A DNA stretch of 64,000 nucleotides from Stigmatella aurantiaca DW4/3-1. Its GTDB lineage: Bacteria > Myxococcota > Myxococcia > Myxococcales > Myxococcaceae. The position numbers and the translations under genes are program-made. Within the stretch, counting starts at the first letter, position 1. The number at the start of each line of letters is the position of its first letter. Positions 1-64,000 of this stretch are shown here, in pieces. The DNA lies in NCBI RefSeq assembly GCF_000165485.1, contig NC_014623.1:248001-312000 (forward strand), given 5' to 3'. Under the pieces are notes generated by a model that had not been told where the DNA came from, ran no database searches, and saw only the letters and a list, made by a program, of their open reading frames with translations.

Positions 1-842
1 CCCGGTTGGAACCAGGACGGGGGGTAGTTCCGGGTGCAATAGGCATAGAGCGTCCGGGGACGTGCCGGATGCAGGACGAGGGGGGACAGGTAGCGCCCCT
101 CGAGCCCCGTGTGAGAGGGGCGGAAGTGCGCCCCCCCATCGTCGCTCCGGTAGAAGCCGTCGCCGCTCGTGGAGAGCAGGACCTGTGGCTGGCCCGGGGC
201 GAAGAGGACGGAGTGCGAATCGAAATCCGAGCCCTCGGTCAGGTTCGTCCAGGTCACGCCCCCGTCGAGGCTGAGCACGAGCCAGCCCTCCTCGATGGCG
301 GCGGCGATGGCCTGGGGCCGCTCCGGATCGAGTCCAATGCCTCTCACCCGGGGTTCATGGCGGGGCGGGTTGGGAGAGGTCCACTCCCGGTAGCGGGGCA
401 AGGTGGTGAAGGGGGTGCAGGGCGTCCACTCGGTGGCCCCTGGATGCTTGCGATAGAGGGCGGCGGGCTCGGTGCCGGCATAGAGCACCCCCGTGATGGG
501 GTGCTGGACCAGGGACCAGATCCGCAAAGAGCCCAGCCCGGAGCTGTCAGGCACCCACGTGGCGCCGCCATCCTCGCTCCGGAAGACGCCCGCGGCCTCG
601 GTCCCCACGTAGAGCCTGCCGGGGCTCCTGGGGTCGGCGATGAAGCCTCCCTTGGGCATGTCCGCGGTGACGGCTTGCGTGCGGCTGCCGCGAAACATGA
701 TCTGGAGGGCGGAGTCGGTGGTCCTCGCCGACGCGTCCACCGGGAGGCGGCCCAGGAGGGTGGGGACGTAGCGGCCGTTCACGTGCCGGGCAACGAAAAG
801 GCCGCGTGTCGCGCCAACATAGATATCCGGGAAAGGGCTCAT
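1..842 (-). CDS. BNR/sialidase-type beta-propeller protein (3' end beyond window)
   Basis: Reading the minus strand from ATG at 842 gives an uninterrupted frame to the window edge (about 280 residues visible), with an in-frame TGA 18 nt upstream of the ATG. The product begins MSPFPDIYVGATRGLFVAR and shows repeated Asp-box/BNR-like blades such as VFRSEDGGATW and FYRSDDGGAHF alternating with LYVGTEAAG and LYAGTEPAA strands, the pattern of sialidase/VPS10/photosystem-stability-factor propellers. No signal peptide is visible, so it may be cytoplasmic or the start may lie elsewhere. It is divergent from the peptidase gene at 954, with a 111-bp gap. A fragment of this gene (about 49-136) reappears at 4613-4697, showing it belonged to the unit duplicated in this region. 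Exact substrate or role is unknown. Confidence 0.8.
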   Translation of the reverse strand, partial: MSPFPDIYVGATRGLFVARHVNGRYVPTLLGRLPVDASARTTDSALQIMFRGSRTQAVTADMPKGGFIADPRSPGRLYVGTEAAGVFRSEDGGATWVPDSSGLGSLRIWSLVQHPITGVLYAGTEPAALYRKHPGATEWTPCTPFTTLPRYREWTSPNPPRHEPRVRGIGLDPERPQAIAAAIEEGWLVLSLDGGVTWTNLTEGSDFDSHSVLFAPGQPQVLLSTSGDGFYRSDDGGAHFRPSHTGLEGRYLSPLVLHPARPRTLYAYCTRNYPPSWFQP

Positions 843-953
843 GAACGCATTCTCGCATCACTCATTCTCTCAGCATCGGAGAATGGAATGCGCTGTGGGG
901 GGGGCGTGCTAGCTTGCGGACATTCAAGTGTCTCGCGGGGGGGGGAATCCGTC

Positions 954-2654
954 ATGGAAGCAGGTTCGACTCAGTGGGAGCCAGGCAGCAAACCCGTCAT
1001 CGTCCCGGCGGCCTGTTGGTGTGGGCAGCGCCTGGCGGAGTTGCTGGGGCAACGCCAGTTGGAAAGCACGCTCAAGGTGAGCGCGCGGGGAGAGGATGTC
1101 CGTGCACTCCAGGAGCATTTGATCCGCTTTGGCTTCGAGGTGGAGTTGATGAAGGCCCCCCGGGTGGGCAAGGCCGCACCGAGCGATGATCAGCGGCTGT
1201 GCATCTGGGGGAATTACACCACCCGGGCGGTGCGCATGTTCGCGCTCCACCCGGGCGTGGGAAGCAAGCCCGAGAAGGTCCTTCCGGCGGATGGGAAGAA
1301 GCTGACGCAGGCGCTGGTGGAGAAGCTCCAGGATTGGTGCCGCAGGGGCACGCGCAGCCCTCAGAACTACTGGGAGTTTCCGCACCTCAAGCTCGACGGC
1401 AAGTCCCAGCTCATCGACGCGTATGGGGAAGACATGGGGCATGGGCCGCAGAGCGCGTGGCACCACCACATCCGGCAGATCCAGGAGGACCTGGCCCAGG
1501 TGGGCTTCGGCGTCCACGCGGATGCCCTCTGTGATCTGAAGATCGCTGCCCGGCCCAGCGGCAAGTACGTGGCGAACGTCCAGAACGACAAGCAGCTCAC
1601 GGACCTCGCTTATCTGGTGCGCAAGTTCCAGCGCCAGTCCAAGTGGCTGTGGCGGATGAACGCCGAGGGAAAGCACCTGGCGGACGCGGACCCGGCCCAA
1701 GACAACACCGTTTACCGGAGAGAAGAAAACAGCGGGATCATGGATCAGGAGACCGCGCTCGTCCTGCGTGCCTGGGTGGAGAAAAAGCTCCACATGGTCG
1801 TCAACAAGTTCGAGTTGAAGGAGTTGCACTGGCCACCGGACAGCACCACGGTCATCCCCTCGGAAGGAGGCCCGGCCAAGCTGAGAAAGGATGCCTATGA
1901 GGCATGGTTCAAGGCCGCAACAGAAATACATCGGCTCGGAGGGTACCTGGGAAAGACTTTCGCCAGCAGCCCTCGCGGATACAGGGCTGGAAAGCTCTCC
2001 CACGTCAAGGGCAACAGTCCTTTTAGTTGGCATTACTCGGCTTTGGGAATCGACATTGACCAAGCGGCTACGAGCTGGGACGGTACGATCAATCCCAAGA
2101 CAGGGGTTCGCTTCGTGCTGGAGGAAGACGGCGACAAGTTTCGTGTCTGGTGCTACGCCGATCCCCAGCCCCCTGCTCCTCAGGATTCCTCTGACGACAA
2201 AAAAGACCCGTATCTCCAATACCGCAACCGGAACATCGCCACCAAATCCGAGTCCCCTGGCAGAGTCATCAAGGCCGAGGGGGCCGTGGAGGCCAGTCCC
2301 TTGCTCCACCAGTGTGGCCCGAAAGCGGACTTCGCCCAAGTGGCCGCGCCCGCTGGCTGGTACGTCGACATCTCGGGTGTGATGGAGAAGCATGGGATGC
2401 ATCGCATTTCCCGAAAGACCCACTGGAAGGTCAATTCCAAGTCATGGGAGTGGTGGCATTACGAGTTTCACCCTGATCCGCCCCTGGCTTGGGGGGCGGA
2501 GAGTGCGGCTGATAAGGCCGCGCTGTCTTTTGGGGACTATCTTCAGCTTTACGGTGTTCATGAGTACAAATTGAGGAATGTCGCTGATGGGTGGATAGAC
2601 CATCGAGACATCGAGCACATCCCTGTACTCTCGGATGGGCCGAAATCTCCATGA
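954..2654 (+). CDS. M15-type zinc D,D-carboxypeptidase/endopeptidase-like protein with peptidoglycan-binding-like N-terminus (copy 1, intact)
   Basis: The start ATG at 954 follows a G-rich Shine-Dalgarno (GGGGGGAA); the open frame extends further upstream but that part is antisense to the BNR gene. The 566-aa product has an N-terminal half with two stretches resembling peptidoglycan-binding helical repeats (around residues 45-125 and 160-280), then a C-terminal VanY/M15-like domain. The zinc-site signature is complete: H360-x6-D367 in SWHYSALGIDID, and E499-W-W-H502 in WEWWHYEF. No signal peptide is apparent, so export would need a non-Sec route or lysis. Its stop overlaps a possible start (ATGA at 2651) of the downstream WD40 gene, suggesting translational coupling. 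Relics of the same gene lie at 4743-5073 and 7019-7737. Cell-wall cleavage is inferred from the motifs; the substrate is not known. Confidence 0.8.
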   Translation: MEAGSTQWEPGSKPVIVPAACWCGQRLAELLGQRQLESTLKVSARGEDVRALQEHLIRFGFEVELMKAPRVGKAAPSDDQRLCIWGNYTTRAVRMFALHPGVGSKPEKVLPADGKKLTQALVEKLQDWCRRGTRSPQNYWEFPHLKLDGKSQLIDAYGEDMGHGPQSAWHHHIRQIQEDLAQVGFGVHADALCDLKIAARPSGKYVANVQNDKQLTDLAYLVRKFQRQSKWLWRMNAEGKHLADADPAQDNTVYRREENSGIMDQETALVLRAWVEKKLHMVVNKFELKELHWPPDSTTVIPSEGGPAKLRKDAYEAWFKAATEIHRLGGYLGKTFASSPRGYRAGKLSHVKGNSPFSWHYSALGIDIDQAATSWDGTINPKTGVRFVLEEDGDKFRVWCYADPQPPAPQDSSDDKKDPYLQYRNRNIATKSESPGRVIKAEGAVEASPLLHQCGPKADFAQVAAPAGWYVDISGVMEKHGMHRISRKTHWKVNSKSWEWWHYEFHPDPPLAWGAESAADKAALSFGDYLQLYGVHEYKLRNVADGWIDHRDIEHIPVLSDGPKSP

Positions 2655-2686
2655 GGCAACCGGCTCTGGGACTATCCGCAAGGTGC

Positions 2687-4597
2687 ATGATGCCTGTCTG
2701 GAGGGTGAGGACTGTTATGTGCTTGTTTGCGGTTGCCGTGTTCTTGTCTTTGGCTGCCGTGGCCGAAACAGCCCCCGTCTCAGGTCCGCGCATGAAAGAG
2801 GCGGAGGCCTGGGGACAGCCTCAGAGCTTGTATTCTTCCCGTCTCATTGCGCAGGCTTTTTCTTCGGATAGACAACGCGTTTTCGGAGTGACCGGAGGAG
2901 GCCGATTCTTTGCGTGGTCCCTTCGTACCCGCCGCCTGATTTCCTACAGGAATTACGAGTATGATCGGCTGGCGGCGGCCGCGCTGTCGAGCAACCTCAG
3001 GCTCGCGTTCGCTCGGAGTCTCGATGGGGGAGGTTCCATCGAGATCTTCGATGCAAGCGACGGGACGCAGCTTCATGCGCTCCAGGGGCCGGAAGACTCG
3101 GATATTGAAAAGATCGCGCTCTCAGGAGATGGGGCATGGCTGGCGGCCATCCCGTACAAGGGGCCGCCCTGGCTCTGGGATTTGTCTGGGAAGCCTCGTG
3201 TCCGAAGACTGCGCGGTGCAAAGGGAAGTGTGCTGGCGGTGGCCGTATCGGAGGATGGAACGAGGACGGTGGCGGCGGGAGAGGACGGCTTCGTTTATGT
3301 CTGGAATTCACGGACAGGCCGGCTGCTGAAGACGCTGCGGGGAGGAAAGAGGAATATGGTCAGTGTCGCCGTGTCAGGGGATGGGAGGTGGGTGCTGGCG
3401 GGAAGCGAAGATGCGCAAGCACGGCTCTGGGACTTGCGGACAGGGAATCTGGTGTGGAGCATGGAGGGGAATGCTATCCCAATTGAGTCCGTGGCCCTTT
3501 CAAGGGATGGGACCCGGGCGGTGACCAACGGGGATTCCATCCAGTTTTGGGATCTCCAAAAGGGCAGCATCCTCGCAGAGTCAGCCGATAACCCGGCCCG
3601 GGCGATGTTGTCCGCGGACAATGCGTTCATCGCCAGCGGATGTTCCGATGCACTGTGTTTGATGGACACTCGGAACGGACAGTGGTTCAAGCTCGCGCTC
3701 AATGGCCAAGTAAGCGCGATTGCAGCCCTCGTCGTCAGCCCCGATGGAAAGCATGTTGCCTCGGCCAGTCAGAGCGCCTCGGTTCGCCTGTGGGGCATGG
3801 CAGGAGGCACTTCGCAAGAGCTTGCCTCGGGCCGTGAGCCGCCGCCTGTAGCCGTCGGGTTCTCGCAGGATGGGCAGAGGCTGCTCTCCGCGAGCCGGGA
3901 TGGCGTTGTCCGGCTGTGGAATCCCCGCGAGCCGGCATCTGGCCGGATCCTGGTGAAGCTACCGGCGGGCCCGACGGTGCTCGCGACGTCTCCGGCAGGG
4001 CCCTTCGCGGTGCTCTCTGGGAGCGACGGGGTGCTGCGCTTGTGGAACCTGGAGGAGGAGAAAGAGGTGAGGCGGTACGGAGAGGAGGGAGGGGCTGCGT
4101 ACTACCCGGTGGCCTTCTCGGCGGATGGAAAGAGGCTGTTCGCGGCCCGGGAGGAGCACGGGGTGGACGTGTGGGAGGTGGAGACGGGCCAGCAGGTGAA
4201 GAGGTTAGAGCCCTCGGGGTATGAGGTGACGAGCTTCGCGGCCAGTGGAGAGGTGGTCGCGGCGGGGACGAGGGATGGCCACATCCAGCTGTGGAAAGCC
4301 CAGACGCTGGAGCCGTTGGTTCGGCTCTCAGGGCACGAGTATGGGGTACGGACGGTGTCGCTCAGCGCGGATGGGAAATGGGTGCTGTCGGTGGGAGAGG
4401 ACTCGACGGTGAGGCTGTGGGACGCGAAGACGGGAGCGCAACAAGAGTGCAAGGAGTTCCATATCAGCAATGACTTGCCGATCTCGGCGGTCTTCGAGCC
4501 GGGGGGCCAATCGTTCCTGGTAGGGAACAACGCGGGGGTCATTCACCGCTTCGTGTTTGAGCACTCGTCTCTGGGGGGTGGGGGGCAAGTCAAGTGA
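2687..4597 (+). CDS. Secreted WD40-repeat beta-propeller protein (copy 1)
   Basis: About 637 residues of WD40 repeats, each with the usual pattern of ..SxDGxxxAAGxxDGxVxLWD.. (for example VSEDGTRTVAAGEDGFVYVW), enough for about 13-14 blades or two propellers. A start at 2687 (or 2690) is preferred because AAGGTG lies just upstream and it gives a clean Sec signal peptide (VMCLFAVAVFLSLAAVA, cleavage near AETA); an ATG at 2651 overlapping the peptidase stop is the alternative. The mature protein is predicted periplasmic or surface-exposed, and probably a protein-binding scaffold partner of the upstream peptidase. The last 773 bp (from 3841) are nearly identical to the next copy while the upstream part is much more diverged. 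The middle part instead matches copy 3, so the gene is a mosaic. Confidence 0.85.
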   Translation: MMPVWRVRTVMCLFAVAVFLSLAAVAETAPVSGPRMKEAEAWGQPQSLYSSRLIAQAFSSDRQRVFGVTGGGRFFAWSLRTRRLISYRNYEYDRLAAAALSSNLRLAFARSLDGGGSIEIFDASDGTQLHALQGPEDSDIEKIALSGDGAWLAAIPYKGPPWLWDLSGKPRVRRLRGAKGSVLAVAVSEDGTRTVAAGEDGFVYVWNSRTGRLLKTLRGGKRNMVSVAVSGDGRWVLAGSEDAQARLWDLRTGNLVWSMEGNAIPIESVALSRDGTRAVTNGDSIQFWDLQKGSILAESADNPARAMLSADNAFIASGCSDALCLMDTRNGQWFKLALNGQVSAIAALVVSPDGKHVASASQSASVRLWGMAGGTSQELASGREPPPVAVGFSQDGQRLLSASRDGVVRLWNPREPASGRILVKLPAGPTVLATSPAGPFAVLSGSDGVLRLWNLEEEKEVRRYGEEGGAAYYPVAFSADGKRLFAAREEHGVDVWEVETGQQVKRLEPSGYEVTSFAASGEVVAAGTRDGHIQLWKAQTLEPLVRLSGHEYGVRTVSLSADGKWVLSVGEDSTVRLWDAKTGAQQECKEFHISNDLPISAVFEPGGQSFLVGNNAGVIHRFVFEHSSLGGGGQVK

Positions 4598-4613
4598 CGG
4601 CCAACTCTTAGAG
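3841..4613 (+). repeat. 773-bp direct repeat, copy A (3' part of WD40 gene 1)
   Basis: This stretch aligns without any gap to 6242-7014 (constant offset of 2401 bp); by eye there are only about ten single-base differences. Identity begins abruptly at GCCGCCTGTAG and ends at CTTAGAG shortly after the stop codon, so the repeat covers the last 250 or so codons plus 16 bp of 3' flank. The sequence on either side differs between copies. Such sharp limits suggest recent gene conversion or unequal crossover. Confidence 0.9.
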
Positions 4614-4765
4614 CGTCCGGGGACGTGCCGGATGCAGGACGAGGGGGGACAGGCAGCGCCCCTCGAGCCCCGTGTGAGAGGGGTGGAAGTGCGCCCCACT
4701 CATTCTTTCAACATCGGAGAATGAAATGCGCTGTGGGGGGGCGTGCTAGCTTGCGGACATTCATT
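4613..4765 (+). repeat. Rearranged remnant of the upstream flank (BNR-gene fragment joined to peptidase leader)
   Basis: Bases 4613-4697 repeat 49-136 of the BNR gene almost exactly (one or two changes), then from 4698 the sequence jumps to the copy of 863-925, the divergent leader in front of the peptidase gene (CTCATTCT..CATCGGAGAATG..GCGTGCTAGCTTGCGGACATTC). About 720 bp of the BNR gene are missing between them. It proves that the ancestral duplicated unit included the BNR gene as well as the peptidase and the WD40 gene. Confidence 0.85.
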
Positions 4766-5073
4766 TGCTCGGGTGGCTTCTCCCGCGGGCTGGTACGTCG
4801 ACATCTCGGGCATCATGGAGAAGTACGGAATGATGCGCATTGCCCGCCATGGAAATTGGAAGACGACCCCCAAGGCATGGGAGTGGTGGCACTACGAGTT
4901 CAAGCCTGACCAACCGTTGAGTTGGAGCCCTCCAGGTGGCGACAAGCCTCCTCCCTTTTGGGGATTATCTACAACTCTATGGTGTTCACGAATACAAACT
5001 GAGAAACGTCGCCGATGGCTGGGTAAACCATTCAGACATCGAGTTCGTTTTGGGTGTCAAGAAAAAGCAATGA
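4743..5073 (+). pseudogene. M15 peptidase relic, copy 2 (C-terminal ~100 residues, frameshifted)
   Basis: From about 4765 the sequence matches the last 320 bp of the intact peptidase gene: GWYVDISGIMEKYGMMRIA, then WEWWHYEFKP, are readable in one frame, while DYLQLYGVHEYKLRNVADGW follows in another, so one base has been gained or lost near CCCTTTTGGGGA (about 4960). The peptidoglycan-binding part and the H-x6-D half of the zinc site are deleted, so it cannot be an active enzyme. Its reading frame still ends in an ATGA overlap (5070-5073) with the start of WD40 copy 2. The first frame runs on into the WD40 gene and could in principle make a fusion, but the signal peptide would then be internal. 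Confidence 0.8.
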
Positions 5074-6998
5074 CATCTTCGATGCTCAAATGCCTGGGCT
5101 GGCGTGAAAAGGCCATCTGGCTGTTGATGCTCACCCTGATGGGGGGCTTTGACGCGAGCGCGGAAGTGCCTCCATCCCCCCAAGCTTGGAGAAAGGATGC
5201 CTCGATCCTTGGCCCCAAGGGAAGGGTGTATGGGTCGGGTGTGGCGGCGTTGGGGTTCTTGCCTGACGGTCAGTTCGTGTCCGCCGTCGCGGATGGGGGT
5301 CGGCTCTTTGCTTGGTCCCTTCGCACGCGACGGCAGGTTTCGTTCACGGATTACGGCTATCTGCATTTTGTATCTGCTGCGCTCTCTGACAATCACAGGC
5401 TGGCCATTGCGCGGGATCTCGATGGGGGTAATTCGATTGACATCTTCGATACCCGCAGCGGCAAGATGATTCATGGATTGACGTGTCCCGCGGATTCGAA
5501 TCTGCGGACGGTGGTCATGTCCCGCGATGGTTCGCGAATTGCCGCGATCGCGGATGAAGGGCCTGTCTGGCTTGGGGATGGCTCCCGGAAGACGCGCATG
5601 CGCGGATTGTCCAAGCCCAAGGGGCGGTGGTTATCGGTGGCGTTGTCAGCGGATGGCGCCCGGGTCGCCGCTGCTGGCGAACAGGGATGGATTCAACTCT
5701 GGGACACACGCAGTGGCCGTCTGCTGAGGACCCTGCGCGGAAATAAACAAGATGTCCAAGACCTCGCCTTGTCCGCGGATGGCCGGTTGCTTCTCGCGGG
5801 AAGCAAGGACGCCACCATTCGGCTTTGGGACACGCGCAATGGAAAACAGGTCTGGGGTGTCGCAGAGGAAGAGGGCCGTTTCCATTCGGTGACACTCTCC
5901 GCCGATGGAACGCGCGCGGTCACCTCCGGCAGCAGCGGTCTGCGGCTGTGGGACATTCCAAAGGAACACGTTCTCGCGCAGACGCCCTATCATCCCGGTC
6001 TCGTGGCCTTGTCGGCGGATGCCCTCTTCATTGCAGCCAGTGGCAATAACGCCCTGTGGTTGATGGATACCCGCAGTGGCCAGCGATTCAGGCTGCCCCT
6101 GGATGGTTACGGGGATGAGATTGAGACCCTTTCGATCAGTCCCGATGGAGGGTACATCGCCGCAGGGAGTTACAGCTCCTCAGTCCGGTTATGGAAAGCG
6201 GGGCAGGATGTTTCTGAAGACCTCGTCTCTGGCCGAGGACAGCCGCCTGTAGCCGTCGGGTTCTCGCAGGATGGGCAGAGGCTGCTCTCCGCGAGCCGGG
6301 ATGGCGTTGTCCGGCTGTGGAACCCCCGCGAGCCGGCATCTGGCCGGATCCTGGTGAAGCTACCGGCGGGCCCGACGGTGCTCGCGACGTCTCCGGCAGG
6401 GCCCTTCGCGGTGCTCTCTGGGAGCGACGGGGTGCTGCGCTTGTGGAACCTGGAGGAGGAGAAAGAGGTGAGGCGGTACGGAGAGGAGGGAGGGGCTGCG
6501 TACTACCCGGTGGTGTTCTCGGCGGATGGAAAGAGGCTGTTCGCGGCCCGGGAAGAGCACGGGGTGGACGTGTGGGAGGTGGAGACGGGCCAGCAGGTGA
6601 AGAGGTTAGAGCCCTCGGGGTATGAGGTGACGAGCTTCGCGGCCAGTGGAGAGGTGGTCGCGGCGGGGACGAGGGATGGCCACATCCAGCTGTGGAAGGC
6701 CCAGACGCTGGAGCCGTTGGTTCGGCTCTCAGGGCACGAGTATGGGATACGGACGGTGTCGCTCAGTGGGGATGGGAAGAGGGTGCTGTCGGTGGGAGAG
6801 GACTCGACGGTGAGGCTGTGGGACGCGAAGACGGGAGCGCAACAAGAGTGCAAGGAGTTCCATATCAGCAATGACTTGCCGATCTCGGCGGTCTTCGAGC
6901 CGGGGGGCCAATCGTTCCTGGTAGGGAACAACGCGGGGGTCATTCACCGCTTCGTGTTTGAGCACTCGTCTCTGGGGGGTGGGGGGCAAGTCAAGTGA
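5070..6998 (+). CDS. Secreted WD40-repeat beta-propeller protein (copy 2)
   Basis: The start ATG at 5070 is in the ATGA overlap with the peptidase relic, with AAGAAAAAG upstream. The 642-aa product starts with a Sec signal peptide (KAIWLLMLTLMGGFDASA, cleavage before EVPPSP) and continues as about 13-14 WD40 blades. The N-terminal two thirds is well diverged from copies 1 and 3, but everything after residue about 390 is almost the same as copy 1 (same C-terminal tail FEHSSLGGGGQVK). Retention of an open frame while the partner peptidase gene decayed suggests the WD40 protein is still used, perhaps working with the intact peptidase of copy 1. Function unknown beyond a binding scaffold. Confidence 0.85.
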   Translation: MTSSMLKCLGWREKAIWLLMLTLMGGFDASAEVPPSPQAWRKDASILGPKGRVYGSGVAALGFLPDGQFVSAVADGGRLFAWSLRTRRQVSFTDYGYLHFVSAALSDNHRLAIARDLDGGNSIDIFDTRSGKMIHGLTCPADSNLRTVVMSRDGSRIAAIADEGPVWLGDGSRKTRMRGLSKPKGRWLSVALSADGARVAAAGEQGWIQLWDTRSGRLLRTLRGNKQDVQDLALSADGRLLLAGSKDATIRLWDTRNGKQVWGVAEEEGRFHSVTLSADGTRAVTSGSSGLRLWDIPKEHVLAQTPYHPGLVALSADALFIAASGNNALWLMDTRSGQRFRLPLDGYGDEIETLSISPDGGYIAAGSYSSSVRLWKAGQDVSEDLVSGRGQPPVAVGFSQDGQRLLSASRDGVVRLWNPREPASGRILVKLPAGPTVLATSPAGPFAVLSGSDGVLRLWNLEEEKEVRRYGEEGGAAYYPVVFSADGKRLFAAREEHGVDVWEVETGQQVKRLEPSGYEVTSFAASGEVVAAGTRDGHIQLWKAQTLEPLVRLSGHEYGIRTVSLSGDGKRVLSVGEDSTVRLWDAKTGAQQECKEFHISNDLPISAVFEPGGQSFLVGNNAGVIHRFVFEHSSLGGGGQVK

Positions 6999-7014
6999 CG
7001 GCCAACTCTTAGAG
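6242..7014 (+). repeat. 773-bp direct repeat, copy B (3' part of WD40 gene 2)
   Basis: Second member of the gapless repeat described at 3841-4613. The third WD40 gene shares the same sequence closely only in part (roughly 9160-9440) and then departs with a different end (FEGQ instead of the Gly-rich tail), so it was not included in the latest homogenisation. Confidence 0.9.
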
Positions 7015-7018
7015 AGAA

Positions 7019-7737
7019 GAGAACAGCGGGATCATGGATCAGGAGACCGCGCTCGTCGTGCGCGCCTGGGTGGAGAAAAAGCTCCACGCATGGTTCAAGG
7101 CCGCGACCGAAATACATCGGCTCGGAGGGTATCTGGGAAAGACCTTCGCCAGCAGCCCTCGTGGGTACAGGGCTGGAAAGCTCTCCCACGTCAAGGGCAA
7201 CAGGCCCTTTAGTTGGCATTACTCGGCCTTAGGAATCGACATTGACCAAGCGGCTACGAGCTGGGACGGTACGATCAACCCCAAGACAGGGGTTCGCTTC
7301 GTGCTGGAGGAAGACGGCCCCAAATTCCGTGTCTGGTGCTATGCCGATCCCCAGCCTCCTGTGCCCCAGGACGCCGCTGACGACAAAAAAATCCGTATCT
7401 CCAATGCCGCAACCGGAACATTGCGACCAAGTCCGAGTCCTCTGGCAAAGTCATCAAGGCCGAGGGGGCCGTGGATACCAGTCCCTTGCTCCACCAGTGT
7501 GGCCCGAAAGCGGACTTCGCCCAGGTGGCCGCGCCCGCTGGATGGTGGCATGATGAATTCCCCCCCCTGCCGCCGCGCTCATGGCCTCTTGGCAGAGAGT
7601 CCAAAGCACTCCCGCTCTATTTTGGTGACTTTCTCCAAGTTTACGGAGTTCACGAGTACAAACTGAGAAACCTCGCTGATGGTTGGTGCGACCATGAGGA
7701 CATCGAGCACGTACTCAAGAGTGAAGTCATGCCATGA
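7019..7737 (+). pseudogene. M15 peptidase relic, copy 3 (N-terminus missing, internal deletions, frameshift)
   Basis: The sequence joins directly to the end of repeat copy B and matches the intact peptidase gene from about 1722. An internal deletion removes about 36 codons after VEKKLH. The first half keeps SWHYSALGIDID, so the first half of the zinc site is present. The frame then shifts at an A7 run (7385-7391; the intact gene has A6 followed by GAC), and the remainder (YLQCRNRNIATKSES.. through to the C-terminus) is read in the next frame to TGA at 7735-7737. A further deletion joins AGW to WHDEFPP, removing about 50 codons and the Glu of the ExxH motif. ATGA overlaps the start of WD40 copy 3. 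Almost certainly non-functional. Confidence 0.8.
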
Positions 7738-9635
7738 TGTTTCCGACGCTCAAGCGCTCAATGCCCTACACGAAATTCGTTGGGTGGATGTTCCTGGCCA
7801 CCGTCCTCGTGGCTTTCGGCGCCAGCGCTGAAGCCTCGCTGCCTTCGCAGGTGCATCTGAAGGAGGTGGCTGTCTTCGGAAAAGTGGGCCGTCTGTACCC
7901 ACGGAGCGTGGAAGCGCTGAGATTTTCGCCCGATGGGCAGTTCGTCTCCGCCATCACGGCAGGTGGAAGCTTTTTCACATGGTCACTCCGCACCCGCCGG
8001 CAGGTTTCGTTCGAGGCTTATGAGACCTCTTTTCCGAGAGCTGCCGCACTCTCCGGCAACCACAGGCTGGCCATGGCACAGGGGCTGGATGGTGGCAATT
8101 GGATCCAAGTTTTTGATACGCGTGACGGCAAGGAACTCCATGGGCTCGAAGGCACCCAAGACTCAGATCTCCGGGCGATCGCGCTCTCGGGAGAGGGTTC
8201 CTTGCTTGCTGCCATCGCGGACAAGGGGCCTCCTTGGCTCTGGGATTTGTCCAGGAAACCTCGTGTCCGCAAGTTGCGAGGTGCCAAGGGCCGCCTGCGG
8301 GTGGTGGCCGTATCGGAGGATGGAACGAGGACGGTGGCGGCGGGAGAGGACGGCTTTGTTTATGTCTGGAACTCACGGACAGGCCGGCTGCTGAAGACGT
8401 TGCGGGGAGGAGAGCGGTCCATCGTCAGCGTCGCCGTGTCAGCGGATGGGCGGTGGGTGCTGGCGGGCAGCGAGGATGCGCAGGCACGGCTCTGGGACTT
8501 GCGGACGGGGAAGCAGGTGTGGAGCATGGAGGAAGAGGCCATTCCTATCGGGGCTGTGGCTCTCTCCGGAGATGGGACCCGGGCGGTGACCTCCGGAAAA
8601 GAGCTCCAGCTGTGGGATCTCCAGCAAGGCAGCGTCCTCGCGGAGTCATCCAGTGGCCCGTCGCCAGTGGTGCTGTCCGCGGACAATGCGTTCATCGCGG
8701 CTGGAGGCTACGATGCGATGTGGTTGATGGACACCCGGAGTGGCCATCGGTTCGAGTTCTCGCTCAATGGCCAAATGGACGCGATTGCAGCCCTCGTCGT
8801 CAGCCCCGATGGAAAGCGCGCTGCCTCGTCCAGTCAGAGCGCCTCGGTTCGTCTGTGGGATATGGCGGGAGGCACTGCGCAAGAGCTTGCCTCGGGCCGT
8901 GAGCAGCCGCCGATGGCCGTCGCGTTCTCGCAGGATGGGCGGAAGTTGCTTTCCGCGAGCCGGGACGGCCTTGTGCGGCTGTGGGACCCCCGCGAGCCGT
9001 CCACCGGCCGGACCCTGGTGAAGCTGCCGCCTGAGCCTACAGTGCTCGTGACATCTCCAGCGGGGCCTTACGCGGTGCTCTCTGGGAGCGACGGGGCGCT
9101 GCGCCTGTGGAACTTGGAAGAAGAGAAGGAGGTGAGGCGGTATGGGGAGGAGGGAGGGCCTGCATACTACCCGGTGGTGTTCTCGGCGGATGGAAAGAGG
9201 CTGTTCGCGGCCCGGGAGGAGCATGGGGTGGACGTGTGGGAAGTGGAGACGGGCCAGCAGGTGAAGAGGTTAGAGCCCTCGGGGTATGAGGTGACGAGCT
9301 TCGCGGCCAGTGGAGAGGTGGTCGCGGCGGGGACGAGGGATGGCCACATCCAGCTGTGGAAGGCCCAGACGCTGGAGCCGCTGTTCCGGCTCTCAGGGCA
9401 CGAGTATGGGATACGGACGGTGTCGCTCAGTGGGGATGGGAAGTGGGTGCTGTCAGTGGGCGAGGACTGGACGGTGAGACTGTGGGACGCGAAGACGGGC
9501 GCGCAACAGGCTGCTCTTGGGCCCCAGAGCAACTACGACTTGCCGGCCTCGGCGGTCTTCGAGCCGGGGGGCCAATCGTTCCTGGTGGGGGACAACGCGG
9601 GGGTCATCCACCGCTTCGTGTTTGAGGGTCAGTAA
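7734..9635 (+). CDS. Secreted WD40-repeat beta-propeller protein (copy 3)
   Basis: The 633-aa product starts at ATG 7734 (ATGA overlap with the peptidase relic); an ATG at 7737 is equally possible. The signal peptide is FVGWMFLATVLVAFGASA with cleavage before EASLPS. The rest consists of about 13-14 WD40 blades. Around 8309-8510 it is nearly identical to copy 1, and around 9160-9440 to both other copies; elsewhere it is diverged, giving a patchwork of identities. The tail ends in FEGQ. A periplasmic or outer-surface scaffold role is inferred from the signal peptide and fold. Confidence 0.85.
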   Translation: MMFPTLKRSMPYTKFVGWMFLATVLVAFGASAEASLPSQVHLKEVAVFGKVGRLYPRSVEALRFSPDGQFVSAITAGGSFFTWSLRTRRQVSFEAYETSFPRAAALSGNHRLAMAQGLDGGNWIQVFDTRDGKELHGLEGTQDSDLRAIALSGEGSLLAAIADKGPPWLWDLSRKPRVRKLRGAKGRLRVVAVSEDGTRTVAAGEDGFVYVWNSRTGRLLKTLRGGERSIVSVAVSADGRWVLAGSEDAQARLWDLRTGKQVWSMEEEAIPIGAVALSGDGTRAVTSGKELQLWDLQQGSVLAESSSGPSPVVLSADNAFIAAGGYDAMWLMDTRSGHRFEFSLNGQMDAIAALVVSPDGKRAASSSQSASVRLWDMAGGTAQELASGREQPPMAVAFSQDGRKLLSASRDGLVRLWDPREPSTGRTLVKLPPEPTVLVTSPAGPYAVLSGSDGALRLWNLEEEKEVRRYGEEGGPAYYPVVFSADGKRLFAAREEHGVDVWEVETGQQVKRLEPSGYEVTSFAASGEVVAAGTRDGHIQLWKAQTLEPLFRLSGHEYGIRTVSLSGDGKWVLSVGEDWTVRLWDAKTGAQQAALGPQSNYDLPASAVFEPGGQSFLVGDNAGVIHRFVFEGQ

Positions 9636-9677
9636 TCTACCGGCCCCTCCGCTCGAACGATGGAGGAGAATTGTCCC

Positions 9678-10319
9678 ATGAATCGGATCGGCGTCATCGG
9701 CGACATTCACTGCGAACATGTGTCGCTCGAGGCCGTGCTTCGCTTTTTTGAGCGGGCGGGCGTCGACCGCATCGTCTCCGTTGGGGACATCTGTGATGGG
9801 CCTGGAGATCTGACCCGGACCGTGGAACTGCTGCGGGGCGCGGGCGTCGAGGCCGTCGCGGGCAACCACGAGCGGTGGTTGCTCAAGGGGGAGATGCGAA
9901 GCCTGCCCGACGCGACCGATCCGGAGTCCCTGCCGCCGCATGTCCGGGCATGGCTTGCCTCATTGCCGCGCACTCGGGAGCTTCACACCCCCGCTGGAGC
10001 CATCCTCGTTTGCCACGGGCTGGGCCTGGACGACATGGCCGAGGTCACCCCGGAGGATCAAGGGTATGCGCTCGAGGTCAATGAGGCCCTGTGGGACCTC
10101 GTCCGCGCGCGGCGCTGGCGCTACGTCCTCAATGGCCACTCCCATCGGCGCATGGTCCGGACCTTCGAGGGGCTGACCGTTATCAATGCAGGCACCCTGC
10201 ACGAAGGCCACGAGCCCTGCTTCGCCCTGATCGACCTCTCTCGGCGAGAGGCCGCCTTCTACGACATCCACGACGACTGGATCGCCGAGCCTCCCCAGGT
10301 GCTTCCGCTGCCTGCCTGA
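9678..10319 (+). CDS. Calcineurin-like metallophosphoesterase
   Basis: The ATG at 9678 has an excellent Shine-Dalgarno (GGAGGAG at 9662-9668), so it is preferred to an upstream ATG at 9660. The 213-aa cytoplasmic product holds all metal-binding motifs of the family: GDIHCEH near the N-terminus, VGDICDG, AGNHERW, VCHGLG and NGHSHRR. It is the size of single-domain YfcE/PrpE-type phosphodiesterases or protein phosphatases; the substrate cannot be told. It follows the WD40 gene by 42 bp on the same strand and may share its transcript, but nothing links them functionally. Confidence 0.9.
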   Translation: MNRIGVIGDIHCEHVSLEAVLRFFERAGVDRIVSVGDICDGPGDLTRTVELLRGAGVEAVAGNHERWLLKGEMRSLPDATDPESLPPHVRAWLASLPRTRELHTPAGAILVCHGLGLDDMAEVTPEDQGYALEVNEALWDLVRARRWRYVLNGHSHRRMVRTFEGLTVINAGTLHEGHEPCFALIDLSRREAAFYDIHDDWIAEPPQVLPLPA

Positions 10320-10338
10320 GCCGCCCGGTGCTCAGGGC

Positions 10339-10944
10339 CTATCCCCTCAGGTTGCCAGCCCCCGGGTTCTTCAGCCGCGTCGAGGACTCGGACTTCAGGT
10401 CCTCCTTGTCCTTGCTCACGGACACAGGCGTTCCGTCCGATGGCCGGAGATCGACGCTCTGGGGCTTGGAGGAGCCCTCGAAGCCATCCTTGGCTCCCCC
10501 CGCGGGGTTGACCTTGGGGCTGGGGGGCGGCGCGGCCTTGGCCGCAGGGGCCTGCGCGGGCGCGCTGCCCGAAAGGGAGCCAATCAGGCCGGGAGGAGGC
10601 GGGGGCGCTCCCTTGGGGAGCTGCATCTGTCCGGTCCAGCCCATGGCCACCGCGCGCTTTTGCAGGAACTCGATGGTTTGCAGGATGGCGGAGGGGGGCG
10701 GCAGGACGGGCTCCTTCATGAACCGCTCGAAGGCCGCCTTGGCATCCTCGTAGAGCTGCAGGTCCATGGGGACGTTCGGCTTCGTGTGCACCACCACCTC
10801 GTGCAGCTTGCGCAGCACGGCCTGGGCGGCACCCGTGGCGGCCCGGGCCTGCTTCTCCAACTCGAGCAGCAGCACCTCCCGTTCCGCGACCAGCTCCGGG
10901 GGCTCGGTGGGAAGCGAGGCACTGGGGGGATTCGACTGGGACAT
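10339..10944 (-). CDS. Hypothetical proline-rich cytoplasmic protein
   Basis: 201 residues starting at ATG 10944, with GAGGA 8 nt upstream. The first 100 residues look folded and helical (an acidic helix ELVAEREVLLLELEKQAR, then YEDAKAAFERFMKEP), followed by a Pro/Ala linker (GAPPPPPG, AKAAPPPSPK) and a charged Ser/Lys-rich tail. No signal peptide, membrane segment or recognised domain. It is convergent with the metallophosphoesterase gene, 19 bp apart. I do not recognise the family. Confidence 0.65.
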   Translation of the reverse strand: MSQSNPPSASLPTEPPELVAEREVLLLELEKQARAATGAAQAVLRKLHEVVVHTKPNVPMDLQLYEDAKAAFERFMKEPVLPPPSAILQTIEFLQKRAVAMGWTGQMQLPKGAPPPPPGLIGSLSGSAPAQAPAAKAAPPPSPKVNPAGGAKDGFEGSSKPQSVDLRPSDGTPVSVSKDKEDLKSESSTRLKNPGAGNLRG

Positions 10945-11167
10945 GGGTGCATCCTCTGCGCGGGGGGCGTGATGCCGTCTTCGGCGCGGGCACTCAAGGT
11001 ATCAGGACATGAAGGCGTGTGGCCACGTGGATGGCGCGTGTTTCGCCCAGCGCCATGGCGGACTGTAACGGGGGAGCGCACCCACAGGGGAGCATTGGCT
11101 CCAGGGGGAGCCTGTCCTGTGCCATCTTTTCTTCCGATGCGAGATGCGCTGCCCTTAAGATCTGACG

Positions 11168-11827
11168 GTGTCTTCTGCGCCTGGCCCACTCCCACTCACT
11201 CCCTTTGCGCTCACTCCCAAGTACGACGATGTGTCGACGGAGGAGATGAGGGGGCTGATTTCCACGGTTGACGTGCTCGTGCTCACGACAACAGAGGTCG
11301 AGCGGCAGGCACTATACGAGGTGATGCGCCCCCTGCCTGGACGAACAGGTCTTGTAGAGGGTGCTCTCGATCACATCACCTACCGTTTGGGACAATTGGG
11401 CCGGTACTTCGTTGCTCACACCGAAAGCACGATGGGCAGTCAGGCACGGCATGCCTCGGCCCTCACTGTCAGTGCCGCCATCTCCGAACTCAAACCCAAA
11501 GCTGTCATCGTTGTAGGGATTGCCTTTGGGCTCAAGCCAGCGAAGCAGCAACTCGGTGACGTCATTGTCGCCGAGTCGATCATGCCGTACGAGCTTCAGC
11601 GGGTTAACAAAGATTCGAAACCAACCTACCGGGGACAGCCCATTTCTTGCGGCAGTATCCTCTCAGAGCGTTTTCGCAACCGGTCCACGGACTGGAGGCT
11701 GCTGCGGCACGCGGATGCAGTGAAGGTCTTTCAAGGAGAATTGCTCTCTGGTGAGAAGCTCGCGGACAACAGCTCGTTTAGAGATACGCTGGTAGAAGCC
11801 TTTCCCAATTCACATGTTCCTGGCTGA
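11168..11827 (+). pseudogene. Nucleoside-phosphorylase-domain protein, C-terminally truncated
   Basis: A GTG-started frame encodes the PNP/UDP-phosphorylase fold as used in many conflict-system effectors: VLVLTTTEVERQAL at the start, the MGSQARHAS loop, AVIVVGIAFGLKPAKQQLGD, and LLSGEKLADNSSFRDTL. Families with these motifs normally go on directly to a GGEMEG-type nucleoside-binding segment and an Asp-containing tail; here the protein stops after FPNSHVPG, just before that point. The end overlaps the next gene by 14 bp, and I read this as a deletion junction that removed the C-terminal third. GC content is lower than in the neighbours, in keeping with transfer. It may be inactive, or a short variant. 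Confidence 0.6.
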
Positions 11828-12476
11828 ATCAGGAATCCGCGAGGCCAATGCCACCATTGCGCTCGTCGGCTGCGCCATGGTGCAGTATCCGAAGAAGATC
11901 GAGCTCCAAATGGAGCAGCTGCAGAAGGATCTCCTGCATGATCGTTATTTCCCCCGCGAGGAGAAGCAGCGGCTTAAGGCGCAGGGATTTTTTTTAGGAG
12001 TGGATCACGCCATGACGCGTAGCCGGATGTTGGAGTTCCTCAGCGTCGCGGACTTCGACTTCTTCGTCTTCTACATCGAGAAAACCTTGTGGAGTGGTCG
12101 AGAGGACGAGCTCCGCACGGAGCTTTTGAGACACCTCCTGCGAGACCGCCTCCCGTCGCCTCGTTGGCCTATCGAAACAATTTGTGGGGACGTTGAAAAA
12201 TTGTATTCGCGGCTGTCGGCTGTTGGCGCTGGCCTGCGGGCGGAGGGTTGGAAGGAAGAGCAGTTACCGGTTGTCTTGGCTCCGAAGAAAGCATGGGACT
12301 TCAATCTGCTCGTAGTGCAATACGCGAGCGATATCGTTCGAACGCGCTTGGAGCAGATCATGGCTGGTCCTCCTTTCCCCCCTCAGCCGTACGTCGATCA
12401 CTTTCGCACCAAGCTCCGGATGGTCGAGCACATGGAGACTGGCAAGCGCTTCCATCGAAAGTGCCCACTCCCGTGA
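11814..12476 (+). CDS. DUF3800-like protein
   Basis: The 220-aa product begins MFLAESGIREANATIALVG, matching the N-terminal (D/A)ESG strand of the DUF3800 family (RNase H-like fold, often in phage-defence and mobile regions), then FFLGVDHAMTRSRMLEFLS and DFFVFYIEKTLW where the second and third conserved elements sit. The conserved Asp of DESG is Ala here, so catalysis is doubtful. It starts inside the end of the truncated phosphorylase-domain gene in another frame, with no clear ribosome-binding site of its own. Assignment rests on pattern memory, without an alignment. Confidence 0.5.
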   Translation: MFLAESGIREANATIALVGCAMVQYPKKIELQMEQLQKDLLHDRYFPREEKQRLKAQGFFLGVDHAMTRSRMLEFLSVADFDFFVFYIEKTLWSGREDELRTELLRHLLRDRLPSPRWPIETICGDVEKLYSRLSAVGAGLRAEGWKEEQLPVVLAPKKAWDFNLLVVQYASDIVRTRLEQIMAGPPFPPQPYVDHFRTKLRMVEHMETGKRFHRKCPLP

Positions 12477-12705
12477 GTGTCACGAAGGCTCGTTGCACGA
12501 GTCCACTCGACTTGGTCCCCGCCTTCTTGAAGCGAGCACGCTCCAAGTGGGCGAGTTGCTTGCGGTAGTTATCTTGGACGTGCGTATCGACCGTGAGTTC
12601 ACGCGCGAACTCGTCAGCCGCCCTCTCAACGAGCACGAACAAGGCTGATGCATCGAGTTCGATCTCCCCGCGCGTTGACGGTGTAGACGATGGAAAGAAC
12701 GTGGA

Positions 12706-13419
12706 ATGAACTTCCGAACTTGCAGTGCACTCCGCCAAGCCGTTGCCGTTGCCGTTGCCGTTGCTGGATGCGCCACCTCTCAAGAGGTGCCTGAGCCCTA
12801 CGCTTGGGCTCCTGTGCGCCCACCTGCTGTGCCTGGCACGGGCCTCCCCACCCGCGGACAGCCAGGGCGGGTTCGCCCTCAGCCCCTGCCACGGAGCCCG
12901 CATAAGCGCGTCTTGCCGCCCACCCGGGAGCCGGGCCTTTGGGCTGGAGACACTTCTCAGGACTCGCAGGAGCCGGAGGCGAACCCCACACCGGAGAGAT
13001 CCAGCGAGAACAGGAGGGACCCGCCTGCCCCGGTGACGACGGAGCGCCGCCGCTCAGAGTGCGAGCCCACCCCAGTGCCGCACGCGGGCGAAGATCCCCC
13101 GCATAACGAGTGCGCCGATAAATTTCCGCCGAACCGCTACCCCGGCAAGGACGTGCTCGTTGGCGGCAAGCGCTTTGATGCGCTGCAAGTCGGCGTGCGC
13201 GTGCTGTGGGAGATCAAGACCCATCGATTTGACATGTACCCTGACTTCATCCGGCGGCAGACAATCCTGGAGCAACTGCCGTTGCTGCGGGAAGAGCGGG
13301 ACATTGCGGACGCATGTGGCTATGGATTCGTCGTTGGGGTGAGCACCCAGGAGCACAAAGACGCGCTGAGCGACCTGGAGCCCACCCTCCATATTGTCGT
13401 TACTGGGTGCAAGCGATGA
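12706..13419 (+). CDS. DUF6310-domain lipoprotein, putative nuclease-type toxin
   Basis: A 237-aa protein with a lipoprotein signal (lipobox AVAGC at residues 18-22), a Pro/Arg-rich variable linker of about 90 residues, and a conserved C-terminal domain of about 110 residues: CEPTPVPHAGEDPPHNECAD, RYPGKDVLVGGKRFDALQVG, VLWEIKTHRFD, YGFVVGVSTQEHKDAL. This domain matches my knowledge of DUF6310, which is abundant in myxobacteria. The FDAL..WEIKT arrangement resembles a PD-(D/E)xK nuclease core (D, then ExK). The stop overlaps the next start (ATGA at 13416). A polymorphic toxin displayed through a lipid anchor, with the downstream gene as immunity, is an inference. Confidence 0.7.
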   Translation: MNFRTCSALRQAVAVAVAVAGCATSQEVPEPYAWAPVRPPAVPGTGLPTRGQPGRVRPQPLPRSPHKRVLPPTREPGLWAGDTSQDSQEPEANPTPERSSENRRDPPAPVTTERRRSECEPTPVPHAGEDPPHNECADKFPPNRYPGKDVLVGGKRFDALQVGVRVLWEIKTHRFDMYPDFIRRQTILEQLPLLREERDIADACGYGFVVGVSTQEHKDALSDLEPTLHIVVTGCKR

Positions 13420-14174
13420 CCAAGCGGAGAACCCTCATCCATACCGTCTACGCGCCTGCGCTTGTGGGCGACGACGGTCGCACGCTCGCAGTCGTCCACG
13501 GAATCGAACAGGCGCTCCCCGGTGTGCGCTTGGAGTGGAAGCTGTCAGAGGCGGGGCAGCCTATCGCATTGCCGCAACGTGATGGGTGGCTCGCTGAGGC
13601 GGCTGCGCGTGGTGAGTTCCCACTGGTGTGCAACGGCGACGAGAGTTACCCGGTGACGGTTTTTGGGTTGCGGACATCCGGGCGTCAAGCGCCGGGCGGC
13701 CAGCCGTTGCTCGACGTCCATGCAGAACTGCCACTAGACGCGGCCAGCATCGCGGCGGCGGCGGATCTGCTGGAAGGCGTGGCGGATGGCTCACGCGCGT
13801 TCTGGGGGCGCGTGTTGCCGAACGGAGTGGCGTCGGAGGTGGCGAAGCAGTTTCGCCACTCGATGGATCAGACGCATGTTCCGCCCCGGGGGCTCCCAGC
13901 GCTCAACCTTCCCAAGCACCTCCGATCGCCTGAGATCCCCCATTATCTCGGGTGGCTGAACTACTGGTCGGCAACCACCGCACAGACCCTTGGGTTCCCT
14001 GACCCAGCCCGAGACGCAGAGCTCCTCGCTCGGGCGCGGCGCACCGGGAGGGACGGGTGGATCGTTCGGCTTACAGATACGCCGCTCGATCTCGACAACC
14101 CCTCGCACCTGGATGCGCTCTTGCGCGCGTATGAGCGCTTCCCGGAGATTGGCGGGCGCGTGCCTCCGCACTGA
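13416..14174 (+). CDS. DUF5953-family protein, candidate immunity partner
   Basis: 252 residues, starting at the ATGA overlap with the DUF6310 gene, hence translationally coupled. The cytoplasmic product (YAPALVGDDGRTLAVVHGIE, LPNGVASEVAKQFRHSMD, PEIPHYLGWLNYWSATTA) fits the DUF5953 family that recurs next to DUF6310 genes in myxobacteria, as far as I recall. No catalytic motif is evident. Pairing, coupling and absence of a signal peptide fit a cognate immunity protein, which is an inference. Its 3' end is 27 bp from the end of the convergent reverse-transcriptase relic. Confidence 0.65.
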   Translation: MTKRRTLIHTVYAPALVGDDGRTLAVVHGIEQALPGVRLEWKLSEAGQPIALPQRDGWLAEAAARGEFPLVCNGDESYPVTVFGLRTSGRQAPGGQPLLDVHAELPLDAASIAAAADLLEGVADGSRAFWGRVLPNGVASEVAKQFRHSMDQTHVPPRGLPALNLPKHLRSPEIPHYLGWLNYWSATTAQTLGFPDPARDAELLARARRTGRDGWIVRLTDTPLDLDNPSHLDALLRAYERFPEIGGRVPPH

Positions 14175-14200
14175 GTCACCGGACCCGGGCTGGCGCTGTT

Positions 14201-14629
14201 GAACGCGCGCAGGAGTTCTTCGGAGGGCACTTCGTCCCCAGACAAGGTAATGTCATCGGCATAGCGCGTAATCGATTCGAAGAAGTGCTTGATGTCAGCG
14301 TGGAGCAGCAACGGCTTCCCCAGGTGCTGGCGGGCATTTGTCACGATCGAACGTTTCTTGACGAAGCCCTGAACATACGTGGGAAAGCTCACTGCTCCGG
14401 ATACGGCATCTGCCAGGGTCTTGTGCATCCGTAGCAGTACAGCAGCCTTGGCTCGGTAGACGATTCGATATCCCTGTCGCCTGCGTTTCGGGATCCGCAG
14501 CTCGTTGTAGAACTCGCGCTGGCGGCTCGTGTCCGCGAAGGTGTTGAGGTCGTCGGCCGTGCACTCCAGGGCTTGGGCGAGATCGCTTGAGTGGCGGATG
14601 GAGCGAAAAGGAAAGGCCATGCTGGTCAT
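14201..14629 (-). pseudogene. Retron-type reverse transcriptase relic with in-frame internal deletion
   Basis: Read from ATG 14629 (GAGG upstream), the product shows the N-terminal RT motifs of retron-like enzymes (RRRQGYRIVYRAKAAVLLRM, YVQGFVKKRSIVTNARQHLG, LLLHADIKHFFESI), then jumps directly to TRYADDITLSGDE. In a whole enzyme about 80 residues, including the G-x-PTS palm segment, separate the DxxxFF motif from the YADD motif, so the join at about 14270 is an in-frame deletion. After EELLRAFNS at 14201 the frame continues only as antisense of the DUF5953 gene, so thumb and template-binding parts are lost. Inactive RT relic; no msr-msd structure could be confirmed upstream. Confidence 0.75.
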
Positions 14630-14784
14630 TGCGCCTCACCTGATACAGAAGAAAGGCGGGCCACGAGAGATAGGTGATATCTCGTACCCGAAGAAGGGGT
14701 GCGAACTCGCGCCCCCGAGAAGATCTCGTCGAGGTTTATCCCTTGTGGCCCAACTGCCAGCGGCACTCGAAGGCGCCATTCCCG

Positions 14785-15045
14785 TCAAGTGGGGTGAGCC
14801 ACAGCTGAAGTGTCGCGGGACTGCGCCACACGCGCCATGCGTTGCTGGGCGTCTGTTGCTGCTTCCTGGGGAGAGGCAGAGCCTTCGAAGGCGGTCTCGC
14901 GTACGATTTGTTCTCCGACCGAGCCTCGGCGCATCCACTCCGGCCAGTTTTCCATCTTCCGGCGGTTGCGCTCCAAAGACTCCCGGAACTGCGTCTTCTC
15001 GTCGGTCCGTTTTAGATCCAATGAGGTCAGCGTCTCCTGTGTCAC
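14785..15045 (-). CDS. Small hypothetical protein (86 aa)
   Basis: A GTG at 15045 preceded by GGAGG (6-nt spacing) opens a frame for a hydrophilic helical protein, VTQETLTSLDLKRTDEKTQF followed by RESLERNRRKMENWPEWMRR. The -RENWPEWMRR- type motif occurs in small proteins next to toxin-antitoxin and regulator genes, but I cannot assign a family. Upstream on the same strand of the RT relic by 155 bp, so it may be part of the same accessory insert. Confidence 0.5.
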   Translation of the reverse strand: MTQETLTSLDLKRTDEKTQFRESLERNRRKMENWPEWMRRGSVGEQIVRETAFEGSASPQEAATDAQQRMARVAQSRDTSAVAHPT

Positions 15046-15166
15046 GAGGGTCCTCCGGGTTCCCAGGCGCATTCACGTGGAAGAGGCCATCGGGGCTTCC
15101 ACACCCAACGTCCTGGGTAGGATGGCCCCTTCCATGCGGCGCTGTCAAACCGGAGGAAGAGCCCTG

Positions 15167-16318
15167 CTACCGTGCCGGGGCCTGGACGTGGATGAGTTCG
15201 GGCGTCTTCGCGGGGGGGCGCCCCACTTCCTGCTCCGGGGTGGGTCGCCGCTTTCGCTCGATGGGCTCCAGCTTCACGGGCTTGCCCGTGCGTGCCGACT
15301 CGTACAGCGCCGACACGATGCGCACGTCCGCCAGCCCCTCCCAACCATCGGGCTCCGGGTCCTTGCCCTGGAGGATGCAGTCGCTGAAGGTGACGAGCTC
15401 CGCGGCCAGCTGATCTCGCGAAGGCGCCTTGCCCCGGCGGGTCTTCCCCCGGCTCTTCAGCGTCCAGTGGATGGGCCCCTTCGCCTCGTAGGCGTTCTCC
15501 AGGTGCAGCTCGCCTTGCGTCCCCACCAGCCGGTAGGTGGCCACCGCCTCCGCCCCGAAGCTCACGTTGAAGGCCGCCAGCTTTCCTTCCGGAAAGCGCA
15601 TCACCACCGAGGCCGCTTCCTCCGTCTCCGTGAAGCGCGCATCCCCGCTCCGGTCGTAGAAGGCGAACACCTCCACTGGCTCGGCCCGGAACAGGTAGCG
15701 CGCCGCGTTCACGCAGTACACGCCAATGTCCCACAGCACCCCGCCGCCCTTGTCCGCCTCGGCGCGGATGTTGGGCGTCTTCAACTGGAAGCAGAACGTG
15801 GAGCTGAAGAGGCGCGGTTCGCCCAGCTTGCCCTCCCGCACCGCCTTCACCGCCTGGAGGTTCGCCTTCTCGAAGTGCAGCCGGTACGCCGTCATCAGCC
15901 GGACATCGCTCTCCTCGCAGGCGCCAATCATCTCCCGGCACTCCGCCTCCGTGGTGGCCAGGGGCTTCTCGCACAGCACGTGGGCGCCCGCGCGCGCCGC
16001 GCGCACCGCGTACTCGGCATGCATCGTGTTGGGCAGGACGATGTAGACCGCCTCCACCTCTGGCAGCGCCAGGCACTCCTCGAACTGCTCGTAGCCGAAG
16101 ACGGGCACCCCGTGCTTCTTGCCCAGCACGCGCGCCTTCTTGGCATCGCCGCTCACCAGGGCCACCAGCCGCGAGTTGCCGCGCGCGTGTGCGAAAGCCG
16201 GCAACACCGATTCCTGCGCGAAGTGGCCCAGCCCCACCACCGCGTAGCCCACCTGCCGCTTTGCCTTCGCGCCCGTCCGCCGCCGTGTGCCCTGCTTGCC
16301 ACGCTGCCGTTGTGCCAT
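15167..16318 (-). CDS. Gfo/Idh/MocA-family NAD(P)-dependent oxidoreductase
   Basis: 383 residues starting at ATG 16318 with GGAGG seven bases upstream. After a basic N-terminus of about 20 residues comes the Rossmann motif YAVVGLGHFAQESVLPAF, then the family signature AGAHVLCEKPLATT (EKP with the catalytic-region Lys) and the GGGVLWDIGVYCVNAARYLF helix of the C-terminal alpha/beta domain, as in glucose-fructose oxidoreductase. Probably oxidises or epimerises a sugar or sugar derivative; substrate unknown. Cytoplasmic as no signal peptide is seen. Monocistronic, 168 bp downstream of the lipoprotein gene. Confidence 0.9.
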   Translation of the reverse strand: MAQRQRGKQGTRRRTGAKAKRQVGYAVVGLGHFAQESVLPAFAHARGNSRLVALVSGDAKKARVLGKKHGVPVFGYEQFEECLALPEVEAVYIVLPNTMHAEYAVRAARAGAHVLCEKPLATTEAECREMIGACEESDVRLMTAYRLHFEKANLQAVKAVREGKLGEPRLFSSTFCFQLKTPNIRAEADKGGGVLWDIGVYCVNAARYLFRAEPVEVFAFYDRSGDARFTETEEAASVVMRFPEGKLAAFNVSFGAEAVATYRLVGTQGELHLENAYEAKGPIHWTLKSRGKTRRGKAPSRDQLAAELVTFSDCILQGKDPEPDGWEGLADVRIVSALYESARTGKPVKLEPIERKRRPTPEQEVGRPPAKTPELIHVQAPAR

Positions 16319-16428
16319 TCCCTGCCTCCGAATGCTTGCCGGAGGAAAAACTCCGCATGCCGGATGGAGGGAGCAACACGCTCCACGGCGCCTGGCTGCC
16401 CGCTCCCTCTGGGCGCTCCCACGCCGAA

Positions 16429-16462
16429 GGGCCCGGGGGGCGGTGCTCCGCGCCCCGGGCCC
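16429..16462 (-). terminator. Strong GC-rich hairpin after the lipoprotein gene
   Basis: GGGCCCGGGG (16429-16438) pairs perfectly with CCCCGGGCCC (16453-16462) around a 14-base loop, 24 bp beyond the stop of the minus-strand lipoprotein gene. No T-run follows, so intrinsic termination is plausible but not certain. Confidence 0.5.
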
Positions 16463-16486
16463 TGGGTCAGGCGATAACAGGCCCTG

Positions 16487-16978
16487 CTACTTGGCCATGT
16501 CGTGCTGAACCTTCGAGTCCGGGTGGGTCGTCTCGGGGACCGTCTGGTCATTCATGGTGCCCGCGCCCCCCGTGCCCCCCAGCTCATTCGTGGTGTTCGA
16601 GGGCGGGTTGTTGTGCAGGTCGCCCTGGGTGACCTGGGTATCGAACGAGTCCGGGGAGGTCATCGTGCCGGAGCCCCCGGTGCCGTTCACGTCCGAACCC
16701 GTGTTGGGCTCCACCGGCGTCACCTGTCCCCCCGCCCCCCCGGTGCCGAGGTCTGCCCCGTTCTCGATGTCACGGCTCTGCGTGGTGTCCTCGGTACTCG
16801 TGCTGCCGCTCGTGCCCGAGCCTCCCGTGGCGGGCATCGGTGTCTGCGTCGCGGGCAGCGGGTTTTCGTTCTGCAGGCCCGAGCCGCCCATGGCCGGGTC
16901 CTGCCGGGGCCGGTCTTGACAGCCCACCAAAGCCAGCGCGGAGGCCACCGCGCCCAGTACCATCATTCGCTTGAACAT
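16487..16978 (-). CDS. Gly/Ser/Thr-rich lipoprotein
   Basis: 163 residues with a lipoprotein signal peptide (MFKRMMVLGAVASALALVGC, lipobox LVGC). The mature part is a low-complexity chain with repeated GGSG/GTGGAG motifs spaced by 15-25 polar residues (ATGGSGTSG, GTGGAGGQ, GTGGSGTM, GGTGGAGTM), likely unstructured. Role unknown; may be an outer-membrane-anchored linker. The gene stands alone on the minus strand. Confidence 0.75.
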   Translation of the reverse strand: MFKRMMVLGAVASALALVGCQDRPRQDPAMGGSGLQNENPLPATQTPMPATGGSGTSGSTSTEDTTQSRDIENGADLGTGGAGGQVTPVEPNTGSDVNGTGGSGTMTSPDSFDTQVTQGDLHNNPPSNTTNELGGTGGAGTMNDQTVPETTHPDSKVQHDMAK

Positions 16979-17150
16979 GTGCCTACCTCCCTATGGGATT
17001 GGAGCTCCCCGTCGTTGCTCCTTAAGGGTTGGGTTGCTCTGGGCAGAAGGCATCGGCCCCGCCAGGGGCCTTGTCCGCAGGGTTCCGATGCAGGCGGGCA
17101 GGGGAGGGGTGGTGCTCCTGGGGGTAGGCAAAGGCCGGCGGGCGCGGGGG

Positions 17151-18041
17151 TCAGCGCTTGCGCCGCAGCACCATCAGCGCGTACTGAAGCCCGCCATCGA
17201 GCAGCCCTTGCTGAAGCCGCAGGTGCTCGCGCTGGGAGACCGAGCGCGGGATGATGCCGGGGCGCCGCGGGGTCTGGGCCTCCTGTTCGCGTGCGAGCAG
17301 GTCCATGGTCAAGGTCCAGAAGTTCACCGTGCGGTAGGCCAGGTCTTGGTAGAGCTCGAGCTCCAGCCCCGCCAGGCTCGCCGCCCGGAGGTACTCGTCC
17401 GTGGTGCCAATCCGCGTGTGCCAGTACCGGTTGAAGGGAGAGGCCAGCTCCGGGCGCCCGAGGAAGCAGTCCACGAGCAGCAGCGTGCCGCCGGGCCGCA
17501 ACAGCCGGTGCACGTGGTGGAACCAGGCCTGGCGGGGCAGGTAGCACGAGCTCTCCACCGCCACCACGCGGTCGAAGTAGTCCCGGCCTGGCACCTCCAG
17601 GGCGTCGCACAGCAGCACCCGCACCCGGTCCGTGGCCCCCACCTGGGCCGCGAAGCGCTGAATCCACGGCACGTGCGAGGGCACGATGGTGACGGCCGTC
17701 ATCTGGGCCCGGTGCTCGGTGGCCCAGTACAGCGAGCTGCCGCCCAGCCCACAGCCCACGTCCATCACCCGCTTGCCGGCCCAGGACTCGCCCACCGCGT
17801 AGGACATCTCGCGCAGCAGCACCTCCTGGGCATCGTGGATGCGCACCCGCAGCGCCTGCTCCGTCATCCCCGGCGGGGGCATGTCGTCCACCAGCCCCGT
17901 GTGGTAGTGCACCCGGGGGCCGGGGCCGTAGCGGCGCAGGATGCTCTCCGTCTTGGCGTCGTAATACGAGGAGACCTCCTCGGACGGCTCGCGCCCCCCG
18001 GTGGCTGGACTGACGAGCGCGAGCGCTGGCTTGACGTTCAT
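17151..18041 (-). CDS. SAM-dependent class I methyltransferase
   Basis: 296 residues beginning at ATG 18041, in an ATGA overlap with the preceding prenyl-synthase-like gene. Motif I VMDVGCGLGGSSLYWA, VVAVESSCYLP (motif II/III area) and LLRPGGTLLLVDCFLGRP (post-motif) are those of sterol/quinone-type C- or O-methyltransferases (UbiE/ERG6-like fold). The N-terminal YYDAKTESILRRYGPGPRVHYH is the usual lead-in for that group. Last gene of a four-gene overlapping operon with a histidine kinase and an isoprenoid-type enzyme; methylation of an isoprenoid or prenylated product is an inference from that context. Confidence 0.85.
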   Translation of the reverse strand: MNVKPALALVSPATGGREPSEEVSSYYDAKTESILRRYGPGPRVHYHTGLVDDMPPPGMTEQALRVRIHDAQEVLLREMSYAVGESWAGKRVMDVGCGLGGSSLYWATEHRAQMTAVTIVPSHVPWIQRFAAQVGATDRVRVLLCDALEVPGRDYFDRVVAVESSCYLPRQAWFHHVHRLLRPGGTLLLVDCFLGRPELASPFNRYWHTRIGTTDEYLRAASLAGLELELYQDLAYRTVNFWTLTMDLLAREQEAQTPRRPGIIPRSVSQREHLRLQQGLLDGGLQYALMVLRRKR

Positions 18042-18766
18042 GGCACGACCTCCTGAAGAATGGGTTCAATGCGCCGCAGCGCCGAGTCCAGGCACCGCAG
18101 CCCCTGTGCCCGCACCCGCTCCACCGCGGCTTGCGCCCAGCGCATCACCTGGCGCTGATCCATCTCGGACATGCTGAAGAAGCGCAGGTCCCGGCTGCGG
18201 ATGTCCTCGGCCACGTGGGCGGCGATGCCCAGCCCGTAGCCCACCGTGGACTGGGCCTCCAGCCGCGTCCCCGCCCACAGCAGGTGCAGGTACGCGGCCC
18301 ACTGCTGCCCGGCGAGCCCCTCGGCCACCTGCTGGAAGAGCGGCGCCGTCCACTGGCGCGTGCGCACCTCCAGCGCCTGGGGCCCCGCGGCCATGGCCAG
18401 CCCCCGCGCGGCCTCCGCCATCACCCGCTCGGACAGCTCGGACTGCGCCAGGGTGGCCCAGGCCAGGTTCTGCAACAGGAACTGCACATAGGGGCCCACC
18501 CGCGCGGGCTCCTCGTAGTAGGTGCAGTCCCCATCGCACAGATCATCGGCGAGGTTGCCCGCGGCGAAGCCCAGGAAGATGCCCACCGCGCGCGGCAGCA
18601 GCAGCTCGCGCCGCAGGCCCGCCTCCGTGCCCGCCTCGTACAGCAGCACCAGCGGCCCCGGCTGCGCGGCCTCCAGGGCCATCACCACGTCCCGCTCGGC
18701 CGCCGCGGGCAGCGACTGGCGCCGCAGCGTGCGCAGCGTCTCCTGGTAGATGACGCCGGCGCTCAT
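18038..18766 (-). CDS. Polyprenyl-synthase-like (class I isoprenoid fold, ComQ-like) protein
   Basis: 242 residues from ATG 18766, which overlaps the kinase stop (ATGA). The sequence holds two Asp-rich motifs in the right order: AGNLADDLCDGDCTYYE (DDxxD) after the first third and GIAAHVAEDIRSRDLRF near residue 175, where E-D-I-x3-D stands for the second DDxxD. Spacing and the GIA.x.. lead-in are like trans-isoprenyl synthases, and especially short ComQ-type peptide isoprenyl transferases. The protein is shorter than housekeeping FPP/GGPP synthases (about 290-350 aa). The second motif is not canonical, so it might transfer rather than elongate a prenyl chain. Coupled to a membrane kinase and a methyltransferase. 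Confidence 0.65.
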   Translation of the reverse strand: MSAGVIYQETLRTLRRQSLPAAAERDVVMALEAAQPGPLVLLYEAGTEAGLRRELLLPRAVGIFLGFAAGNLADDLCDGDCTYYEEPARVGPYVQFLLQNLAWATLAQSELSERVMAEAARGLAMAAGPQALEVRTRQWTAPLFQQVAEGLAGQQWAAYLHLLWAGTRLEAQSTVGYGLGIAAHVAEDIRSRDLRFFSMSEMDQRQVMRWAQAAVERVRAQGLRCLDSALRRIEPILQEVVP

Positions 18767-20109
18767 CGCTGGAACTCCTGGGGCAGCAGCACGCGCAGCA
18801 CCGAGCCCCCGGACTGCGCGTTCTGCCACTCCAGCAGGCCCCCGCTGGAGCGGATGAGGCACTCGCTGGTGTACAGCCCCTGTCCGGCACCGGGGGGCTT
18901 GTGGCCTGGGGCAGGCTCCTGGAGCTGCTCCGGCGAAATCCCCGGCCCATCATCCGAGATGATCATCTCGAGCCTCCCACTGTAGGTTTCAGTCCGGGCG
19001 GTGATGTGCACCCGCCGGGCGGCGCGCGAGCCCTCGCGCTCGCACGCGCAGGTGACGAGGTTCTCCACCACGCGCCGCAGCGTGGTGGTGCCGCCGCGCA
19101 CCAGGGCCCGCAGGGGCTCGGTGCGGTTCACGTCCACTTGGATGTCCACGTCCGGGTAGCGCACGACCAGGCTCTGGCGGACCGAATCCAGCACGGACAC
19201 CAGGTCCACGGCCTCCGGGTCGCTGCCCATGACGCGGCGGCTCTTCTGGCGCATGTCCGCCACGCGCTCGCGCAGCGCGGTGAGCTGCTCCTGGAGTTGG
19301 CGCACGAGGGACTCGTACTCCGTGCGGCCCGTCTGGCCCCGGGGACCGCCCATCACCCGGAGCATGTCCGCGGCGGCCCCCGCCGACAGCAGCCCGGTGT
19401 GCAACTCCTGGGTGTGGTGGAGCACCTCGGTGAGCGCCTGGGACAGCCGGCCCACGTCGCGCTCCTGGTGCTCCAGCATCTGGGCCTGGACGGCGCCGTG
19501 CAGCCGCTCCGCCTCGGCGCGGATCCGGTCGTGGCGCACGCTGAAGGTGCCCAGGTACAGCTCGGCCAGCAGGGCCGATGGGCCCATGACGGCGAAGAGG
19601 GCCAGGTGCTCCCGGGTGCTGGCGAAGGTGGCCGCCAACCCCAGCGCCAGCGCCGTGCCCACGGCGAGAAACGGGGTGTGGAGGGTGACGCGGAACAGCT
19701 GGCCGTGGAAGGCGGCGGTGAACAGCAGCAGGCCGCCGAAGGCGGTGGCGCCCTTCAAGGCCGACAGCGCCATCAGGCCCGCCAGGAAGAACTGGAGGCC
19801 CGTGGTGCCCACGAGCGCCAGCACCCACCCCCACGTCTGGATGACCCGGCGGCGGCGGTGCAGCAAGGCGAAACCGAAGTCCACCAGCGCCGGCAGGAAG
19901 CACAGCAGCGCGTTGCCCAGGGGCAGCGCGAAGAGTGCGTCCGAGCCGGGCGCCCAGTGGATGGCCGTGAGCATCACCCCCACGAGGGCCAGGAGCACCA
20001 GCCAGGAGCTCACGCTGCTGGCCTCCAGCACCTCGGCGGGGTGCTGCTCCCGGACCCAGCGTTGAAAGGCCGCCTGGACGGTGGCGCGCATGGAAGCCAG
20101 GAGGCTCAT
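18763..20109 (-). CDS. Membrane sensor histidine kinase with polytopic N-terminus
   Basis: 448 residues from ATG 20109 (ATGA overlap with the 99-aa gene). The first 200 residues hold about six hydrophobic segments (WLVLLALVGVMLTAIHW, ALLCFLPALVDFGFALL, WVLALVGTTGLQFFLAGLMA and more), with no extracytoplasmic domain of note. A coiled coil (IRAEAERLHGAVQAQMLEHQ) leads to a poorly conserved dimerisation segment with LTEVLHHTQELH, then an ATPase domain with N box VVENLVTCACE, G1 DDGPGIS and G2 GAGQGLYTSECLIRSSGG. The dimerisation helix is not a textbook HisKA box, so which His is phosphorylated is uncertain. No response regulator lies next to it. Confidence 0.85.
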   Translation of the reverse strand: MSLLASMRATVQAAFQRWVREQHPAEVLEASSVSSWLVLLALVGVMLTAIHWAPGSDALFALPLGNALLCFLPALVDFGFALLHRRRRVIQTWGWVLALVGTTGLQFFLAGLMALSALKGATAFGGLLLFTAAFHGQLFRVTLHTPFLAVGTALALGLAATFASTREHLALFAVMGPSALLAELYLGTFSVRHDRIRAEAERLHGAVQAQMLEHQERDVGRLSQALTEVLHHTQELHTGLLSAGAAADMLRVMGGPRGQTGRTEYESLVRQLQEQLTALRERVADMRQKSRRVMGSDPEAVDLVSVLDSVRQSLVVRYPDVDIQVDVNRTEPLRALVRGGTTTLRRVVENLVTCACEREGSRAARRVHITARTETYSGRLEMIISDDGPGISPEQLQEPAPGHKPPGAGQGLYTSECLIRSSGGLLEWQNAQSGGSVLRVLLPQEFQR

Positions 20110-20405
20110 ACGGCGGTGACGATCAAGCCCGGGGGCAGTGCCCTGCTCTCTTCGAGGACCCGCTCCGCGAGGGCGTTGAGCTCCTCGACGAGGGTGGCCT
20201 GGCCGGAGCGCACGATGCGCACCTCCACCTCGCCGCCCGCGAGCACGTGGTGCAGCGCCTCCAGCACCGGATGGATGTGAGGGCTGAACGCCAGGGTCTC
20301 CCCGGAGCCTTCGAGGGCGCCCAGCGCCTGCACCCGCTGGAGGTACGTTCCCACCGAGGGGGTGAATGACATTGGAACGACGAGGTCTTTTTGACCGTTG
20401 CTCAT
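20106..20405 (-). CDS. Small hypothetical protein, first gene of the kinase/prenyl operon
   Basis: 99 residues from ATG 20405 with AAGGGA upstream; stop overlaps the kinase start. No Cys or Trp, no signal peptide and no membrane segment; a mixed alpha/beta pattern (GGEVEVRIVRSGQATLVEEL, NALAERVLEESRALPPG) suggests a small globular regulatory protein. I do not recognise the family. Tight coupling with the kinase implies joint function, for example as a cytoplasmic regulator. Confidence 0.6.
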   Translation of the reverse strand: MSNGQKDLVVPMSFTPSVGTYLQRVQALGALEGSGETLAFSPHIHPVLEALHHVLAGGEVEVRIVRSGQATLVEELNALAERVLEESRALPPGLIVTAV

Positions 20406-20798
20406 GAATGTTCCCTTTCCGTCGCGCAGTCCATGCGTGACAAGTGAGCCAGGCGAGGCGCCTGCTCAGGACACGTGGATGAGTGAGAGGGCTTTCGTGA
20501 AGAAACGGCGGCTTCGCGGTGCTGCGGCGGCCAGCTCAGCCAGGGCCATGGAGGGGGCGCGGCGGCGGACGCCGGACCGGAGACTCCTTGAATGGAGAAC
20601 CATGCCCAAGGCCTTGGGCTTGCATCGCGTGAGACATCATGTGGACTCCCCCCCTCGGATTCGGGCGCAGACGGTGGTCTGGCTGAATCCTTGCCGTGGC
20701 GAAGAACACCCGTCGCGCCACAGCCAGCCTCATGAGAACCGATTGCCGATGGACAAGTCAAATGTGGGGGTTGACGCGTCCGGACAGGCCGCGGGGGC
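20406..20798 (-). other. Intergenic region upstream of the kinase operon
   Basis: About 390 bp between the start of the 99-aa gene and the end of the methylase-like gene, both on the minus strand. The frames that are open across it have an implausible composition (Pro/Ser/Arg/His-rich) and no good ribosome-binding sites. The promoter of the operon should lie here; I could not pick a convincing -35/-10 or sigma-54 box. No small gene for a signal peptide with a Trp-containing tail was found. Confidence 0.5.
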
Positions 20799-21494
20799 TC
20801 AGCGCAGCTCCAACGCCTCGGTCAGGCGCAGCGCCCGGGCTTTGCGGGCGCGCTTGCGGCTCAGCTCCACCCCCACCGCGTCCAGCCCCAGGGCGTTGGC
20901 CACCGCCAGCACCGTGCCGTGCCCGCAGAAGGGGTCCACCACCGTCCGGGTGGGGGTGTGCTCCTGGATGAAGCGGCATGCGGCCAGACAGGCCCGCACG
21001 CCCATGCCCCGCGTCCACGTCACCTCGCCCGCCTCGGGCAGCACGTCCGCCGTCGCCTTGCTCAGCGCCAGCCGCACGCCCCGGGAGAAACCCAGCAGGT
21101 GGGAGTACGCGGGCCGTCCGAACGTCACCGTTCCGGGTGGCCGCCGGCACACCACCTTGTGAAAGAGCGTCTCCTGCCCGGCCTCCTCCGCCGCCCGGCT
21201 CACCAGGTAGCCTTTGTCCACCCACGTCCCCTCGTGCTTCACGTCCGTCTGGTAGAAGAGGGCCACCCCCTCGGGGGGCACCTTCGCCATCACCAGCGCC
21301 GCGGCGCGGATGAACCACTGCTTCCACTCCGCCAGCGAGAGCGCGGGAAACTCGGACAGGTCCGGCAGTGACGTGATGACCGAGCAGCCCTCCAGCACGC
21401 CCCGGCCCGACAGCCACGCCACCGCCTCCGCGCACTCCACCGTCCGGCGTCCCGGGGGGGGGGGTGTATTTTCTGCCTCGCCGTGCTCCGCCAC
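20799..21494 (-). CDS. DNA-methylase-like SAM-dependent methyltransferase (circularly permuted motif order), with G11 tract near start
   Basis: 231 residues if started at GTG 21494. An N-terminal SVITSLPDLSEFP looks like the catalytic (T/N)(S/P)PP-type motif IV of N4/N6 methylases (here TSLPD), and the SAM motif VVDPFCGHGTVLAVANALG with VGVELSRKRARKA comes at the C-terminal end, giving the order IV then I as in beta-class amino-methyltransferases. It could methylate DNA, RNA or another target. An 11-base C run (G11 at 21454-21464 on the plus strand) sits about ten codons after this start; an alternative GTG beyond the run exists but has no clear ribosome-binding site. So the start is unsettled. 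Confidence 0.65.
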   Translation of the reverse strand: MAEHGEAENTPPPPGRRTVECAEAVAWLSGRGVLEGCSVITSLPDLSEFPALSLAEWKQWFIRAAALVMAKVPPEGVALFYQTDVKHEGTWVDKGYLVSRAAEEAGQETLFHKVVCRRPPGTVTFGRPAYSHLLGFSRGVRLALSKATADVLPEAGEVTWTRGMGVRACLAACRFIQEHTPTRTVVDPFCGHGTVLAVANALGLDAVGVELSRKRARKARALRLTEALELR

Positions 21495-21611
21495 GCGTCC
21501 TCCTCCTCGCGCCTGGGCGAGGGCGGGCAGGATGCGGCGGCGTCTTCAGGGCGTCAAACCGAAGCAGGATGTGGGCCCCGGAGGCCGCCGGCGCGGTAGA
21601 GTGGCGCCACC

Positions 21612-22286
21612 ATGAAGCCATCCGCCAAACGCCTCTTCGAGCAGTCTCGGGCCCACCTCGAGAAGGGCGAAGTGGGCAAGGCCGTGCATGTCCTCAAGCA
21701 GGCGATCGCGGAAGAGCCGGACGACGTCTCGCTCTGGGCCGAGATGTACCGCCAGTGCATGCTCGCCAAGTCCCCGCAGAGCGCGCTCACCGCCGCCCGG
21801 GAGCTGCGGCGCATCAACCCCGCGGATGCCAACTACATCTACATGCATGGCATCGCCGCGCTCACCTCCGGACAGGCCCAGGAGGCGGCCACCCTGCTGG
21901 AAGAGGCGCTCCAGCGGCTGCCCCAGGCCACGCACGTGCGGCGCACGCTCGTCCAGGTGCTCGAGGCGCTCAAGAAGCCCGAGCGCGCCCGGCAGATTCT
22001 CCAGGAGGCGGTGGACCGCGCCCCCACGGATCCCGTCGCGGTGAACGACCTGGCGCTGCTCTTGCTCAAGCAGGGCGAGGAGGGCAAGCGCACCGCGGAG
22101 CCGCTGTTGCGCCGGGTGCTCTCGGCGCACCCGGATGATCTGGCCACCCACCTCAACCTCGCGCTCGCGCTCGCGGATCGCGACGCCGAGGCCGCGCTGG
22201 ATCATGCCGACCGCGCGAAGGAGTCTCCGGATCTGGCCATTCGCGAACAGGCCCAGCGCCTGTATCAGCTCCTCGTTCGCCACTAG
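21612..22286 (+). CDS. TPR-repeat protein
   Basis: 224 residues of tetratricopeptide repeats, clear from the first helix pair (LFEQSRAHLEKGEVGKAVHV, then AIAEEPDDVSLWAEMYR) through YIYMHGIAALTSGQAQEAAT and AVNDLALLLLKQGEEG to the end; about five to six repeats and nothing else. No signal peptide, so a cytoplasmic protein-protein adapter. Divergent from the methylase-like gene, 117 bp away. Confidence 0.85.
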   Translation: MKPSAKRLFEQSRAHLEKGEVGKAVHVLKQAIAEEPDDVSLWAEMYRQCMLAKSPQSALTAARELRRINPADANYIYMHGIAALTSGQAQEAATLLEEALQRLPQATHVRRTLVQVLEALKKPERARQILQEAVDRAPTDPVAVNDLALLLLKQGEEGKRTAEPLLRRVLSAHPDDLATHLNLALALADRDAEAALDHADRAKESPDLAIREQAQRLYQLLVRH

Positions 22287-22526
22287 GCCCCATTGCCCTG
22301 ACCCCTCAGGGGGGGAGGCTGCCGCCCAAGGGTTGCTTGGGCAGCAGAGCCCTTTCCTGCACTCACCATTTGCCGGCCGTGGCATTGCCAAGCGGTCCTG
22401 ACTCGCTAAACAATGAAGTCAAGAAACACAACGGAGTCCTGATTTTCAGGTTCCGGGGTGTGGGCCGGCCTCCTGGGGACGCGGGTGCGTCAGGCGGGGG
22501 GCCGGAAGGCGCGAGGAGGCAAGGCA

Positions 22527-22976
22527 ATGTCCTGGAACATGTCCTTCGAGTATCAGGCGGAGCACGACATCGTTCACGCCCGCTTCAACCGGTGCTTGTT
22601 GGTGAGTCCGGCGGATGTCGACCGGTGGAAGGCAGACGTGGAGGAGAAGCTCGCGGGGTTCGGCCGCCGGGTGGATCTGCTGGTGGACCTGGATGGGCTG
22701 GAGGTGACGTTCACCGTGGGACGGCTGTTTGGGCAGGCCCGGCGGGAGGTGCTGGAGCGCTTCACCCAGCGCGCCAACTGCTATGGCGGCGATGAGACGA
22801 CGCGGATGTTCCTGGCCACCAGCGGTGTGCTTCACGGCCGGCCCATGGCGCACCTGGACAGCTTCGAGGCCGCGCTGGCGGCGATGAGGGCCGAGCGCGA
22901 GGCCTCCCGCCAGAGAGTCTTTGCCCCCTTCTCGGGGGCCCCTCAGTTTGATGATGCCCACGCGGCCGGCGGATAG
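22527..22976 (+). CDS. Small SpoIIAA/STAS-like hypothetical protein
   Basis: 149 residues; ATG 22527 is chosen for the AGGAGG 8 nt upstream. The pattern of a strand rich in charged residues (MSFEYQAEHDIVHARFNRCL), a helix (DVDRWKADVEEKLAGFG) and a hydrophobic strand (RVDLLVDLDGLEVT) is that of SpoIIAA/STAS-like domains, and a similar protein is found at 42107. No Ser phosphorylation motif could be identified with certainty. Function unknown. Confidence 0.6.
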   Translation: MSWNMSFEYQAEHDIVHARFNRCLLVSPADVDRWKADVEEKLAGFGRRVDLLVDLDGLEVTFTVGRLFGQARREVLERFTQRANCYGGDETTRMFLATSGVLHGRPMAHLDSFEAALAAMRAEREASRQRVFAPFSGAPQFDDAHAAGG

Positions 22977-23065
22977 CCAGCCAGGGGGGGGAGCGGTTTC
23001 GCCAGGCTTTCGCACGGCCCGGCCTGCCCCTCGGGCACGCCGGGTATGATGCGGGCCAAGGGGTA

Positions 23066-23806
23066 ATGAAGGAACTCATCGAGCTGCTCAGCCAGTATGA
23101 CCCTTCATACTCAAACAAAATCCGGGGGGTGTCTGGCGAAGAGCTGGCCGAGTTGGAGAAGTGGGTGGGGCGCCCGTTGCCCGCGCAGCTCAAGGCGTTC
23201 CTTCGCCACCTGGGAAGGGAGTCAGGAGACTGGCTCTCTCCCAGGTTCCGGGTGCGCTTCGAGGCGATCTGGCAATTCTACCTGGAGAAGGAGCGGCACC
23301 AGCTGTCGCCTCGCTACATTTTCATCGCGGCGAGCGAGCAGCCTCCGGACCGCGCCTATTTCTGCGACTGCGGCCTGCTGGCGGAGGTCGAAGACTGTCA
23401 GATTGTTTCTGCTCGCCAGGGAATGGCGCTCACCTGGGCTGGAGCCTTCTCGTTCGCCTTTCCCTCGCTGAAGGACATGGTGTTCCAGGAGGCCTTTCAG
23501 TCCAAGCGGATGGCGGCGCTGCCCTACCGGGCCTTTCTGCGGCCGGTGAACCGGACGGCGGACTACGGGGCCACCGAGACGGCCGCGATGATCCTGGAGG
23601 ACCTGGAGGACCTGATGCCCCGGCTCGGGTTCCGGCGGCTGCCCCAGACCAGCGCCTGGAACCCGTTGTTCGAGCGGGGCGATGCGGCCCTGTGCGCCCA
23701 CCATTCCCTGGAGCCTGGGGAGGTGCGGGTGGTGCTCGCCGCCTCGGATGAGCGCGAGCGGGAGCGGTTGCTGAAGACAATCCGGGACGCCACGCTGTTG
23801 CTTTGA
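23066..23806 (+). CDS. SMI1/KNR4 (SUKH) family protein
   Basis: 246 residues with the SUKH opening GVSGEELAELEKWVGRPLPA followed by LKAFLRHLGRESGDW, and YIFIAASEQPPDRAYFCDCG in the expected strand region. SUKH proteins are mostly immunity proteins against polymorphic nuclease toxins, though some are plain cytoplasmic regulators. No toxin gene is adjacent, so it would be an orphan immunity gene. Start ATG at 23066; the upstream GGGG before it is a weak ribosome-binding site. Confidence 0.75.
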   Translation: MKELIELLSQYDPSYSNKIRGVSGEELAELEKWVGRPLPAQLKAFLRHLGRESGDWLSPRFRVRFEAIWQFYLEKERHQLSPRYIFIAASEQPPDRAYFCDCGLLAEVEDCQIVSARQGMALTWAGAFSFAFPSLKDMVFQEAFQSKRMAALPYRAFLRPVNRTADYGATETAAMILEDLEDLMPRLGFRRLPQTSAWNPLFERGDAALCAHHSLEPGEVRVVLAASDERERERLLKTIRDATLLL

Positions 23807-23941
23807 GCATCCCCGCCGTCTGTTTCTGCACAGGGGGCCCCAGGCAACCGTTGGCTCCTCGGCGCGAGCTCCGGGGTGGGGATTGGCGGACGTGCCCCGC
23901 GTGCGAGGATGCCGTGGCTGGATTCACGGGGGGCAGGCCGA

Positions 23942-24457
23942 ATGATGAAGAAGACGCCATCGGACGAAGGGACGCAGTCTCGTGATTTCTTGCGGCTGGT
24001 GCGGGAGCCGCAGCCCGAATTCCAAGACGCATCCGCGGACAGGCCGCCGCTGATCGAACTGCCAGACTTCACCCTGACACGTCAGGTGCTGTGCGCCCGG
24101 GGCCGGACGGATCTGCTGGCGGACATCGGGGGATTTCAGACACAGCGCCAGTATCTGCACCAATCGCTGCCGCTGGTGCTCCTCTTCCTGGGGGCGCTGG
24201 CGGTGCCGCTGCTGACCGGTCTGCCGCACTCCATGTTCGTGAGCGTGGGGCTCACGGCCATCATGACGATGGTGATTGGCCTGCTGTTGTTTCCCCGGGT
24301 GCTCGGGGAGACGTATGTGCTCCGGGTGCGCACGCTCCAGGGGGACCGCGAGGTGTTCCGCTCGCAGGACGCGGAGCTCTTCACCCGGGTGGTGGATGCG
24401 CTGGACCGGGCCCTGGTGTGGCGTGAGCCCAAGCCCCTGCGCGCGCTGGTGCGCTGA
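23942..24457 (+). CDS. Hypothetical inner-membrane protein with two TM segments
   Basis: 171 residues from ATG 23942. A polar N-terminus of about 80 residues is followed by two hydrophobic segments separated by a short turn (SLPLVLLFLGALAVPLLTG and FVSVGLTAIMTMVIGLLLFP), then a soluble tail with YVLRVRTLQGDREVFRSQDA. This two-TM hairpin with a C-terminal beta-rich tail is common in uncharacterised proteobacterial proteins. It is convergent with the Fic gene, 18 bp apart. Function unknown. Confidence 0.65.
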   Translation: MMKKTPSDEGTQSRDFLRLVREPQPEFQDASADRPPLIELPDFTLTRQVLCARGRTDLLADIGGFQTQRQYLHQSLPLVLLFLGALAVPLLTGLPHSMFVSVGLTAIMTMVIGLLLFPRVLGETYVLRVRTLQGDREVFRSQDAELFTRVVDALDRALVWREPKPLRALVR

Positions 24458-24475
24458 GCCGGTGCCCGCCTCGCC

Positions 24476-25747
24476 TCACCGGGGCCGCACGAGCAGGGTG
24501 CCCTCCAGCGCGTGCGTCCAGATGTCCGTGGCGAGCTTCCCGGCGGAGACCCCCTGGCGAAGCTGCCCCGTGGTGGAGGCCACGGTGAACAGGTTCTCCT
24601 CCAGGGAGAACCCGGCGGGGCGCTCCGGCACCCCGGAGGAGTCCGTGACGGCTTGGAGCGTGAGGATGGGAAGGGTGCGCTGCCACGGCGCGGGCGCTCG
24701 CGGACAGGAGGCCATGAGGGTGGCCTCGAAGGTGCCCTGAGAGGACTGGCCACAGAGCACCGCCAGGGGCAGGGGCCCCTTCCGGGCCTGTTCCCAGCTC
24801 GCCGGGGTGATCGCATCCAGGGAGATGAGCGACAGGCTGAGGTCCGCGACGGCCCCGGAGTGTTTCGCGGTGAGCTCGAGCGCCACCGTCTCCAGCGCGT
24901 CGAGCAGGGCGTCGACGCCCCGTCTCCAAGTGGGGAACTCGCGGGGGTCTCCCGGAGGGGCGGCCGGGGACGCGGTGTCCTCGGTGAACTGCTGGGCGAC
25001 GTATTCGTAGCGCGAGAGGCCGTGCTCCGCGCTCTCCAGCACGAGGGTGGTCAGGGAGGTGATGTCGCCCTGGTGGGCCTGCTTCAGCGCGGTGTGGTAG
25101 CGCGCCCGGTCCTTCACGCGCAGCACCGTGAGCGGGTAGCCGTGCCGGAAGAGCAGCAGGTGGAGCAGGAGCCGGCCGATCCGGCCGTTGCCCACGGCGA
25201 ACGGGTGGATGGCGTCGAACGCGGCGTGCGCCCGGCACGCCAGGAGCAAGGGCGCTTCGGGGGGCTCCTGGGAGAGCCAGTCGCTGAACTCCTGGATCCG
25301 CCCGGGGACGAGCGAGGCGTCCGGTGGGGTGTGGCCGGGGCCTCGCGGGGGCACGGGGGCGCTCCGGTAGCTTCCCGCCTCGGTGGACTCCCCGGAGCCC
25401 AGGACGACGGCGTGGAGGATGCGCAGGTCTCGCTCGGTCAGTGGGAGGCGCGAGCTGGCCAGGGACTCGATGAAGTCCAGGGCATGGGAGAGGTGGGTGG
25501 CCTCCGCCTGCACCTTGGGCGGCTTGCCGGCAAAGGTCGGCCCGTCCTCGAGGATGGTGCGCGTCTCCGGCAGGGTGAGGCGGCTGCCCGAGATGGCATT
25601 CGAGTGGTACACATGGTGGACGCGCAGCCAGTGGCTCACGCCCTCCTCGGCCAGGGAGGGCAGCCGGAACTGCCGCAGGCGGCGAACCCGCTCGGCCGTT
25701 TGCTCCAGCCGTGCTCCCAACCTCGTCTCCCAACGATAGCGGTACAT
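24476..25747 (-). CDS. Fic-domain protein with degenerate active-site and inhibitory motifs
   Basis: 423 residues from ATG 25747 (AGGAGG 8 nt upstream). The N-terminal half is a Fic/DOC fold of the class that carries its own inhibitory helix; the core motif reads HPFAVGNGRIGR (His181 to Arg192). In classical AMP-transferases the residue before GNGR is Asp/Glu, a Mg ligand; here it is Val185. The inhibitory motif, normally S/T-x-x-x-E-G/N, reads SNAISGS (49-55) with Ser in place of Glu. The C-terminal 180 residues have no recognised domain. The gene could still transfer a different group, or be a pseudo-enzyme. It is monocistronic. Confidence 0.85.
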   Translation of the reverse strand: MYRYRWETRLGARLEQTAERVRRLRQFRLPSLAEEGVSHWLRVHHVYHSNAISGSRLTLPETRTILEDGPTFAGKPPKVQAEATHLSHALDFIESLASSRLPLTERDLRILHAVVLGSGESTEAGSYRSAPVPPRGPGHTPPDASLVPGRIQEFSDWLSQEPPEAPLLLACRAHAAFDAIHPFAVGNGRIGRLLLHLLLFRHGYPLTVLRVKDRARYHTALKQAHQGDITSLTTLVLESAEHGLSRYEYVAQQFTEDTASPAAPPGDPREFPTWRRGVDALLDALETVALELTAKHSGAVADLSLSLISLDAITPASWEQARKGPLPLAVLCGQSSQGTFEATLMASCPRAPAPWQRTLPILTLQAVTDSSGVPERPAGFSLEENLFTVASTTGQLRQGVSAGKLATDIWTHALEGTLLVRPR

Positions 25748-25996
25748 CCGGCGGCCTCCTGGGACGGCGAGTGTAGTGCTTCGCGTGGCGGGCGGGCGCC
25801 GTGTTTCGCGCCGTGGCGCGGGCGCCGGGCACCTCCGCCGTGTTGCGGCTGGGGGGCCGGGCGCCATCGCCCACTCAACGTTGTCCTGGAGACCACTGGC
25901 GCTGGCGCAACGGATGGCTACGTCTTGGGGAGCCGGGAGGCGAGACAGAGACCGTCCGCGGTCCTGTCCGCAGGCACCGTGCTCGGAAGTCCGCGA

Positions 25997-26034
25997 GTGC
26001 GTCACGGCAGGTGCGTCACAGCAGGTGCGTCGAC
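25997..26034 (+). repeat. 2.7 copies of a 14-bp direct repeat upstream of the EIIA gene
   Basis: GTGCGTCACGGCAG (25997-26010), GTGCGTCACAGCAG (26011-26024) and GTGCGTCGAC (26025-26034) stand head to tail, ending 13 bp before the start codon at 26048. They lie in the 300-bp divergent gap between the Fic gene and the EIIA gene, which otherwise shows nothing recognisable. Possible operator or leader element; no direct evidence. Confidence 0.55.
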
Positions 26035-26047
26035 GGGGGGATGTGAC

Positions 26048-26569
26048 ATGCGCTTCACGGACTTCTTGAGCGAAGAGAGGATTCGCCCTGCCTTGAGGGC
26101 ACGCGAGCGGGTGGGGGTGGTGTACGAGCTCGCGGAGCTGCTCGCGCTGCGCGGGCCAGTGCAGCAGGGCGTGCTGGGGCGGCTGCTCCTGGAGCGTGAG
26201 CGCATTGCCGGCACGGTGCTGGCCGGCGGGGTGGCGATTCCCCACTGCCGGTTGGAAGGGTTGCCCCGCATCACCGCCTGTGTGGGGATTCAGCACGAGG
26301 GGTGCTTCTTCGGAGAACCCGAGGAGGGGCGGGTGCGCATCTTCGTGGGGCTTGTGTCCCCGATGAACACCTCGGGACTTCACCTCAACCTCCTGGCCCG
26401 GATCGCCGGCATGTTGAGGGAGCCCTCCCTGCGCGAAGAGCTGCTGGCCACCCCCACGGCCGCCGGGATTCTCCAGCTCCTCGTCCAGGCCGAGGAGTCC
26501 CATGTGGCGCGGATGGCCCGCCGGGGAGGCCTGGTGCTCGTCGAGGGGGCGGGCTCTGGCCACGCCTGA
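26048..26569 (+). CDS. PTS EIIA-type (PtsN-like) regulatory protein
   Basis: 173 residues from ATG 26048. The fold is that of PTS EIIA type 2/nitrogen-PTS proteins, with the phosphorylatable His in the signature GGVAIPHCRLEGL, preceded by LLLERERIAGTVLAGG and followed by FVGLVSPMNTSGLHLNLLAR. Acts in the cytoplasm as a phosphoryl-relay regulator rather than a transporter part, as no EIIB/EIIC gene is near. In other bacteria PtsN-type proteins control the Kdp potassium system (via KdpD), and kdpFABC follows here 260 bp downstream; a link between them is an inference. Confidence 0.8.
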   Translation: MRFTDFLSEERIRPALRARERVGVVYELAELLALRGPVQQGVLGRLLLERERIAGTVLAGGVAIPHCRLEGLPRITACVGIQHEGCFFGEPEEGRVRIFVGLVSPMNTSGLHLNLLARIAGMLREPSLREELLATPTAAGILQLLVQAEESHVARMARRGGLVLVEGAGSGHA

Positions 26570-26708
26570 CAGGCCTTCGGGTTTCACCGCGCACGGCCTG
26601 GCCGGGGCGTTTCGTGCAAGGTGCAACCCCGGCCGTCCGGAGGGGCTCGTAAGTCGCCGGAAAGACTGAGGAATTGCCAGGGCAGGGGGGGTACGGCCCG
26701 TGCTCTGG

Positions 26709-26735
26709 AAGGAGGGGCACTGGGAGCCCCTCCTT
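26709..26735 (+). terminator. Perfect 10-bp hairpin between the EIIA gene and kdpF
   Basis: AAGGAGGGGC (26709-26718) pairs exactly with GCCCCTCCTT (26726-26735) around the loop ACTGGGA, followed by ATATATGG. Either an intrinsic terminator for the EIIA gene (without a real U-run) or an element of the kdp leader, 94 bp ahead of kdpF. Confidence 0.5.
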
Positions 26736-26828
26736 ATATATGGCGATCTTCGAAATCACGTCCCTGCGGTTGAGCCAGACGGCTGCCGCGCCCCCCGCGT
26801 CCCGCTTTGAGGGAGAGGACGTCTTCCC

Positions 26829-26918
26829 ATGACCTTCGACTACGCCGCGGGCGCCGTGCTGTCGGTGCTGCTCGCCGTCTACCTCGTCTACGCCCTGCTC
26901 CGGCCAGAGCGCTTCTAG
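26829..26918 (+). CDS. kdpF: K(+)-transporting ATPase subunit KdpF
   Basis: A 29-residue single-TM peptide from ATG 26829 to TAG 26918: [20 protein letters not shown] followed by ERF. Size, hydrophobic helix and [10 protein letters not shown] tail are typical of KdpF, which stabilises the KdpFABC complex in the inner membrane. It stands 10 bp before kdpA and shares its transcript. The ribosome-binding site is GGGAGAGGA about ten bases upstream. Confidence 0.85.
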
Positions 26919-26928
26919 GGGCCGTGCC

Positions 26929-28644
26929 ATGACACTCACTGGGTGGTTGCAGATTCTCGTGTTCTTCGCGCTCGTCCTCGCGCTGACGAAGCCGCTGGGC
27001 GGCTACCTCTACCGCGTCTTCGAGGGCCGTCCGCCCCTGCCCCAGGTGCTGGGCCCAGTGGAGCGGGGGCTGTTCCGCCTGTGCGGCGTGGATCCCTCGC
27101 GCGAGCAGACCTGGGGCCAGTACACCCGGGCGCTGCTGGCCTTCAGCCTCTTCGGCGTCCTCTTGCTCGATGCCCTTCAGCGGCTCCAGCACGTGTTGCC
27201 GCTCAATCCCCAGGGGCTGCCGGCGGTGGGGCCCGCGCTGGCCTTCAACACGGCGGCGAGCTTCACCGCCAACACCAACTGGCAGTCCTACGCGGGCGAA
27301 TCGACGATGAGCCACTTCAGCCAGATGGTGGGGCTGACGTGGCAGAACTTCGTGTCCGCGGCGGCCGGGCTCGGCGTGGCGCTGGCGCTGGCGCGCGGCT
27401 TCACGCGGCGGCTGGGGCCGGAGGGGCCGAAGACGCTGGGCAACTTCTGGGGGGACCTCGTGCGCGGGGTGCTCTACGTGCTGCTCCCCCTGTGCGTTGT
27501 GTATGCCCTGTTCCTCGTGTCCCAGGGCGTGCTGCAGAACCTCGACGCCGCCCGGGAGCTGACGACGCTGGAGGGGGCGAAGCAGACGCTCGCCATGGGT
27601 CCGGTGGCCTCGCAGGAGGCCATCAAGATGCTGGGCACCAACGGCGGCGGCTTCTTCAACGCCAACAGCGCCCATCCCTTCGAGAACCCCACGCCGCTCA
27701 CCAACCTGGTGCAGATGCTCTCCATCTTCGCCATTCCCGCGGCCCTCACCCATGCGTATGGCCGGATGGCGGGGGACACGCGGCAGGGCTGGGCCCTGTT
27801 CGCGGCGATGAGCGTCCTGTTCTTCGTGGGCGTGGCCGCCGCCTATGCCGCCGAGTCCCAGGGAAACCCCGCCCTGGCCGCGGCGCAGGTGGCGCAGGCG
27901 GGCAACATGGAGGGCAAGGAGGTGCGCTTCGGCATCGCCGCCTCCACCCTGTTCGCCACCGTTACCACGGATGCCTCGTGCGGCGCCGTCAACGCCATGC
28001 ATGACAGCTTCACCCCGCTGGGCGGGTTGGTGCCCATGGTGAACATGCAACTGGGCGAGGTCATCTTCGGCGGGGTGGGCGCGGGCCTCTACGGCATGCT
28101 CGTCATGGGGGTGCTCGCCGTCTTCATCGCCGGGCTCATGGTGGGCCGCACGCCCGAGTACCTCGGCAAGAAGATCGAAGCCCGGGAGATGAAGCTCGTC
28201 ATGCTGTACGTGCTCATCTTCCCGCTGCTCATCCTCGGGCTGAGCGGGGGGGCGGCCGTGCTGCCCCAGGGCACCTCCTCGCTGAACAACGCGGGGCCGC
28301 ATGGGCTGTCGGAACTGCTGTATGCGTTCACCAGCGGCACCTCCAACAACGGCAGCGCCTTCGCGGGGCTCAACGCCAACACGCCCTTCTGGAACATCTC
28401 CCTGGGCCTGGCGATGCTCGCGGGCCGCTTCCTGATGATCGTCCCGGTGCTGGCCATCGCCGGCTCCATGGTGGGCAAGAAGGGGGTGCCCGTGGGACCG
28501 GGCACCTTCCCCACGCATGGCCTGCTCTTCACCGGCCTGCTGGTGAGCGTCGTCGTCATCGTCGGCGCGCTCACCTTCTTCCCCGCGCTTTCGCTGAGCC
28601 CCCTCGTCGAGCACTTCCTCGCCGGGGCGGGAAAGGTGTTCTGA
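26929..28644 (+). CDS. kdpA: Potassium-transporting ATPase potassium-binding subunit KdpA
   Basis: 571 residues with ten hydrophobic segments, of normal family length. The selectivity-filter loops of the KtrB-like pore subunit are visible: [40 protein letters not shown], and [20 protein letters not shown], along with [20 protein letters not shown]. It selects and passes potassium in the KdpFABC P-type pump. Operon order kdpF-A-B-C is standard; the stop at 28642-28644 is followed immediately by kdpB. Confidence 0.97.
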
Positions 28645-28645
28645 C

Positions 28646-30702
<2,057 letters not shown>

Positions 30703-30706
<4 letters not shown>

Positions 30707-31359
30707 TTTCCGAACTCGTCATTGCGCTGCGCGTCTCACTCGTCACCCTGGTCCTGACCGGTGGGCTCTACCCGTTGGCCGTGACCGGAGGGGCGCGGCT
30801 GCTCTTCCGACATGAGGCGGATGGCTCGCTCGTCACGGATGAGCGGGGCCGGGTGGTGGGCAGCGCCCTCGTGGGCCAGGGCTTCACGCAGGCCTCGTAC
30901 TTCCAGCCCCGCCCTTCGGCGGCGGGCAGTGGCTACGATGGGGCCGCCTCGTCCGGCAGCAACCTGGGGCCCACCTCCCAGAAGTTGAGGGACCGGGCCG
31001 TGGCGGAGGCCGCCCGTTTACGCCAGGAGAACCCGGACGCGCCCACCCCCGTGCCCGCGGAGCTTGTCACCACGTCCGCCTCCGGGTTGGACCCCCACCT
31101 GTCGCCCGAGTCGGCCCGCTGGCAGGTGGCCCGGGTGGCGAAGGCGCGCGGCGTGGCCCCCGAGCGGGTGCTCGCGGTGGTGGACGCGCACATCGAGGGC
31201 CGGACCTGGGGCATGCTGGGCGAGCCCCGCGTGAACGTGCTCGCCTTGAACCTCGCGCTGGATCGGCGGTTCGGTGGGCTCAATGCAGCGGGAGGCCGGG
31301 GGGGCACGCGGCCCCTTCCGGACACGGATTCCCCTGGCGCGCGGGAGGCGGCGCGTTAG
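30703..31359 (+). CDS. kdpC: Potassium-transporting ATPase subunit KdpC
   Basis: 218 residues; one N-terminal transmembrane helix ([20 protein letters not shown]) and a periplasmic domain with the family motifs [52 protein letters not shown] and [15 protein letters not shown] [10 protein letters not shown]. Acts as an assembly and affinity subunit of the pump. It has a longer C-terminal tail (Gly/Arg/Pro-rich after NAAGGRGG) than usual. Starts in the ATGA overlap with kdpB. Confidence 0.95.
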
Positions 31360-31369
31360 ACGCTCGGAC

Positions 31370-32542
31370 ATGGCTGGGAGGACACGGCGCACGCGCGCGG
31401 AGGATTTCCTGGAGCTGGTGGAGCGGGGCCGGCGGGGCCGGCTCAAGCTCTACATCGGCTTCGCGGCCGGCGTGGGCAAGACGTACCGCATGCTGGAGGA
31501 GGCCCACGCCTTGAAGAAGCGCGGGGTGGACGTGGTGCTCGGCTTCGTCGAGACGCACGGCCGCGCGGAGACCGAGGCCCTGGTGGCGGGGCTCGAGTCC
31601 GTCCCCCGGCGCGCCTTCACCTACCGCGACGTCACGGTGGAGGAGATGGACCTGGAGGCAGTGCTCGCCCGGAAGCCTCAAGTGGCCGTGGTGGACGAGC
31701 TGGCCCACACGAACGTGCCCTTGTGCCGCCACACCAAGCGCTACCAGGACGTGCAGGAGTTGCTGGCGGCGGGCATCAACATCATCGGCGCCTTCAACGT
31801 GCAGCACCTGGAGAGCCTGAACGGCCTGGTGGAGCGGGCCACGGGCGTCACCGTGCGGGAGACGATCCCCGACAGCTTCCTCAAGAGCGCGGACCAGGTG
31901 GTGAACCTGGACCTGGCGGTGGAGGACCTGCACGAGCGCCTCAAGGCGGGGAAGATCTACGCGCTGGACAAGGTGCCGCACGCCCTGGAGCGCTTCTTCA
32001 CGCAGGAGAACCTCTCCACGCTGCGCGAGCTGGCCCTGCGCGAGGTGGCCGAGAGCCTGGACCGGGCGACCACGGGGCAGCAAGCGCGGGCGGGCGAGGA
32101 GCCCCAAGGCAAGGGAGGCGGTTGGGGCCGGGTGCTGGTGGCGCTCTCCAGCCATCCCCCGAGGGCGGCCACGTTGCTGCGCCGAGGCTCGCGCATGGCG
32201 GGACGGCTCAACACGGACTGGTTCGTCGTGTACGTGGAGACACCCCGCGAGGCCCCGAACCTCATCGACGCGGAGGCCCAGCGCCACCTGCTGGCCAACA
32301 TCGAGAAGGCGAAGGAGCTGGGCGCCGAGGTGGTGCGCCTGCGTGGAAAGGACCCCGTGGAGGCCATCCTGGACTTCGCGCGTTCGCATGGCGTGGGCCA
32401 CATCATCCTGGGGCGTTCGCACCAACCGTGGTGGAAGCAGCTGCTGGGGCGCTCGGCGGACATCCGGCTCCTGAGAGAGGGCGCGGGGTTTGACCTGCAC
32501 GTCGTCTCGTTCGACTCGCCGCAGGAGGAGCGCAGGCCATGA
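31370..32542 (+). CDS. kdpD: Sensor KdpD N-terminal part only (KdpD domain plus USP domain, no kinase)
   Basis: 390 residues from ATG 31370. Contains the KdpD ATP-binding region (Walker A GFAAGVGKTYRMLEEAH, Walker B-like VAVVDELAHTN, and GAFNVQHLESLNGLVE) and a universal-stress-like domain (VLVALSSHPPRAATLLRR, HIILGRSHQPWWKQLLG), but stops before the transmembrane and kinase parts that a 900-residue KdpD has. The stop overlaps the next gene (ATGA), which supplies a membrane histidine kinase. A split sensor of this type occurs in several delta-proteobacteria, as far as I recall. It likely senses potassium or osmotic state and controls kdpFABC. Confidence 0.85.
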   Translation: MAGRTRRTRAEDFLELVERGRRGRLKLYIGFAAGVGKTYRMLEEAHALKKRGVDVVLGFVETHGRAETEALVAGLESVPRRAFTYRDVTVEEMDLEAVLARKPQVAVVDELAHTNVPLCRHTKRYQDVQELLAAGINIIGAFNVQHLESLNGLVERATGVTVRETIPDSFLKSADQVVNLDLAVEDLHERLKAGKIYALDKVPHALERFFTQENLSTLRELALREVAESLDRATTGQQARAGEEPQGKGGGWGRVLVALSSHPPRAATLLRRGSRMAGRLNTDWFVVYVETPREAPNLIDAEAQRHLLANIEKAKELGAEVVRLRGKDPVEAILDFARSHGVGHIILGRSHQPWWKQLLGRSADIRLLREGAGFDLHVVSFDSPQEERRP

Positions 32543-34359
32543 CGTTGCGAGGCCGCCTCTTGCTGGCGCAGGCCCCGCTGGCGCTCGCGCTGGTGCTGGT
32601 GGGTGTGGCCGCCGTGGCCACGCTGGCGCGGCTGGGCCGGGCGGGACAGGACATCCTCCAGGACAACTACCGCAGCGTGCTGGCCATGCAGCGGGTGACC
32701 GAGCTGCTCGGGCTCATGGACAGCGCCGCGCTCTTCATCATCGCGGGCGAGCGGCAGCGAGGCTGGGAGCAGCAGGCCGCCCAGCGGCCGGTGCTGGAGG
32801 CGGAGCTGCACATCCAGGAGGGCAACATCACCGAGCCAGGAGAGTCCGACTCCACGGGCCGCCTGAGCCGGGCCTGGGGGCGCTACCAGCAGGAGTACAC
32901 CACCTTCCTGGAGCAGGAGGGCGTGGAGGCAGGGCGGGCGCGGTACTTCGCGGCCCTGCGGCCCGCGTACCAGGAGGTGAAGGACGCGGCGTCGAACATC
33001 CTGAACCTCAATCAAGACGCGATGGTGCGCAAGAGCGAGTCCCTGCGAAAGCAGAGCCAGCGCGTCAACACCTTGATGGTGACGGCGGTGCTGGCGGCGT
33101 TCATCGCGGGGCTGTTCGCGTCCACCTCGCTGACGCACCGGGCGTTGCGGCCGGTGTCGGTGCTCTCGCAGGCGGTGCGCAGGTTGGGGCAGGGCGATCT
33201 GGAGGCGCGGGCGGTGGTGGCGGGGACGGACGAGATCGCCCAGCTCGGCCGGGACTTCAACGCCATGGCGGAGCACCTCCAGCAGTACCGGCAGAGCAGC
33301 CTGGGCGAGCTGCTCCAGGCGCAGGCCGCCTCGCAGGCGGCGATCGACAGCTTGCCGGATCCGGTGATGGTGTTTGGCGCGGGGGGGGCGCTGCTCAACG
33401 TGAACCGGGCGGCGGAAGGCGTCCTGCGGCTGTCGCTGGAGACGGGGGGCGATGCGCTGGCGCGGGTGGAGCCCGAGGTGCGCGACGTGCTCGAGCGGGT
33501 GCGGACGCACGTCCTGGGCGGCAAGGGGGCCTATCAGCCCCGGGGTTACGAGGAGGCGGTGCGGGTGACGGCCCCGGACGCAGACCGGTGGCTGCTTCCG
33601 CGCGGAAGCCCCGTGTACGGCGAGAGCGGCGAGGTGGTGGGGGCGACGGTCATCCTCCAGGACGTGACACGGCTGAGACGTTTCGACGAGCTGAAGAACG
33701 ACCTGGTGGCCACGGTGGCGCACGAGTTTCGCACGCCGTTGACCTCCCTGCGAATGGCCATCCACCTGTGCGCCGAAGGGGTGGTGGGGCCGGTGACGGA
33801 CAAGCAGGCGGACCTGCTGACCGCGGCGCGGGAGGACTGCCACCGGCTGCAAGGCATTGTGGATGACTTGTTGGACCTGTCCCGGATTCAGTCCGGGCGG
33901 CTGGTGCTGGACCTGCGGCGGGTGCCCGCGGCGGAGCTGGTGGAAGGGGCGCTCGGAGTCCACTGGACGGCCGCGGAGGAGCGAGGGGTGCGCCTGTCCC
34001 AGGAGGTGGCCCCCGAGGCCGAGGAAGTGACGGTGGACGCGGAGCGCATGCAACTGGTGCTCTCGAACCTCGTGGGCAATGGCATCCGGCACACGCCCTC
34101 GGGCGGCGAGGTCTCCGTGCGCGTCTCCCGCGAGGGCGCCCGGGTGCGCTTCGAGGTGAAGGACACGGGCGAGGGGATTGCTCCCAGCGAGCAGGCGCGC
34201 ATCTTCGAGAAGTTCTACCGCGTGCCCGGAGCGCCCTCGGGGGGCGCGGGGCTGGGCCTGTCCATCGCCCAGGAGGGGGTGCAGGCCCACGGCGGAGAGC
34301 TGGGGGTGCTCAGCGCCGAGGGTCAGGGCAGCACCTTCTGGTTCACCGTGCCCGGGTGA
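32539..34359 (+). CDS. HAMP-PAS sensor histidine kinase (partner of split KdpD)
   Basis: 606 residues beginning in an ATGA overlap with kdpD. TM1 (LLLAQAPLALALVLVGVAAV) and TM2 (VTAVLAAFIAGLFAS) flank a periplasmic helical region (about residues 35-180), then HAMP (LRPVSVLSQAVRRLGQGDLE), a PAS domain (AAIDSLPDPVMVFGAGGALL), HisKA with VAHEFRTPLTSL (phospho-acceptor His395) and a full HATPase (NLVGNGIRHTPSGG, KDTGEGI, GLGLSIAQEG). Its position with the KdpD sensor part suggests it acts as the kinase output of the potassium sensor, and its partner is likely the response regulator in the convergent gene next door. Confidence 0.9.
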   Translation: MTLRGRLLLAQAPLALALVLVGVAAVATLARLGRAGQDILQDNYRSVLAMQRVTELLGLMDSAALFIIAGERQRGWEQQAAQRPVLEAELHIQEGNITEPGESDSTGRLSRAWGRYQQEYTTFLEQEGVEAGRARYFAALRPAYQEVKDAASNILNLNQDAMVRKSESLRKQSQRVNTLMVTAVLAAFIAGLFASTSLTHRALRPVSVLSQAVRRLGQGDLEARAVVAGTDEIAQLGRDFNAMAEHLQQYRQSSLGELLQAQAASQAAIDSLPDPVMVFGAGGALLNVNRAAEGVLRLSLETGGDALARVEPEVRDVLERVRTHVLGGKGAYQPRGYEEAVRVTAPDADRWLLPRGSPVYGESGEVVGATVILQDVTRLRRFDELKNDLVATVAHEFRTPLTSLRMAIHLCAEGVVGPVTDKQADLLTAAREDCHRLQGIVDDLLDLSRIQSGRLVLDLRRVPAAELVEGALGVHWTAAEERGVRLSQEVAPEAEEVTVDAERMQLVLSNLVGNGIRHTPSGGEVSVRVSREGARVRFEVKDTGEGIAPSEQARIFEKFYRVPGAPSGGAGLGLSIAQEGVQAHGGELGVLSAEGQGSTFWFTVPG

Positions 34360-34363
34360 GCCG

Positions 34364-35767
34364 CTACGCCTCCCCCTGCCCGGAAGCGCCCGGGGGGGCC
34401 TCGTACTTCTTGCGCTTGCGCCACAGCGTGGAGGCGTCGATGCCGAGGACACGCGCGGCCTCGTCCAGCGTGGGCGCGCTGGCCATGACCCGGAGGATGT
34501 GCTCGCGCTCCACCTCCTCCAGCGTGTGCGGCCCGCCCAGCGTCACCAGGGAGCCCGCCGCGGCGGCGATGCGCTCCGGAAACGCCTGGGGCTCCAGCAC
34601 CTCCGCGGGCCAGACGATGAGCGCCCGCTCGATGGCGTTGCGCAACTCGCGCACGTTTCCGGGCCACCCGTAGGCCAGCAGCATGGCCTCGGTCGCGGGG
34701 GACAGCTCCGGCGGCGGGCGCTTCGCCGCGCGCGCGAAGAAGGCCACGAAGCGGCGCGCCAGGGGCAGCACGTCCTCCGGCCGCTCCCGCAGCGCCGGCA
34801 GCTTCACCTCCACCACGTTCAGCCGGTAGAGCAGATCCTCCCGGAAGCGCCCCTCGGCCACGTCCTTTTCGAGATCCCGGTTCGTCGCCGCCACCACCCG
34901 CACATCCGCGCGCCGCGTGCGGCCCTCGCCCAACCGCTCGAACTGCTTGTCCTGGAGAAACCGCAAGAGCTGCGCCTGGAGCGCGGGGCTCATCTCCGCC
35001 ACCTCATCCAGGAAGAGCGTGCCGCCCTCGGCCTGCTCCACCCGGCCGGGTTGATCCCTCACCGCCCCGGTGAAGGCCCCGCGCATGTGGCCAAACAGCT
35101 CGCTGGCCAGGAGCTGCTCGGACAGCGTGGGGCAGTTCACCGTGACGAAGGGGCGCTTGCGCCGGGGGCTCATCGAGTGCAGGGCCCGCGCCAGCACGCC
35201 CTTGCCCGTGCCGCTCTCGCCGCGCAGCAGCACCGCCGCCTCCGAGGCCGCCGCGCGGGCGATGAGCCCGATGGCCGCGTGCATCGCCGGCGAGGCCGTC
35301 TCCAGCGTGGCCTCGGGGGCCGTCTGCGCCAGTTGCCCCTCCAGCTCTCCGAGCCGCGAGGCCAGCTCCCGGTGGGCGCGCGCCCGGTCCACCACGTGGC
35401 GGATCTGCGCGGGGGTGAACGGCTTGGGCAGGTAGTCGCGCGCGCCGCGCTTCACCGCCTCCACGGCCGTGTCGAACGTCGCGTAGGCGGTGATGAGGAC
35501 GATGTCCAATCCCGGAGACTCGGCCAGCATCCGGGGCACCAGCTCCAGTCCGCTCGCGGTGCCCAGGCGCAGATCCACCAAGGCCAGGTCCGCGGGCCCC
35601 TGCGCCAGGGCGGCCAGGGCCGACTCGGGGGTAGTTGCCTCCCGCACCTTGCAGCCAAATCCTTCCAGACAGATGCGCAGGGTGTTGCGGATGTTACGTT
35701 CGTCGTCCACCACGAGCACCCGCATGGGGCTGGGCTCGGCGGAGGCGGCTCCGGACTGGGACTCCAT
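34364..35767 (-). CDS. NtrC-type sigma-54-dependent response regulator
   Basis: 467 residues from ATG 35767 (an in-frame ATG 14 codons later, at MRVLVVDDE, is also possible). Receiver domain with DDE acidic pocket and phospho-acceptor Asp65 (LALVDLRLG), AAA+ domain with Walker A GESGTGKGV, the sigma-54 contact loop GAFTGA, Walker B GGTLFLDEVAE, R-finger area and a C-terminal Fis-type helix-turn-helix (TLDEAARVLGIDASTLWRKR). Convergent with and 4 bp from the kinase gene; likely its partner. Kdp systems usually use an OmpR-type KdpE, so use of a sigma-54 activator is unusual. I could not find a convincing -24/-12 box upstream of kdpF. Confidence 0.9.
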   Translation of the reverse strand: MESQSGAASAEPSPMRVLVVDDERNIRNTLRICLEGFGCKVREATTPESALAALAQGPADLALVDLRLGTASGLELVPRMLAESPGLDIVLITAYATFDTAVEAVKRGARDYLPKPFTPAQIRHVVDRARAHRELASRLGELEGQLAQTAPEATLETASPAMHAAIGLIARAAASEAAVLLRGESGTGKGVLARALHSMSPRRKRPFVTVNCPTLSEQLLASELFGHMRGAFTGAVRDQPGRVEQAEGGTLFLDEVAEMSPALQAQLLRFLQDKQFERLGEGRTRRADVRVVAATNRDLEKDVAEGRFREDLLYRLNVVEVKLPALRERPEDVLPLARRFVAFFARAAKRPPPELSPATEAMLLAYGWPGNVRELRNAIERALIVWPAEVLEPQAFPERIAAAAGSLVTLGGPHTLEEVEREHILRVMASAPTLDEAARVLGIDASTLWRKRKKYEAPPGASGQGEA

Positions 35768-35852
35768 GGACGTATCTTAAACGTCCCGGGTGCCTCCCAC
35801 CGTGTTCACAAGTGTTTCCCGTACACCGGCCAACGGGGCGATGGGGCAGAAC

Positions 35853-35870
35853 CCTTCCCTCTCGGGAAGG
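35853..35870 (+). promoter_or_regulatory. Hairpin next to the ribosome-binding site of the 35878 gene
   Basis: CCTTCCC (35853-35859) and GGGAAGG (35864-35870) form a perfect 7-bp stem with a TCTC loop, and the 3' arm runs straight into the Shine-Dalgarno AGGAGGAG that precedes ATG 35878. If transcribed, it would partly sequester or shield the ribosome-binding site. Purely structural observation. Confidence 0.4.
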
Positions 35871-35877
35871 AGGAGAC

Positions 35878-36261
35878 ATGTTCAAGAATATGGCGATAAC
35901 GGACGGCGCGAACTCATCCGGAGGGGGGCTCTTCTCGCGGGAGCTGGAGCAGACCCCTGAGCGCTCGGGGCGCCGGCGGGGGCTGGTGGTGGGGGCCATC
36001 CTGCTGGTGTTGCTGGGGTTGTGGTTGTGGATGCAGGGCTCGGAGGGCGGTGCGCTGCGGGCCCTGTCTCCGGTGCAGCGGCAGGCCCTCTACCAGGAAA
36101 CCTGGCGCGACCAGCGGGCCCGGTGCCTGGTGGGCGAAGCGGAGCGGCGCGATACGCCGGCGCAGTGCCAGCACCGGGCCGAGTTCCTCCTGCGCTTCCC
36201 CCAGTGCGACGTGGCCTGCCGCGCGGAGCTGGCCCCCTCCTTTTCGCCCACGCCCCCCTGA
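35878..36261 (+). CDS. Small single-pass membrane protein
   Basis: 127 residues from ATG 35878, with GGAGGAG seven bases upstream. One hydrophobic helix (GLVVGAILLVLLGLWLWMQG) after about 40 polar residues, flanked by an Arg-rich turn (SGRRRG) that marks a cytoplasmic N-terminus. The C-terminal 65 residues hold four Cys (RARCLVGEAE, AQCQHRAEFL, PQCDVACRAE) that could form two disulfides in the periplasm. No family recognised. Followed by a GC hairpin at 36325-36343. Confidence 0.6.
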   Translation: MFKNMAITDGANSSGGGLFSRELEQTPERSGRRRGLVVGAILLVLLGLWLWMQGSEGGALRALSPVQRQALYQETWRDQRARCLVGEAERRDTPAQCQHRAEFLLRFPQCDVACRAELAPSFSPTPP

Positions 36262-36638
36262 GCCGGCGCCCTGCGCTGGACGCCGAAAAGGGCTTCATGA
36301 AACAAGCGCTCGCCCGGTTGCCTGCCCTTCCTGATAGGAAGGGTGTGGGGCGTGTGCCGGACGGGAAACCGCCGGAAACCTGTAGGAAAATGTGCCTCTG
36401 AGGGTTGGCAGGCAGGCGTGAGCGTCGGCGAGTCCTTGAGTCATGGGGTGAGCTGTTGGCTATCGTGCTGTAGGATTCCTGCGCTGCTGGAGCTTTGTTT
36501 CCGGCAGTCCTGGTGGGTAAGGAAGAGAGACATGTTCTGGCGCACCCGGTCCCATGGTGGGCCGCGCAGCACTCCCTCGGGAGCCATGGCCGGTGGCCGC
36601 GTCCGCGAGACGCCCTTCTCCGCGCCGGGTGAGGGACG
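36262..36638 (+). other. Intergenic region with a terminator-like hairpin
   Basis: 377 bp without a convincing gene. CCCTTCC-TGATA-GGAAGGG (36325-36343) is a perfect 7-bp hairpin 64 bp past the stop of the small membrane protein and may end its transcript, though no T-run follows. The rest should carry the chemoreceptor promoter; I could not identify it. Confidence 0.5.
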
Positions 36639-38234
36639 ATGAGGCTGACGTTCAAGCACAAGATGTTGCTGCTGCCCGCGGGGACAGCGGTGCTCCTGTT
36701 GATTCTGCTCATCGTGTCCCTGACGTTGTTGATCTGGACACGGCAGGTGCATGCGCGCATCGACAAGGGCCATGCGCCGGCGCTGGCGAACAGCCATGTG
36801 TTGATCACCGAGCTGGAGAGCTTCCACCGGGGGGTGCTGGACGCGGTGGCCCGCAAGGATGCGAGCCGGCTCGATCCGCTGCGGGCGCTGGGGCGGAAGA
36901 TCGCCGCGGACCTGAACGACACGGGCCAGAACCCGGTGACGAGCGCCCCGTATCTGGAGGTGCTCCAGAAGGACTTCGGCCAGTACCAGCAGGAGTCGTG
37001 GCGGGCGGTGGAGCTGGGCCTCAAGGGGGATGCGCAGGCGGAGGTGGCGCTCTCGCGCGAGACGACGCGCTTCGAGTCCCTCCAGAAGGCGCTCTTGCTC
37101 TTCCAGAGCGAGCACGAGCAGGGGCAGGAGAAGGCCCTTCAGCAGGCGCGCACGCTCAACTCGCGCGGCCAGGCGGTGCAGGCGCTGCTGGCGGTGCTGT
37201 GCCTGGGGTGGCTGGCGGCGGGCACCTGGTGGGTGGTGCGGCAGGTGGTGGAGCCGCTGGGGCGGCTGTCGGACACGGCCTCGCGCATCGCGGAGAGCGG
37301 GGACCTGACGCTGGCCATCGAGTCGCACGCGAAGGACGAGGTGGGCCAGCTCGGCCGGAGCCTGGAGGCGCTGGTGAACCGGCTGCGGTCGGTGCCCGTG
37401 GGGTTGCAGGCGGTGGTGGGCGAGCTGTCCACGGCGGCCGAGCGGCTGACGAAGGTGAGCCAGGAGCAGCTCAACTTCCTGACCGAGCAGGCGCGCAGCC
37501 TGTCGGAGGCGGGCTCGACAATGGCGGAGATCGCCCAGACGTCCAGCATGGCCTCCAGCCGGGCGGAGATGGTGCTGAAGGTGGCCGAGCAGGCGGACTC
37601 CTTCACGGTGGAGAGCCAGAAGTCCATCGAGCAGAGCGCCCAGGGGCTGGAGCAGATCCGCCAGCGGGTGAGCGCGCTGGTGGGCAACATCGGCCAGCTG
37701 TCGGAGCAGGCGGTGCACGCGCGGGAAATCATCGGCAGCGTGAAGGACCTGGCGGACCAGAGCAACGTGCTGGCGCTCAACGCGGCCATCGAGGCGGCGC
37801 GCGCGGGCGAGGGCGGGCGAGGGTTTGCCGTGGTGGCGCGCGAGATGCGGGCGCTCAGCGGGCAGTCGTTGCAGAGCACCGAGCGCATCGGGAAGATTCT
37901 GTTGGACATCAACCAGGCCATCCGCACGACGGTGTCCTCGGCGGAAGGCGACAGCCAGCAGATGGAGGAGGGCATCGAGCAGGTGCTGTCCTCGGCGGAC
38001 AAGCTGAAGGAAATCACCACCGTCATGCAGGAGAGCAGCAAGGCGGCGCGGCAGATCGTCGCCTCGGTGACGCAGCAGAACGCGGGCATCCACCAGATGA
38101 TGGAGGCCATGCAGCAGCTCTCCGGGATGATGGGAGACGTGGTGCTGGCGACCTCGACGGCGGAGGAGACGGTGGGGCAGATCAACTCCACGGTGTCCCA
38201 GCTCCAGAAGATCGTCTCCGAGTTCCGCGTGTAG
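36639..38234 (+). CDS. Methyl-accepting chemotaxis protein
   Basis: 531 residues. Two transmembrane helices (LLPAGTAVLLLILLIVSL and LAVLCLGWLAAGTWWVV) bound a helical sensor domain of about 145 residues, probably four-helix-bundle type, that keeps few Cys. A HAMP domain (QVVEPLGRLSDTASRIAES) follows, then a long signalling coiled coil with the hairpin tip DLADQSNVLALNAAIEAARA and GEGGRGFAVVAREMRAL, which contacts CheA and CheW. No cognate che gene is near, so it may feed one of the several Che-like systems usual in myxobacteria. Signal unknown. Confidence 0.9.
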   Translation: MRLTFKHKMLLLPAGTAVLLLILLIVSLTLLIWTRQVHARIDKGHAPALANSHVLITELESFHRGVLDAVARKDASRLDPLRALGRKIAADLNDTGQNPVTSAPYLEVLQKDFGQYQQESWRAVELGLKGDAQAEVALSRETTRFESLQKALLLFQSEHEQGQEKALQQARTLNSRGQAVQALLAVLCLGWLAAGTWWVVRQVVEPLGRLSDTASRIAESGDLTLAIESHAKDEVGQLGRSLEALVNRLRSVPVGLQAVVGELSTAAERLTKVSQEQLNFLTEQARSLSEAGSTMAEIAQTSSMASSRAEMVLKVAEQADSFTVESQKSIEQSAQGLEQIRQRVSALVGNIGQLSEQAVHAREIIGSVKDLADQSNVLALNAAIEAARAGEGGRGFAVVAREMRALSGQSLQSTERIGKILLDINQAIRTTVSSAEGDSQQMEEGIEQVLSSADKLKEITTVMQESSKAARQIVASVTQQNAGIHQMMEAMQQLSGMMGDVVLATSTAEETVGQINSTVSQLQKIVSEFRV

Positions 38235-38347
38235 GGATGGCTGGGGTGGGGGGAACCGCCAGCCATCGTGGCGGGCCCTCATCACAAAGCCTGGGTGCTT
38301 GACTCCATCCCATTGCCCACTGTCGGGCACTGCGAGGAGCAAGGACC

Positions 38348-38641
38348 ATGAAACGAGAAACCATCATCCGGGCCTGGAAAGATCCTGAGTTCAGGGCGGG
38401 CCTCACCTCGGACGAGCGGGCGGCGCTGCCCGGTTGCCCGGCGGGGCAAGCCTTCACCGAGCTGGATGAGCGCGAGCTGGAGGACGCGACCGGTGGTGCG
38501 CTCGCGTTGAACTTCGAGGACGGGTGCATCTGCTCGAACTGGACGGTGCCGACGAAGTTCACCACCAGCCGCACCATCGTGATCAACCCGGTGGATCAGA
38601 TCTCCCTGCCGCAGTTGGCGCTCGCCGGCCTCCAGCGTTGA
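38348..38641 (+). CDS. lanA: Class II lanthipeptide precursor (mersacidin/lichenicidin-type leader)
   Basis: 97 residues from ATG 38348, preceded by GGAGCAAGG. The leader MKRETIIRAWKDPEFRAGLT and LTSDERAALPGCPAG follow the mersacidin/lichenicidin family pattern, ending at a Gly-Gly cut (DATGG, residues 49-50) of LanT-type processing. The 47-residue core starts ALALNFEDGCICSNW and has only two Cys, at 60 and 62, while every Ser/Thr of the core (63, 66, 69, 72-74, 76, 86) lies after them. So rings would have to form with downstream residues, or not by the usual N-to-C geometry. It is 119 bp ahead of the LanM gene on the same strand. Confidence 0.85.
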   Translation: MKRETIIRAWKDPEFRAGLTSDERAALPGCPAGQAFTELDERELEDATGGALALNFEDGCICSNWTVPTKFTTSRTIVINPVDQISLPQLALAGLQR

Positions 38642-38760
38642 GTCTCCGCGCGCAAGGGGGCTCCTCTCGAAGGGCGTGAGAGGTGCCCGCCCCGGCCGCG
38701 CCCGTCCACCGTTTTCAGCCCTTTCCTGGCGGCAGGCGCTGCCTTGCCGGCGAGGCCCGT

Positions 38761-41700
38761 ATGCACACGCTCTCCCCTGAACTGTCCTGGCGGAAGGCCG
38801 CGTTCCTTCACGAGCGGGCCGCCCCCGGGCGCGCCGCGCCCCCGGAGGAGGGGGCCGCGCTCCAGCACGCCCAGCGCCGCGCGAGGGCCTGGCGCCAGGT
38901 GATGTCCGCCGATGAGCGGCTGCTCGAGGAGCGGCTGCGGAGTGCCGGGCTCGACCGGGAAGGCTTCCTCCAGATCCTCGCCCACGCGGAGGGCGGAGGG
39001 GACCCTTCCCAGCACCCGTCCTGGGAAGGGCTCCTCCAGGAGGTCCTCGAGGATCGGGCCGTGAACGAGCCGCTGCCCTCCTTCCTGGCCGCGCCTGTCA
39101 GCGCCTCGGGGCCGGGGCTTCCTTTCTCGGGCTTCCTCCACCCGTTTCTGCGCCTGGGCGCCGCACGGCTCCGCGCGGGCCTTGAGGCGCTGGGGGCACG
39201 CGTCCCCTCGCCGCTTCCGCTCGTGGCTCCGGGAATCGACGCCCTGCTGCTGGGAGGGCTGGCCGCGCAGCTCCACGAACTGGCCTCCCGCGTCCTCATC
39301 CTGGAACTCAACGTGGCCCGGCTGATGGACCGGCTCCAGGGGAGCACGCCCCAGGAGCGCTTCCACCACTTCTCCACGGGTGTGCTCGGCGCGGCGGACA
39401 CCCGGGCCGCGCTGCTGGAGGAGTACCCGGTGCTCGCCCGGCTGATGGCCACGCTGCTGGAGCGGTGGCTGGAGACGGGCCTGGAGTTCCTGGCCCATCT
39501 GGCCGAGGACCGCGCGCGGTTGGAGGAGACGTTCCTGGAGGGGCGCGCGCTGGGCCCCCTGGTGGCGCTCCAGGGCGGCGTTTCGGACCTGCACCGGGGG
39601 GGCCGGGGCGTCTTCCTGCTGCAATTCGGCTCGGGGCTGCGGCTGGTCTACAAGCCGAAGTCGCTCGCGGTGGATCGCCAGTTCCAGCAGCTCCTGCGCG
39701 GGCTCAACGGCGCGGGGTTGCGCCACCCCCACCGGGTGCTCACCGTGCTGGACCGGGGCGGCCACGGGTGGGTCGAGTTCGTGGAGGCCGGGGGCTGTGA
39801 CTCGCGCGAGGCGCTCCAGCGCTTCTATTGGCGGCAAGGCAGCTTCCTGGCGGTGCTCCACCTGCTGTCGGCGGTGGACTTCCACCTGGAGAACCTCATC
39901 GCGGCCGGTGAGTTCCCGGTGGGGGTGGACCTGGAGGCGCTCTTTCACCACCGGCCGCCCCTGGGGCCGAGCGGCAAGGCGTACGGGCGGGCCTGGGCGC
40001 TGCTGGATCAATCCATCGTCGCGGTGGGCATGTTGCCCATCAGCCTCTTCGGCCGGCCGGGGAGGGCGGGGCTGGACATGAGCGGCCTGGGCGGAGAGGC
40101 CGGACAGCTCACGCCCCAGCGCATGCCCACGCTGGAAGACTCCGGGAGCGACACCATGCGGGTGGTGCGCCGCCAGGGACGCATGGAGGGCTCCCGCAAC
40201 CGTCCTCGGCTCGGCGCGGCGCCGGTGGACCCCACGGAGTTCACCGAGGAGCTCATCCAGGGGTTCGAGGAAACCCACGCGTTGTTGATCCGGCAGCGGG
40301 AGGCGCTGATTCCCCAGCTTCGGGCCTTCGCGGGGGTGGAGGTCCGGTACATCGCCCGCGCCACGCAGCGCTACGCGATGTTGCTCCAGGAGAGCCACCA
40401 CCCGGATTTCCTCCGCGATGGATTGGAGCGCGACAAGGTCTTGGATCACCTGTGGGCGGAGGCGGTGCATGTGCCCCTGCTGCGAAGGCTCCTGCCCTTC
40501 GAGCACGCGGATCTCCGCCTGGGAGACATCCCCTTTTTCACAGCGCGGCCGGGGGAGCGGCACCTGTGGAGCAGTACTGGCGAGTGCATCCCGGACTTCT
40601 TCACCCAGGACAGCCTGGGCGATGTCCTGCGGCGGTTGGACCGGATGGACGCGGAGGACTGCGCTCTCCAGGTGTCCTTCATCCGCAAGGCGATGGTCTC
40701 GCTCGACAAGGGGCGGGCCCCCGCGCGAGCCCTGGCGGCTCCGGCGGGAGAAGAGCCGTTGCCCATGGCCACGCCCGAGGAGTGCCTGGCCGCGGCGGTG
40801 GCGATCGGCGAGCGCCTCGCGGCCAAGGCGATCCGGGGAGACCGGGATGTGAGCTGGATCGGCCTGAATCTGGAGGACTTGCAGCAATGGCGTTGGAGCC
40901 TTTCGCCGCTGGGCACGGAGCTCTATGAGGGGTTGGGAGGGCTGGCGCTCTTCTTCGCGCACCTCGCGGCGAGGACAGGGCGCGCGGACTTCGAGGCGCT
41001 CGCGCGCGCGGCGCTGGAGCCGGTGCGGGAGGACTGGCGCAAGCTGGGACAGCACGGCGGCACGGAGGTGGGGGTCTTCGTGGGGCGAGGCGCCGCGGTG
41101 TACGTGCTGGGCCACCTGGCGGCGCTCTGGAAGGAGCCCTTCCTACGGGACGAACTGCGAGAGGGGCTGCCCGCGCTGGAGGCGCTCATCGAGACGGACA
41201 CGCGGCTGGATCTGCTGAGCGGGGCGGCGGGGCTCGCGGTGGCGCTCCTGGGGCTCTACCGGACGACGGGGGAGGCGCGGTGGCGGGAGGCCGCGCGCCG
41301 GTGTGGGGAGCGGCTGGTGGCCACGGCGACGCCGCAGCCAGGGGGCGGGGTGGGCTGGAAGGGCGAGGTGGGCATGCAGCCCTTGGCGGGCTTCTCCCAC
41401 GGGGTGGCTGGCATCGCCTGGGCCTTGCTGGAGTTGGCCGAAGCCACGGAGGACCCGCGCTACGCGGACCTGGCGCACCGAGGGCTGGCCTATGAGCGCT
41501 CGCTCTTCGTGCCGGAGCGCGGGCAGTGGAAGGACTTGCGGGCTCCGGACACGGAGGGCCACTTCATGGCCATGTGGTGCCACGGTGCGTCGGGCATCGC
41601 GCTCGGACGGCTGCTCGCGCTGCGGCACCTGGAGGGGGCCGAGGTCCGGGAGGAACTCTCGACGGCGCTTGAGACGACGCTGCGAACCGGCTTCGGTGGA

Positions 41701-41979
41701 AACCACAGCCTGTGCCATGGAGACATGGGCAACCTGGAGGTGTTGCACTTGGCGGGCACGGTGCTGGGGGAGCGCCAGTGGACGCAGGCGGCGCTGCGGT
41801 GTGCCACCGCAGTCCTCCGTCAGGGCCGTGAGGAGGACTGGCGCTGCGGGCTGCCCCGGGGGAGCGAGAGCCCGGGCTTGCTGATGGGCTTGTCGGGCAT
41901 CGGCTACGGCCTGTTGCGGCTCTCGGCGCCCGGACATGTGCCGAGCATCCTGTCGCTCGCGTCACCCACCGGAGAATGA
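38761..41979 (+). CDS. lanM: Bifunctional class II lanthipeptide synthetase LanM
   Basis: 1072 residues from ATG 38761 (GGCGAGG upstream; a GTG at 38683 is an alternative). The N-terminal dehydratase domain (DUF4135) is recognisable in LVYKPKSLAVDRQFQQLLR and GWVEFVEAGGCDS, then GVDLEALFHH. The C-terminal cyclase domain carries the LanC zinc ligands: Cys940 in MWCHGASG and Cys985-His986 in SLCHGDMGN, with GFSHGVAGIAWALLEL. The enzyme phosphorylates and eliminates water from Ser/Thr of the precursor and then forms (methyl)lanthionines. No LanT transporter or protease follows, so processing must be supplied elsewhere. Confidence 0.95.
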   Translation: MHTLSPELSWRKAAFLHERAAPGRAAPPEEGAALQHAQRRARAWRQVMSADERLLEERLRSAGLDREGFLQILAHAEGGGDPSQHPSWEGLLQEVLEDRAVNEPLPSFLAAPVSASGPGLPFSGFLHPFLRLGAARLRAGLEALGARVPSPLPLVAPGIDALLLGGLAAQLHELASRVLILELNVARLMDRLQGSTPQERFHHFSTGVLGAADTRAALLEEYPVLARLMATLLERWLETGLEFLAHLAEDRARLEETFLEGRALGPLVALQGGVSDLHRGGRGVFLLQFGSGLRLVYKPKSLAVDRQFQQLLRGLNGAGLRHPHRVLTVLDRGGHGWVEFVEAGGCDSREALQRFYWRQGSFLAVLHLLSAVDFHLENLIAAGEFPVGVDLEALFHHRPPLGPSGKAYGRAWALLDQSIVAVGMLPISLFGRPGRAGLDMSGLGGEAGQLTPQRMPTLEDSGSDTMRVVRRQGRMEGSRNRPRLGAAPVDPTEFTEELIQGFEETHALLIRQREALIPQLRAFAGVEVRYIARATQRYAMLLQESHHPDFLRDGLERDKVLDHLWAEAVHVPLLRRLLPFEHADLRLGDIPFFTARPGERHLWSSTGECIPDFFTQDSLGDVLRRLDRMDAEDCALQVSFIRKAMVSLDKGRAPARALAAPAGEEPLPMATPEECLAAAVAIGERLAAKAIRGDRDVSWIGLNLEDLQQWRWSLSPLGTELYEGLGGLALFFAHLAARTGRADFEALARAALEPVREDWRKLGQHGGTEVGVFVGRGAAVYVLGHLAALWKEPFLRDELREGLPALEALIETDTRLDLLSGAAGLAVALLGLYRTTGEARWREAARRCGERLVATATPQPGGGVGWKGEVGMQPLAGFSHGVAGIAWALLELAEATEDPRYADLAHRGLAYERSLFVPERGQWKDLRAPDTEGHFMAMWCHGASGIALGRLLALRHLEGAEVREELSTALETTLRTGFGGNHSLCHGDMGNLEVLHLAGTVLGERQWTQAALRCATAVLRQGREEDWRCGLPRGSESPGLLMGLSGIGYGLLRLSAPGHVPSILSLASPTGE

Positions 41980-42106
41980 AGACTGGGGGTCACTTGCCTT
42001 CCGGTCGGCAAGCCGCTGAACTTCGGGAGGAGCGGCGGACCCCAGGGGGGCCCGGCATCGCCGGCGGCTCGGGACGAGCGAAAAACCTTCGGGCGGGAGG
42101 TGCACC

Positions 42107-42520
42107 TTGGGATCAGAGTGGAGCGTTGGACCGCACACGCTGTCGCTCGAAGAGCCGGGCATCGTGCGGCTCGTGCCCCGGGGTCATCTCCAACTAAGGG
42201 AGATCCGGGAGATGATCCTGCCAGTGCAGGAGTTCAAGAAGCGCCATGACACACTCTACTTGCTGATGGACGCGCGCGAGGGCACCGGCTTCACGGCCGA
42301 AGCGCGCCGGGCGCTCAACGATGACCGGAGCCTGATTCCCTACGCGGGGGCCGTGTTCTTCGGGGCCAGCTTCGCGATGAGGGCCATCGCAAACATGATG
42401 TCACGGGCTGGCACACTGATGGGCCACCCGCCCGCCTATCCCACCGTCTTCACCACGACCGAGGAAGAGGCCCGGGCGTGGATCTCCGCCCATCGCGCCA
42501 CCCGCGCCCAGGGGCGCTAA
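42107..42520 (+). CDS. STAS/SpoIIAA-like small protein
   Basis: 137 residues beginning at a TTG (42107) that has a strong Shine-Dalgarno GGGAGGTG just upstream; no ATG fits the conserved start. The strand-helix pattern (LEEPGIVRLVPRGHLQLREI, TLYLLMDAREGTGFTAEARR, YAGAVFFGASFAMRAIANMM) is like the SpoIIAA-type/STAS family proteins that are numerous in myxobacteria. It lies 127 bp after lanM and could be in the same transcript, but nothing ties it to lanthipeptide synthesis. Confidence 0.6.
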   Translation: MGSEWSVGPHTLSLEEPGIVRLVPRGHLQLREIREMILPVQEFKKRHDTLYLLMDAREGTGFTAEARRALNDDRSLIPYAGAVFFGASFAMRAIANMMSRAGTLMGHPPAYPTVFTTTEEEARAWISAHRATRAQGR

Positions 42521-42575
42521 GCTCCCGGACATGGAGGTTGGGCACCTTCTGGTGAAGGGCGTTCAAGCGACCCTG

Positions 42576-43778
42576 TCAGCAGGGAGAAGAGCGACCTCGC
42601 GCGCCAGCAGCACCCGCTCCATCCTGCCCCTCTACAGGCACTCGATGGCCGGTCACCGGCCCCGCTTCCTCAGCCGTGCACACTCCACCTTGTTCACCCT
42701 CCGCCGTTCCATACAAGAGGAGGTGTCCGCCCTCTCTGCTCAGGGGTCTAACCCCAGAGTCAGAGCCAACCGGAGCCTGGGACGGTCGCTCCTGGAGGCC
42801 AGGCGGAACCCTTCGCGACCCTTCCTGGCCCTGAGGCATATCCGTGCCGGGCGCCCCGTCTACCGGAGGGGGGCGCGAGTCAAAGGAGGGAGCCACGGGT
42901 GGGGAGCCGCCCGTGGGCGCCCGTTGGCTCAAACCTGTCTGGCAAGCAGACTGGTTGGGACCGTTCGCCTCCGACAGCCTCTGCGTGGCGTCCTCATGCT
43001 CCGGGGTGGGGTGAGAGGGGACTGTGTCTGCACAAAGTGGGGACAGTGACGACTCCCTTGGCTCCTGCGGAGGGGGGAGGCCTGCGAGCAGGTGCGCATC
43101 GCTCGCCTGGAGCAAGGCGGGCAGTTCCTGGCGCAGGGGCTGCGCGTCCTTGGCTGCCAGGGCATGGAGCGCACAGAGTGCCCACTGGCGAGTGGCCTGC
43201 GCATTCAGGTGCGGCACCAGCCGCCGGGCCATTCCTCGGTACGAGCGCTCCAGCGACTGCAGCAGCAGCGCCTGTCCAGGACGCTCCACCGCGCGGGCCG
43301 CCTGCCTCAGCAACGCGAACTCCAGCTCCGCCCACCTGCCGGGGTGTTCGCCCCAGCGGGCCTCCTCCGCCAACTCGAAGCACAGGCCTGCCAGCGAGTC
43401 CAAGTCCCTGGCAGAGGCCTGCTGGCAACACGCCGCCAGCAGTTCCACTGCCGTCTCTCGCTTGAGGGCCAGAAAGCCTTCCAGCAGCTTGCGTCTCTCC
43501 GGTTGAGCGGCGCCCGGGCCCTCCAGCACCACTCCCAGGTTCTCCAGGGTCACCGCCCCCTCCAAGGGGAGGGCTCGGCTGCGGCGGCCCGGGTGCTGCT
43601 CTATCAACGCTCTGGCGGCCAGGCGCTTCAGTGCTTCACGGACGGTGCTGCGTGAAAGTCCGTAGTGCTTGGCCAGCGAGTTTTCCGAGGGAAGAAAGCC
43701 ATCCTGGGGCAGCAGGCCTTGCGAAATCACCCGCTCCAGGTCCTGCTCCACTTGTCCGACGAGCCCCACCCATTCCAT
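42576..43778 (-). CDS. GntR (FadR-type) transcriptional regulator with atypical C-terminal tail
   Basis: 400 residues if started at ATG 43778 (AAGGAGG about 13 nt upstream; an ATG 24 codons earlier also exists). The first 70 residues are a GntR winged helix (LLPQDGFLPSENSLAKHYGL, SRSTVREALKRLAARALIEQ), followed by an all-helical FadR/FCD-like effector domain to about residue 245 ([38 protein letters not shown]). After that comes about 150 residues of Pro/Gly/Ser/Arg-rich sequence (FDSRPPPVDGAPGTDM, SRRVPPGLQERPS) without secondary-structure pattern. That part looks like read-through of non-coding DNA; the ancestral gene probably ended near 42960. Target unknown. Confidence 0.7.
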   Translation of the reverse strand: MEWVGLVGQVEQDLERVISQGLLPQDGFLPSENSLAKHYGLSRSTVREALKRLAARALIEQHPGRRSRALPLEGAVTLENLGVVLEGPGAAQPERRKLLEGFLALKRETAVELLAACCQQASARDLDSLAGLCFELAEEARWGEHPGRWAELEFALLRQAARAVERPGQALLLQSLERSYRGMARRLVPHLNAQATRQWALCALHALAAKDAQPLRQELPALLQASDAHLLAGLPPPQEPRESSLSPLCADTVPSHPTPEHEDATQRLSEANGPNQSACQTGLSQRAPTGGSPPVAPSFDSRPPPVDGAPGTDMPQGQEGSRRVPPGLQERPSQAPVGSDSGVRPLSREGGHLLLYGTAEGEQGGVCTAEEAGPVTGHRVPVEGQDGAGAAGARGRSSPC

Positions 43779-43880
43779 CTCCGCCCCCCTCCTTGTTTCA
43801 GGCAAGGCCATTACATCACCTGGGGCTGACATGGGGGGGCAGGTGTTCATCCTCGATGGCCGGGCGCTGAGTCCCCGGAC

Positions 43881-45280
43881 TCAGAGCGATTGGGAGGGCA
43901 GATCCTTCGAGGTGAGCTGCAAGGGCTCGGTGGAGGGAACAAAGCCGATGGCCCACTGATAGCTCTGGAGACAGAACTCAGCGGTGTACTTTTGACCGGT
44001 GCGGTCGGTGAGGCCGTCTGCGACCACCAAGACCTCTTTGTCCTTGTGGACCAGGATCCCGATATGGCCCGCGTGGCCATGTCCACCCCGGGCATAAGAC
44101 TTACCGGATCGCTCCAGGCTGCGAGAGAGCGCAGGGCCGAAGATCACGACGGTTCCCTCGGGAAGCGCTTGAAGGGCTTTGACACTCGCTGCGGGCGCCG
44201 CCTTCTTCCATCCATTGCCGGGCAAGAGCCCCGTGCAATCAACGAACTTGAGCAATCTCAGCGTGTGGGCCATGAACTTGGCGCACGCTGCGGCCATTTC
44301 TGTTTTGGCCGCCTTGCCTTCCTTGAGCTTTCCCTCCGCATTCAGGTGGCTGTGACTGGAGACCCAGACACACCGGTCGGACGCGGGGATCCACCACCAC
44401 GTCCACCTGGTAGGTGGTTTTGTAGAGCGTCTTGAAGCGGCCGATGAGCGCCGGGTCGTGGTTCAGCTTGGCCAGGTTCGTGTAGACCGTTTCCTCGTCG
44501 GTAAAGACGCGATCGAGGGCATCGCGCACGTGGTGGGCGATGTCCTTGAGGTCGGGCCCTGACGCGGCGGGACTGGCCCCGTTGCCTGGGGGCAGAGGGG
44601 CACCTCCCATGGCGCGCAACGCGGCTTGAAAATCCTCGACCCGGACAGGAGTCTGCTTGTACCAGCGGCTGTCGGCCGCTTCGGCGGCGGCCTCTTCCCA
44701 TTTGTGGGCCATGATGCAGGCCCACGTCTTCTTGTGCTCGGTGTACCACGCGGTCCCGAGCTGGAAATTGACGCATGCGAGTGCATTGACGAGGGTTTGG
44801 TTGCCGGCCTTGGCCATCGTGGCCTGCGCGACGGCCGCGTCGTAGGCCCCCTGGACGTCGGCCCGGGCCCAGTCTTTGAGGACGGAGAGGGGAACCCGGT
44901 CATTCACCTGGTAGCGGGCGCGCTCGGAGGCGGTCAGCCTGTGTCCCATCCCCGCCGTGGCGTGCTTCTCCGTGTCGATATAAACCTTGTTGGTGGGGCG
45001 GATTCCCCCCGGGCTGCCAGTGTCCTTGCCCTTCGGATGGGCCCCTGTGGTAGTGCTCGGCAATCCCGGACAGGGTCTCGCCCGCGCAGACCTTGTGCAC
45101 CGGAGCGCGTGGCGTGGGGCAGGGGCGCTCTTTTGGAATGCGCAGCACCTGGCCGGCCCAGATGCGGTTGACGTCACTGATGCCGTTCAGCCGGGAGAGC
45201 ACGGCCTCCGTCACCTGGTGACGCCGCGCGATCGACGACAGCGTGTCGCCCGACTGGACCCGGTATTCGATGCCGTCCAT
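43881..45280 (-). pseudogene. LysM/T4-lysozyme-like/Cys-His domain protein, broken by two frameshifts
   Basis: Three overlapping minus-strand frames make one gene. 45280 onward: a LysM (YRVQSGDTLSSIARRHQVT, then LRIPKERPC) and the start of a second (AGETLSGIAEHYH). From about 45010 the frame moves to a GH24/T4-lysozyme-like domain (YIDTEKHATAGMGHRLTASE, SRWYKQTPVR) and a helical linker. From about 44388 a third frame gives a C-terminal domain with DCTG and GHAGHIGIL, as in NlpC/CHAP cysteine peptidases. Switches coincide with C6 (45005-45010) and G4 (44385-44388) runs. The Glu that precedes the active-site loop of T4 lysozyme is missing (SPGG where EG or similar is expected). Probably a decayed secreted cell-wall hydrolase. 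Confidence 0.7.
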
Positions 45281-45325
45281 GACGCTGTCTCCACGGGCGT
45301 TGGGCGTTCCTGCTCCGGGCGCAGC

Positions 45326-45796
45326 TTAGAGGGTTCGGGCCTTCGAGGAGAGGTGCCGCTCGAAACAGAGCGAGAGGGGCTCTCCCTCGTAGGGCCCGAA
45401 GTTGGGAATCCGGGCATACCCTTCCCGCGTGTAGAACCGGATGGCCTCTGGCTGCAGGGTGCCCGTCTCGAGACGCAGGGTGGTCCAGCCCCGGTCCAGG
45501 GCCCACGTCTCGAGCGCGCGCAGGATCGCCACGGCCGCGCCCTGGCCGCGCGCTTCGGGGACGACGTACATCCGCTTCACTTCCGCCGTGGGGCCGCCCA
45601 GGTGGCGCAGTCCCCCGCAGCCCAGGGGAGTGCCCTGCGCATCTTCGGCCAGGACGAAGACGGAGATGTCCTCCGCGGAAGGAGGTTTTCCGGGCTCGCT
45701 GTCGTCCCGCTGGTAGCGCTGGGCAATCTCCGCGCGCTGGCGGGCCCGGAGCGCCTCGCCCGCGGGATGTGACCAGGCAATCTCGAGAACACGCAT
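45326..45796 (-). CDS. GNAT-family N-acetyltransferase
   Basis: 156 residues from ATG 45796. The GNAT motif A is clear: VKRMYVVPEARGQGAAVAIL, with the acetyl-CoA-binding R/Q-x-x-G-x-G/A run, followed by RLETGTLQPEAIRFYTREGY (motif B) and FGPYEGEPLSLCFER. Resembles small acetyltransferases that act on amino acids or antibiotics; substrate unknown. Located 27 bp before the SGNH-hydrolase gene on the same strand. Confidence 0.88.
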   Translation of the reverse strand: MRVLEIAWSHPAGEALRARQRAEIAQRYQRDDSEPGKPPSAEDISVFVLAEDAQGTPLGCGGLRHLGGPTAEVKRMYVVPEARGQGAAVAILRALETWALDRGWTTLRLETGTLQPEAIRFYTREGYARIPNFGPYEGEPLSLCFERHLSSKARTL

Positions 45797-45823
45797 GCAA
45801 TGAGCCTACAGCAACCCCAGGCC

Positions 45824-47125
45824 CTACTCTCGGGGGGGCGAGGGCGCCTGGGGGGCGGGCGCGGGAGGCGCTGGACGGAGGAGCTTCCAGGTGCCCACGT
45901 ACCGGTCATGGTTGCGTGGGTTCTCGTAGAGGGCCCGTCCGGTCATCCCTTCTTCCGTGAGCACGGCCTCGTGCTCCACGCGGCCCCGCCCCTGACTCAA
46001 CACGGGGGTGGTGAAGCGCAGCCGGGCGGGCTCCACCGCGAGCTGCTCGAGGGCGAAAGGCCCCTCGCTCTTGCCATTGGCGAAGACGATCCGCGCGGTG
46101 CCCCCGAGCCCTGAGCCCTGGGGCCTGAGCACCAGCTGGAGGGTGGCGGGAGATTGGCCTGCCTCTTCCGAGTAGAAGCGCATCTCCCCCCGCCAGGTGC
46201 CGAGCAGCGTGGCGGGCTCCAGGGGCTGTCCCTCGGGAAGTGACGGGAGGGGTTCGGGGGGCAGGGGCTCCCCCGTCACATAGCCGCCGCTCTGGCGAAG
46301 CTCCTCGAAGGTGGCCCAGGCGGCGCGCTGAAGGCGCTCGGCGTCTTCCGGGGGAAGCGAGGCCAGCGTCACCGTGCGCGAGGGATCCAGCACGCCCTCG
46401 GGGCTCGGGTGCCCGCTCAAGAGCGAGGCCAGCCCCACGGGCGAGTTCCCGGTCAGGGTCGCGTAGAGGGAGACGGCCGTGAGGTAACTGCCGGCGGGGG
46501 AGGGGTGGCTGCCATCCGGGTGGTAGAGGACCAGCTCCGGGAACTCCTGGCGGATCCGCGACCAGGCGAGCCCGGCGGGGACAATGGGTGCCCCGAGATC
46601 CCGGGCCACGGACATATAGGCCTGGGTGAGCTGTGCCTGGGACTCGGGGGTGTTCCGCCTTGCCCAGGTGAGCAGGAAGAGGGGCTGCGCGCCCACCTTC
46701 CGGGCTTCTTCGGCGAAGCGCCGCGCGTAGGGGTGGAACGTGAGCTCGGGGTCGTTCACCACGTGGCGGCCATCGATGAGCCGCAAACCCAACGTGCTCT
46801 GCTCCTGGAGCACCACATAGTCCCAGGAGCCCTGCCGGAGGGCGGCGAGCGCCTCGCCCCGGTCCCAGTGCTGTTGCAGCCGGACGCCGGCGCGGGCGAT
46901 GGCGCGCGTCTGGACGCGGAGCGGAGGGGTGGCGGAGCGGGCCAGTCCTTCCAGCAAAGCGGGCAGGTTGTTGTTGTAGGTGTAGCTGTTGCCGATGAAG
47001 AGGACGCGGAGGGGCCGCGGGGCAGGAGGCTCTGCCGGGGCCGGAGGGGCCGCGAGGAGGGGCCCGCTCACCACGAGCAGGAGGAAGGCCAGGAGGACTG
47101 CGGGGGCGGAGCGCATCGCGGGCAC
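45824..47125 (-). CDS. Secreted SGNH-hydrolase-like protein
   Basis: 433 residues with a Sec signal peptide (VLLAFLLLVVSGPLLAAPPA). Block I of the SGNH fold is VLFIGNSYTYNNN (GNS variant of GDS, Ser nucleophile), an Asn-type block is suggested by LQEQSTLGLRL, and the Asp/His block is DGSHPSPAGSYLTA. After residue about 290 an accessory domain has beta-strand repeats (LGTWRGEMRFYSEE, LQLVLRPQGSGLGGTARIVF) and ends with a Pro/Ala tail. Likely a periplasmic or secreted esterase/lipase or carbohydrate deacetylase. Start ATG 47125; a few other ATG codons follow closely. Confidence 0.85.
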   Translation of the reverse strand: MPAMRSAPAVLLAFLLLVVSGPLLAAPPAPAEPPAPRPLRVLFIGNSYTYNNNLPALLEGLARSATPPLRVQTRAIARAGVRLQQHWDRGEALAALRQGSWDYVVLQEQSTLGLRLIDGRHVVNDPELTFHPYARRFAEEARKVGAQPLFLLTWARRNTPESQAQLTQAYMSVARDLGAPIVPAGLAWSRIRQEFPELVLYHPDGSHPSPAGSYLTAVSLYATLTGNSPVGLASLLSGHPSPEGVLDPSRTVTLASLPPEDAERLQRAAWATFEELRQSGGYVTGEPLPPEPLPSLPEGQPLEPATLLGTWRGEMRFYSEEAGQSPATLQLVLRPQGSGLGGTARIVFANGKSEGPFALEQLAVEPARLRFTTPVLSQGRGRVEHEAVLTEEGMTGRALYENPRNHDRYVGTWKLLRPAPPAPAPQAPSPPRE

Positions 47126-47227
47126 GGGCCAGGAACGCGGAGAGTCTGCCGCATTTCACCCGTCTCGCCCAGCGAACCGCCCCCTTCCCCGCTCAGGGCG
47201 GCGGGGAGGAGGGGGAGCGAAGGCGCA

Positions 47228-48103
47228 TCACACCTCGGTGGGCAGCTTGGTCAGCGAGCCCACGGTCTCGGCGACGGTGCCCAGGATCTTGGAGGCGCTC
47301 CCGCCCGTGGCCTGTCCGGCCAGGCCCGTCACGGCCTCGGCCACCTGGGCCACGGCGGAGACGGCGTTGGCCACCGAGTCCAGAAGCCCACTCAGGCCCG
47401 ACGAGGGCGCGCTGTCGGCGGGGGCGAAGCCAGAGGCGGCGCCCGGGGCACCGGCGGCGAACGGATCCATCATCGGAGCGCCGGCGAACTCAGGGGGCAG
47501 GCCCCCGGCCGCGTACGGGTCCATCATCGGGGCACCGGCGAGCTCGGGGGGCAGGCCCCCGGCGGCGTACGGATCCATCATCATCGGGGCACCGGCGAGC
47601 TCGGGGGGCAGGCCCCCGGCGGCGTACGGGTCCATCATGGCCGGATCCATCATGGCCGGATTCATCATTCCGAGGGCGCCCGGCACCATGGAGGCGATGT
47701 CGAGTCCCGCCCCGGCAAGTCCAGCCGCGCCGTTGGCGATTCCGCCGAACACATCTCCCGCGGTGGACAGGCCGTTGCCCAGCCCGTCGAGCACGTTCGG
47801 CTTGTTGAAGTGGGGCTTGTTGGGCTTCAGGCCGTCGAGGTTGAGGTCCGGCTTGTTCAGCTGGGGCTTGCCGTTGATGTCCGGGCGGGGCGAGAAGTCA
47901 GGTTTGGACGGGGTGTTGGGCTTGTTGGCGCCGGGCTTGTTGCCGTTGATGTCCGGGCGGGGCGTGAACGTCGGCTTCGCGTCCGGCTTGGCCGCGGGAG
48001 CGTTGGGCTTGGGCGACGGGATGTTGGGCTTCAGATCCGGACCCTTGCCGCCGCCCTTGAACGCACCGCCGAGACCCTTGAGACCACCGAGCTTGAAACC
48101 CAT
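47228..48103 (-). CDS. Low-complexity repeat protein
   Basis: 291 residues from ATG 48103. The N-terminal half is Pro/Asn/Lys-rich with two PRPDING-type repeats (FTPRPDINGNKPG, FSPRPDINGKPQL) and KPN repeats. The middle carries four near-identical blocks of MMDPYAAGGLPPELAGAP (18 residues), and the C-terminal 80 residues are Ala/Gly/Val-rich and amphipathic (ANAVSAVAQVAEAVTGLAG). No signal peptide. Unknown function; composition suggests an extracellular or flexible structural protein. Confidence 0.6.
   Translation of the reverse strand: MGFKLGGLKGLGGAFKGGGKGPDLKPNIPSPKPNAPAAKPDAKPTFTPRPDINGNKPGANKPNTPSKPDFSPRPDINGKPQLNKPDLNLDGLKPNKPHFNKPNVLDGLGNGLSTAGDVFGGIANGAAGLAGAGLDIASMVPGALGMMNPAMMDPAMMDPYAAGGLPPELAGAPMMMDPYAAGGLPPELAGAPMMDPYAAGGLPPEFAGAPMMDPFAAGAPGAASGFAPADSAPSSGLSGLLDSVANAVSAVAQVAEAVTGLAGQATGGSASKILGTVAETVGSLTKLPTEV
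47440..47664 (-). repeat. Tandem 54-bp coding repeats inside the low-complexity gene
   Basis: Four blocks of about 54 bp encode MMDPYAAGGLPPELAGAP or minor variants (ELAG changes to EFAG, last block shortened to MMDPFAAGAP). One junction has an additional ATG codon (three Met in a row). The block number is likely to vary between strains by slippage. Confidence 0.8.
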
Positions 48104-48324
48104 GACGTACTCCTAAGGAAGGAACTGAGTTGGAGAAGGAAGCCGAGATGGAAAGGCTTCATTGCAGCGTGCGTGCCAGGTCATGGAGGCTGGCAGAGCA
48201 CTGTCTTTTCAGGAGGTTACGCGGGAGGGGAGCTGTTCAGGCGGTGAAGGTGGTGACGACGCTCACCTGGTAGGGGGGAAGAACACAGTCATCAGTGATG
48301 AGCGTTGTCACCATGGGCCAGGGC

Positions 48325-49038
48325 TCAGTTGGTTTTCAGGTCCGAGGGCTGGCGGGGGGCGACCTCGTATTGGGTCTCGTACTGGGCGGTCAGGCCCACC
48401 ACGGTGATGCTCTGGCCCGCCTGGAGTGCCTCCAGCGTGGCCCTGTCGAACCCCGCGGTCAGGTGGACGTAGATCTGGGTCTCGCCCGAGCCATCGTTGA
48501 TGAAGAGCTCGTAGCCATAGGGCGAGTCGTCCCGGAAGACCTGGGTCACGTTGCCGGTCACCTGCACGAGCAGCCCCTCGGTGGACTCGTTGACCTCACC
48601 GGTGCGCACGGTGCGGGGCTCGATGATCTGCGTGCCAGGGATCTGTTCGACCTGAGAGGGGAGGGCCTTCAGGATGCGCAGCCCGTTCTGCTCATCCACG
48701 GTGCCCTGGACACGGATCTGGGTCCCCAGGCCGAAGTTGAGCTTCTGCTCAAGCTTCACGTAGATGCCGGCGGTCCGGTCCTGGAGGGCGAAGCCATTGT
48801 CGCCGATGGCCGACTGGAAGGCGCCGGGCTGGACCGTGACGAAGCCCTGGAGGGTCACCGTGCTGCCGATGTTGCGGCCTCGGGCCTCGGCGATGGAGAC
48901 GGGTTTGGGAAGTTGTCCGTCCTCATCGTCCCCACATCCCGCAAGCCATGCGGCCAGCGTGAGGCCGAGCAGCAAGAAGGGCAGACGGGACGAAGAGGAA
49001 AAGCGGGGGAAGCGGCCGAAGAAAGGGGAGGAAGTCAT
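48325..49038 (-). CDS. OB-fold (BOF-like) lipoprotein
   Basis: 237 residues from ATG 49038. Lipoprotein signal SSSRLPFLLLGLTLAAWLAGC with lipobox LAGC, then GDDEDG. The mature part has two beta-rich segments with repeated patterns (TVTLQGFVTVQPGAF, GIYVKLEQKLNFGLGTQIRV, LLVQVTGNVTQVFRDD, IYVHLTAGFDRATLEALQAG), typical of nucleic-acid-type OB folds used in secreted nuclease accessory proteins and periplasmic binding proteins. No catalytic residues. Function unknown. Confidence 0.75.
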   Translation of the reverse strand: MTSSPFFGRFPRFSSSSRLPFLLLGLTLAAWLAGCGDDEDGQLPKPVSIAEARGRNIGSTVTLQGFVTVQPGAFQSAIGDNGFALQDRTAGIYVKLEQKLNFGLGTQIRVQGTVDEQNGLRILKALPSQVEQIPGTQIIEPRTVRTGEVNESTEGLLVQVTGNVTQVFRDDSPYGYELFINDGSGETQIYVHLTAGFDRATLEALQAGQSITVVGLTAQYETQYEVAPRQPSDLKTN

Positions 49039-49148
49039 GTCCCGGTTATCGGTCGCGGGAACGCCTCGAGCAACCCTTGCCTCCTTCCAGGTGGAGGGGG
49101 GCACGGACGCTTGTCTTCCGGGACACATGCGCAGGGTGTCAGGGCTCG

Positions 49149-50147
49149 CTAGGCAAACCGCAGTTGCGCAGGCGCCTCGGCCTGGGCCTTCACCAGCGCC
49201 TTGCGGAGGCAGAGGCCCACCGCGCGCGCCACGGGAGGAGGGAATGCGTTGCCGACCTGGCGATAGGCGGCGGTCTTTCCCCCGGACAGTTTCCAGTCAT
49301 CGGGGAAGCCTTGAAGCCGCGCCACCATGGGCACCGTCAGCTTGGGCTTCTGGCCCGGGGGAAAGGCGGCATCGGGCGCTGCGTTGGCGATGCCCAGCCC
49401 ATCGACGCCCAGCTTGGACCACTCGAGCCGAGCCCGGGTCGGTCCGAGATCTGGCCCACCGTGCTTCTTGGAGCCCCCCACGATGGTGGGGGCCAGGGCC
49501 TGCGCTCCCGCCACCCAGGCGTCAGCCCCTGGCCAACCCCCGGCGGCCATGAGGTCACCGATCGTGTTCCCCACGGTGGGAATCTCGCGCTGGGCCTTGG
49601 GCCATATGAAGTGCGTCGCCGCCACGGGCCGGAGCGCGACGAGAATGAAGCGAGGGCGGAGCTGAGGAACACCGTAATCGGAGGCATTCAGCACGCGCCA
49701 CGAGGGCACATAGCCGAGGCGCTCCAGTCGGCTCAGGACCGAGGCGCGGTACTCCGAGAACCGCTCCGCCGCGAGTCCCCGGACGTTTTCCAGCATCACC
49801 GCGGCGGGGCGGATTTCTTCCACCAAACGCAGGGCTTCGGGGAACAGGTCGCGCTCATCGTCGGCCCCGAGTTGCTTGCCGGCGATGGAGAAGGGCGGAC
49901 AGGGGACGCCCCCCGCCAGGAGATCCACCCCCCGGAACGACGAGCCCGAGAAATCCTTCAGGTCCTCCTCGAACACGCGCCACTGGGGCCTGTTCAGCCG
50001 GAGGGTGGCGCAGGCGTGCTTGTCGATCTCGACGGCGGCCACGTGCTCGAAGCCGGCCATGTCCAGGCCGATGGCCTGCCCTCCCGCACCGGCGCAGATC
50101 TCGATCGCCGTCAGCGAGGGCCTGCGGGTGCGAAGGGGCGGAATCAC
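49149..50147 (-). CDS. DNA (cytosine-5) methyltransferase, orphan
   Basis: 332 residues if started at GTG 50147; the open frame runs further upstream without a start that would fit better. All diagnostic motifs are present: motif I AIEICAGAGGQAIGLDMAGF, motif IV with catalytic Cys GVPCPPFSIAGKQ, motif VI ENVRG, motif VIII QLRPRF, and motif X GNAFPPPVARAVG. The target-recognition part lies between residues about 190 and 275. No restriction endonuclease or specificity subunit gene is adjacent, so it is an orphan methylase, used for regulation, repair marking or protection from phage. Target sequence unknown. Confidence 0.9.
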   Translation of the reverse strand: MIPPLRTRRPSLTAIEICAGAGGQAIGLDMAGFEHVAAVEIDKHACATLRLNRPQWRVFEEDLKDFSGSSFRGVDLLAGGVPCPPFSIAGKQLGADDERDLFPEALRLVEEIRPAAVMLENVRGLAAERFSEYRASVLSRLERLGYVPSWRVLNASDYGVPQLRPRFILVALRPVAATHFIWPKAQREIPTVGNTIGDLMAAGGWPGADAWVAGAQALAPTIVGGSKKHGGPDLGPTRARLEWSKLGVDGLGIANAAPDAAFPPGQKPKLTVPMVARLQGFPDDWKLSGGKTAAYRQVGNAFPPPVARAVGLCLRKALVKAQAEAPAQLRFA

Positions 50148-50203
50148 AGGAGGCCTTCTACCACGGGCACACGTGGGAGCACGGTTGCTGGACCGCCAGG
50201 CCG

Positions 50204-51855
50204 CTACTCGCCCTGCATCAGCCCTGTAATCCGGCCATCGCCGTGGAGGGTGATGCGGCGGGCGGCGGGCTCGCGGGGCAGGCCCGGCATGGTGAGGATG
50301 TCGCCGGTGAGGGCCACCAGGAACCCGGCCCCCGCGGACAGTCGCACCTCGCGCACGGTGAGGGTGAAGCCCCGGGGCCGCCCCCGCTTCGAGGGGTCGT
50401 CCGAGAGGGACAGGTGCGTCTTGGCCATGCACACCGGCAGTGCCGTGGCGCCCAGCTCGCGCAGGGCCTCCAGATCCTTCCGGGCCCCGGGGGTGAAGGC
50501 CACATCGCTGGCGCCGTACACCGTCCGGGCAATCGCCCGCACCTTCTCCTCCGGGGATTGGCTCAGCTCATAGAGGAAGCGAGGCTGGGGGGCGCGGCGT
50601 CCGTGCGGTCGAGCATCTCCAGGACGCGGTCCGCCAGCTCCAGCGACCCCTCGCCGCCACGCGAGAAGCCTTCGCACTCGGCGGTCTCCACGCCGCGCTG
50701 GCGGGTGAAGTCCCGCAGCGTGTCCAGCTCCGCCTGGGTGTCCTGAGGGAAGCGGTTGACGCAGACGACGGCGGGCAGACCAAAGGCCGCGATGGAGTCC
50801 AGGTGCTGCTCCAGGTGCTGGAAGCCGCGCTGGAGCGCTTCGGGATCCGGGGCCGCGAGCTGCTGGGCGGACGCGCCCCCGTGGTGCTTCAGGGCCCGCA
50901 GCGTGACGACCAGCACCACGCCCCGGGGCCACAGCCCCGAGGCGCGGCACTTGATGTCGAGGAACTTCTCGGCACCCAGGTCGAAGCCGAAGCCCGCCTC
51001 GGTGATGACCTCCTCCCCGTAGGCCAGGGCCATGCGGGTGGCCAGCACGGAGTTGCAGCCGTGGGCGATGTTGCCGAAGGGCCCGGCGTGGACGAAGGCG
51101 GGGCCTCCCTCGCGTGTCTGCACGAGGTTGGGCATCAGTGCGTCCTTGAGCAGCGCGACGAGGGCGGGCGCGGCGTGGAGGTCCGCGGCGCGCACGGGGG
51201 CGCCGTCCGGCGCATGGCCCACCAGGATGCGCCCCAGCCGGGCCTCCAGATCCTGGAGGTTCTCGGCGAGGGCGAGGATGGCCATGACCTCGCTGGCGGC
51301 GGTGATGTCGAAGGACGTCTCGCGGGGCACGCCGTGGGCCTTGCCGCCCAGGCCCACGAGGACATGGCGCAGGAACCGGTCGTTCATGTCGAGGGCGCGG
51401 CGCCAGCGCACGCGGGTGGAGTCGAGCACGGCGGGGGTGCCGTAATAGACGGCGTTGTCCACCAGGGCGGCGAGCAGGTTGTGGGCGGAGGTGACGGCGT
51501 GGATGTCGCCGGTGAAGTGGAGGTTGATGTCCGTGGCGGGCTCGAGGCTGGCCTGGCCGCCGCCCGTGCCGCCGCCCTTCACGCCAAAGACGGGGCCGAG
51601 CGAAGGCTCCCGCAGGGCGGCCACGGCGCGCCGCCCGCGCTGGCGCAGCCCCATGGCGAGCGCCACGGACATGGTGGTCTTCCCCTCGCCGGCGGGGGTG
51701 GGGTTGATGGCGGAGACGAGCACGAGGCGCCCCTGGCGTTGGGAGCGGCCGAGCGCATCGAGGGACACCTTGGCGCGGTCCCGGCCCCAGGGCAGGACGT
51801 CCTCGGGGGCCAGGCGGATGTCGGCGGCGACGTCGGAGAGGGGGCGGAGCGTCAT
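50204..51855 (-). pseudogene. fhs: Formate--tetrahydrofolate ligase, frameshifted at a C6 run
   Basis: From ATG 51855 the frame encodes FTHFS: ATP loop PTPAGEGKTT, GVKGGGTGGGQ, DMNDR, FVHAGPFGNIAHGCNS and TEAGFGFDLGAEKFLDIKC are classic. It stops after SLASSMS, but the missing final 125 residues (RFLYELSQSPEEKVRAIART, GASDVAFTPGA, GFLVALTGDILTMPGLPREP) are read in the next frame. The switch is at the six-G run 50587-50592 (C6 on the coding strand); one fewer or one more base restores about 557 residues, the normal family length. It could be a sequencing error, a slippage-variable gene, or a recent pseudogene. The enzyme makes 10-formyl-THF for purine synthesis. Confidence 0.85.
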
Positions 51856-51939
51856 GGGCGGGAATCTCGGCCGAGGGAAGGCACGGGTCAATGGCGCGAA
51901 GTCCCCTATGCTTCACGGGAAAACCTTCAGGACTCCCGC

Positions 51940-53811
51940 ATGCGAATCCATCCGTGGCTGTGGCTCTCGTTGGGATTGGGGTGCGCCTCGGCCCGTCCCG
52001 GCCCCGTGCCATCTCCCGTCGTGTCCCAGGTGAGGGCCCCTCTCCTCGGCCAGGTGTTGGGGGCGGAGGGAGCCACCCTGCCCGGGGCGCGGATCACCGT
52101 GGTGCCACGGGCACCGTCCTGGGACGTGCGGACGGACGCGCCCGTGGCCCTCACCCTCTCGGGCCCGGAAGGGCGCTTCGAGGTGGCATCGCTTCCGCCC
52201 GGAGCGTACGGCCTCACCGCCGTCACCCCCGGCGGCGTGCTCATCGTGGGCGAACCGCTGAAGGTGGAAGCAGGCCAGCCTGTGAGGCCCATCGAGCTCC
52301 GGGAAGGGAGCGAGTCCCCCGGCCTGCTGGAGGGCACGGTGGTGGACGAGGTGGGCGCCCCTGTCCCCGGGGCGAAGCTGCGCATCGTCCGCCCGGGAAT
52401 GCCCTTCGATGATGTTGCCCTGCTGGAGGCCTCGCCGGAAGGCCGCTTCCGGGTGAGGAGCGGGGGAGGCGCCCACAACGTGGTGGCCTCCGCGCCTGGG
52501 TTCACGCCGCTGATGCAGCAGGTGGCCAAGACGGGCGAGCCCGTCACGATGCGGTTGGAGCGGGCCGCGGACGAGACGATGTCCCGGGCGGCCGTGGCAT
52601 GGATGAAAGAGACGGGCGTGCCGCTGAAGTCGGTGGAAGCGGGGCAGGGGCTGGAGGACCTGGCGCCGTTGAAGCAGGTGCTGAAGGACACGCGCGTGGT
52701 GGCCCTGGGCGAGGCCACGCATGGCACACGGGAGTTCTTCCAACTCAAGCACCGCATGCTGGAGTTCCTGGTGACGGAGCTGGGCTTCACGGTCTTCGCC
52801 CTCGAGGAGAACTTCGCGGAGGCGCTCGCCTTCAACGAGTACATCCTCGAGGGACGGGGAGACCCCAGGCACCTGCTGCGCGGCTCCGCCTGGGACACGG
52901 AGGAGGTGCTGGCGCTCATCCAATGGATGCGCCGCTACAACGAAGAGCCCTCCCACCCGAAGAAGCTGAAGTTCTACGGCGTGGACATGCAGTTCTCGCC
53001 CGAGGCGGTGGCGCGCGTGAACGCCTATCTGGCCCAGGTGGACGCGGCGTACGGGGCCCAGGTGCAGGAGCCGCTCGCGGTGCTGGCCCTGCCCAGGTCG
53101 GGCTTCAGCAGGCAGCCCGAGGAGCGCCAGAAGGAGGTGGGGGCACGGCTCGACCTCCTGGCCCAGCGGTTCGAGGCCGAGCGGGCGCGGTATGTCCGCC
53201 AGTCCAGCGCGGCGGAGTGGGCGGTGGCGCGGCAGAACGTGCGCGTGCTGCGGCAGTTCGTGGGCAAGGTGCTCCAGGAAGAGGAGGAGCTGCGAGACCG
53301 GGCCATGGCGGAGAACCTGCTCTGGATCCTGGAGCACGAAGGGCCGGACACGCGGGCGGTGCTGTGGGCACACAACGGGCATGTGCAGCGGGGGCCGGGC
53401 GAGTGGCGGGAGCACGCCGCGGGCCGGCACTTGGCGGACGCGCTCGGCCCCTCCTTGTATGTGTTCGGGATGGCCTTTCACCAGGGCGCATTCCTGGCGT
53501 TCAACATGGATGCGCAGCCCCCGCCGGGCCGCAAGGGCATGGTGGCGTTCTCGGTGCCGCCGGAGCCCGAGGACACGCTGGATGCCGCGCTGGCCGCCAC
53601 GGGCTGGCCCGTGTTCGCGCTGGACCTCCGCGCCCTGCCGCGCGCGGGACCGGCGTACGAGTGGTGGCGGCGCTCGCGGCGCGCCCACGACATCGGCTTC
53701 ATCTACTCGGATGGGGGCTATCCGTCCCTGGCGCAGATCCACGCGTTGCGGCTCTACGACGGCCTGCTGTTCGTGGAGCGCACCACCGCGGCCCGGCTCA
53801 ACCCCCGGTAG
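51940..53811 (+). CDS. Erythromycin-esterase-like lipoprotein with carboxypeptidase regulatory-like domain
   Basis: 623 residues from ATG 51940. Lipoprotein-type signal (WLWLSLGLGC). The first 200 residues form two carboxypeptidase-regulatory-like beta domains (LLGQVLGAEGATLPGARITV, LEGTVVDEVGAPVPGAKLRI), then an erythromycin esterase (EreA/B-type) domain with VVALGEATHGTREFFQLKHR, FALEENFAEALAFNEYILEG, and VLWAHNGHVQRGPGEW (HNGH). The hydrolytic residues are probably His in ATHG, Glu and His in the HNGH segment. Substrate unknown; esterase-type macrolide resistance or a general lactone hydrolase. Divergent from fhs by 85 bp. Confidence 0.85.
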   Translation: MRIHPWLWLSLGLGCASARPGPVPSPVVSQVRAPLLGQVLGAEGATLPGARITVVPRAPSWDVRTDAPVALTLSGPEGRFEVASLPPGAYGLTAVTPGGVLIVGEPLKVEAGQPVRPIELREGSESPGLLEGTVVDEVGAPVPGAKLRIVRPGMPFDDVALLEASPEGRFRVRSGGGAHNVVASAPGFTPLMQQVAKTGEPVTMRLERAADETMSRAAVAWMKETGVPLKSVEAGQGLEDLAPLKQVLKDTRVVALGEATHGTREFFQLKHRMLEFLVTELGFTVFALEENFAEALAFNEYILEGRGDPRHLLRGSAWDTEEVLALIQWMRRYNEEPSHPKKLKFYGVDMQFSPEAVARVNAYLAQVDAAYGAQVQEPLAVLALPRSGFSRQPEERQKEVGARLDLLAQRFEAERARYVRQSSAAEWAVARQNVRVLRQFVGKVLQEEEELRDRAMAENLLWILEHEGPDTRAVLWAHNGHVQRGPGEWREHAAGRHLADALGPSLYVFGMAFHQGAFLAFNMDAQPPPGRKGMVAFSVPPEPEDTLDAALAATGWPVFALDLRALPRAGPAYEWWRRSRRAHDIGFIYSDGGYPSLAQIHALRLYDGLLFVERTTAARLNPR

Positions 53812-54685
53812 CCAGCAGGGGCAGCAGCTTGTTCCGGGCGAACGTCTCGAACGTCGTCGGCGTGAAGGCCTCGGGCGTCCGCGCCGTCGCGTAGATGCCG
53901 TTCGGGTCGCCGAGCGCCCGGAACAGATCCCCCAGTTGCTGCCGCACGGTGGGGTTCACGCCCTGGGCCTCGAGCTGATGCTGCACGGCCTCGGGGGAGA
54001 CCTGCACGTACCGGATGGGCTTGCCAGCCACCTGGGAGATCCGGGCGGCCACCTCCGGCAGGGTCAGGTTCTCCGGCCCGAGCAGGTTCCGCGTCCAGTG
54101 GCCCGTCCAGCTTCCATCGAGCAGGTACTTCGCGGCCACATCGCCGATGTCATCCGTGCTGATCCACGGCATGTCGTGGTCCTCCGCATAGGGAAAGGAC
54201 AGGACGCCGTGGCGGATTGACTCCACCTGGGACAGACAGTTTTCCATGAAGTAGCCCGGACGCAGGTGCAGCACGTGGGGGGCCGCGCGGTTGAAGCGTT
54301 CCTCCATCTCCGCGGCGAAGGCGATGGTGCCGAGCGGGGCGTTCGCGTGGGCCCCCACGGTGGAGATGCAGACCACGCGCGGGATGCGGTGCTCCCGGAC
54401 GGCCTGGGCGGCGGCCGTGGCCGTCTGGGTGTACCAGTCGCGCAGATCCTTCGCGCCGGGGTTGGGCGGGGCCAGAAAGAACAGCGCATCCGCGCCCTGG
54501 GCGGCCGAGAGGAGCCCGGGGGCATCGTCGCTGCCGATGGGCAGGACCTGGGCACCCCGGGCGCTCAGGGCCGAGAGCTTCGCGGGGTGGCGGGAGAGCA
54601 GCACGGCCTCGGCGCCGGCCGCGACGATTTGTTCCGCGACGCGGGAGCCGATGTTGCCGGAGGCGGCGGTGACGAGGAGCTTCAT
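53798..54685 (-). CDS. NmrA-like NAD(P)-binding oxidoreductase-type protein
   Basis: 295 residues from ATG 54685. Rossmann motif VTAASGNIGSRVAEQIVAAG, then VVCISTVGAHANAPLGTIAF and LRPGYFMENCLSQVESIRHG as in QorB/NmrA/isoflavone-reductase-like members of the atypical SDR family. The catalytic YxxxK is replaced, so it may sense NAD(P) or reduce quinones. It overlaps the preceding SnoaL gene by four bases, so both are one operon, divergent from the HxlR regulator. Its 3' end overlaps the convergent esterase gene by 14 bp. Confidence 0.85.
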   Translation of the reverse strand: MKLLVTAASGNIGSRVAEQIVAAGAEAVLLSRHPAKLSALSARGAQVLPIGSDDAPGLLSAAQGADALFFLAPPNPGAKDLRDWYTQTATAAAQAVREHRIPRVVCISTVGAHANAPLGTIAFAAEMEERFNRAAPHVLHLRPGYFMENCLSQVESIRHGVLSFPYAEDHDMPWISTDDIGDVAAKYLLDGSWTGHWTRNLLGPENLTLPEVAARISQVAGKPIRYVQVSPEAVQHQLEAQGVNPTVRQQLGDLFRALGDPNGIYATARTPEAFTPTTFETFARNKLLPLLATGG

Positions 54686-55137
54686 GTCCGTCCCCCCGGA
54701 TGGAAGGCGTCGACGACGCCCGGCATCCCCTCGAAGGCCTGGAGGACGGGAACGGGGTTCCAGTACTCGCGATAGTGGATGATCCGCTCTCCGTCCGTCT
54801 CCAGGCGCATCACGTAGTCCTGCACGTACGGGCGCCCGGTGCGGGGGAGGGTGGCCTCGCCATGGACCTCGGCGAACAGCACGTGGGGCTCGCGGGCAGG
54901 GAAGACCCGGAGGTCCGAGAAGACGAAATCCCGCATCACCGAGGACACGCCCTGCGCATAGGCGGTGATGGCGGCCTTGCCCTCCAGCCGGGCCGGGGTG
55001 CCCACGGAAGGCGCATAGGGAAACTCGATGACGGCGTTCTCGGCGAACAGCTCCAACCAGGCTGGCATGTCCTTGGTCACGAGCGCGAGGTGCGCGGCGA
55101 AAAGTTCCTCGGCTTTTCCTGAGAGAGGGGTCTGCAT
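54682..55137 (-). CDS. SnoaL-like (NTF2-fold) protein
   Basis: 151 residues from ATG 55137, the start that has GAGAGAGGGG upstream. Contains the NTF2/SnoaL pattern: LFAAHLALVTKDMPAWLELF, AVIEFPYAPSVGTPARLEGK, YVQDYVMRLETDGERIIHYR, EYWNPVPVLQAF. Such proteins catalyse ring closures or bind small ligands. Coupled to the NmrA gene (ATGA overlap), and probably controlled by the divergent HxlR gene. Confidence 0.85.
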   Translation of the reverse strand: MQTPLSGKAEELFAAHLALVTKDMPAWLELFAENAVIEFPYAPSVGTPARLEGKAAITAYAQGVSSVMRDFVFSDLRVFPAREPHVLFAEVHGEATLPRTGRPYVQDYVMRLETDGERIIHYREYWNPVPVLQAFEGMPGVVDAFHPGGRT

Positions 55138-55195
55138 GAGGCCTCCAGAAAGGGTGTCTGGGAGGCAAGGTAACGGTGCCACTATCCATTGGGAA

Positions 55196-55231
55196 GTAGG
55201 CACCTTGGGGTAGAGTAGGTACCTGGAGGTA
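55196..55231 (+). promoter_or_regulatory. Putative HxlR operator: two 17-bp direct repeats
   Basis: GTAGGCACCTTGGGGTA (55196-55212) and GTAGGTACCTGGAGGTA (55215-55231) differ in a few bases and have a 19-bp period, about two helix turns. They lie in the 98-bp divergent gap between the SnoaL/NmrA operon and the HxlR gene, immediately upstream of the latter's start. GTGCC near 55176 forms a partial inverted match. A position where an HxlR dimer could repress both directions. Confidence 0.5.
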
Positions 55232-55235
55232 AGTG

Positions 55236-55658
55236 ATGGCGGGAAAGAGAGCGGACGAGGCGGCGCGGCAGCATCTCGTGACGGGGCTGCTGGAGCGCAT
55301 GCTCGTGAAGGACGTCTTCGATGAGACCTGTATCGTGAATCAGGCGCTCGTCTTGCTGGCGGACAAGTGGGCCTTGCTGGTGCTCATCGTGCTGATGCAG
55401 GGCACCAAGCGCTACAGCGAACTGCAGCGGCAGATCCGGGGCGTGTCACCGAAGATGCTGACGCAGACCTTGCGCTCGCTCGAGGAGAACGAGCTGGTGG
55501 CGCGGCAGGTCTTCCCCGAGGTGCCGCCGCGGGTGGAGTACAGCCTCACGGCGTTTGGAAAGAGCCTGAGCCATCCGCTGGCGGCGCTCTGCGACTGGGC
55601 GTTCGAGCACGAGCCCCGGTTGCGGAAGGTCTACGCCCAGGCCCGCCCGGCGCCCTGA
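55236..55658 (+). CDS. HxlR-family winged-helix transcriptional regulator
   Basis: 140 residues from ATG 55236 (GGAGGT five bases upstream). The HxlR winged helix is clear: KWALLVLIVLMQGTKRYSEL, IRGVSPKMLTQTLRSLEENE, VARQVFPEVPPRVEYSLTAF and GKSLSHPLAALCDWAFEHEP. Cys32 (DETCIVNQAL) is at the place of the redox-sensing cysteine in related quinone/aldehyde-responsive regulators, which would suit control of the neighbouring NmrA-type gene. Acts as dimer on DNA. Confidence 0.9.
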   Translation: MAGKRADEAARQHLVTGLLERMLVKDVFDETCIVNQALVLLADKWALLVLIVLMQGTKRYSELQRQIRGVSPKMLTQTLRSLEENELVARQVFPEVPPRVEYSLTAFGKSLSHPLAALCDWAFEHEPRLRKVYAQARPAP

Positions 55659-55701
55659 GCCGCCACCGCTCCGGAGCGGAGGGGGGCGGGGCGAGGAGCG
55701 G

Positions 55702-58404
55702 CTACTTTCCGAAGACGCCGCGCAGGCGCTTCTTGGCCTCTTCCTCGGCCTTCTTCTTGGCCTCCTCCTGCTTGGCGCGGGCGGCGGCGTCCAGCCGGGC
55801 CTTCTCCTCGGCGGCCTTCTGCTCCAGGGCCTGCTTCTGGCGCTCGGCTTCCTCGCGCGCCGCTTGGCCGCCGCCGGTGATGAGGTCCTGCACCGGCTTG
55901 GCCTTGTCCCCGAGGAGCTGTCCCGCGAGACCTCCCACCACCTGCTTGGCGATGGCGGTGGCGGCGGGCTTCACGTCCAGACCCGTCACCTTGGGGCTCC
56001 ACGCGGGCCCGGTCAGGTTCAACGTCACGGGGATGGCCTCGGTGGGCTTCGCCTTGCCGAGGGTGAGCGTCTGGATGGTCTGAGGCGCGAGGTTCACCGT
56101 GCCGCTCAGATCGAGTTCGCCATCCAGCCGGATGCCGCCGGTGAAGTTCATCGCGCCCTCGGGGCGTGACCAGGTGATGGGCTTGTCGAGCTGCGCCACG
56201 CCGTTTTTGATCTCCACCCCGAACGGGAGGTTCTCGCCCAGCGACGTCACGTCGCCGCTGCGCAGGGCCTTGGCCGCGAAGGGCAGGGCCTTGGCCAGCG
56301 GCTCGGTGACCGACGAGATGATGTCCAGCCCCAGGAGCGAGCCATTGGCCACGTTGCCATTAATGGCCCCCAGGAGGGTCTGCTTGAGCTGCCCCGGGGT
56401 GTAGCCCACGCCCTTCACGTCCACGTTCCCATTGAACGTGCCGGTCATCACCTTCTTGGGGGTGAAGGCGGACAGCGCCGAGCCCATCTCCACGCCCTGC
56501 ACCTTCACCTTGGCCTCGAAGGGCCGCTGCTCCGGCAGGGGCCCCAGGCGAATCGACGTGCCGTCGGCCACCACGGAGCCGCCATAGATGCCCGTGGTTA
56601 GCTTCTCCACCTGGATGAGGTCATCCACCATGGTGACGTGGGCCACGATGTTGGACAGGTCCATCTGGCTGTAGCGCACGGCGCCCACCTGGAACTTCAT
56701 GTCCCCGCGGTAGCCGTTGAAGCGCGTGGCGTCGTCCGAGGGGGGCTCCTCCTTGCCGCCGGTGCGCGCGAGCACCTCCTCCTCGGGCATCAGCAGCGCG
56801 TCCGCGTCGATCCTGGGGCTCTTCATGTCCAGGGCGAACGTGGTCGTTTGCTTCTTGCCCTGGCCCGCGAGCGCCGCGGTGGCGGTGCCGGTGAGGGTGT
56901 CCGCCAGCACGTTGAGCGTGAGCTGGCTCACGTTCACTTTCATGCCGTCCTGGGTGGGCTGGTAGGTGCCGGCCACGGCCGCGTCGAGCCGCTGGCCGGG
57001 GGCCTTGTTCAGCACCAGGCCGGGGCGCATGTCCACGCCGGCGAGGTTCGCCTTCGCATCGAAGCGCAGGGCGCCGCCGCTGGCCGCCGCGCCGGCGAGG
57101 CGGGCGGTGAGCCGCATGGCGGCGCCGGCCTCCTTGCTGAGCTGGGCGGGGATGCGCAACCGCACCGGCGTGAGGTCCACCTCTGCTTCCAGCGCCTGCG
57201 CCTCCTGGGTGCCACTGCCCTTCACGGACAGGCCCACGGGGCCGGCGATCATGCCGCCCAGCATCTTCTTGAGCGGCGGGTAGTAGTCGGAGAGCACCGC
57301 CGGGTCGAGGTCATGGCTCGTCAGCTCGAAGCCCTCCACCGAAGGCGTGCTGCCGTGCATTCCCTTCACGCGGCCCTTCCCGTCGATGCCGGCCGGACCG
57401 AAGTCGAGCTTGAAGCGGTCGAGCGCCAGGTCTCCGGCGGCGAGGTCCGCCTTCACGTCCGTGTCGAGCACCACGTCGAGCGCCTTGCCGCCCTCGGCGC
57501 CCGCGAACTTCAGGCCCAGGGCGCGGATGGCGCCCTCCAGCCGGGTGGGACCCTTGCCGCCGGGGATGGCGGCGCCCAGCTCGGCCTTCCAGTCCGCCGT
57601 CAGGGTGCCGGCCTGGAACCCGACGCTGGGGGGGAGGAAGGGGCCCAGGGGGGCGAGGTCGATGGCCTCGGCCTTGAGGGAAAGGCGCTCGGGGGTGGGC
57701 ACCAGGGTGGGGGGCAGCGGCGAGGCGGACAGGGTGACGAAGAGGTTCTGCTTCTGGGCGAGCACGGCGGCGGCGAGCTTCACCTCCAGGGGCTGGCCCA
57801 CGCGCAGGTCCTTCACCTCGATGTCCAGGTCCGAGACGGCGAGCTCCTGGGCCTTGGCGCCCGAGCGGTCCACGAAGCGGATGGTGCCATCGGTGAGGGC
57901 GGCCCGGTCCACGCGCACGCCGGAGAGGTCCGTGGGAGGGGTGTTCTCGGGGGGCGCTTCCTCCTCGGGCTTCTGCTGGCTGGCGAGGCGCTCCTGGAGG
58001 CGCTGCACGTTGGTGGTGCCATCCGGCAGGCGGATGACGTTGACGGTGAGGCCGGTCACCTCGGCGTTGAGCACCTGGATGTCCTTGCCGCTGGAGCGCA
58101 GCAGGGGCATGGCCGCCACGCGCACGTCGAGGGCCTTCACCTCGGCCAGGGGCAGGTCCTCTCCCTCGGCGGCGCCGACGGAGACGTTCTCCACGTCCAC
58201 GCCGATGTGGGGGAAGAGCTTGGTGGAGATGTCACCGATCTGGATGGGCCGGCCGAGTTGCTGGGAGAAGGTGGCGGCCTGGGCGCGGGCCTGCTGGAGC
58301 AGGATGGCATCGAGCCGCCACAGGACGATGGCCACCCCGAGCACCAGGACGGCGAAGATGCCTCCGAGCACATAGGGCCAGCGGCGCTTCTTTCGTGCCT
58401 CCAT
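55702..58404 (-). CDS. AsmA-family protein
   Basis: 900 residues from ATG 58404. An N-terminal transmembrane anchor (YVLGGIFAVLVLGVAIVLWR) is followed by the AsmA start (PIQIGDISTKLFPHIGVDVE, NVSVGAAEGEDLPLAEVKAL), many beta-strand repeats, and the conserved AsmA C-terminal block (GALSAFTP-like VEMGSALSAFTPKKVMTGTF, VDLDGKVNL-type LDGELDLSGTVNLAPQTIQT). A charged coiled coil (EEAERQKQALEQKAAEEKAR) ends the protein. It spans the periplasm and probably carries lipid between inner and outer membranes. Confidence 0.92.
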   Translation of the reverse strand: MEARKKRRWPYVLGGIFAVLVLGVAIVLWRLDAILLQQARAQAATFSQQLGRPIQIGDISTKLFPHIGVDVENVSVGAAEGEDLPLAEVKALDVRVAAMPLLRSSGKDIQVLNAEVTGLTVNVIRLPDGTTNVQRLQERLASQQKPEEEAPPENTPPTDLSGVRVDRAALTDGTIRFVDRSGAKAQELAVSDLDIEVKDLRVGQPLEVKLAAAVLAQKQNLFVTLSASPLPPTLVPTPERLSLKAEAIDLAPLGPFLPPSVGFQAGTLTADWKAELGAAIPGGKGPTRLEGAIRALGLKFAGAEGGKALDVVLDTDVKADLAAGDLALDRFKLDFGPAGIDGKGRVKGMHGSTPSVEGFELTSHDLDPAVLSDYYPPLKKMLGGMIAGPVGLSVKGSGTQEAQALEAEVDLTPVRLRIPAQLSKEAGAAMRLTARLAGAAASGGALRFDAKANLAGVDMRPGLVLNKAPGQRLDAAVAGTYQPTQDGMKVNVSQLTLNVLADTLTGTATAALAGQGKKQTTTFALDMKSPRIDADALLMPEEEVLARTGGKEEPPSDDATRFNGYRGDMKFQVGAVRYSQMDLSNIVAHVTMVDDLIQVEKLTTGIYGGSVVADGTSIRLGPLPEQRPFEAKVKVQGVEMGSALSAFTPKKVMTGTFNGNVDVKGVGYTPGQLKQTLLGAINGNVANGSLLGLDIISSVTEPLAKALPFAAKALRSGDVTSLGENLPFGVEIKNGVAQLDKPITWSRPEGAMNFTGGIRLDGELDLSGTVNLAPQTIQTLTLGKAKPTEAIPVTLNLTGPAWSPKVTGLDVKPAATAIAKQVVGGLAGQLLGDKAKPVQDLITGGGQAAREEAERQKQALEQKAAEEKARLDAAARAKQEEAKKKAEEEAKKRLRGVFGK

Positions 58405-58716
58405 CGCTTGCTTCCTCCTTCTTCGGCCCGGCGGGCGGGAAAACCACGTAAGGGCCGGAACCTAACCACCTTCCGTCCCTCCTTCAGCCCCGACGTACGC
58501 GAGAAAGAAGACTTCATCGGGCCAGAAGGCCGCAGAAGGCGCAGGGCCGCTCAGGAGGCGGCCTGGAATCAAAGCCTTCCGGGAAATCTCCGCAAGGAGC
58601 CCCCCTCCGCTGGAAGATTCAACGAACAGGGTTCTCTGCCGGAACGGGGGGGTGCTACGAGCAAGGCTTTCGCACACCCTGACAGGGGACAGGGGGTGCC
58701 AAGGAGGCATTGTCGC
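58405..58716 (+). other. Divergent intergenic region
   Basis: 312 bp between the AsmA gene (minus) and the TPR-like gene (plus). It must hold both promoters; I see no convincing -35/-10 pair, repeat or terminator in it. Confidence 0.5.
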
Positions 58717-59544
58717 GTGAAGACACGTCGTCCTGGCATGCATGCTCCGCACAAAGCGCTGATTCTGTTGTTGCTTGGGATCATTCCCTCCACCGTGCGC
58801 GCGGAGGGTGCCGCGGAGGTCCAGACCTACCTCCTTTCGATTCAACGCCTGTTCGATGACTTGGAGTACGAGCGCGCGCTCAGTGAGATCCAGCTTGCCC
58901 GGCAAGTGCCGCACGGGACAGATGAGGAGGTCACCCTCACGCTCTATGAGGGAATTCTCCAGTACGAGCTGGGGCAGCAAGAGCAGGGCAAGGCGGCCTT
59001 CAAGTCAGCGCTTTCGCTGCGGCCGGAGGCGAAGCTGCCCGTGCAGGTGGCGCCGAAGGTGAAGAGCCTCTTCGAGTCCGTGAGGCAGCAGGTGAATCAG
59101 GAGATGGCGTCCCTGCGCGCCCAGCGCGAAGCGGAGCGCCTGAAGGCCGAAGCCGCTGCCCCGGCCCTGCCGCCCCCGGCCCTGCCGTCCGCCACCGTCT
59201 CGGAGGAGGTGCAGCCGAGGAGGGACCTGCGGCGCTACGCGCTGGTCCCCGCCATCGCGGGCGGGGCGCTTGCGATCGCGGGAGGCATTGCCTGGGGGAT
59301 TTCCCGAGGCGAGCTGAATCAACTGCGCAACGACGACCCGAAGCTGGCGACGATGGAGGACGTGCAGCAGAGCATCTCGCGGGGGCGCACATGGCAGACG
59401 GTGGGCGTCAGCTTGCTGAGCGTCGGCGCGGCGGGCCTGGCGGCGGCAACCGGGATGTATGTGCTGGGGGGGCCCGACAAACCTGTCGCGCTGAGCGTGG
59501 GCACGACGGGGACCTCTGCGGTCATTCAGGGGAGGTGGCCGTGA
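58717..59544 (+). CDS. Secreted TPR-type membrane-anchored protein, partner of RCC1 lipoprotein
   Basis: 275 residues from GTG 58717, chosen because AGGAGG lies nine bases upstream; an in-frame ATG (58738) has no ribosome-binding site. Signal peptide HKALILLLLGIIPSTVRA. Helical TPR-like region (LLSIQRLFDDLEYERALSEI, GILQYELGQQEQGKAAFKSA), a Pro/Ala-rich linker, and two closing hydrophobic segments (VPAIAGGALAIAGGIAWGIS, VGVSLLSVGAAGLAAATGMY). Overlaps the RCC1 gene by one base (TGATG), so they are translated together. Function unknown; the TPR may bind the propeller partner. Confidence 0.75.
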   Translation: MKTRRPGMHAPHKALILLLLGIIPSTVRAEGAAEVQTYLLSIQRLFDDLEYERALSEIQLARQVPHGTDEEVTLTLYEGILQYELGQQEQGKAAFKSALSLRPEAKLPVQVAPKVKSLFESVRQQVNQEMASLRAQREAERLKAEAAAPALPPPALPSATVSEEVQPRRDLRRYALVPAIAGGALAIAGGIAWGISRGELNQLRNDDPKLATMEDVQQSISRGRTWQTVGVSLLSVGAAGLAAATGMYVLGGPDKPVALSVGTTGTSAVIQGRWP

Positions 59545-62123
59545 TGAAGCCAAGGAAGACAGGGACCCTCCAAGCTGTGCTGGCCACGGTGCTGCTGGCC
59601 TGGGTGGGGGGCTGTTCGGACTTCGACGAAGAAGGAGCAGCCTTCTGCCAGCGCAATCCCAGCCGCTGTGGTGTGGACACGACGGCGCCGGTCATCACCC
59701 AAAGTTCGCAATCCGCGCCGGGGGTGCAGGTTCAGGGACCGGTCACCCTGAGCGTGACGGCCCAGGATGACGAGACCCCCCAGCTGACCTTCTCGTGGAC
59801 GGCGAATGTCGGCACGGTGGGTGTTCCCACCCGCACGGGGAACACCAGCGAGGTGGTTTGGACGTCCCCGTCCTGTGTGCCCGCGGAGACGGTGGCCACG
59901 GTCACGGTCACGGTGACCAACAGCGTCAACGCTTCCGTCTCCAAGACCTTCACCCTCACCGCCAATGCATGCCCAGCCCCCGCGGTCAGTGCAGCGGGAG
60001 ACCACACGCTGGCGCTGAGAAGGGATGGGACCGTCTGGGCCTGGGGCTTCAATGGTTCTGGCCAACTGGGCAATGGGACGGCCACCGACCGGGCAACGCC
60101 GGTGCAGGTGCCCGGTTTGACGAGCGTCATGGCTGTGGCGGCCAGTGAGGCCCACTCGCTGGCGCTGAGAAGTGATGGGACCGTGTGGGCGTGGGGGGAC
60201 AACGGCTACGGCCAACTGGGGGATGGGACGAAGGCTCAGCGGACAACGCCGGTGCAAGTGCTGGGGTTGGCGGGCGTCACGGCGCTGGCCGCGGGGGGAA
60301 ATGGCACGACGGTTGCCATCAGCGCGCACTCGCTGGCGCTGAGAAGTGATGGGACCGTGTGGGCGTGGGGGGACAACAGTGCCGGCCAGTTGGGGGATGG
60401 GACGACTACCGAACGAGCAACGCCCGTACAGGTGCTGGGATTGACGAGCGTCACAGCCCTGGCGGCGGGTGCTTTTCACTCCTTGGCGCTGAGAGACGAT
60501 GGGACTGTGTGGGCTTGGGGCAACAACAGTTCTGGCCAGCTCGGGGATGGAACGACCACCGCACGGCCAACGCCGGTGCAGGTGCCTGGGTTGACAAGCG
60601 TCATCGCAGTGGCAGCGGGGGGAGGGGACGACAGTTTGGGTATGCGCGGAGACCACTCGCTCGCGCTGAAAAGCGATGGGACTGTGTGGGCTTGGGGCTA
60701 CAATCTTTCCAGACAGTTTGGGGATGGGATGCCCGCCACGCGGACAACGCCGGTGCAAGTGTCTGAACTGACGGGGGGCACTGCGCTGGTGGCGGGCGAT
60801 CTCCACGCGGTGGTGCTGAAGAGCGATGGAACCGTGTGGGCTTGGGGCGATAACAGTTCTGGCCAACTCGGAGAGGGGGTCACCCCCGTGCGGGCAAAGC
60901 CGATGCAGGTGTCCGGGCTGGCGGCGATCACGGCCTTGGCCACAGGCGATGGCCACTCTGTGGCTGTGGGCAGCGATGGGGGGATTTGGGCTTGGGGCGA
61001 CAACAGACGCGGTCAGCTTGGGATTGGAATCACCGCCACCCGTGAGATCCCCGTTCAGGCAACTGGGCTGGCGAGCATCAGTGCCTTGGCTGCGGGCGAT
61101 TCTCACTCATTGGCTTTGCGCGGCAATGGGAGCGTGTGGACGTGGGGCTCCAACGCTTATGGTCAGCTGGGGGATGGGACGGCCATCGATCGGGCGACGG
61201 CAGCGCAGGTACCTGGGCTGACGGACATCACCGCCTTGGCTGCGGGCAATCATCACTCACTGGCGCTGCGCAACGATGGCACTGTGTGGGTTTGGGGGAG
61301 CAACGATTTCGGTCAGCTGGGGGATGGGACGGTCACCTCGCGGAAGACGCCGGTACAGGTCTCTGGGCTCTCGGCCATGAGGGCCGTGGAGGCAGGTCCG
61401 GCCCACTCGGTGGCAGTGCACCTCAATGGCACTGTGTGGGTTTGGGGGAACAACGATTTTGGTCAACTGGGGGACGGGACGGTCACTTCGCGGGCAATGC
61501 CAGTGCAGGTGTCTGGGTTGACGGGTGTGACCGCGGTGGCCGTGGGCGTGTATCATTCCCTGGCGCTGCGCAACGATGGCACCCTCTGGGCGTGGGGTTA
61601 CAACAACGTCGGCCAGCTCGGAAATGGCACTTCGGGTATTCAGTCGACGCCAGCACAGGTGCCTGGGTTGACGGGGGTCATCGCTCTGGCTGCAGGCAAT
61701 GGTCATTCATTGGCGCTGCGCACCGATGGGACGGTGTGGGGTTGGGGGGCCAACAGTTTCGGTCAACTGGGGGATGGCACCACCACCCCCCGGTCAACGC
61801 CGACGCAGGTGCCTGGACTGACGAACGTCATCGCCTTGAACGCAGGTGCTTTCTATACCGTGGCGCTGCGCAGCGAGCGATCCGTCTGGGAGTGGGGTTC
61901 CAAAAGTGCCGGTCAGCTGGGGGACGGGACGGTCACTCAGAAGACCACACCGGTGCAGGTGTCCGGGTTGACGGACGTCACCGCCTTGGCCGCAGGCAAC
62001 GCCCATGCATTGGCGCTGCGCACCGATCGCACTGTTTGGGCTTGGGGAGGGAATCAACGTGGGCAGATTGGAGATGGCACTGCGTCGATCATGCCTGCCC
62101 CGGTCAATGTCTCGTTTCCTTGA
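59544..62123 (+). CDS. RCC1-repeat lipoprotein (two seven-bladed propellers)
   Basis: 859 residues from ATG 59544 (GGAGGT about eight bases before). Lipobox VGGC at the end of a signal peptide (VLATVLLAWVGGC). After about 140 residues with an Ig-like beta region (VTLSVTAQDDETPQLTFSWT), 14 RCC1 repeats follow, counted by the W-x-W-G-x-N core (WAWGDNGYGQLGDGT type), with each repeat carrying HSLALRSDGTVW. Fourteen makes two seven-bladed propellers. Spacers vary in length, for example an extra TTVAIS loop after repeat 2. Probably outer-surface binding protein; many repeats are close to identical at DNA level and may recombine. Confidence 0.88.
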   Translation: MKPRKTGTLQAVLATVLLAWVGGCSDFDEEGAAFCQRNPSRCGVDTTAPVITQSSQSAPGVQVQGPVTLSVTAQDDETPQLTFSWTANVGTVGVPTRTGNTSEVVWTSPSCVPAETVATVTVTVTNSVNASVSKTFTLTANACPAPAVSAAGDHTLALRRDGTVWAWGFNGSGQLGNGTATDRATPVQVPGLTSVMAVAASEAHSLALRSDGTVWAWGDNGYGQLGDGTKAQRTTPVQVLGLAGVTALAAGGNGTTVAISAHSLALRSDGTVWAWGDNSAGQLGDGTTTERATPVQVLGLTSVTALAAGAFHSLALRDDGTVWAWGNNSSGQLGDGTTTARPTPVQVPGLTSVIAVAAGGGDDSLGMRGDHSLALKSDGTVWAWGYNLSRQFGDGMPATRTTPVQVSELTGGTALVAGDLHAVVLKSDGTVWAWGDNSSGQLGEGVTPVRAKPMQVSGLAAITALATGDGHSVAVGSDGGIWAWGDNRRGQLGIGITATREIPVQATGLASISALAAGDSHSLALRGNGSVWTWGSNAYGQLGDGTAIDRATAAQVPGLTDITALAAGNHHSLALRNDGTVWVWGSNDFGQLGDGTVTSRKTPVQVSGLSAMRAVEAGPAHSVAVHLNGTVWVWGNNDFGQLGDGTVTSRAMPVQVSGLTGVTAVAVGVYHSLALRNDGTLWAWGYNNVGQLGNGTSGIQSTPAQVPGLTGVIALAAGNGHSLALRTDGTVWGWGANSFGQLGDGTTTPRSTPTQVPGLTNVIALNAGAFYTVALRSERSVWEWGSKSAGQLGDGTVTQKTTPVQVSGLTDVTALAAGNAHALALRTDRTVWAWGGNQRGQIGDGTASIMPAPVNVSFP

Positions 62124-62277
62124 GGATTCCGGCAGGTGGACGACTCCCTCGGAGGGCTGCGGAGTTCACGGCGGAAATGCCGGGAAAGAGAAGTTCTCGT
62201 TGTTCCTGGTGTGCCGTATTCGATTGGATCGTCGCGATGAGTGCCTTGGCCTCGGAGAGGAGTTTGCGCGTGTTCAT
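62104..62277 (-). CDS. Possible small protein (57 aa)
   Basis: Minus-strand ATG at 62277 has AAGGA about seven bases upstream and encodes MNTRKLLSEAKALIATIQSN followed by a hydrophilic tail. The helix is plausible and the composition is normal. It overlaps the 3' end of the RCC1 gene (convergent) by 20 bp. No family known; could be spurious. Confidence 0.3.
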   Translation of the reverse strand: MNTRKLLSEAKALIATIQSNTAHQEQRELLFPGISAVNSAALRGSRPPAGILKETRH

Positions 62278-62599
62278 GCCCATCCTTTCTGGTGAAAGCG
62301 CAGGGCCATAGTCCAAAAAGGACATGGTGTCTCAAAGCTGTGATGGCGACAGTGGTCGGTGGCCTGACCATGTACGCGATCTTGCTCGCCCTTCCCGAAC
62401 CTGTGAGCAAGGGCGCGGCTGTGCCCCTGACTCTGGGGGCTGTGGCTTAAAGCTCCTAACAAAAATAAGGTTTGAGGGGCACCCCTTTCAAGGTGTCTAT
62501 AAACCAAGAGAAAGCAGGAAATGAGCGCCCTGCGCGCGCCCGAGGGAATAGAGGACTGCTGCGGCGAATCAAGGAGGCCTCTGCGACTGGAGAGGTGTG
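62124..62599 (+). other. Intergenic region left of and inside the insertion sequence
   Basis: About 476 bp between the RCC1 gene and the transposase. It contains the doubtful 57-aa minus-strand frame and the left inverted repeat at 62480-62491. The 62430-62480 stretch (CTTAAAGCTCCTAACAAAAATAAGG area) is AT-rich against the background, in keeping with the flank of an insertion. Confidence 0.4.
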
Positions 62600-63993
62600 A
62601 TGGCCTTCGATGCAATCCTTGAGCGGTTCGTGAAAAACAGCCCGGTCAGTGTCATGGCCCGGCTGGTGCTGCAGCGTGCCGTCAGCGCGGAGTGGATGGA
62701 CTCACTGTTCGAGGCGCATCGGAAGAGGCAGTACACCCGGGAGTTGCTGTTCTCCACCGTGGTGGAGTTGATGTCCGTGGTGGCCATGGGGCTGCGACCC
62801 TCGCTGCATGCGGCCGCCAAGGCCACAGAGGGAGGCACCTCGATCGCTGCGCTCTACGAGAAGGTGAATCGAATGGAGCCGGACTTGGTGCGAGCTCTGG
62901 TCCGTGGCAGCGCCCAACGACTGGAGCCTGTAGTCCAGCCGCTGAGGACAGGGGAGAAGCCCTGGGCAGAGGGCTATCGCGTCCGAGTCATGGACGGCAA
63001 TCATCTGCCTGCCAGCGAGAAAAGGCTCAAGCCGCTGCGTGAGTTTCGAGGCGCCGCCCTGCCCGGACACTCGCTGGTAGTGTACGCCCCGGAGCAGGGC
63101 TTGGTGGTGGACGTGGTGCCGTGTGAGGACGCACACGCTCAGGAGCGGACGCTGGTGGCTGCTGTGCTGGAGCACGCCCAGCAGGGCGACTTGTGGATAG
63201 CCGATAGGAACTTCTCCACGACTCGGATTGTCTTTGGCCTGGAGGACAGGCACGCCGCCTTCATCATCCGAGAGCATGGACGCACGCCCAGCCCTACAGA
63301 GGTGGGGAAGCGAAAGAGGGTGGGCCGTGTGGAAACGGGCGTTGTCTTCGAGCAACCCGTCCAGGTGGAGGACGACGGTGGGCGCCTGCTCACGCTGCGT
63401 CGCATCGAACTTCAGCTGGATGAGCCCACCGAGGAGGGGGAGCCCCTCATTCGTCTGCTCACCAACGCTCCCAAAGAAAAGCTCTCCGCCGAGAAGGTAG
63501 CGTGTTTGTACCGCAAACGGTGGAGCATCGAAGGCATGTTTCAGAGCTTGGAGTCTGCGCTCCATAGTGAGGTGCGGACGCTGGGTCATCCACGAGCGGC
63601 GCTGCTCGCATTCGGGACTGCCGTGGTGGCCTACAACATCCTGGCGGTCATCCAGGCGGCAGTCGAGGCAGCGCACCCCGAGGCCAAGGCCGAGGGCATT
63701 GAACTTTCCCCCTTCTTCGTTGCTACCGAAGTGCAGGCCACCTATGGCGGGAGGATGATTGCTGTGGGGGATGACGTTTGGACCGCCTTCGACGAGCAGT
63801 CTCCTCTCCAACTCAGTCGAACCCTCATCCGCATTGCGCAGCACGCTCAGCCCAAGCGTCTGCGCAAGCACCCGCGGGGGCCCAAAAAGAAAACGAAGAA
63901 GGGCTACGTCTCAGGACGCACTGCACGTCAGCACGTCGCCACGGCTCGAGTCCTCGCCTCCGGGCGCATTGATTCAACATCTTGAAAGGGGTG
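62480..63993 (+). mobile_element. IS4-type insertion sequence (right end close to window edge)
   Basis: CACCCCTTTCAA (62480-62491) and its exact inverse TTGAAAGGGGTG (63982-63993) flank the transposase gene; the right copy overlaps the transposase stop codon. Outward of this core the two ends agree only partly, and the right flank (TTTGA at the window end) is too short to find the target duplication. The left 90 bp contain no gene. Precise ends are not proven. Confidence 0.6.
62600..63985 (+). CDS. IS4-family transposase (DDE)
   Basis: 461 residues from ATG 62600 (GGAGAGGTG just upstream; a GTG at 62597 is in frame). DDE motifs: first Asp in VRVMDGNHLPASEK, second in WIADRNFSTT, Glu in YRKRWSIEGMFQSLES (the Y-[2]-R-[3]-E-[6]-K-like Y-x-R-W-x-I-E-x-x-F signature of IS4). 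The C-terminal tail is Lys/Arg-rich (KKKTKKGYVSGRTARQH). Open through its full length, so it could be active. Confidence 0.9.
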   Translation: MAFDAILERFVKNSPVSVMARLVLQRAVSAEWMDSLFEAHRKRQYTRELLFSTVVELMSVVAMGLRPSLHAAAKATEGGTSIAALYEKVNRMEPDLVRALVRGSAQRLEPVVQPLRTGEKPWAEGYRVRVMDGNHLPASEKRLKPLREFRGAALPGHSLVVYAPEQGLVVDVVPCEDAHAQERTLVAAVLEHAQQGDLWIADRNFSTTRIVFGLEDRHAAFIIREHGRTPSPTEVGKRKRVGRVETGVVFEQPVQVEDDGGRLLTLRRIELQLDEPTEEGEPLIRLLTNAPKEKLSAEKVACLYRKRWSIEGMFQSLESALHSEVRTLGHPRAALLAFGTAVVAYNILAVIQAAVEAAHPEAKAEGIELSPFFVATEVQATYGGRMIAVGDDVWTAFDEQSPLQLSRTLIRIAQHAQPKRLRKHPRGPKKKTKKGYVSGRTARQHVATARVLASGRIDSTS

Positions 63994-64000
63994 GGTTTGA

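Follow-up and report, generated by a model that had tools for sequence, protein, structure and literature searches.

The window, a stretch of 64,000 nucleotides from Stigmatella aurantiaca DW4/3-1, contains four overlapping genes on the minus strand, which are listed here from the first gene of the operon onwards.

20106..20405, minus strand: SMALL, a 99-aa protein, encoded by the first gene
18763..20109, minus strand: HK, a 448-aa membrane kinase-like protein with hydrophobic segments and an HATPase_c domain
18038..18766, minus strand: TPS, a 242-aa protein with a predicted isoprenyl-diphosphate-synthase fold, DDxxD and D188/D193/R195
17151..18041, minus strand: MT, a 296-aa SAM-dependent methyltransferase, very probably of the C6-prenyl-diphosphate type, with Glu163 and Phe203

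TPS is a short label for the 242-aa protein and implies no claim of terpene synthase identity.

Operon structure and conservation

All four ORFs of the originally predicted overlapping operon were confirmed, with ATGA at all three junctions (20109-20106, 18766-18763 and 18041-18038), and such overlaps would be expected to yield the products in fixed proportion. The range first given for the operon, 18038-20405, covers SMALL, HK and TPS and leaves the methyltransferase gene (17151-18041) outside. GC content at the third codon position is 0.87-0.95 across the four genes (the value for TPS being that of its 274-aa ORF), and the M-S start of the 242-aa protein is conserved in relatives. Pairwise dN/dS ratios are below 0.46 for all four genes (one pair only for SMALL), with 0.08-0.38 for TPS and MT and 0.29-0.46 for the whole of HK.

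The 242-aa gene is present in 50 of 195 Myxococcota genomes, most of which also preserve the order of the genes, although the loci are related and all gene and motif counts are therefore descriptive. Because gene and order are both conserved, chance can be excluded as the origin of the operon. TPS directly adjoins the kinase-like gene in 46 of the 50 genomes and belongs to the same cluster in a further genome, deep lineages lacking MT included. TPS and MT are adjacent in all 39 genomes that have both (39/39 among the 50 TPS genomes). Their overlap is clear in L001-L004 and possible in L017 and two Citreicoccus loci, the remaining two-gene loci having a short gap between the matches, and in two genera the two are fused in a single reading frame (L036, 523 aa, and L044). 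Fusions suspected from long open frames in L011, L012 and L014 were rejected, as the matches sit in different frames. Among matches listed in the open PMC literature, no title or abstract on the operon itself was found.

SMALL was found in 47 of the 47 loci holding both the kinase-like and the 242-aa genes (in L039 by position and weak likeness, with 16% identity) and is thus a constant companion of the 242-aa protein. In L132-L134 it is directly followed by TPS with no kinase-like gene between them (L133 has only 41 bases upstream, beyond which a kinase-like gene may lie). Its structural model reaches a pLDDT of only 76.7, and a Foldseek search with this model gave no match under 0.001. The window protein contains neither Cys nor Trp, and neither residue is conserved in 26 aligned rows.

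Predicted fold and conserved residues of the 242-aa protein

No Pfam or NCBIfam model matched the 242-aa protein, Pfam assigned no isoprenoid family to 25 members of the TPS family, and a PDB search with a profile built from aligned TPS proteins gave no match better than E 0.23. Comparison by hhalign with the five prenyl synthases of the same genome gave E 4e-4 at a probability of only 35%. The predicted structure (pLDDT 94.7), in turn, adopts the fold of prenyl-diphosphate synthases, with Z 23.4 and an rmsd of 2.6 over 232 residues, and its Foldseek matches include FPP synthases, which rules out an unrelated helical bundle, the outcome named beforehand as contradicting the original prediction. 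The description of TPS as a short isoprenyl-synthase-like protein is thus upheld at the level of the predicted model, and both motifs on which it was based, LADDLCDGD and AEDIRSRD, are present.

TPS shares with the trans-isoprenyl diphosphate synthases (PF00348; FPP and GPP synthases) the fold, DDxxD and the second Asp position. DDxxD lies at residues 74-78 and is kept in 48 of 50 TPS loci; D188 is kept in 25 of 25 aligned proteins, and the window protein also has D193/R195. In contrast to these synthases, TPS is only 242 aa long and is without the IPP- and diphosphate-binding residues, namely GK..RP, the Arg after DDxxD, KT and GK, in place of which, in a sequence alignment with the five synthases of the same genome, the window protein has Q, G, Y, L, A and gaps. 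Since DDxxD is kept and the IPP-binding residues are absent, the 242-aa protein is probably not a chain elongator. Small prenyltransferases of the MoeN5 type resemble TPS in fold (Z 21.1, rank 40) and in size, but no sequence match to MoeN5 was found in the PDB searches.

The methyltransferase

The closest matches of MT are BezA, a GPP C6-methyltransferase (PDB 7fbh/7fbo; 7.6e-51), and the C6-FPP-MT of Streptomyces varsoviensis (PDB 9TB4; 2.3e-48), with 43% and 37% identity, respectively, over the aligned part. The three proteins have in common the catalytic Glu (Glu163 in MT, Glu165 in 9TB4 and Glu170 in BezA), aromatic residues and the N-terminal motifs YY..KT and GPGPRxH. MT keeps Tyr38, Tyr46 (Phe in 9TB4, Tyr in BezA), Thr209, Phe241 and Trp242. 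The report on 9TB4 (PMC12929941) places Phe243 and Trp244 around the C6=C7 bond and Tyr37 and Phe/Tyr45 at the head group, and states that His194 of C6-FPP-MT anchors the C10=C11 bond. This FPP-specific His194 is not kept, and the tail pocket of MT differs from both references at Cys192, Phe203 and Trp207. The replacement of His194 by Cys and of Ile205 by Phe brings MT nearer to BezA (Val and Trp) than to the FPP enzyme, while Trp207 is unlike either. MT is very probably, as judged from its sequence, a C6-prenyl-diphosphate methyltransferase that methylates a small terpene building block, and the few tail-pocket positions suggest GPP as the substrate.

Operons of the 2-methylisoborneol (2-MIB) type, which combine a GPP C2-methyltransferase with a terpene cyclase, likewise have a prenyl-diphosphate methyltransferase next to an isoprenoid enzyme, but MT is nearer to the C6 type (7.6e-51 versus 1.5e-12 for the GPP C2-methyltransferase) and its partner matches no family model. 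The partner gene also sets the locus apart from the BezA and C6-FPP-MT systems, as it encodes, instead of a recognised terpene synthase, an isoprenyl-diphosphate-synthase-fold protein to which no Pfam family is assigned.

The MT pocket is changed in all 16 genomes that have MT without TPS and in both genomes whose TPS has lost DDxxD (18/18 in total). In L137 the TPS motif is intact, yet the position of the MT catalytic Glu is occupied by Gly, and in L132 it is occupied by Asp, which argues against MT being always active beside an intact TPS. Conversely, TPS is kept in Archangium-type genomes (6/6) and in G009, where no MT was found in the genome at E 1e-25, so that a methylated substrate is not needed by TPS everywhere.

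The kinase-like protein and its response regulators

HK has hydrophobic segments in residues 25-189 and an HATPase_c domain at 342-444 (2.2e-11). In the window protein the phosphoacceptor His of the H-box is replaced by Gln, the second N-box Asn by Cys, and the G2 box reads GQGL; the first N-box Asn and G1 are kept. The Gln in place of the His makes HK a putative pseudokinase. As originally noted, no response regulator lies beside it: a search at 13-27 kb of the window found nothing related to the response regulators of the family, and no Response_reg domain was found among the scanned neighbours of the operon. Sensing by a working kinase, which had also been proposed, is not supported for this window, given the Gln, the partial loss of the ATP motifs and the absence of a family-type receiver nearby.

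Ten loci bear a receiver (L027-L033, L137, L039 and L040). In L137, L039 and L040 the kinase His is intact and the receiver has its Asp, and the seven receivers of Archangium and G009 have Ala in place of Asp. L039 and L040 are weakly matched deep members, with E 0.001 and 1.6e-6, respectively, for their kinase-like genes with the window's query, and the TPS match of L040 (4e-12) was obtained with a profile built without L040. Of the 54 loci that have no receiver nearby, 25 have lost the kinase His and 29 retain it, versus 0 losses in the 10 receiver-bearing loci; this count omits L117-L119, duplicates of L006, L007, and L014 or L012, and the receiver search behind it covered the upstream DNA of 38 of the 38 TPS-bearing loci counted as receiver-free and, for the Corallococcus-like genomes, wide loci in 6 of 16 and short flanks only in the other 10. 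At least four changes at the kinase His were placed on a tree from a quick search, which has long branches (L036 with L037) and includes 6 of the 16 Corallococcus-like proteins. (Stigmatella and Corallococcus are used here as presumed names of genome groups.) Because deep relatives keep both the His and the regulator, the sequences indicate that the phosphorelay of a two-component ancestor has been lost.

Possible functions of the operon

The explanation that we favour, and to which we would give an even chance, is that the operon makes a C6-methylated (homo)terpenoid and that the pseudokinase is a membrane partner, the product and the catalysis by TPS being putative. MT would use SAM to methylate a short prenyl diphosphate, in all likelihood GPP, at C6 and would thereby give a C11 allylic diphosphate, a step for which family membership and residues argue strongly. 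TPS may then bind this diphosphate via Mg2+ on DDxxD and D188/D193 and, because its IPP site is lost, would ionise it for cyclisation or transfer to another acceptor, without chain extension. HK would descend from a true sensor kinase that worked with TPS and a single-domain response regulator, and in this lineage it is most likely a membrane anchor or a non-phosphorylating regulator of the enzymes. The His still present in 29 receiver-free loci counts against this explanation. As originally suggested, the locus is likely to produce an isoprenoid and to decorate it, because MT belongs with the prenyl-diphosphate C6-methyltransferases. Stigmolone, the Stigmatella pheromone, was rejected as the product: its carbon skeleton would not be derivable from methyl-GPP, and no support came from the literature searched. 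Anti-phage defence was rejected as well, the sole PADLOC match, of mad2 to the part of MT with the methyltransferase domain, being taken as generic.

TPS may also be non-catalytic, because most of the diphosphate- and IPP-binding residues of synthases, basic ones included, are lost. It would then report the level of GPP, FPP or a terpenoid to the membrane protein as part of a prenyl-diphosphate sensing module into which MT was recruited later, a possibility that we take seriously without thinking it probable. Such a module would fit the adjacency of TPS to the kinase-like gene even in MT-less deep lineages, the intact receivers of L137, L039 and L040, and the structural matches of TPS to the mint GPP synthase heterotetramer and the rice GGPPS-recruiting-protein complex, both of which include non-catalytic subunits; it is opposed by the retention of DDxxD in nearly all TPS loci, the TPS-MT fusions in two genera and the SMALL-TPS order of L132-L134. 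We doubt that the operon is a decaying remnant, under loss in Myxococcaceae and doing little in this species, even though Corallococcus-like genomes have no TPS and no SMALL detected at the locus, Citreicoccus-like genomes have neither the kinase-like gene nor SMALL at the locus and have lost DDxxD, and dN/dS in the ATP-binding part of HK is 0.28-0.52 in four Stigmatella-like pairs versus 0.14-0.22 in three sister-group pairs. All four ORFs of the window are open, the dN/dS ratios of TPS, MT and the whole of HK are those given above, the MT pocket of the window is intact, and in G000-G005, the pair nearest to the window, the ATP-binding part is hardly relaxed (0.28).

The original prediction likened the locus to ComQ-ComP. 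The ComQXPA system consists of ComQ, ComX, ComP and ComA, and ComX is prenylated on Trp. The likeness lies in an isoprenyl-diphosphate-synthase-fold protein, a small protein and a membrane kinase-like protein encoded together, with a receiver in deep relatives, and it fits those relatives (L137, L039 and L040) better than the window, where the His and a near receiver are missing and a methyltransferase is added. A copy of ComQ/ComX peptide prenylation is unlikely because SMALL contains neither Cys nor Trp and TPS has lost its IPP-site residues, and for the window it was rejected, also in view of the missing His and of the lack of a near receiver of the family's type. In a looser version, an isoprenoid or prenylated signal would be made by the enzymes, sensed by the membrane kinase and relayed through phosphorylation. 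The shared operon, the intact His and Asp of the three deep loci and the His retained in 29 receiver-free loci speak for this version, but the degenerate H-, N- and G2-boxes of the window HK, the lack of a near relative of the family's receivers, the Ala of the seven Archangium/G009 receivers and the absence of a conserved Cys or Trp from SMALL make it improbable.

A broader form of the favoured explanation, which we offer only tentatively and consider rather unlikely as a whole, is that small isoprenyl-diphosphate-synthase-fold enzymes of Myxococcota cyclise or transfer a C11 C6-methylated prenyl diphosphate while a pseudokinase keeps them at the membrane. This pseudokinase would have arisen about four times, as a true two-component system sensing or controlling the enzyme lost first its regulator and then its phosphoacceptor. 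If so, a signalling system would have been turned into an enzyme scaffold.

The 242-aa proteins constitute a branch of the isoprenoid-synthase fold that is not annotated by any Pfam or NCBIfam model and has been retained in Myxococcus, Pyxidicoccus, Archangium, Hyalangium and related genera, and the substrate of this branch is likely to be a methylated C11 compound. The family may also document, as a natural series, the stepwise dismantling of a two-component phosphorelay that was coupled to a metabolic protein.

The operon and its distribution

The genome of S. aurantiaca DW4/3-1 is a single contig of 10,260,756 bases, and in the window the operon comprises four ORFs overlapping by ATGA:

20405-20106, minus strand, SMALL (99-aa protein)
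20109-18763, minus strand, HK (448-aa membrane kinase-like protein)
18766-18038, minus strand, TPS (242-aa protein of predicted isoprenyl-diphosphate-synthase fold; the name implies no terpene synthase activity)
18041-17151, minus strand, MT (296-aa SAM-dependent methyltransferase)

The original prediction of a four-gene operon stands in its architecture; its range leaves out MT and needs extension. Upstream lies an N6_N4_Mtase DNA-methylase-like gene (20799-21494), present likewise in many Myxococcaceae loci, which looks like conserved synteny. The G+C content is 61-64% at 1-16000 and 60001-64000 vs about 68-72% elsewhere in the window; the low-G+C part, which contains, besides a DUF6310 gene (12706-13419), a reverse-transcriptase-like match too weak to reach the cut-off (13961-14629), adjoins the operon and was possibly acquired.

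Co-occurrence of the genes in other myxobacteria, checked in 195 Myxococcota genomes, was confirmed. TPS is found in 50 of them (11 of 90 genera) and MT in 55 (E 1e-25 or better); both are present in 39, always as neighbours, and form a single reading frame in loci L036 (523 aa) and L044. HK directly adjoins TPS in 46 of the 50 TPS genomes and lies in the same cluster in one more (L044); no kinase-like gene was found at E 1e-30 in two Citreicoccus-like genomes, and at one locus (L038) the contig is cut. SMALL accompanies all 47 loci holding both the kinase-like gene and TPS, and was undetected at the loci of 16 Corallococcus-like genomes, where HK adjoins MT without TPS.

Gene order varies: six Archangium-type genomes and G009 have peroxidase-like gene, receiver (a single-domain response regulator), SMALL, HK and TPS, without MT; L137 has receiver, SMALL, HK, TPS and MT; L039 has receiver, SMALL, HK and TPS; L040 has SMALL, HK, TPS and receiver; and in L132-L134 SMALL is followed by TPS, HK not being detected. 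The peroxidase-like gene, resembling the C-terminal domain of DyP-type peroxidases, adjoins the operon in several genera and may be a tailoring enzyme:

L033:6263-7228, Pfam
L044:4018-4917, Pfam
L115:5442-6266, tblastn
L148:793-1569, tblastn
L169:634-1431, tblastn

A two-peptide-pattern scan of public contigs found 24 loci. Their records bear myxobacterial names in 20 cases and are Deltaproteobacteria MAGs in two; of the remaining two, one is labelled Comamonas and the other Klebsiella. The gene copies in these last two (L119, BNCN01000009.1, Comamonas sp.; L134, CAMBFS010000003.1, Klebsiella pneumoniae) resemble myxobacterial ones, and the Comamonas label looks wrong.

TPS is predicted to fold like prenyl synthases

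TPS matched no family model (Pfam and NCBIfam; for its relatives, Pfam) and no PDB sequence in sequence and profile searches. Its AlphaFold2 model, built from 25 relatives (mean pLDDT 94.7), bears out the prenyl-synthase-like character originally proposed: the best 50 of 59 Foldseek matches (E <=0.001) are prenyl-diphosphate synthases or their subunits, and VIA-align superimposes it on an isoprenoid synthase family member with Z 23.4 and rmsd 2.6 over 232 residues. In an alignment of 25 TPS rows with the five PF00348 enzymes (trans-isoprenyl diphosphate synthases) that the S. aurantiaca genome encodes, each DDxxD aspartate is kept in 24 of 25 rows, and Asp188 of the second motif and Gly180 in all; DDxxD is present at 48 of 50 TPS loci, the exceptions being Citreicoccus-like. 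TPS thus shares their metal motif and, by prediction, their fold, but the K and R of GK..RP, the Arg following DDxxD, KT, the Gln of FQ, and GK are all missing from it; it is therefore probably not a chain-elongating synthase and may be a cyclase, a transferase or a binding protein.

MT resembles C6-methyltransferases of prenyl diphosphates

Pfam and NCBIfam class MT as a general SAM methyltransferase. None of the NCBIfam models reached its cut-off; GPPMT_Stmyces was among the best (4.2e-11, 43 bits vs 400). The best solved-structure matches are BezA, a GPP C6-methyltransferase (7.6e-51), and the C6-FPP-methyltransferase 9TB4 (2.3e-48), followed by MitM (2.5e-17). According to PMC12929941, the base of 9TB4 is Glu165, Phe243 and Trp244 lie at C6=C7, Tyr37 and Phe45 form the head side, His194, Ile205, Tyr209 and Thr211 the tail side, and residues 29-37 the diphosphate site. 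In the alignment, MT has Glu163, Phe241 and Trp242, Tyr38 and Tyr46, and, at the tail, Cys192, Phe203, Trp207 and Thr209 at the respective positions, and retains K-T of 29-30. BezA W210A takes FPP, according to a review (PMC10881772); in place of this Trp of BezA, the FPP enzyme has Ile and the window's MT has Phe. Because of these tail-pocket residues, GPP appears the more likely substrate.

The fates of TPS and MT are linked. In all 16 genomes that have MT but lack TPS, K29/T30 (9TB4 numbering) are replaced by L/A, residue 45 by C/G and residue 205 by S/T; in the two Citreicoccus-like genomes TPS lacks DDxxD and the MT tail pocket has a deletion. Beside intact TPS, the catalytic Glu is missing from two MTs (Gly in L137, Asp in L132), and in the L036 MT, K29 is replaced by Arg and Y37 by Phe. 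A FAD monooxygenase gene precedes TPS in the Citreicoccus-like loci (L034:7150-8673, L035:11943-13463), and in Corallococcus-like loci L109-L114 and L152-L161 the kinase-like gene still adjoins the altered MT after TPS loss.

Apparent loss of the phosphorelay and interpretation

HK has hydrophobic segments within residues 25-189 and a HATPase_c domain at 342-444 (Pfam). The H-box His is kept at all ten loci with a receiver and at 29 of 54 without one; among the 25 receiver-free losses, 13 are at the 38 loci with TPS and 12 at the 16 without it, and at least four changes are required on a tree of 54 HK proteins. The receivers of L137, L039 and L040 keep the phosphorylatable Asp; those of the Archangium-type genomes and G009 have Ala there in seven of seven cases, the adjoining kinase still having its His:

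L033:7225-7593
L031:4909-5274
L041:12484-12831
L042:12395-12751
L043:7655-8026
L032:2569-2934
L180:3527-3892

From this pattern, loss of the phosphorelay appears to have proceeded in steps, beginning with the receiver.

In the window's HK, Gln replaces the H-box His and Cys replaces one of the N-box Asn residues, while GQGL stands at the G2 box; the L003 and L004 proteins deviate further. That the operon works as a ComQ/ComP-like system making, decorating and sensing a signal, as originally proposed, is improbable; a sensing module is a possibility we consider doubtful. The dN/dS ratio of the HK gene is 0.29-0.46 (seven pairs), so selection still acts on the protein; for the ATP-binding part it is 0.28-0.52 in four Stigmatella-like pairs vs 0.14-0.22 in three sister-group pairs. 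That the operon is a remnant is as improbable as a ComQ/ComP-like system.

The genes, their order and fusions, the predicted TPS fold, the residues named above and the loss of the His are shown. The best reading, in which our confidence is about even, is that the operon serves to make a C6-methylated terpenoid and has a pseudokinase as partner: MT would methylate GPP, TPS would act as a catalyst, and SMALL and the pseudokinase HK may take part in the operon's work.
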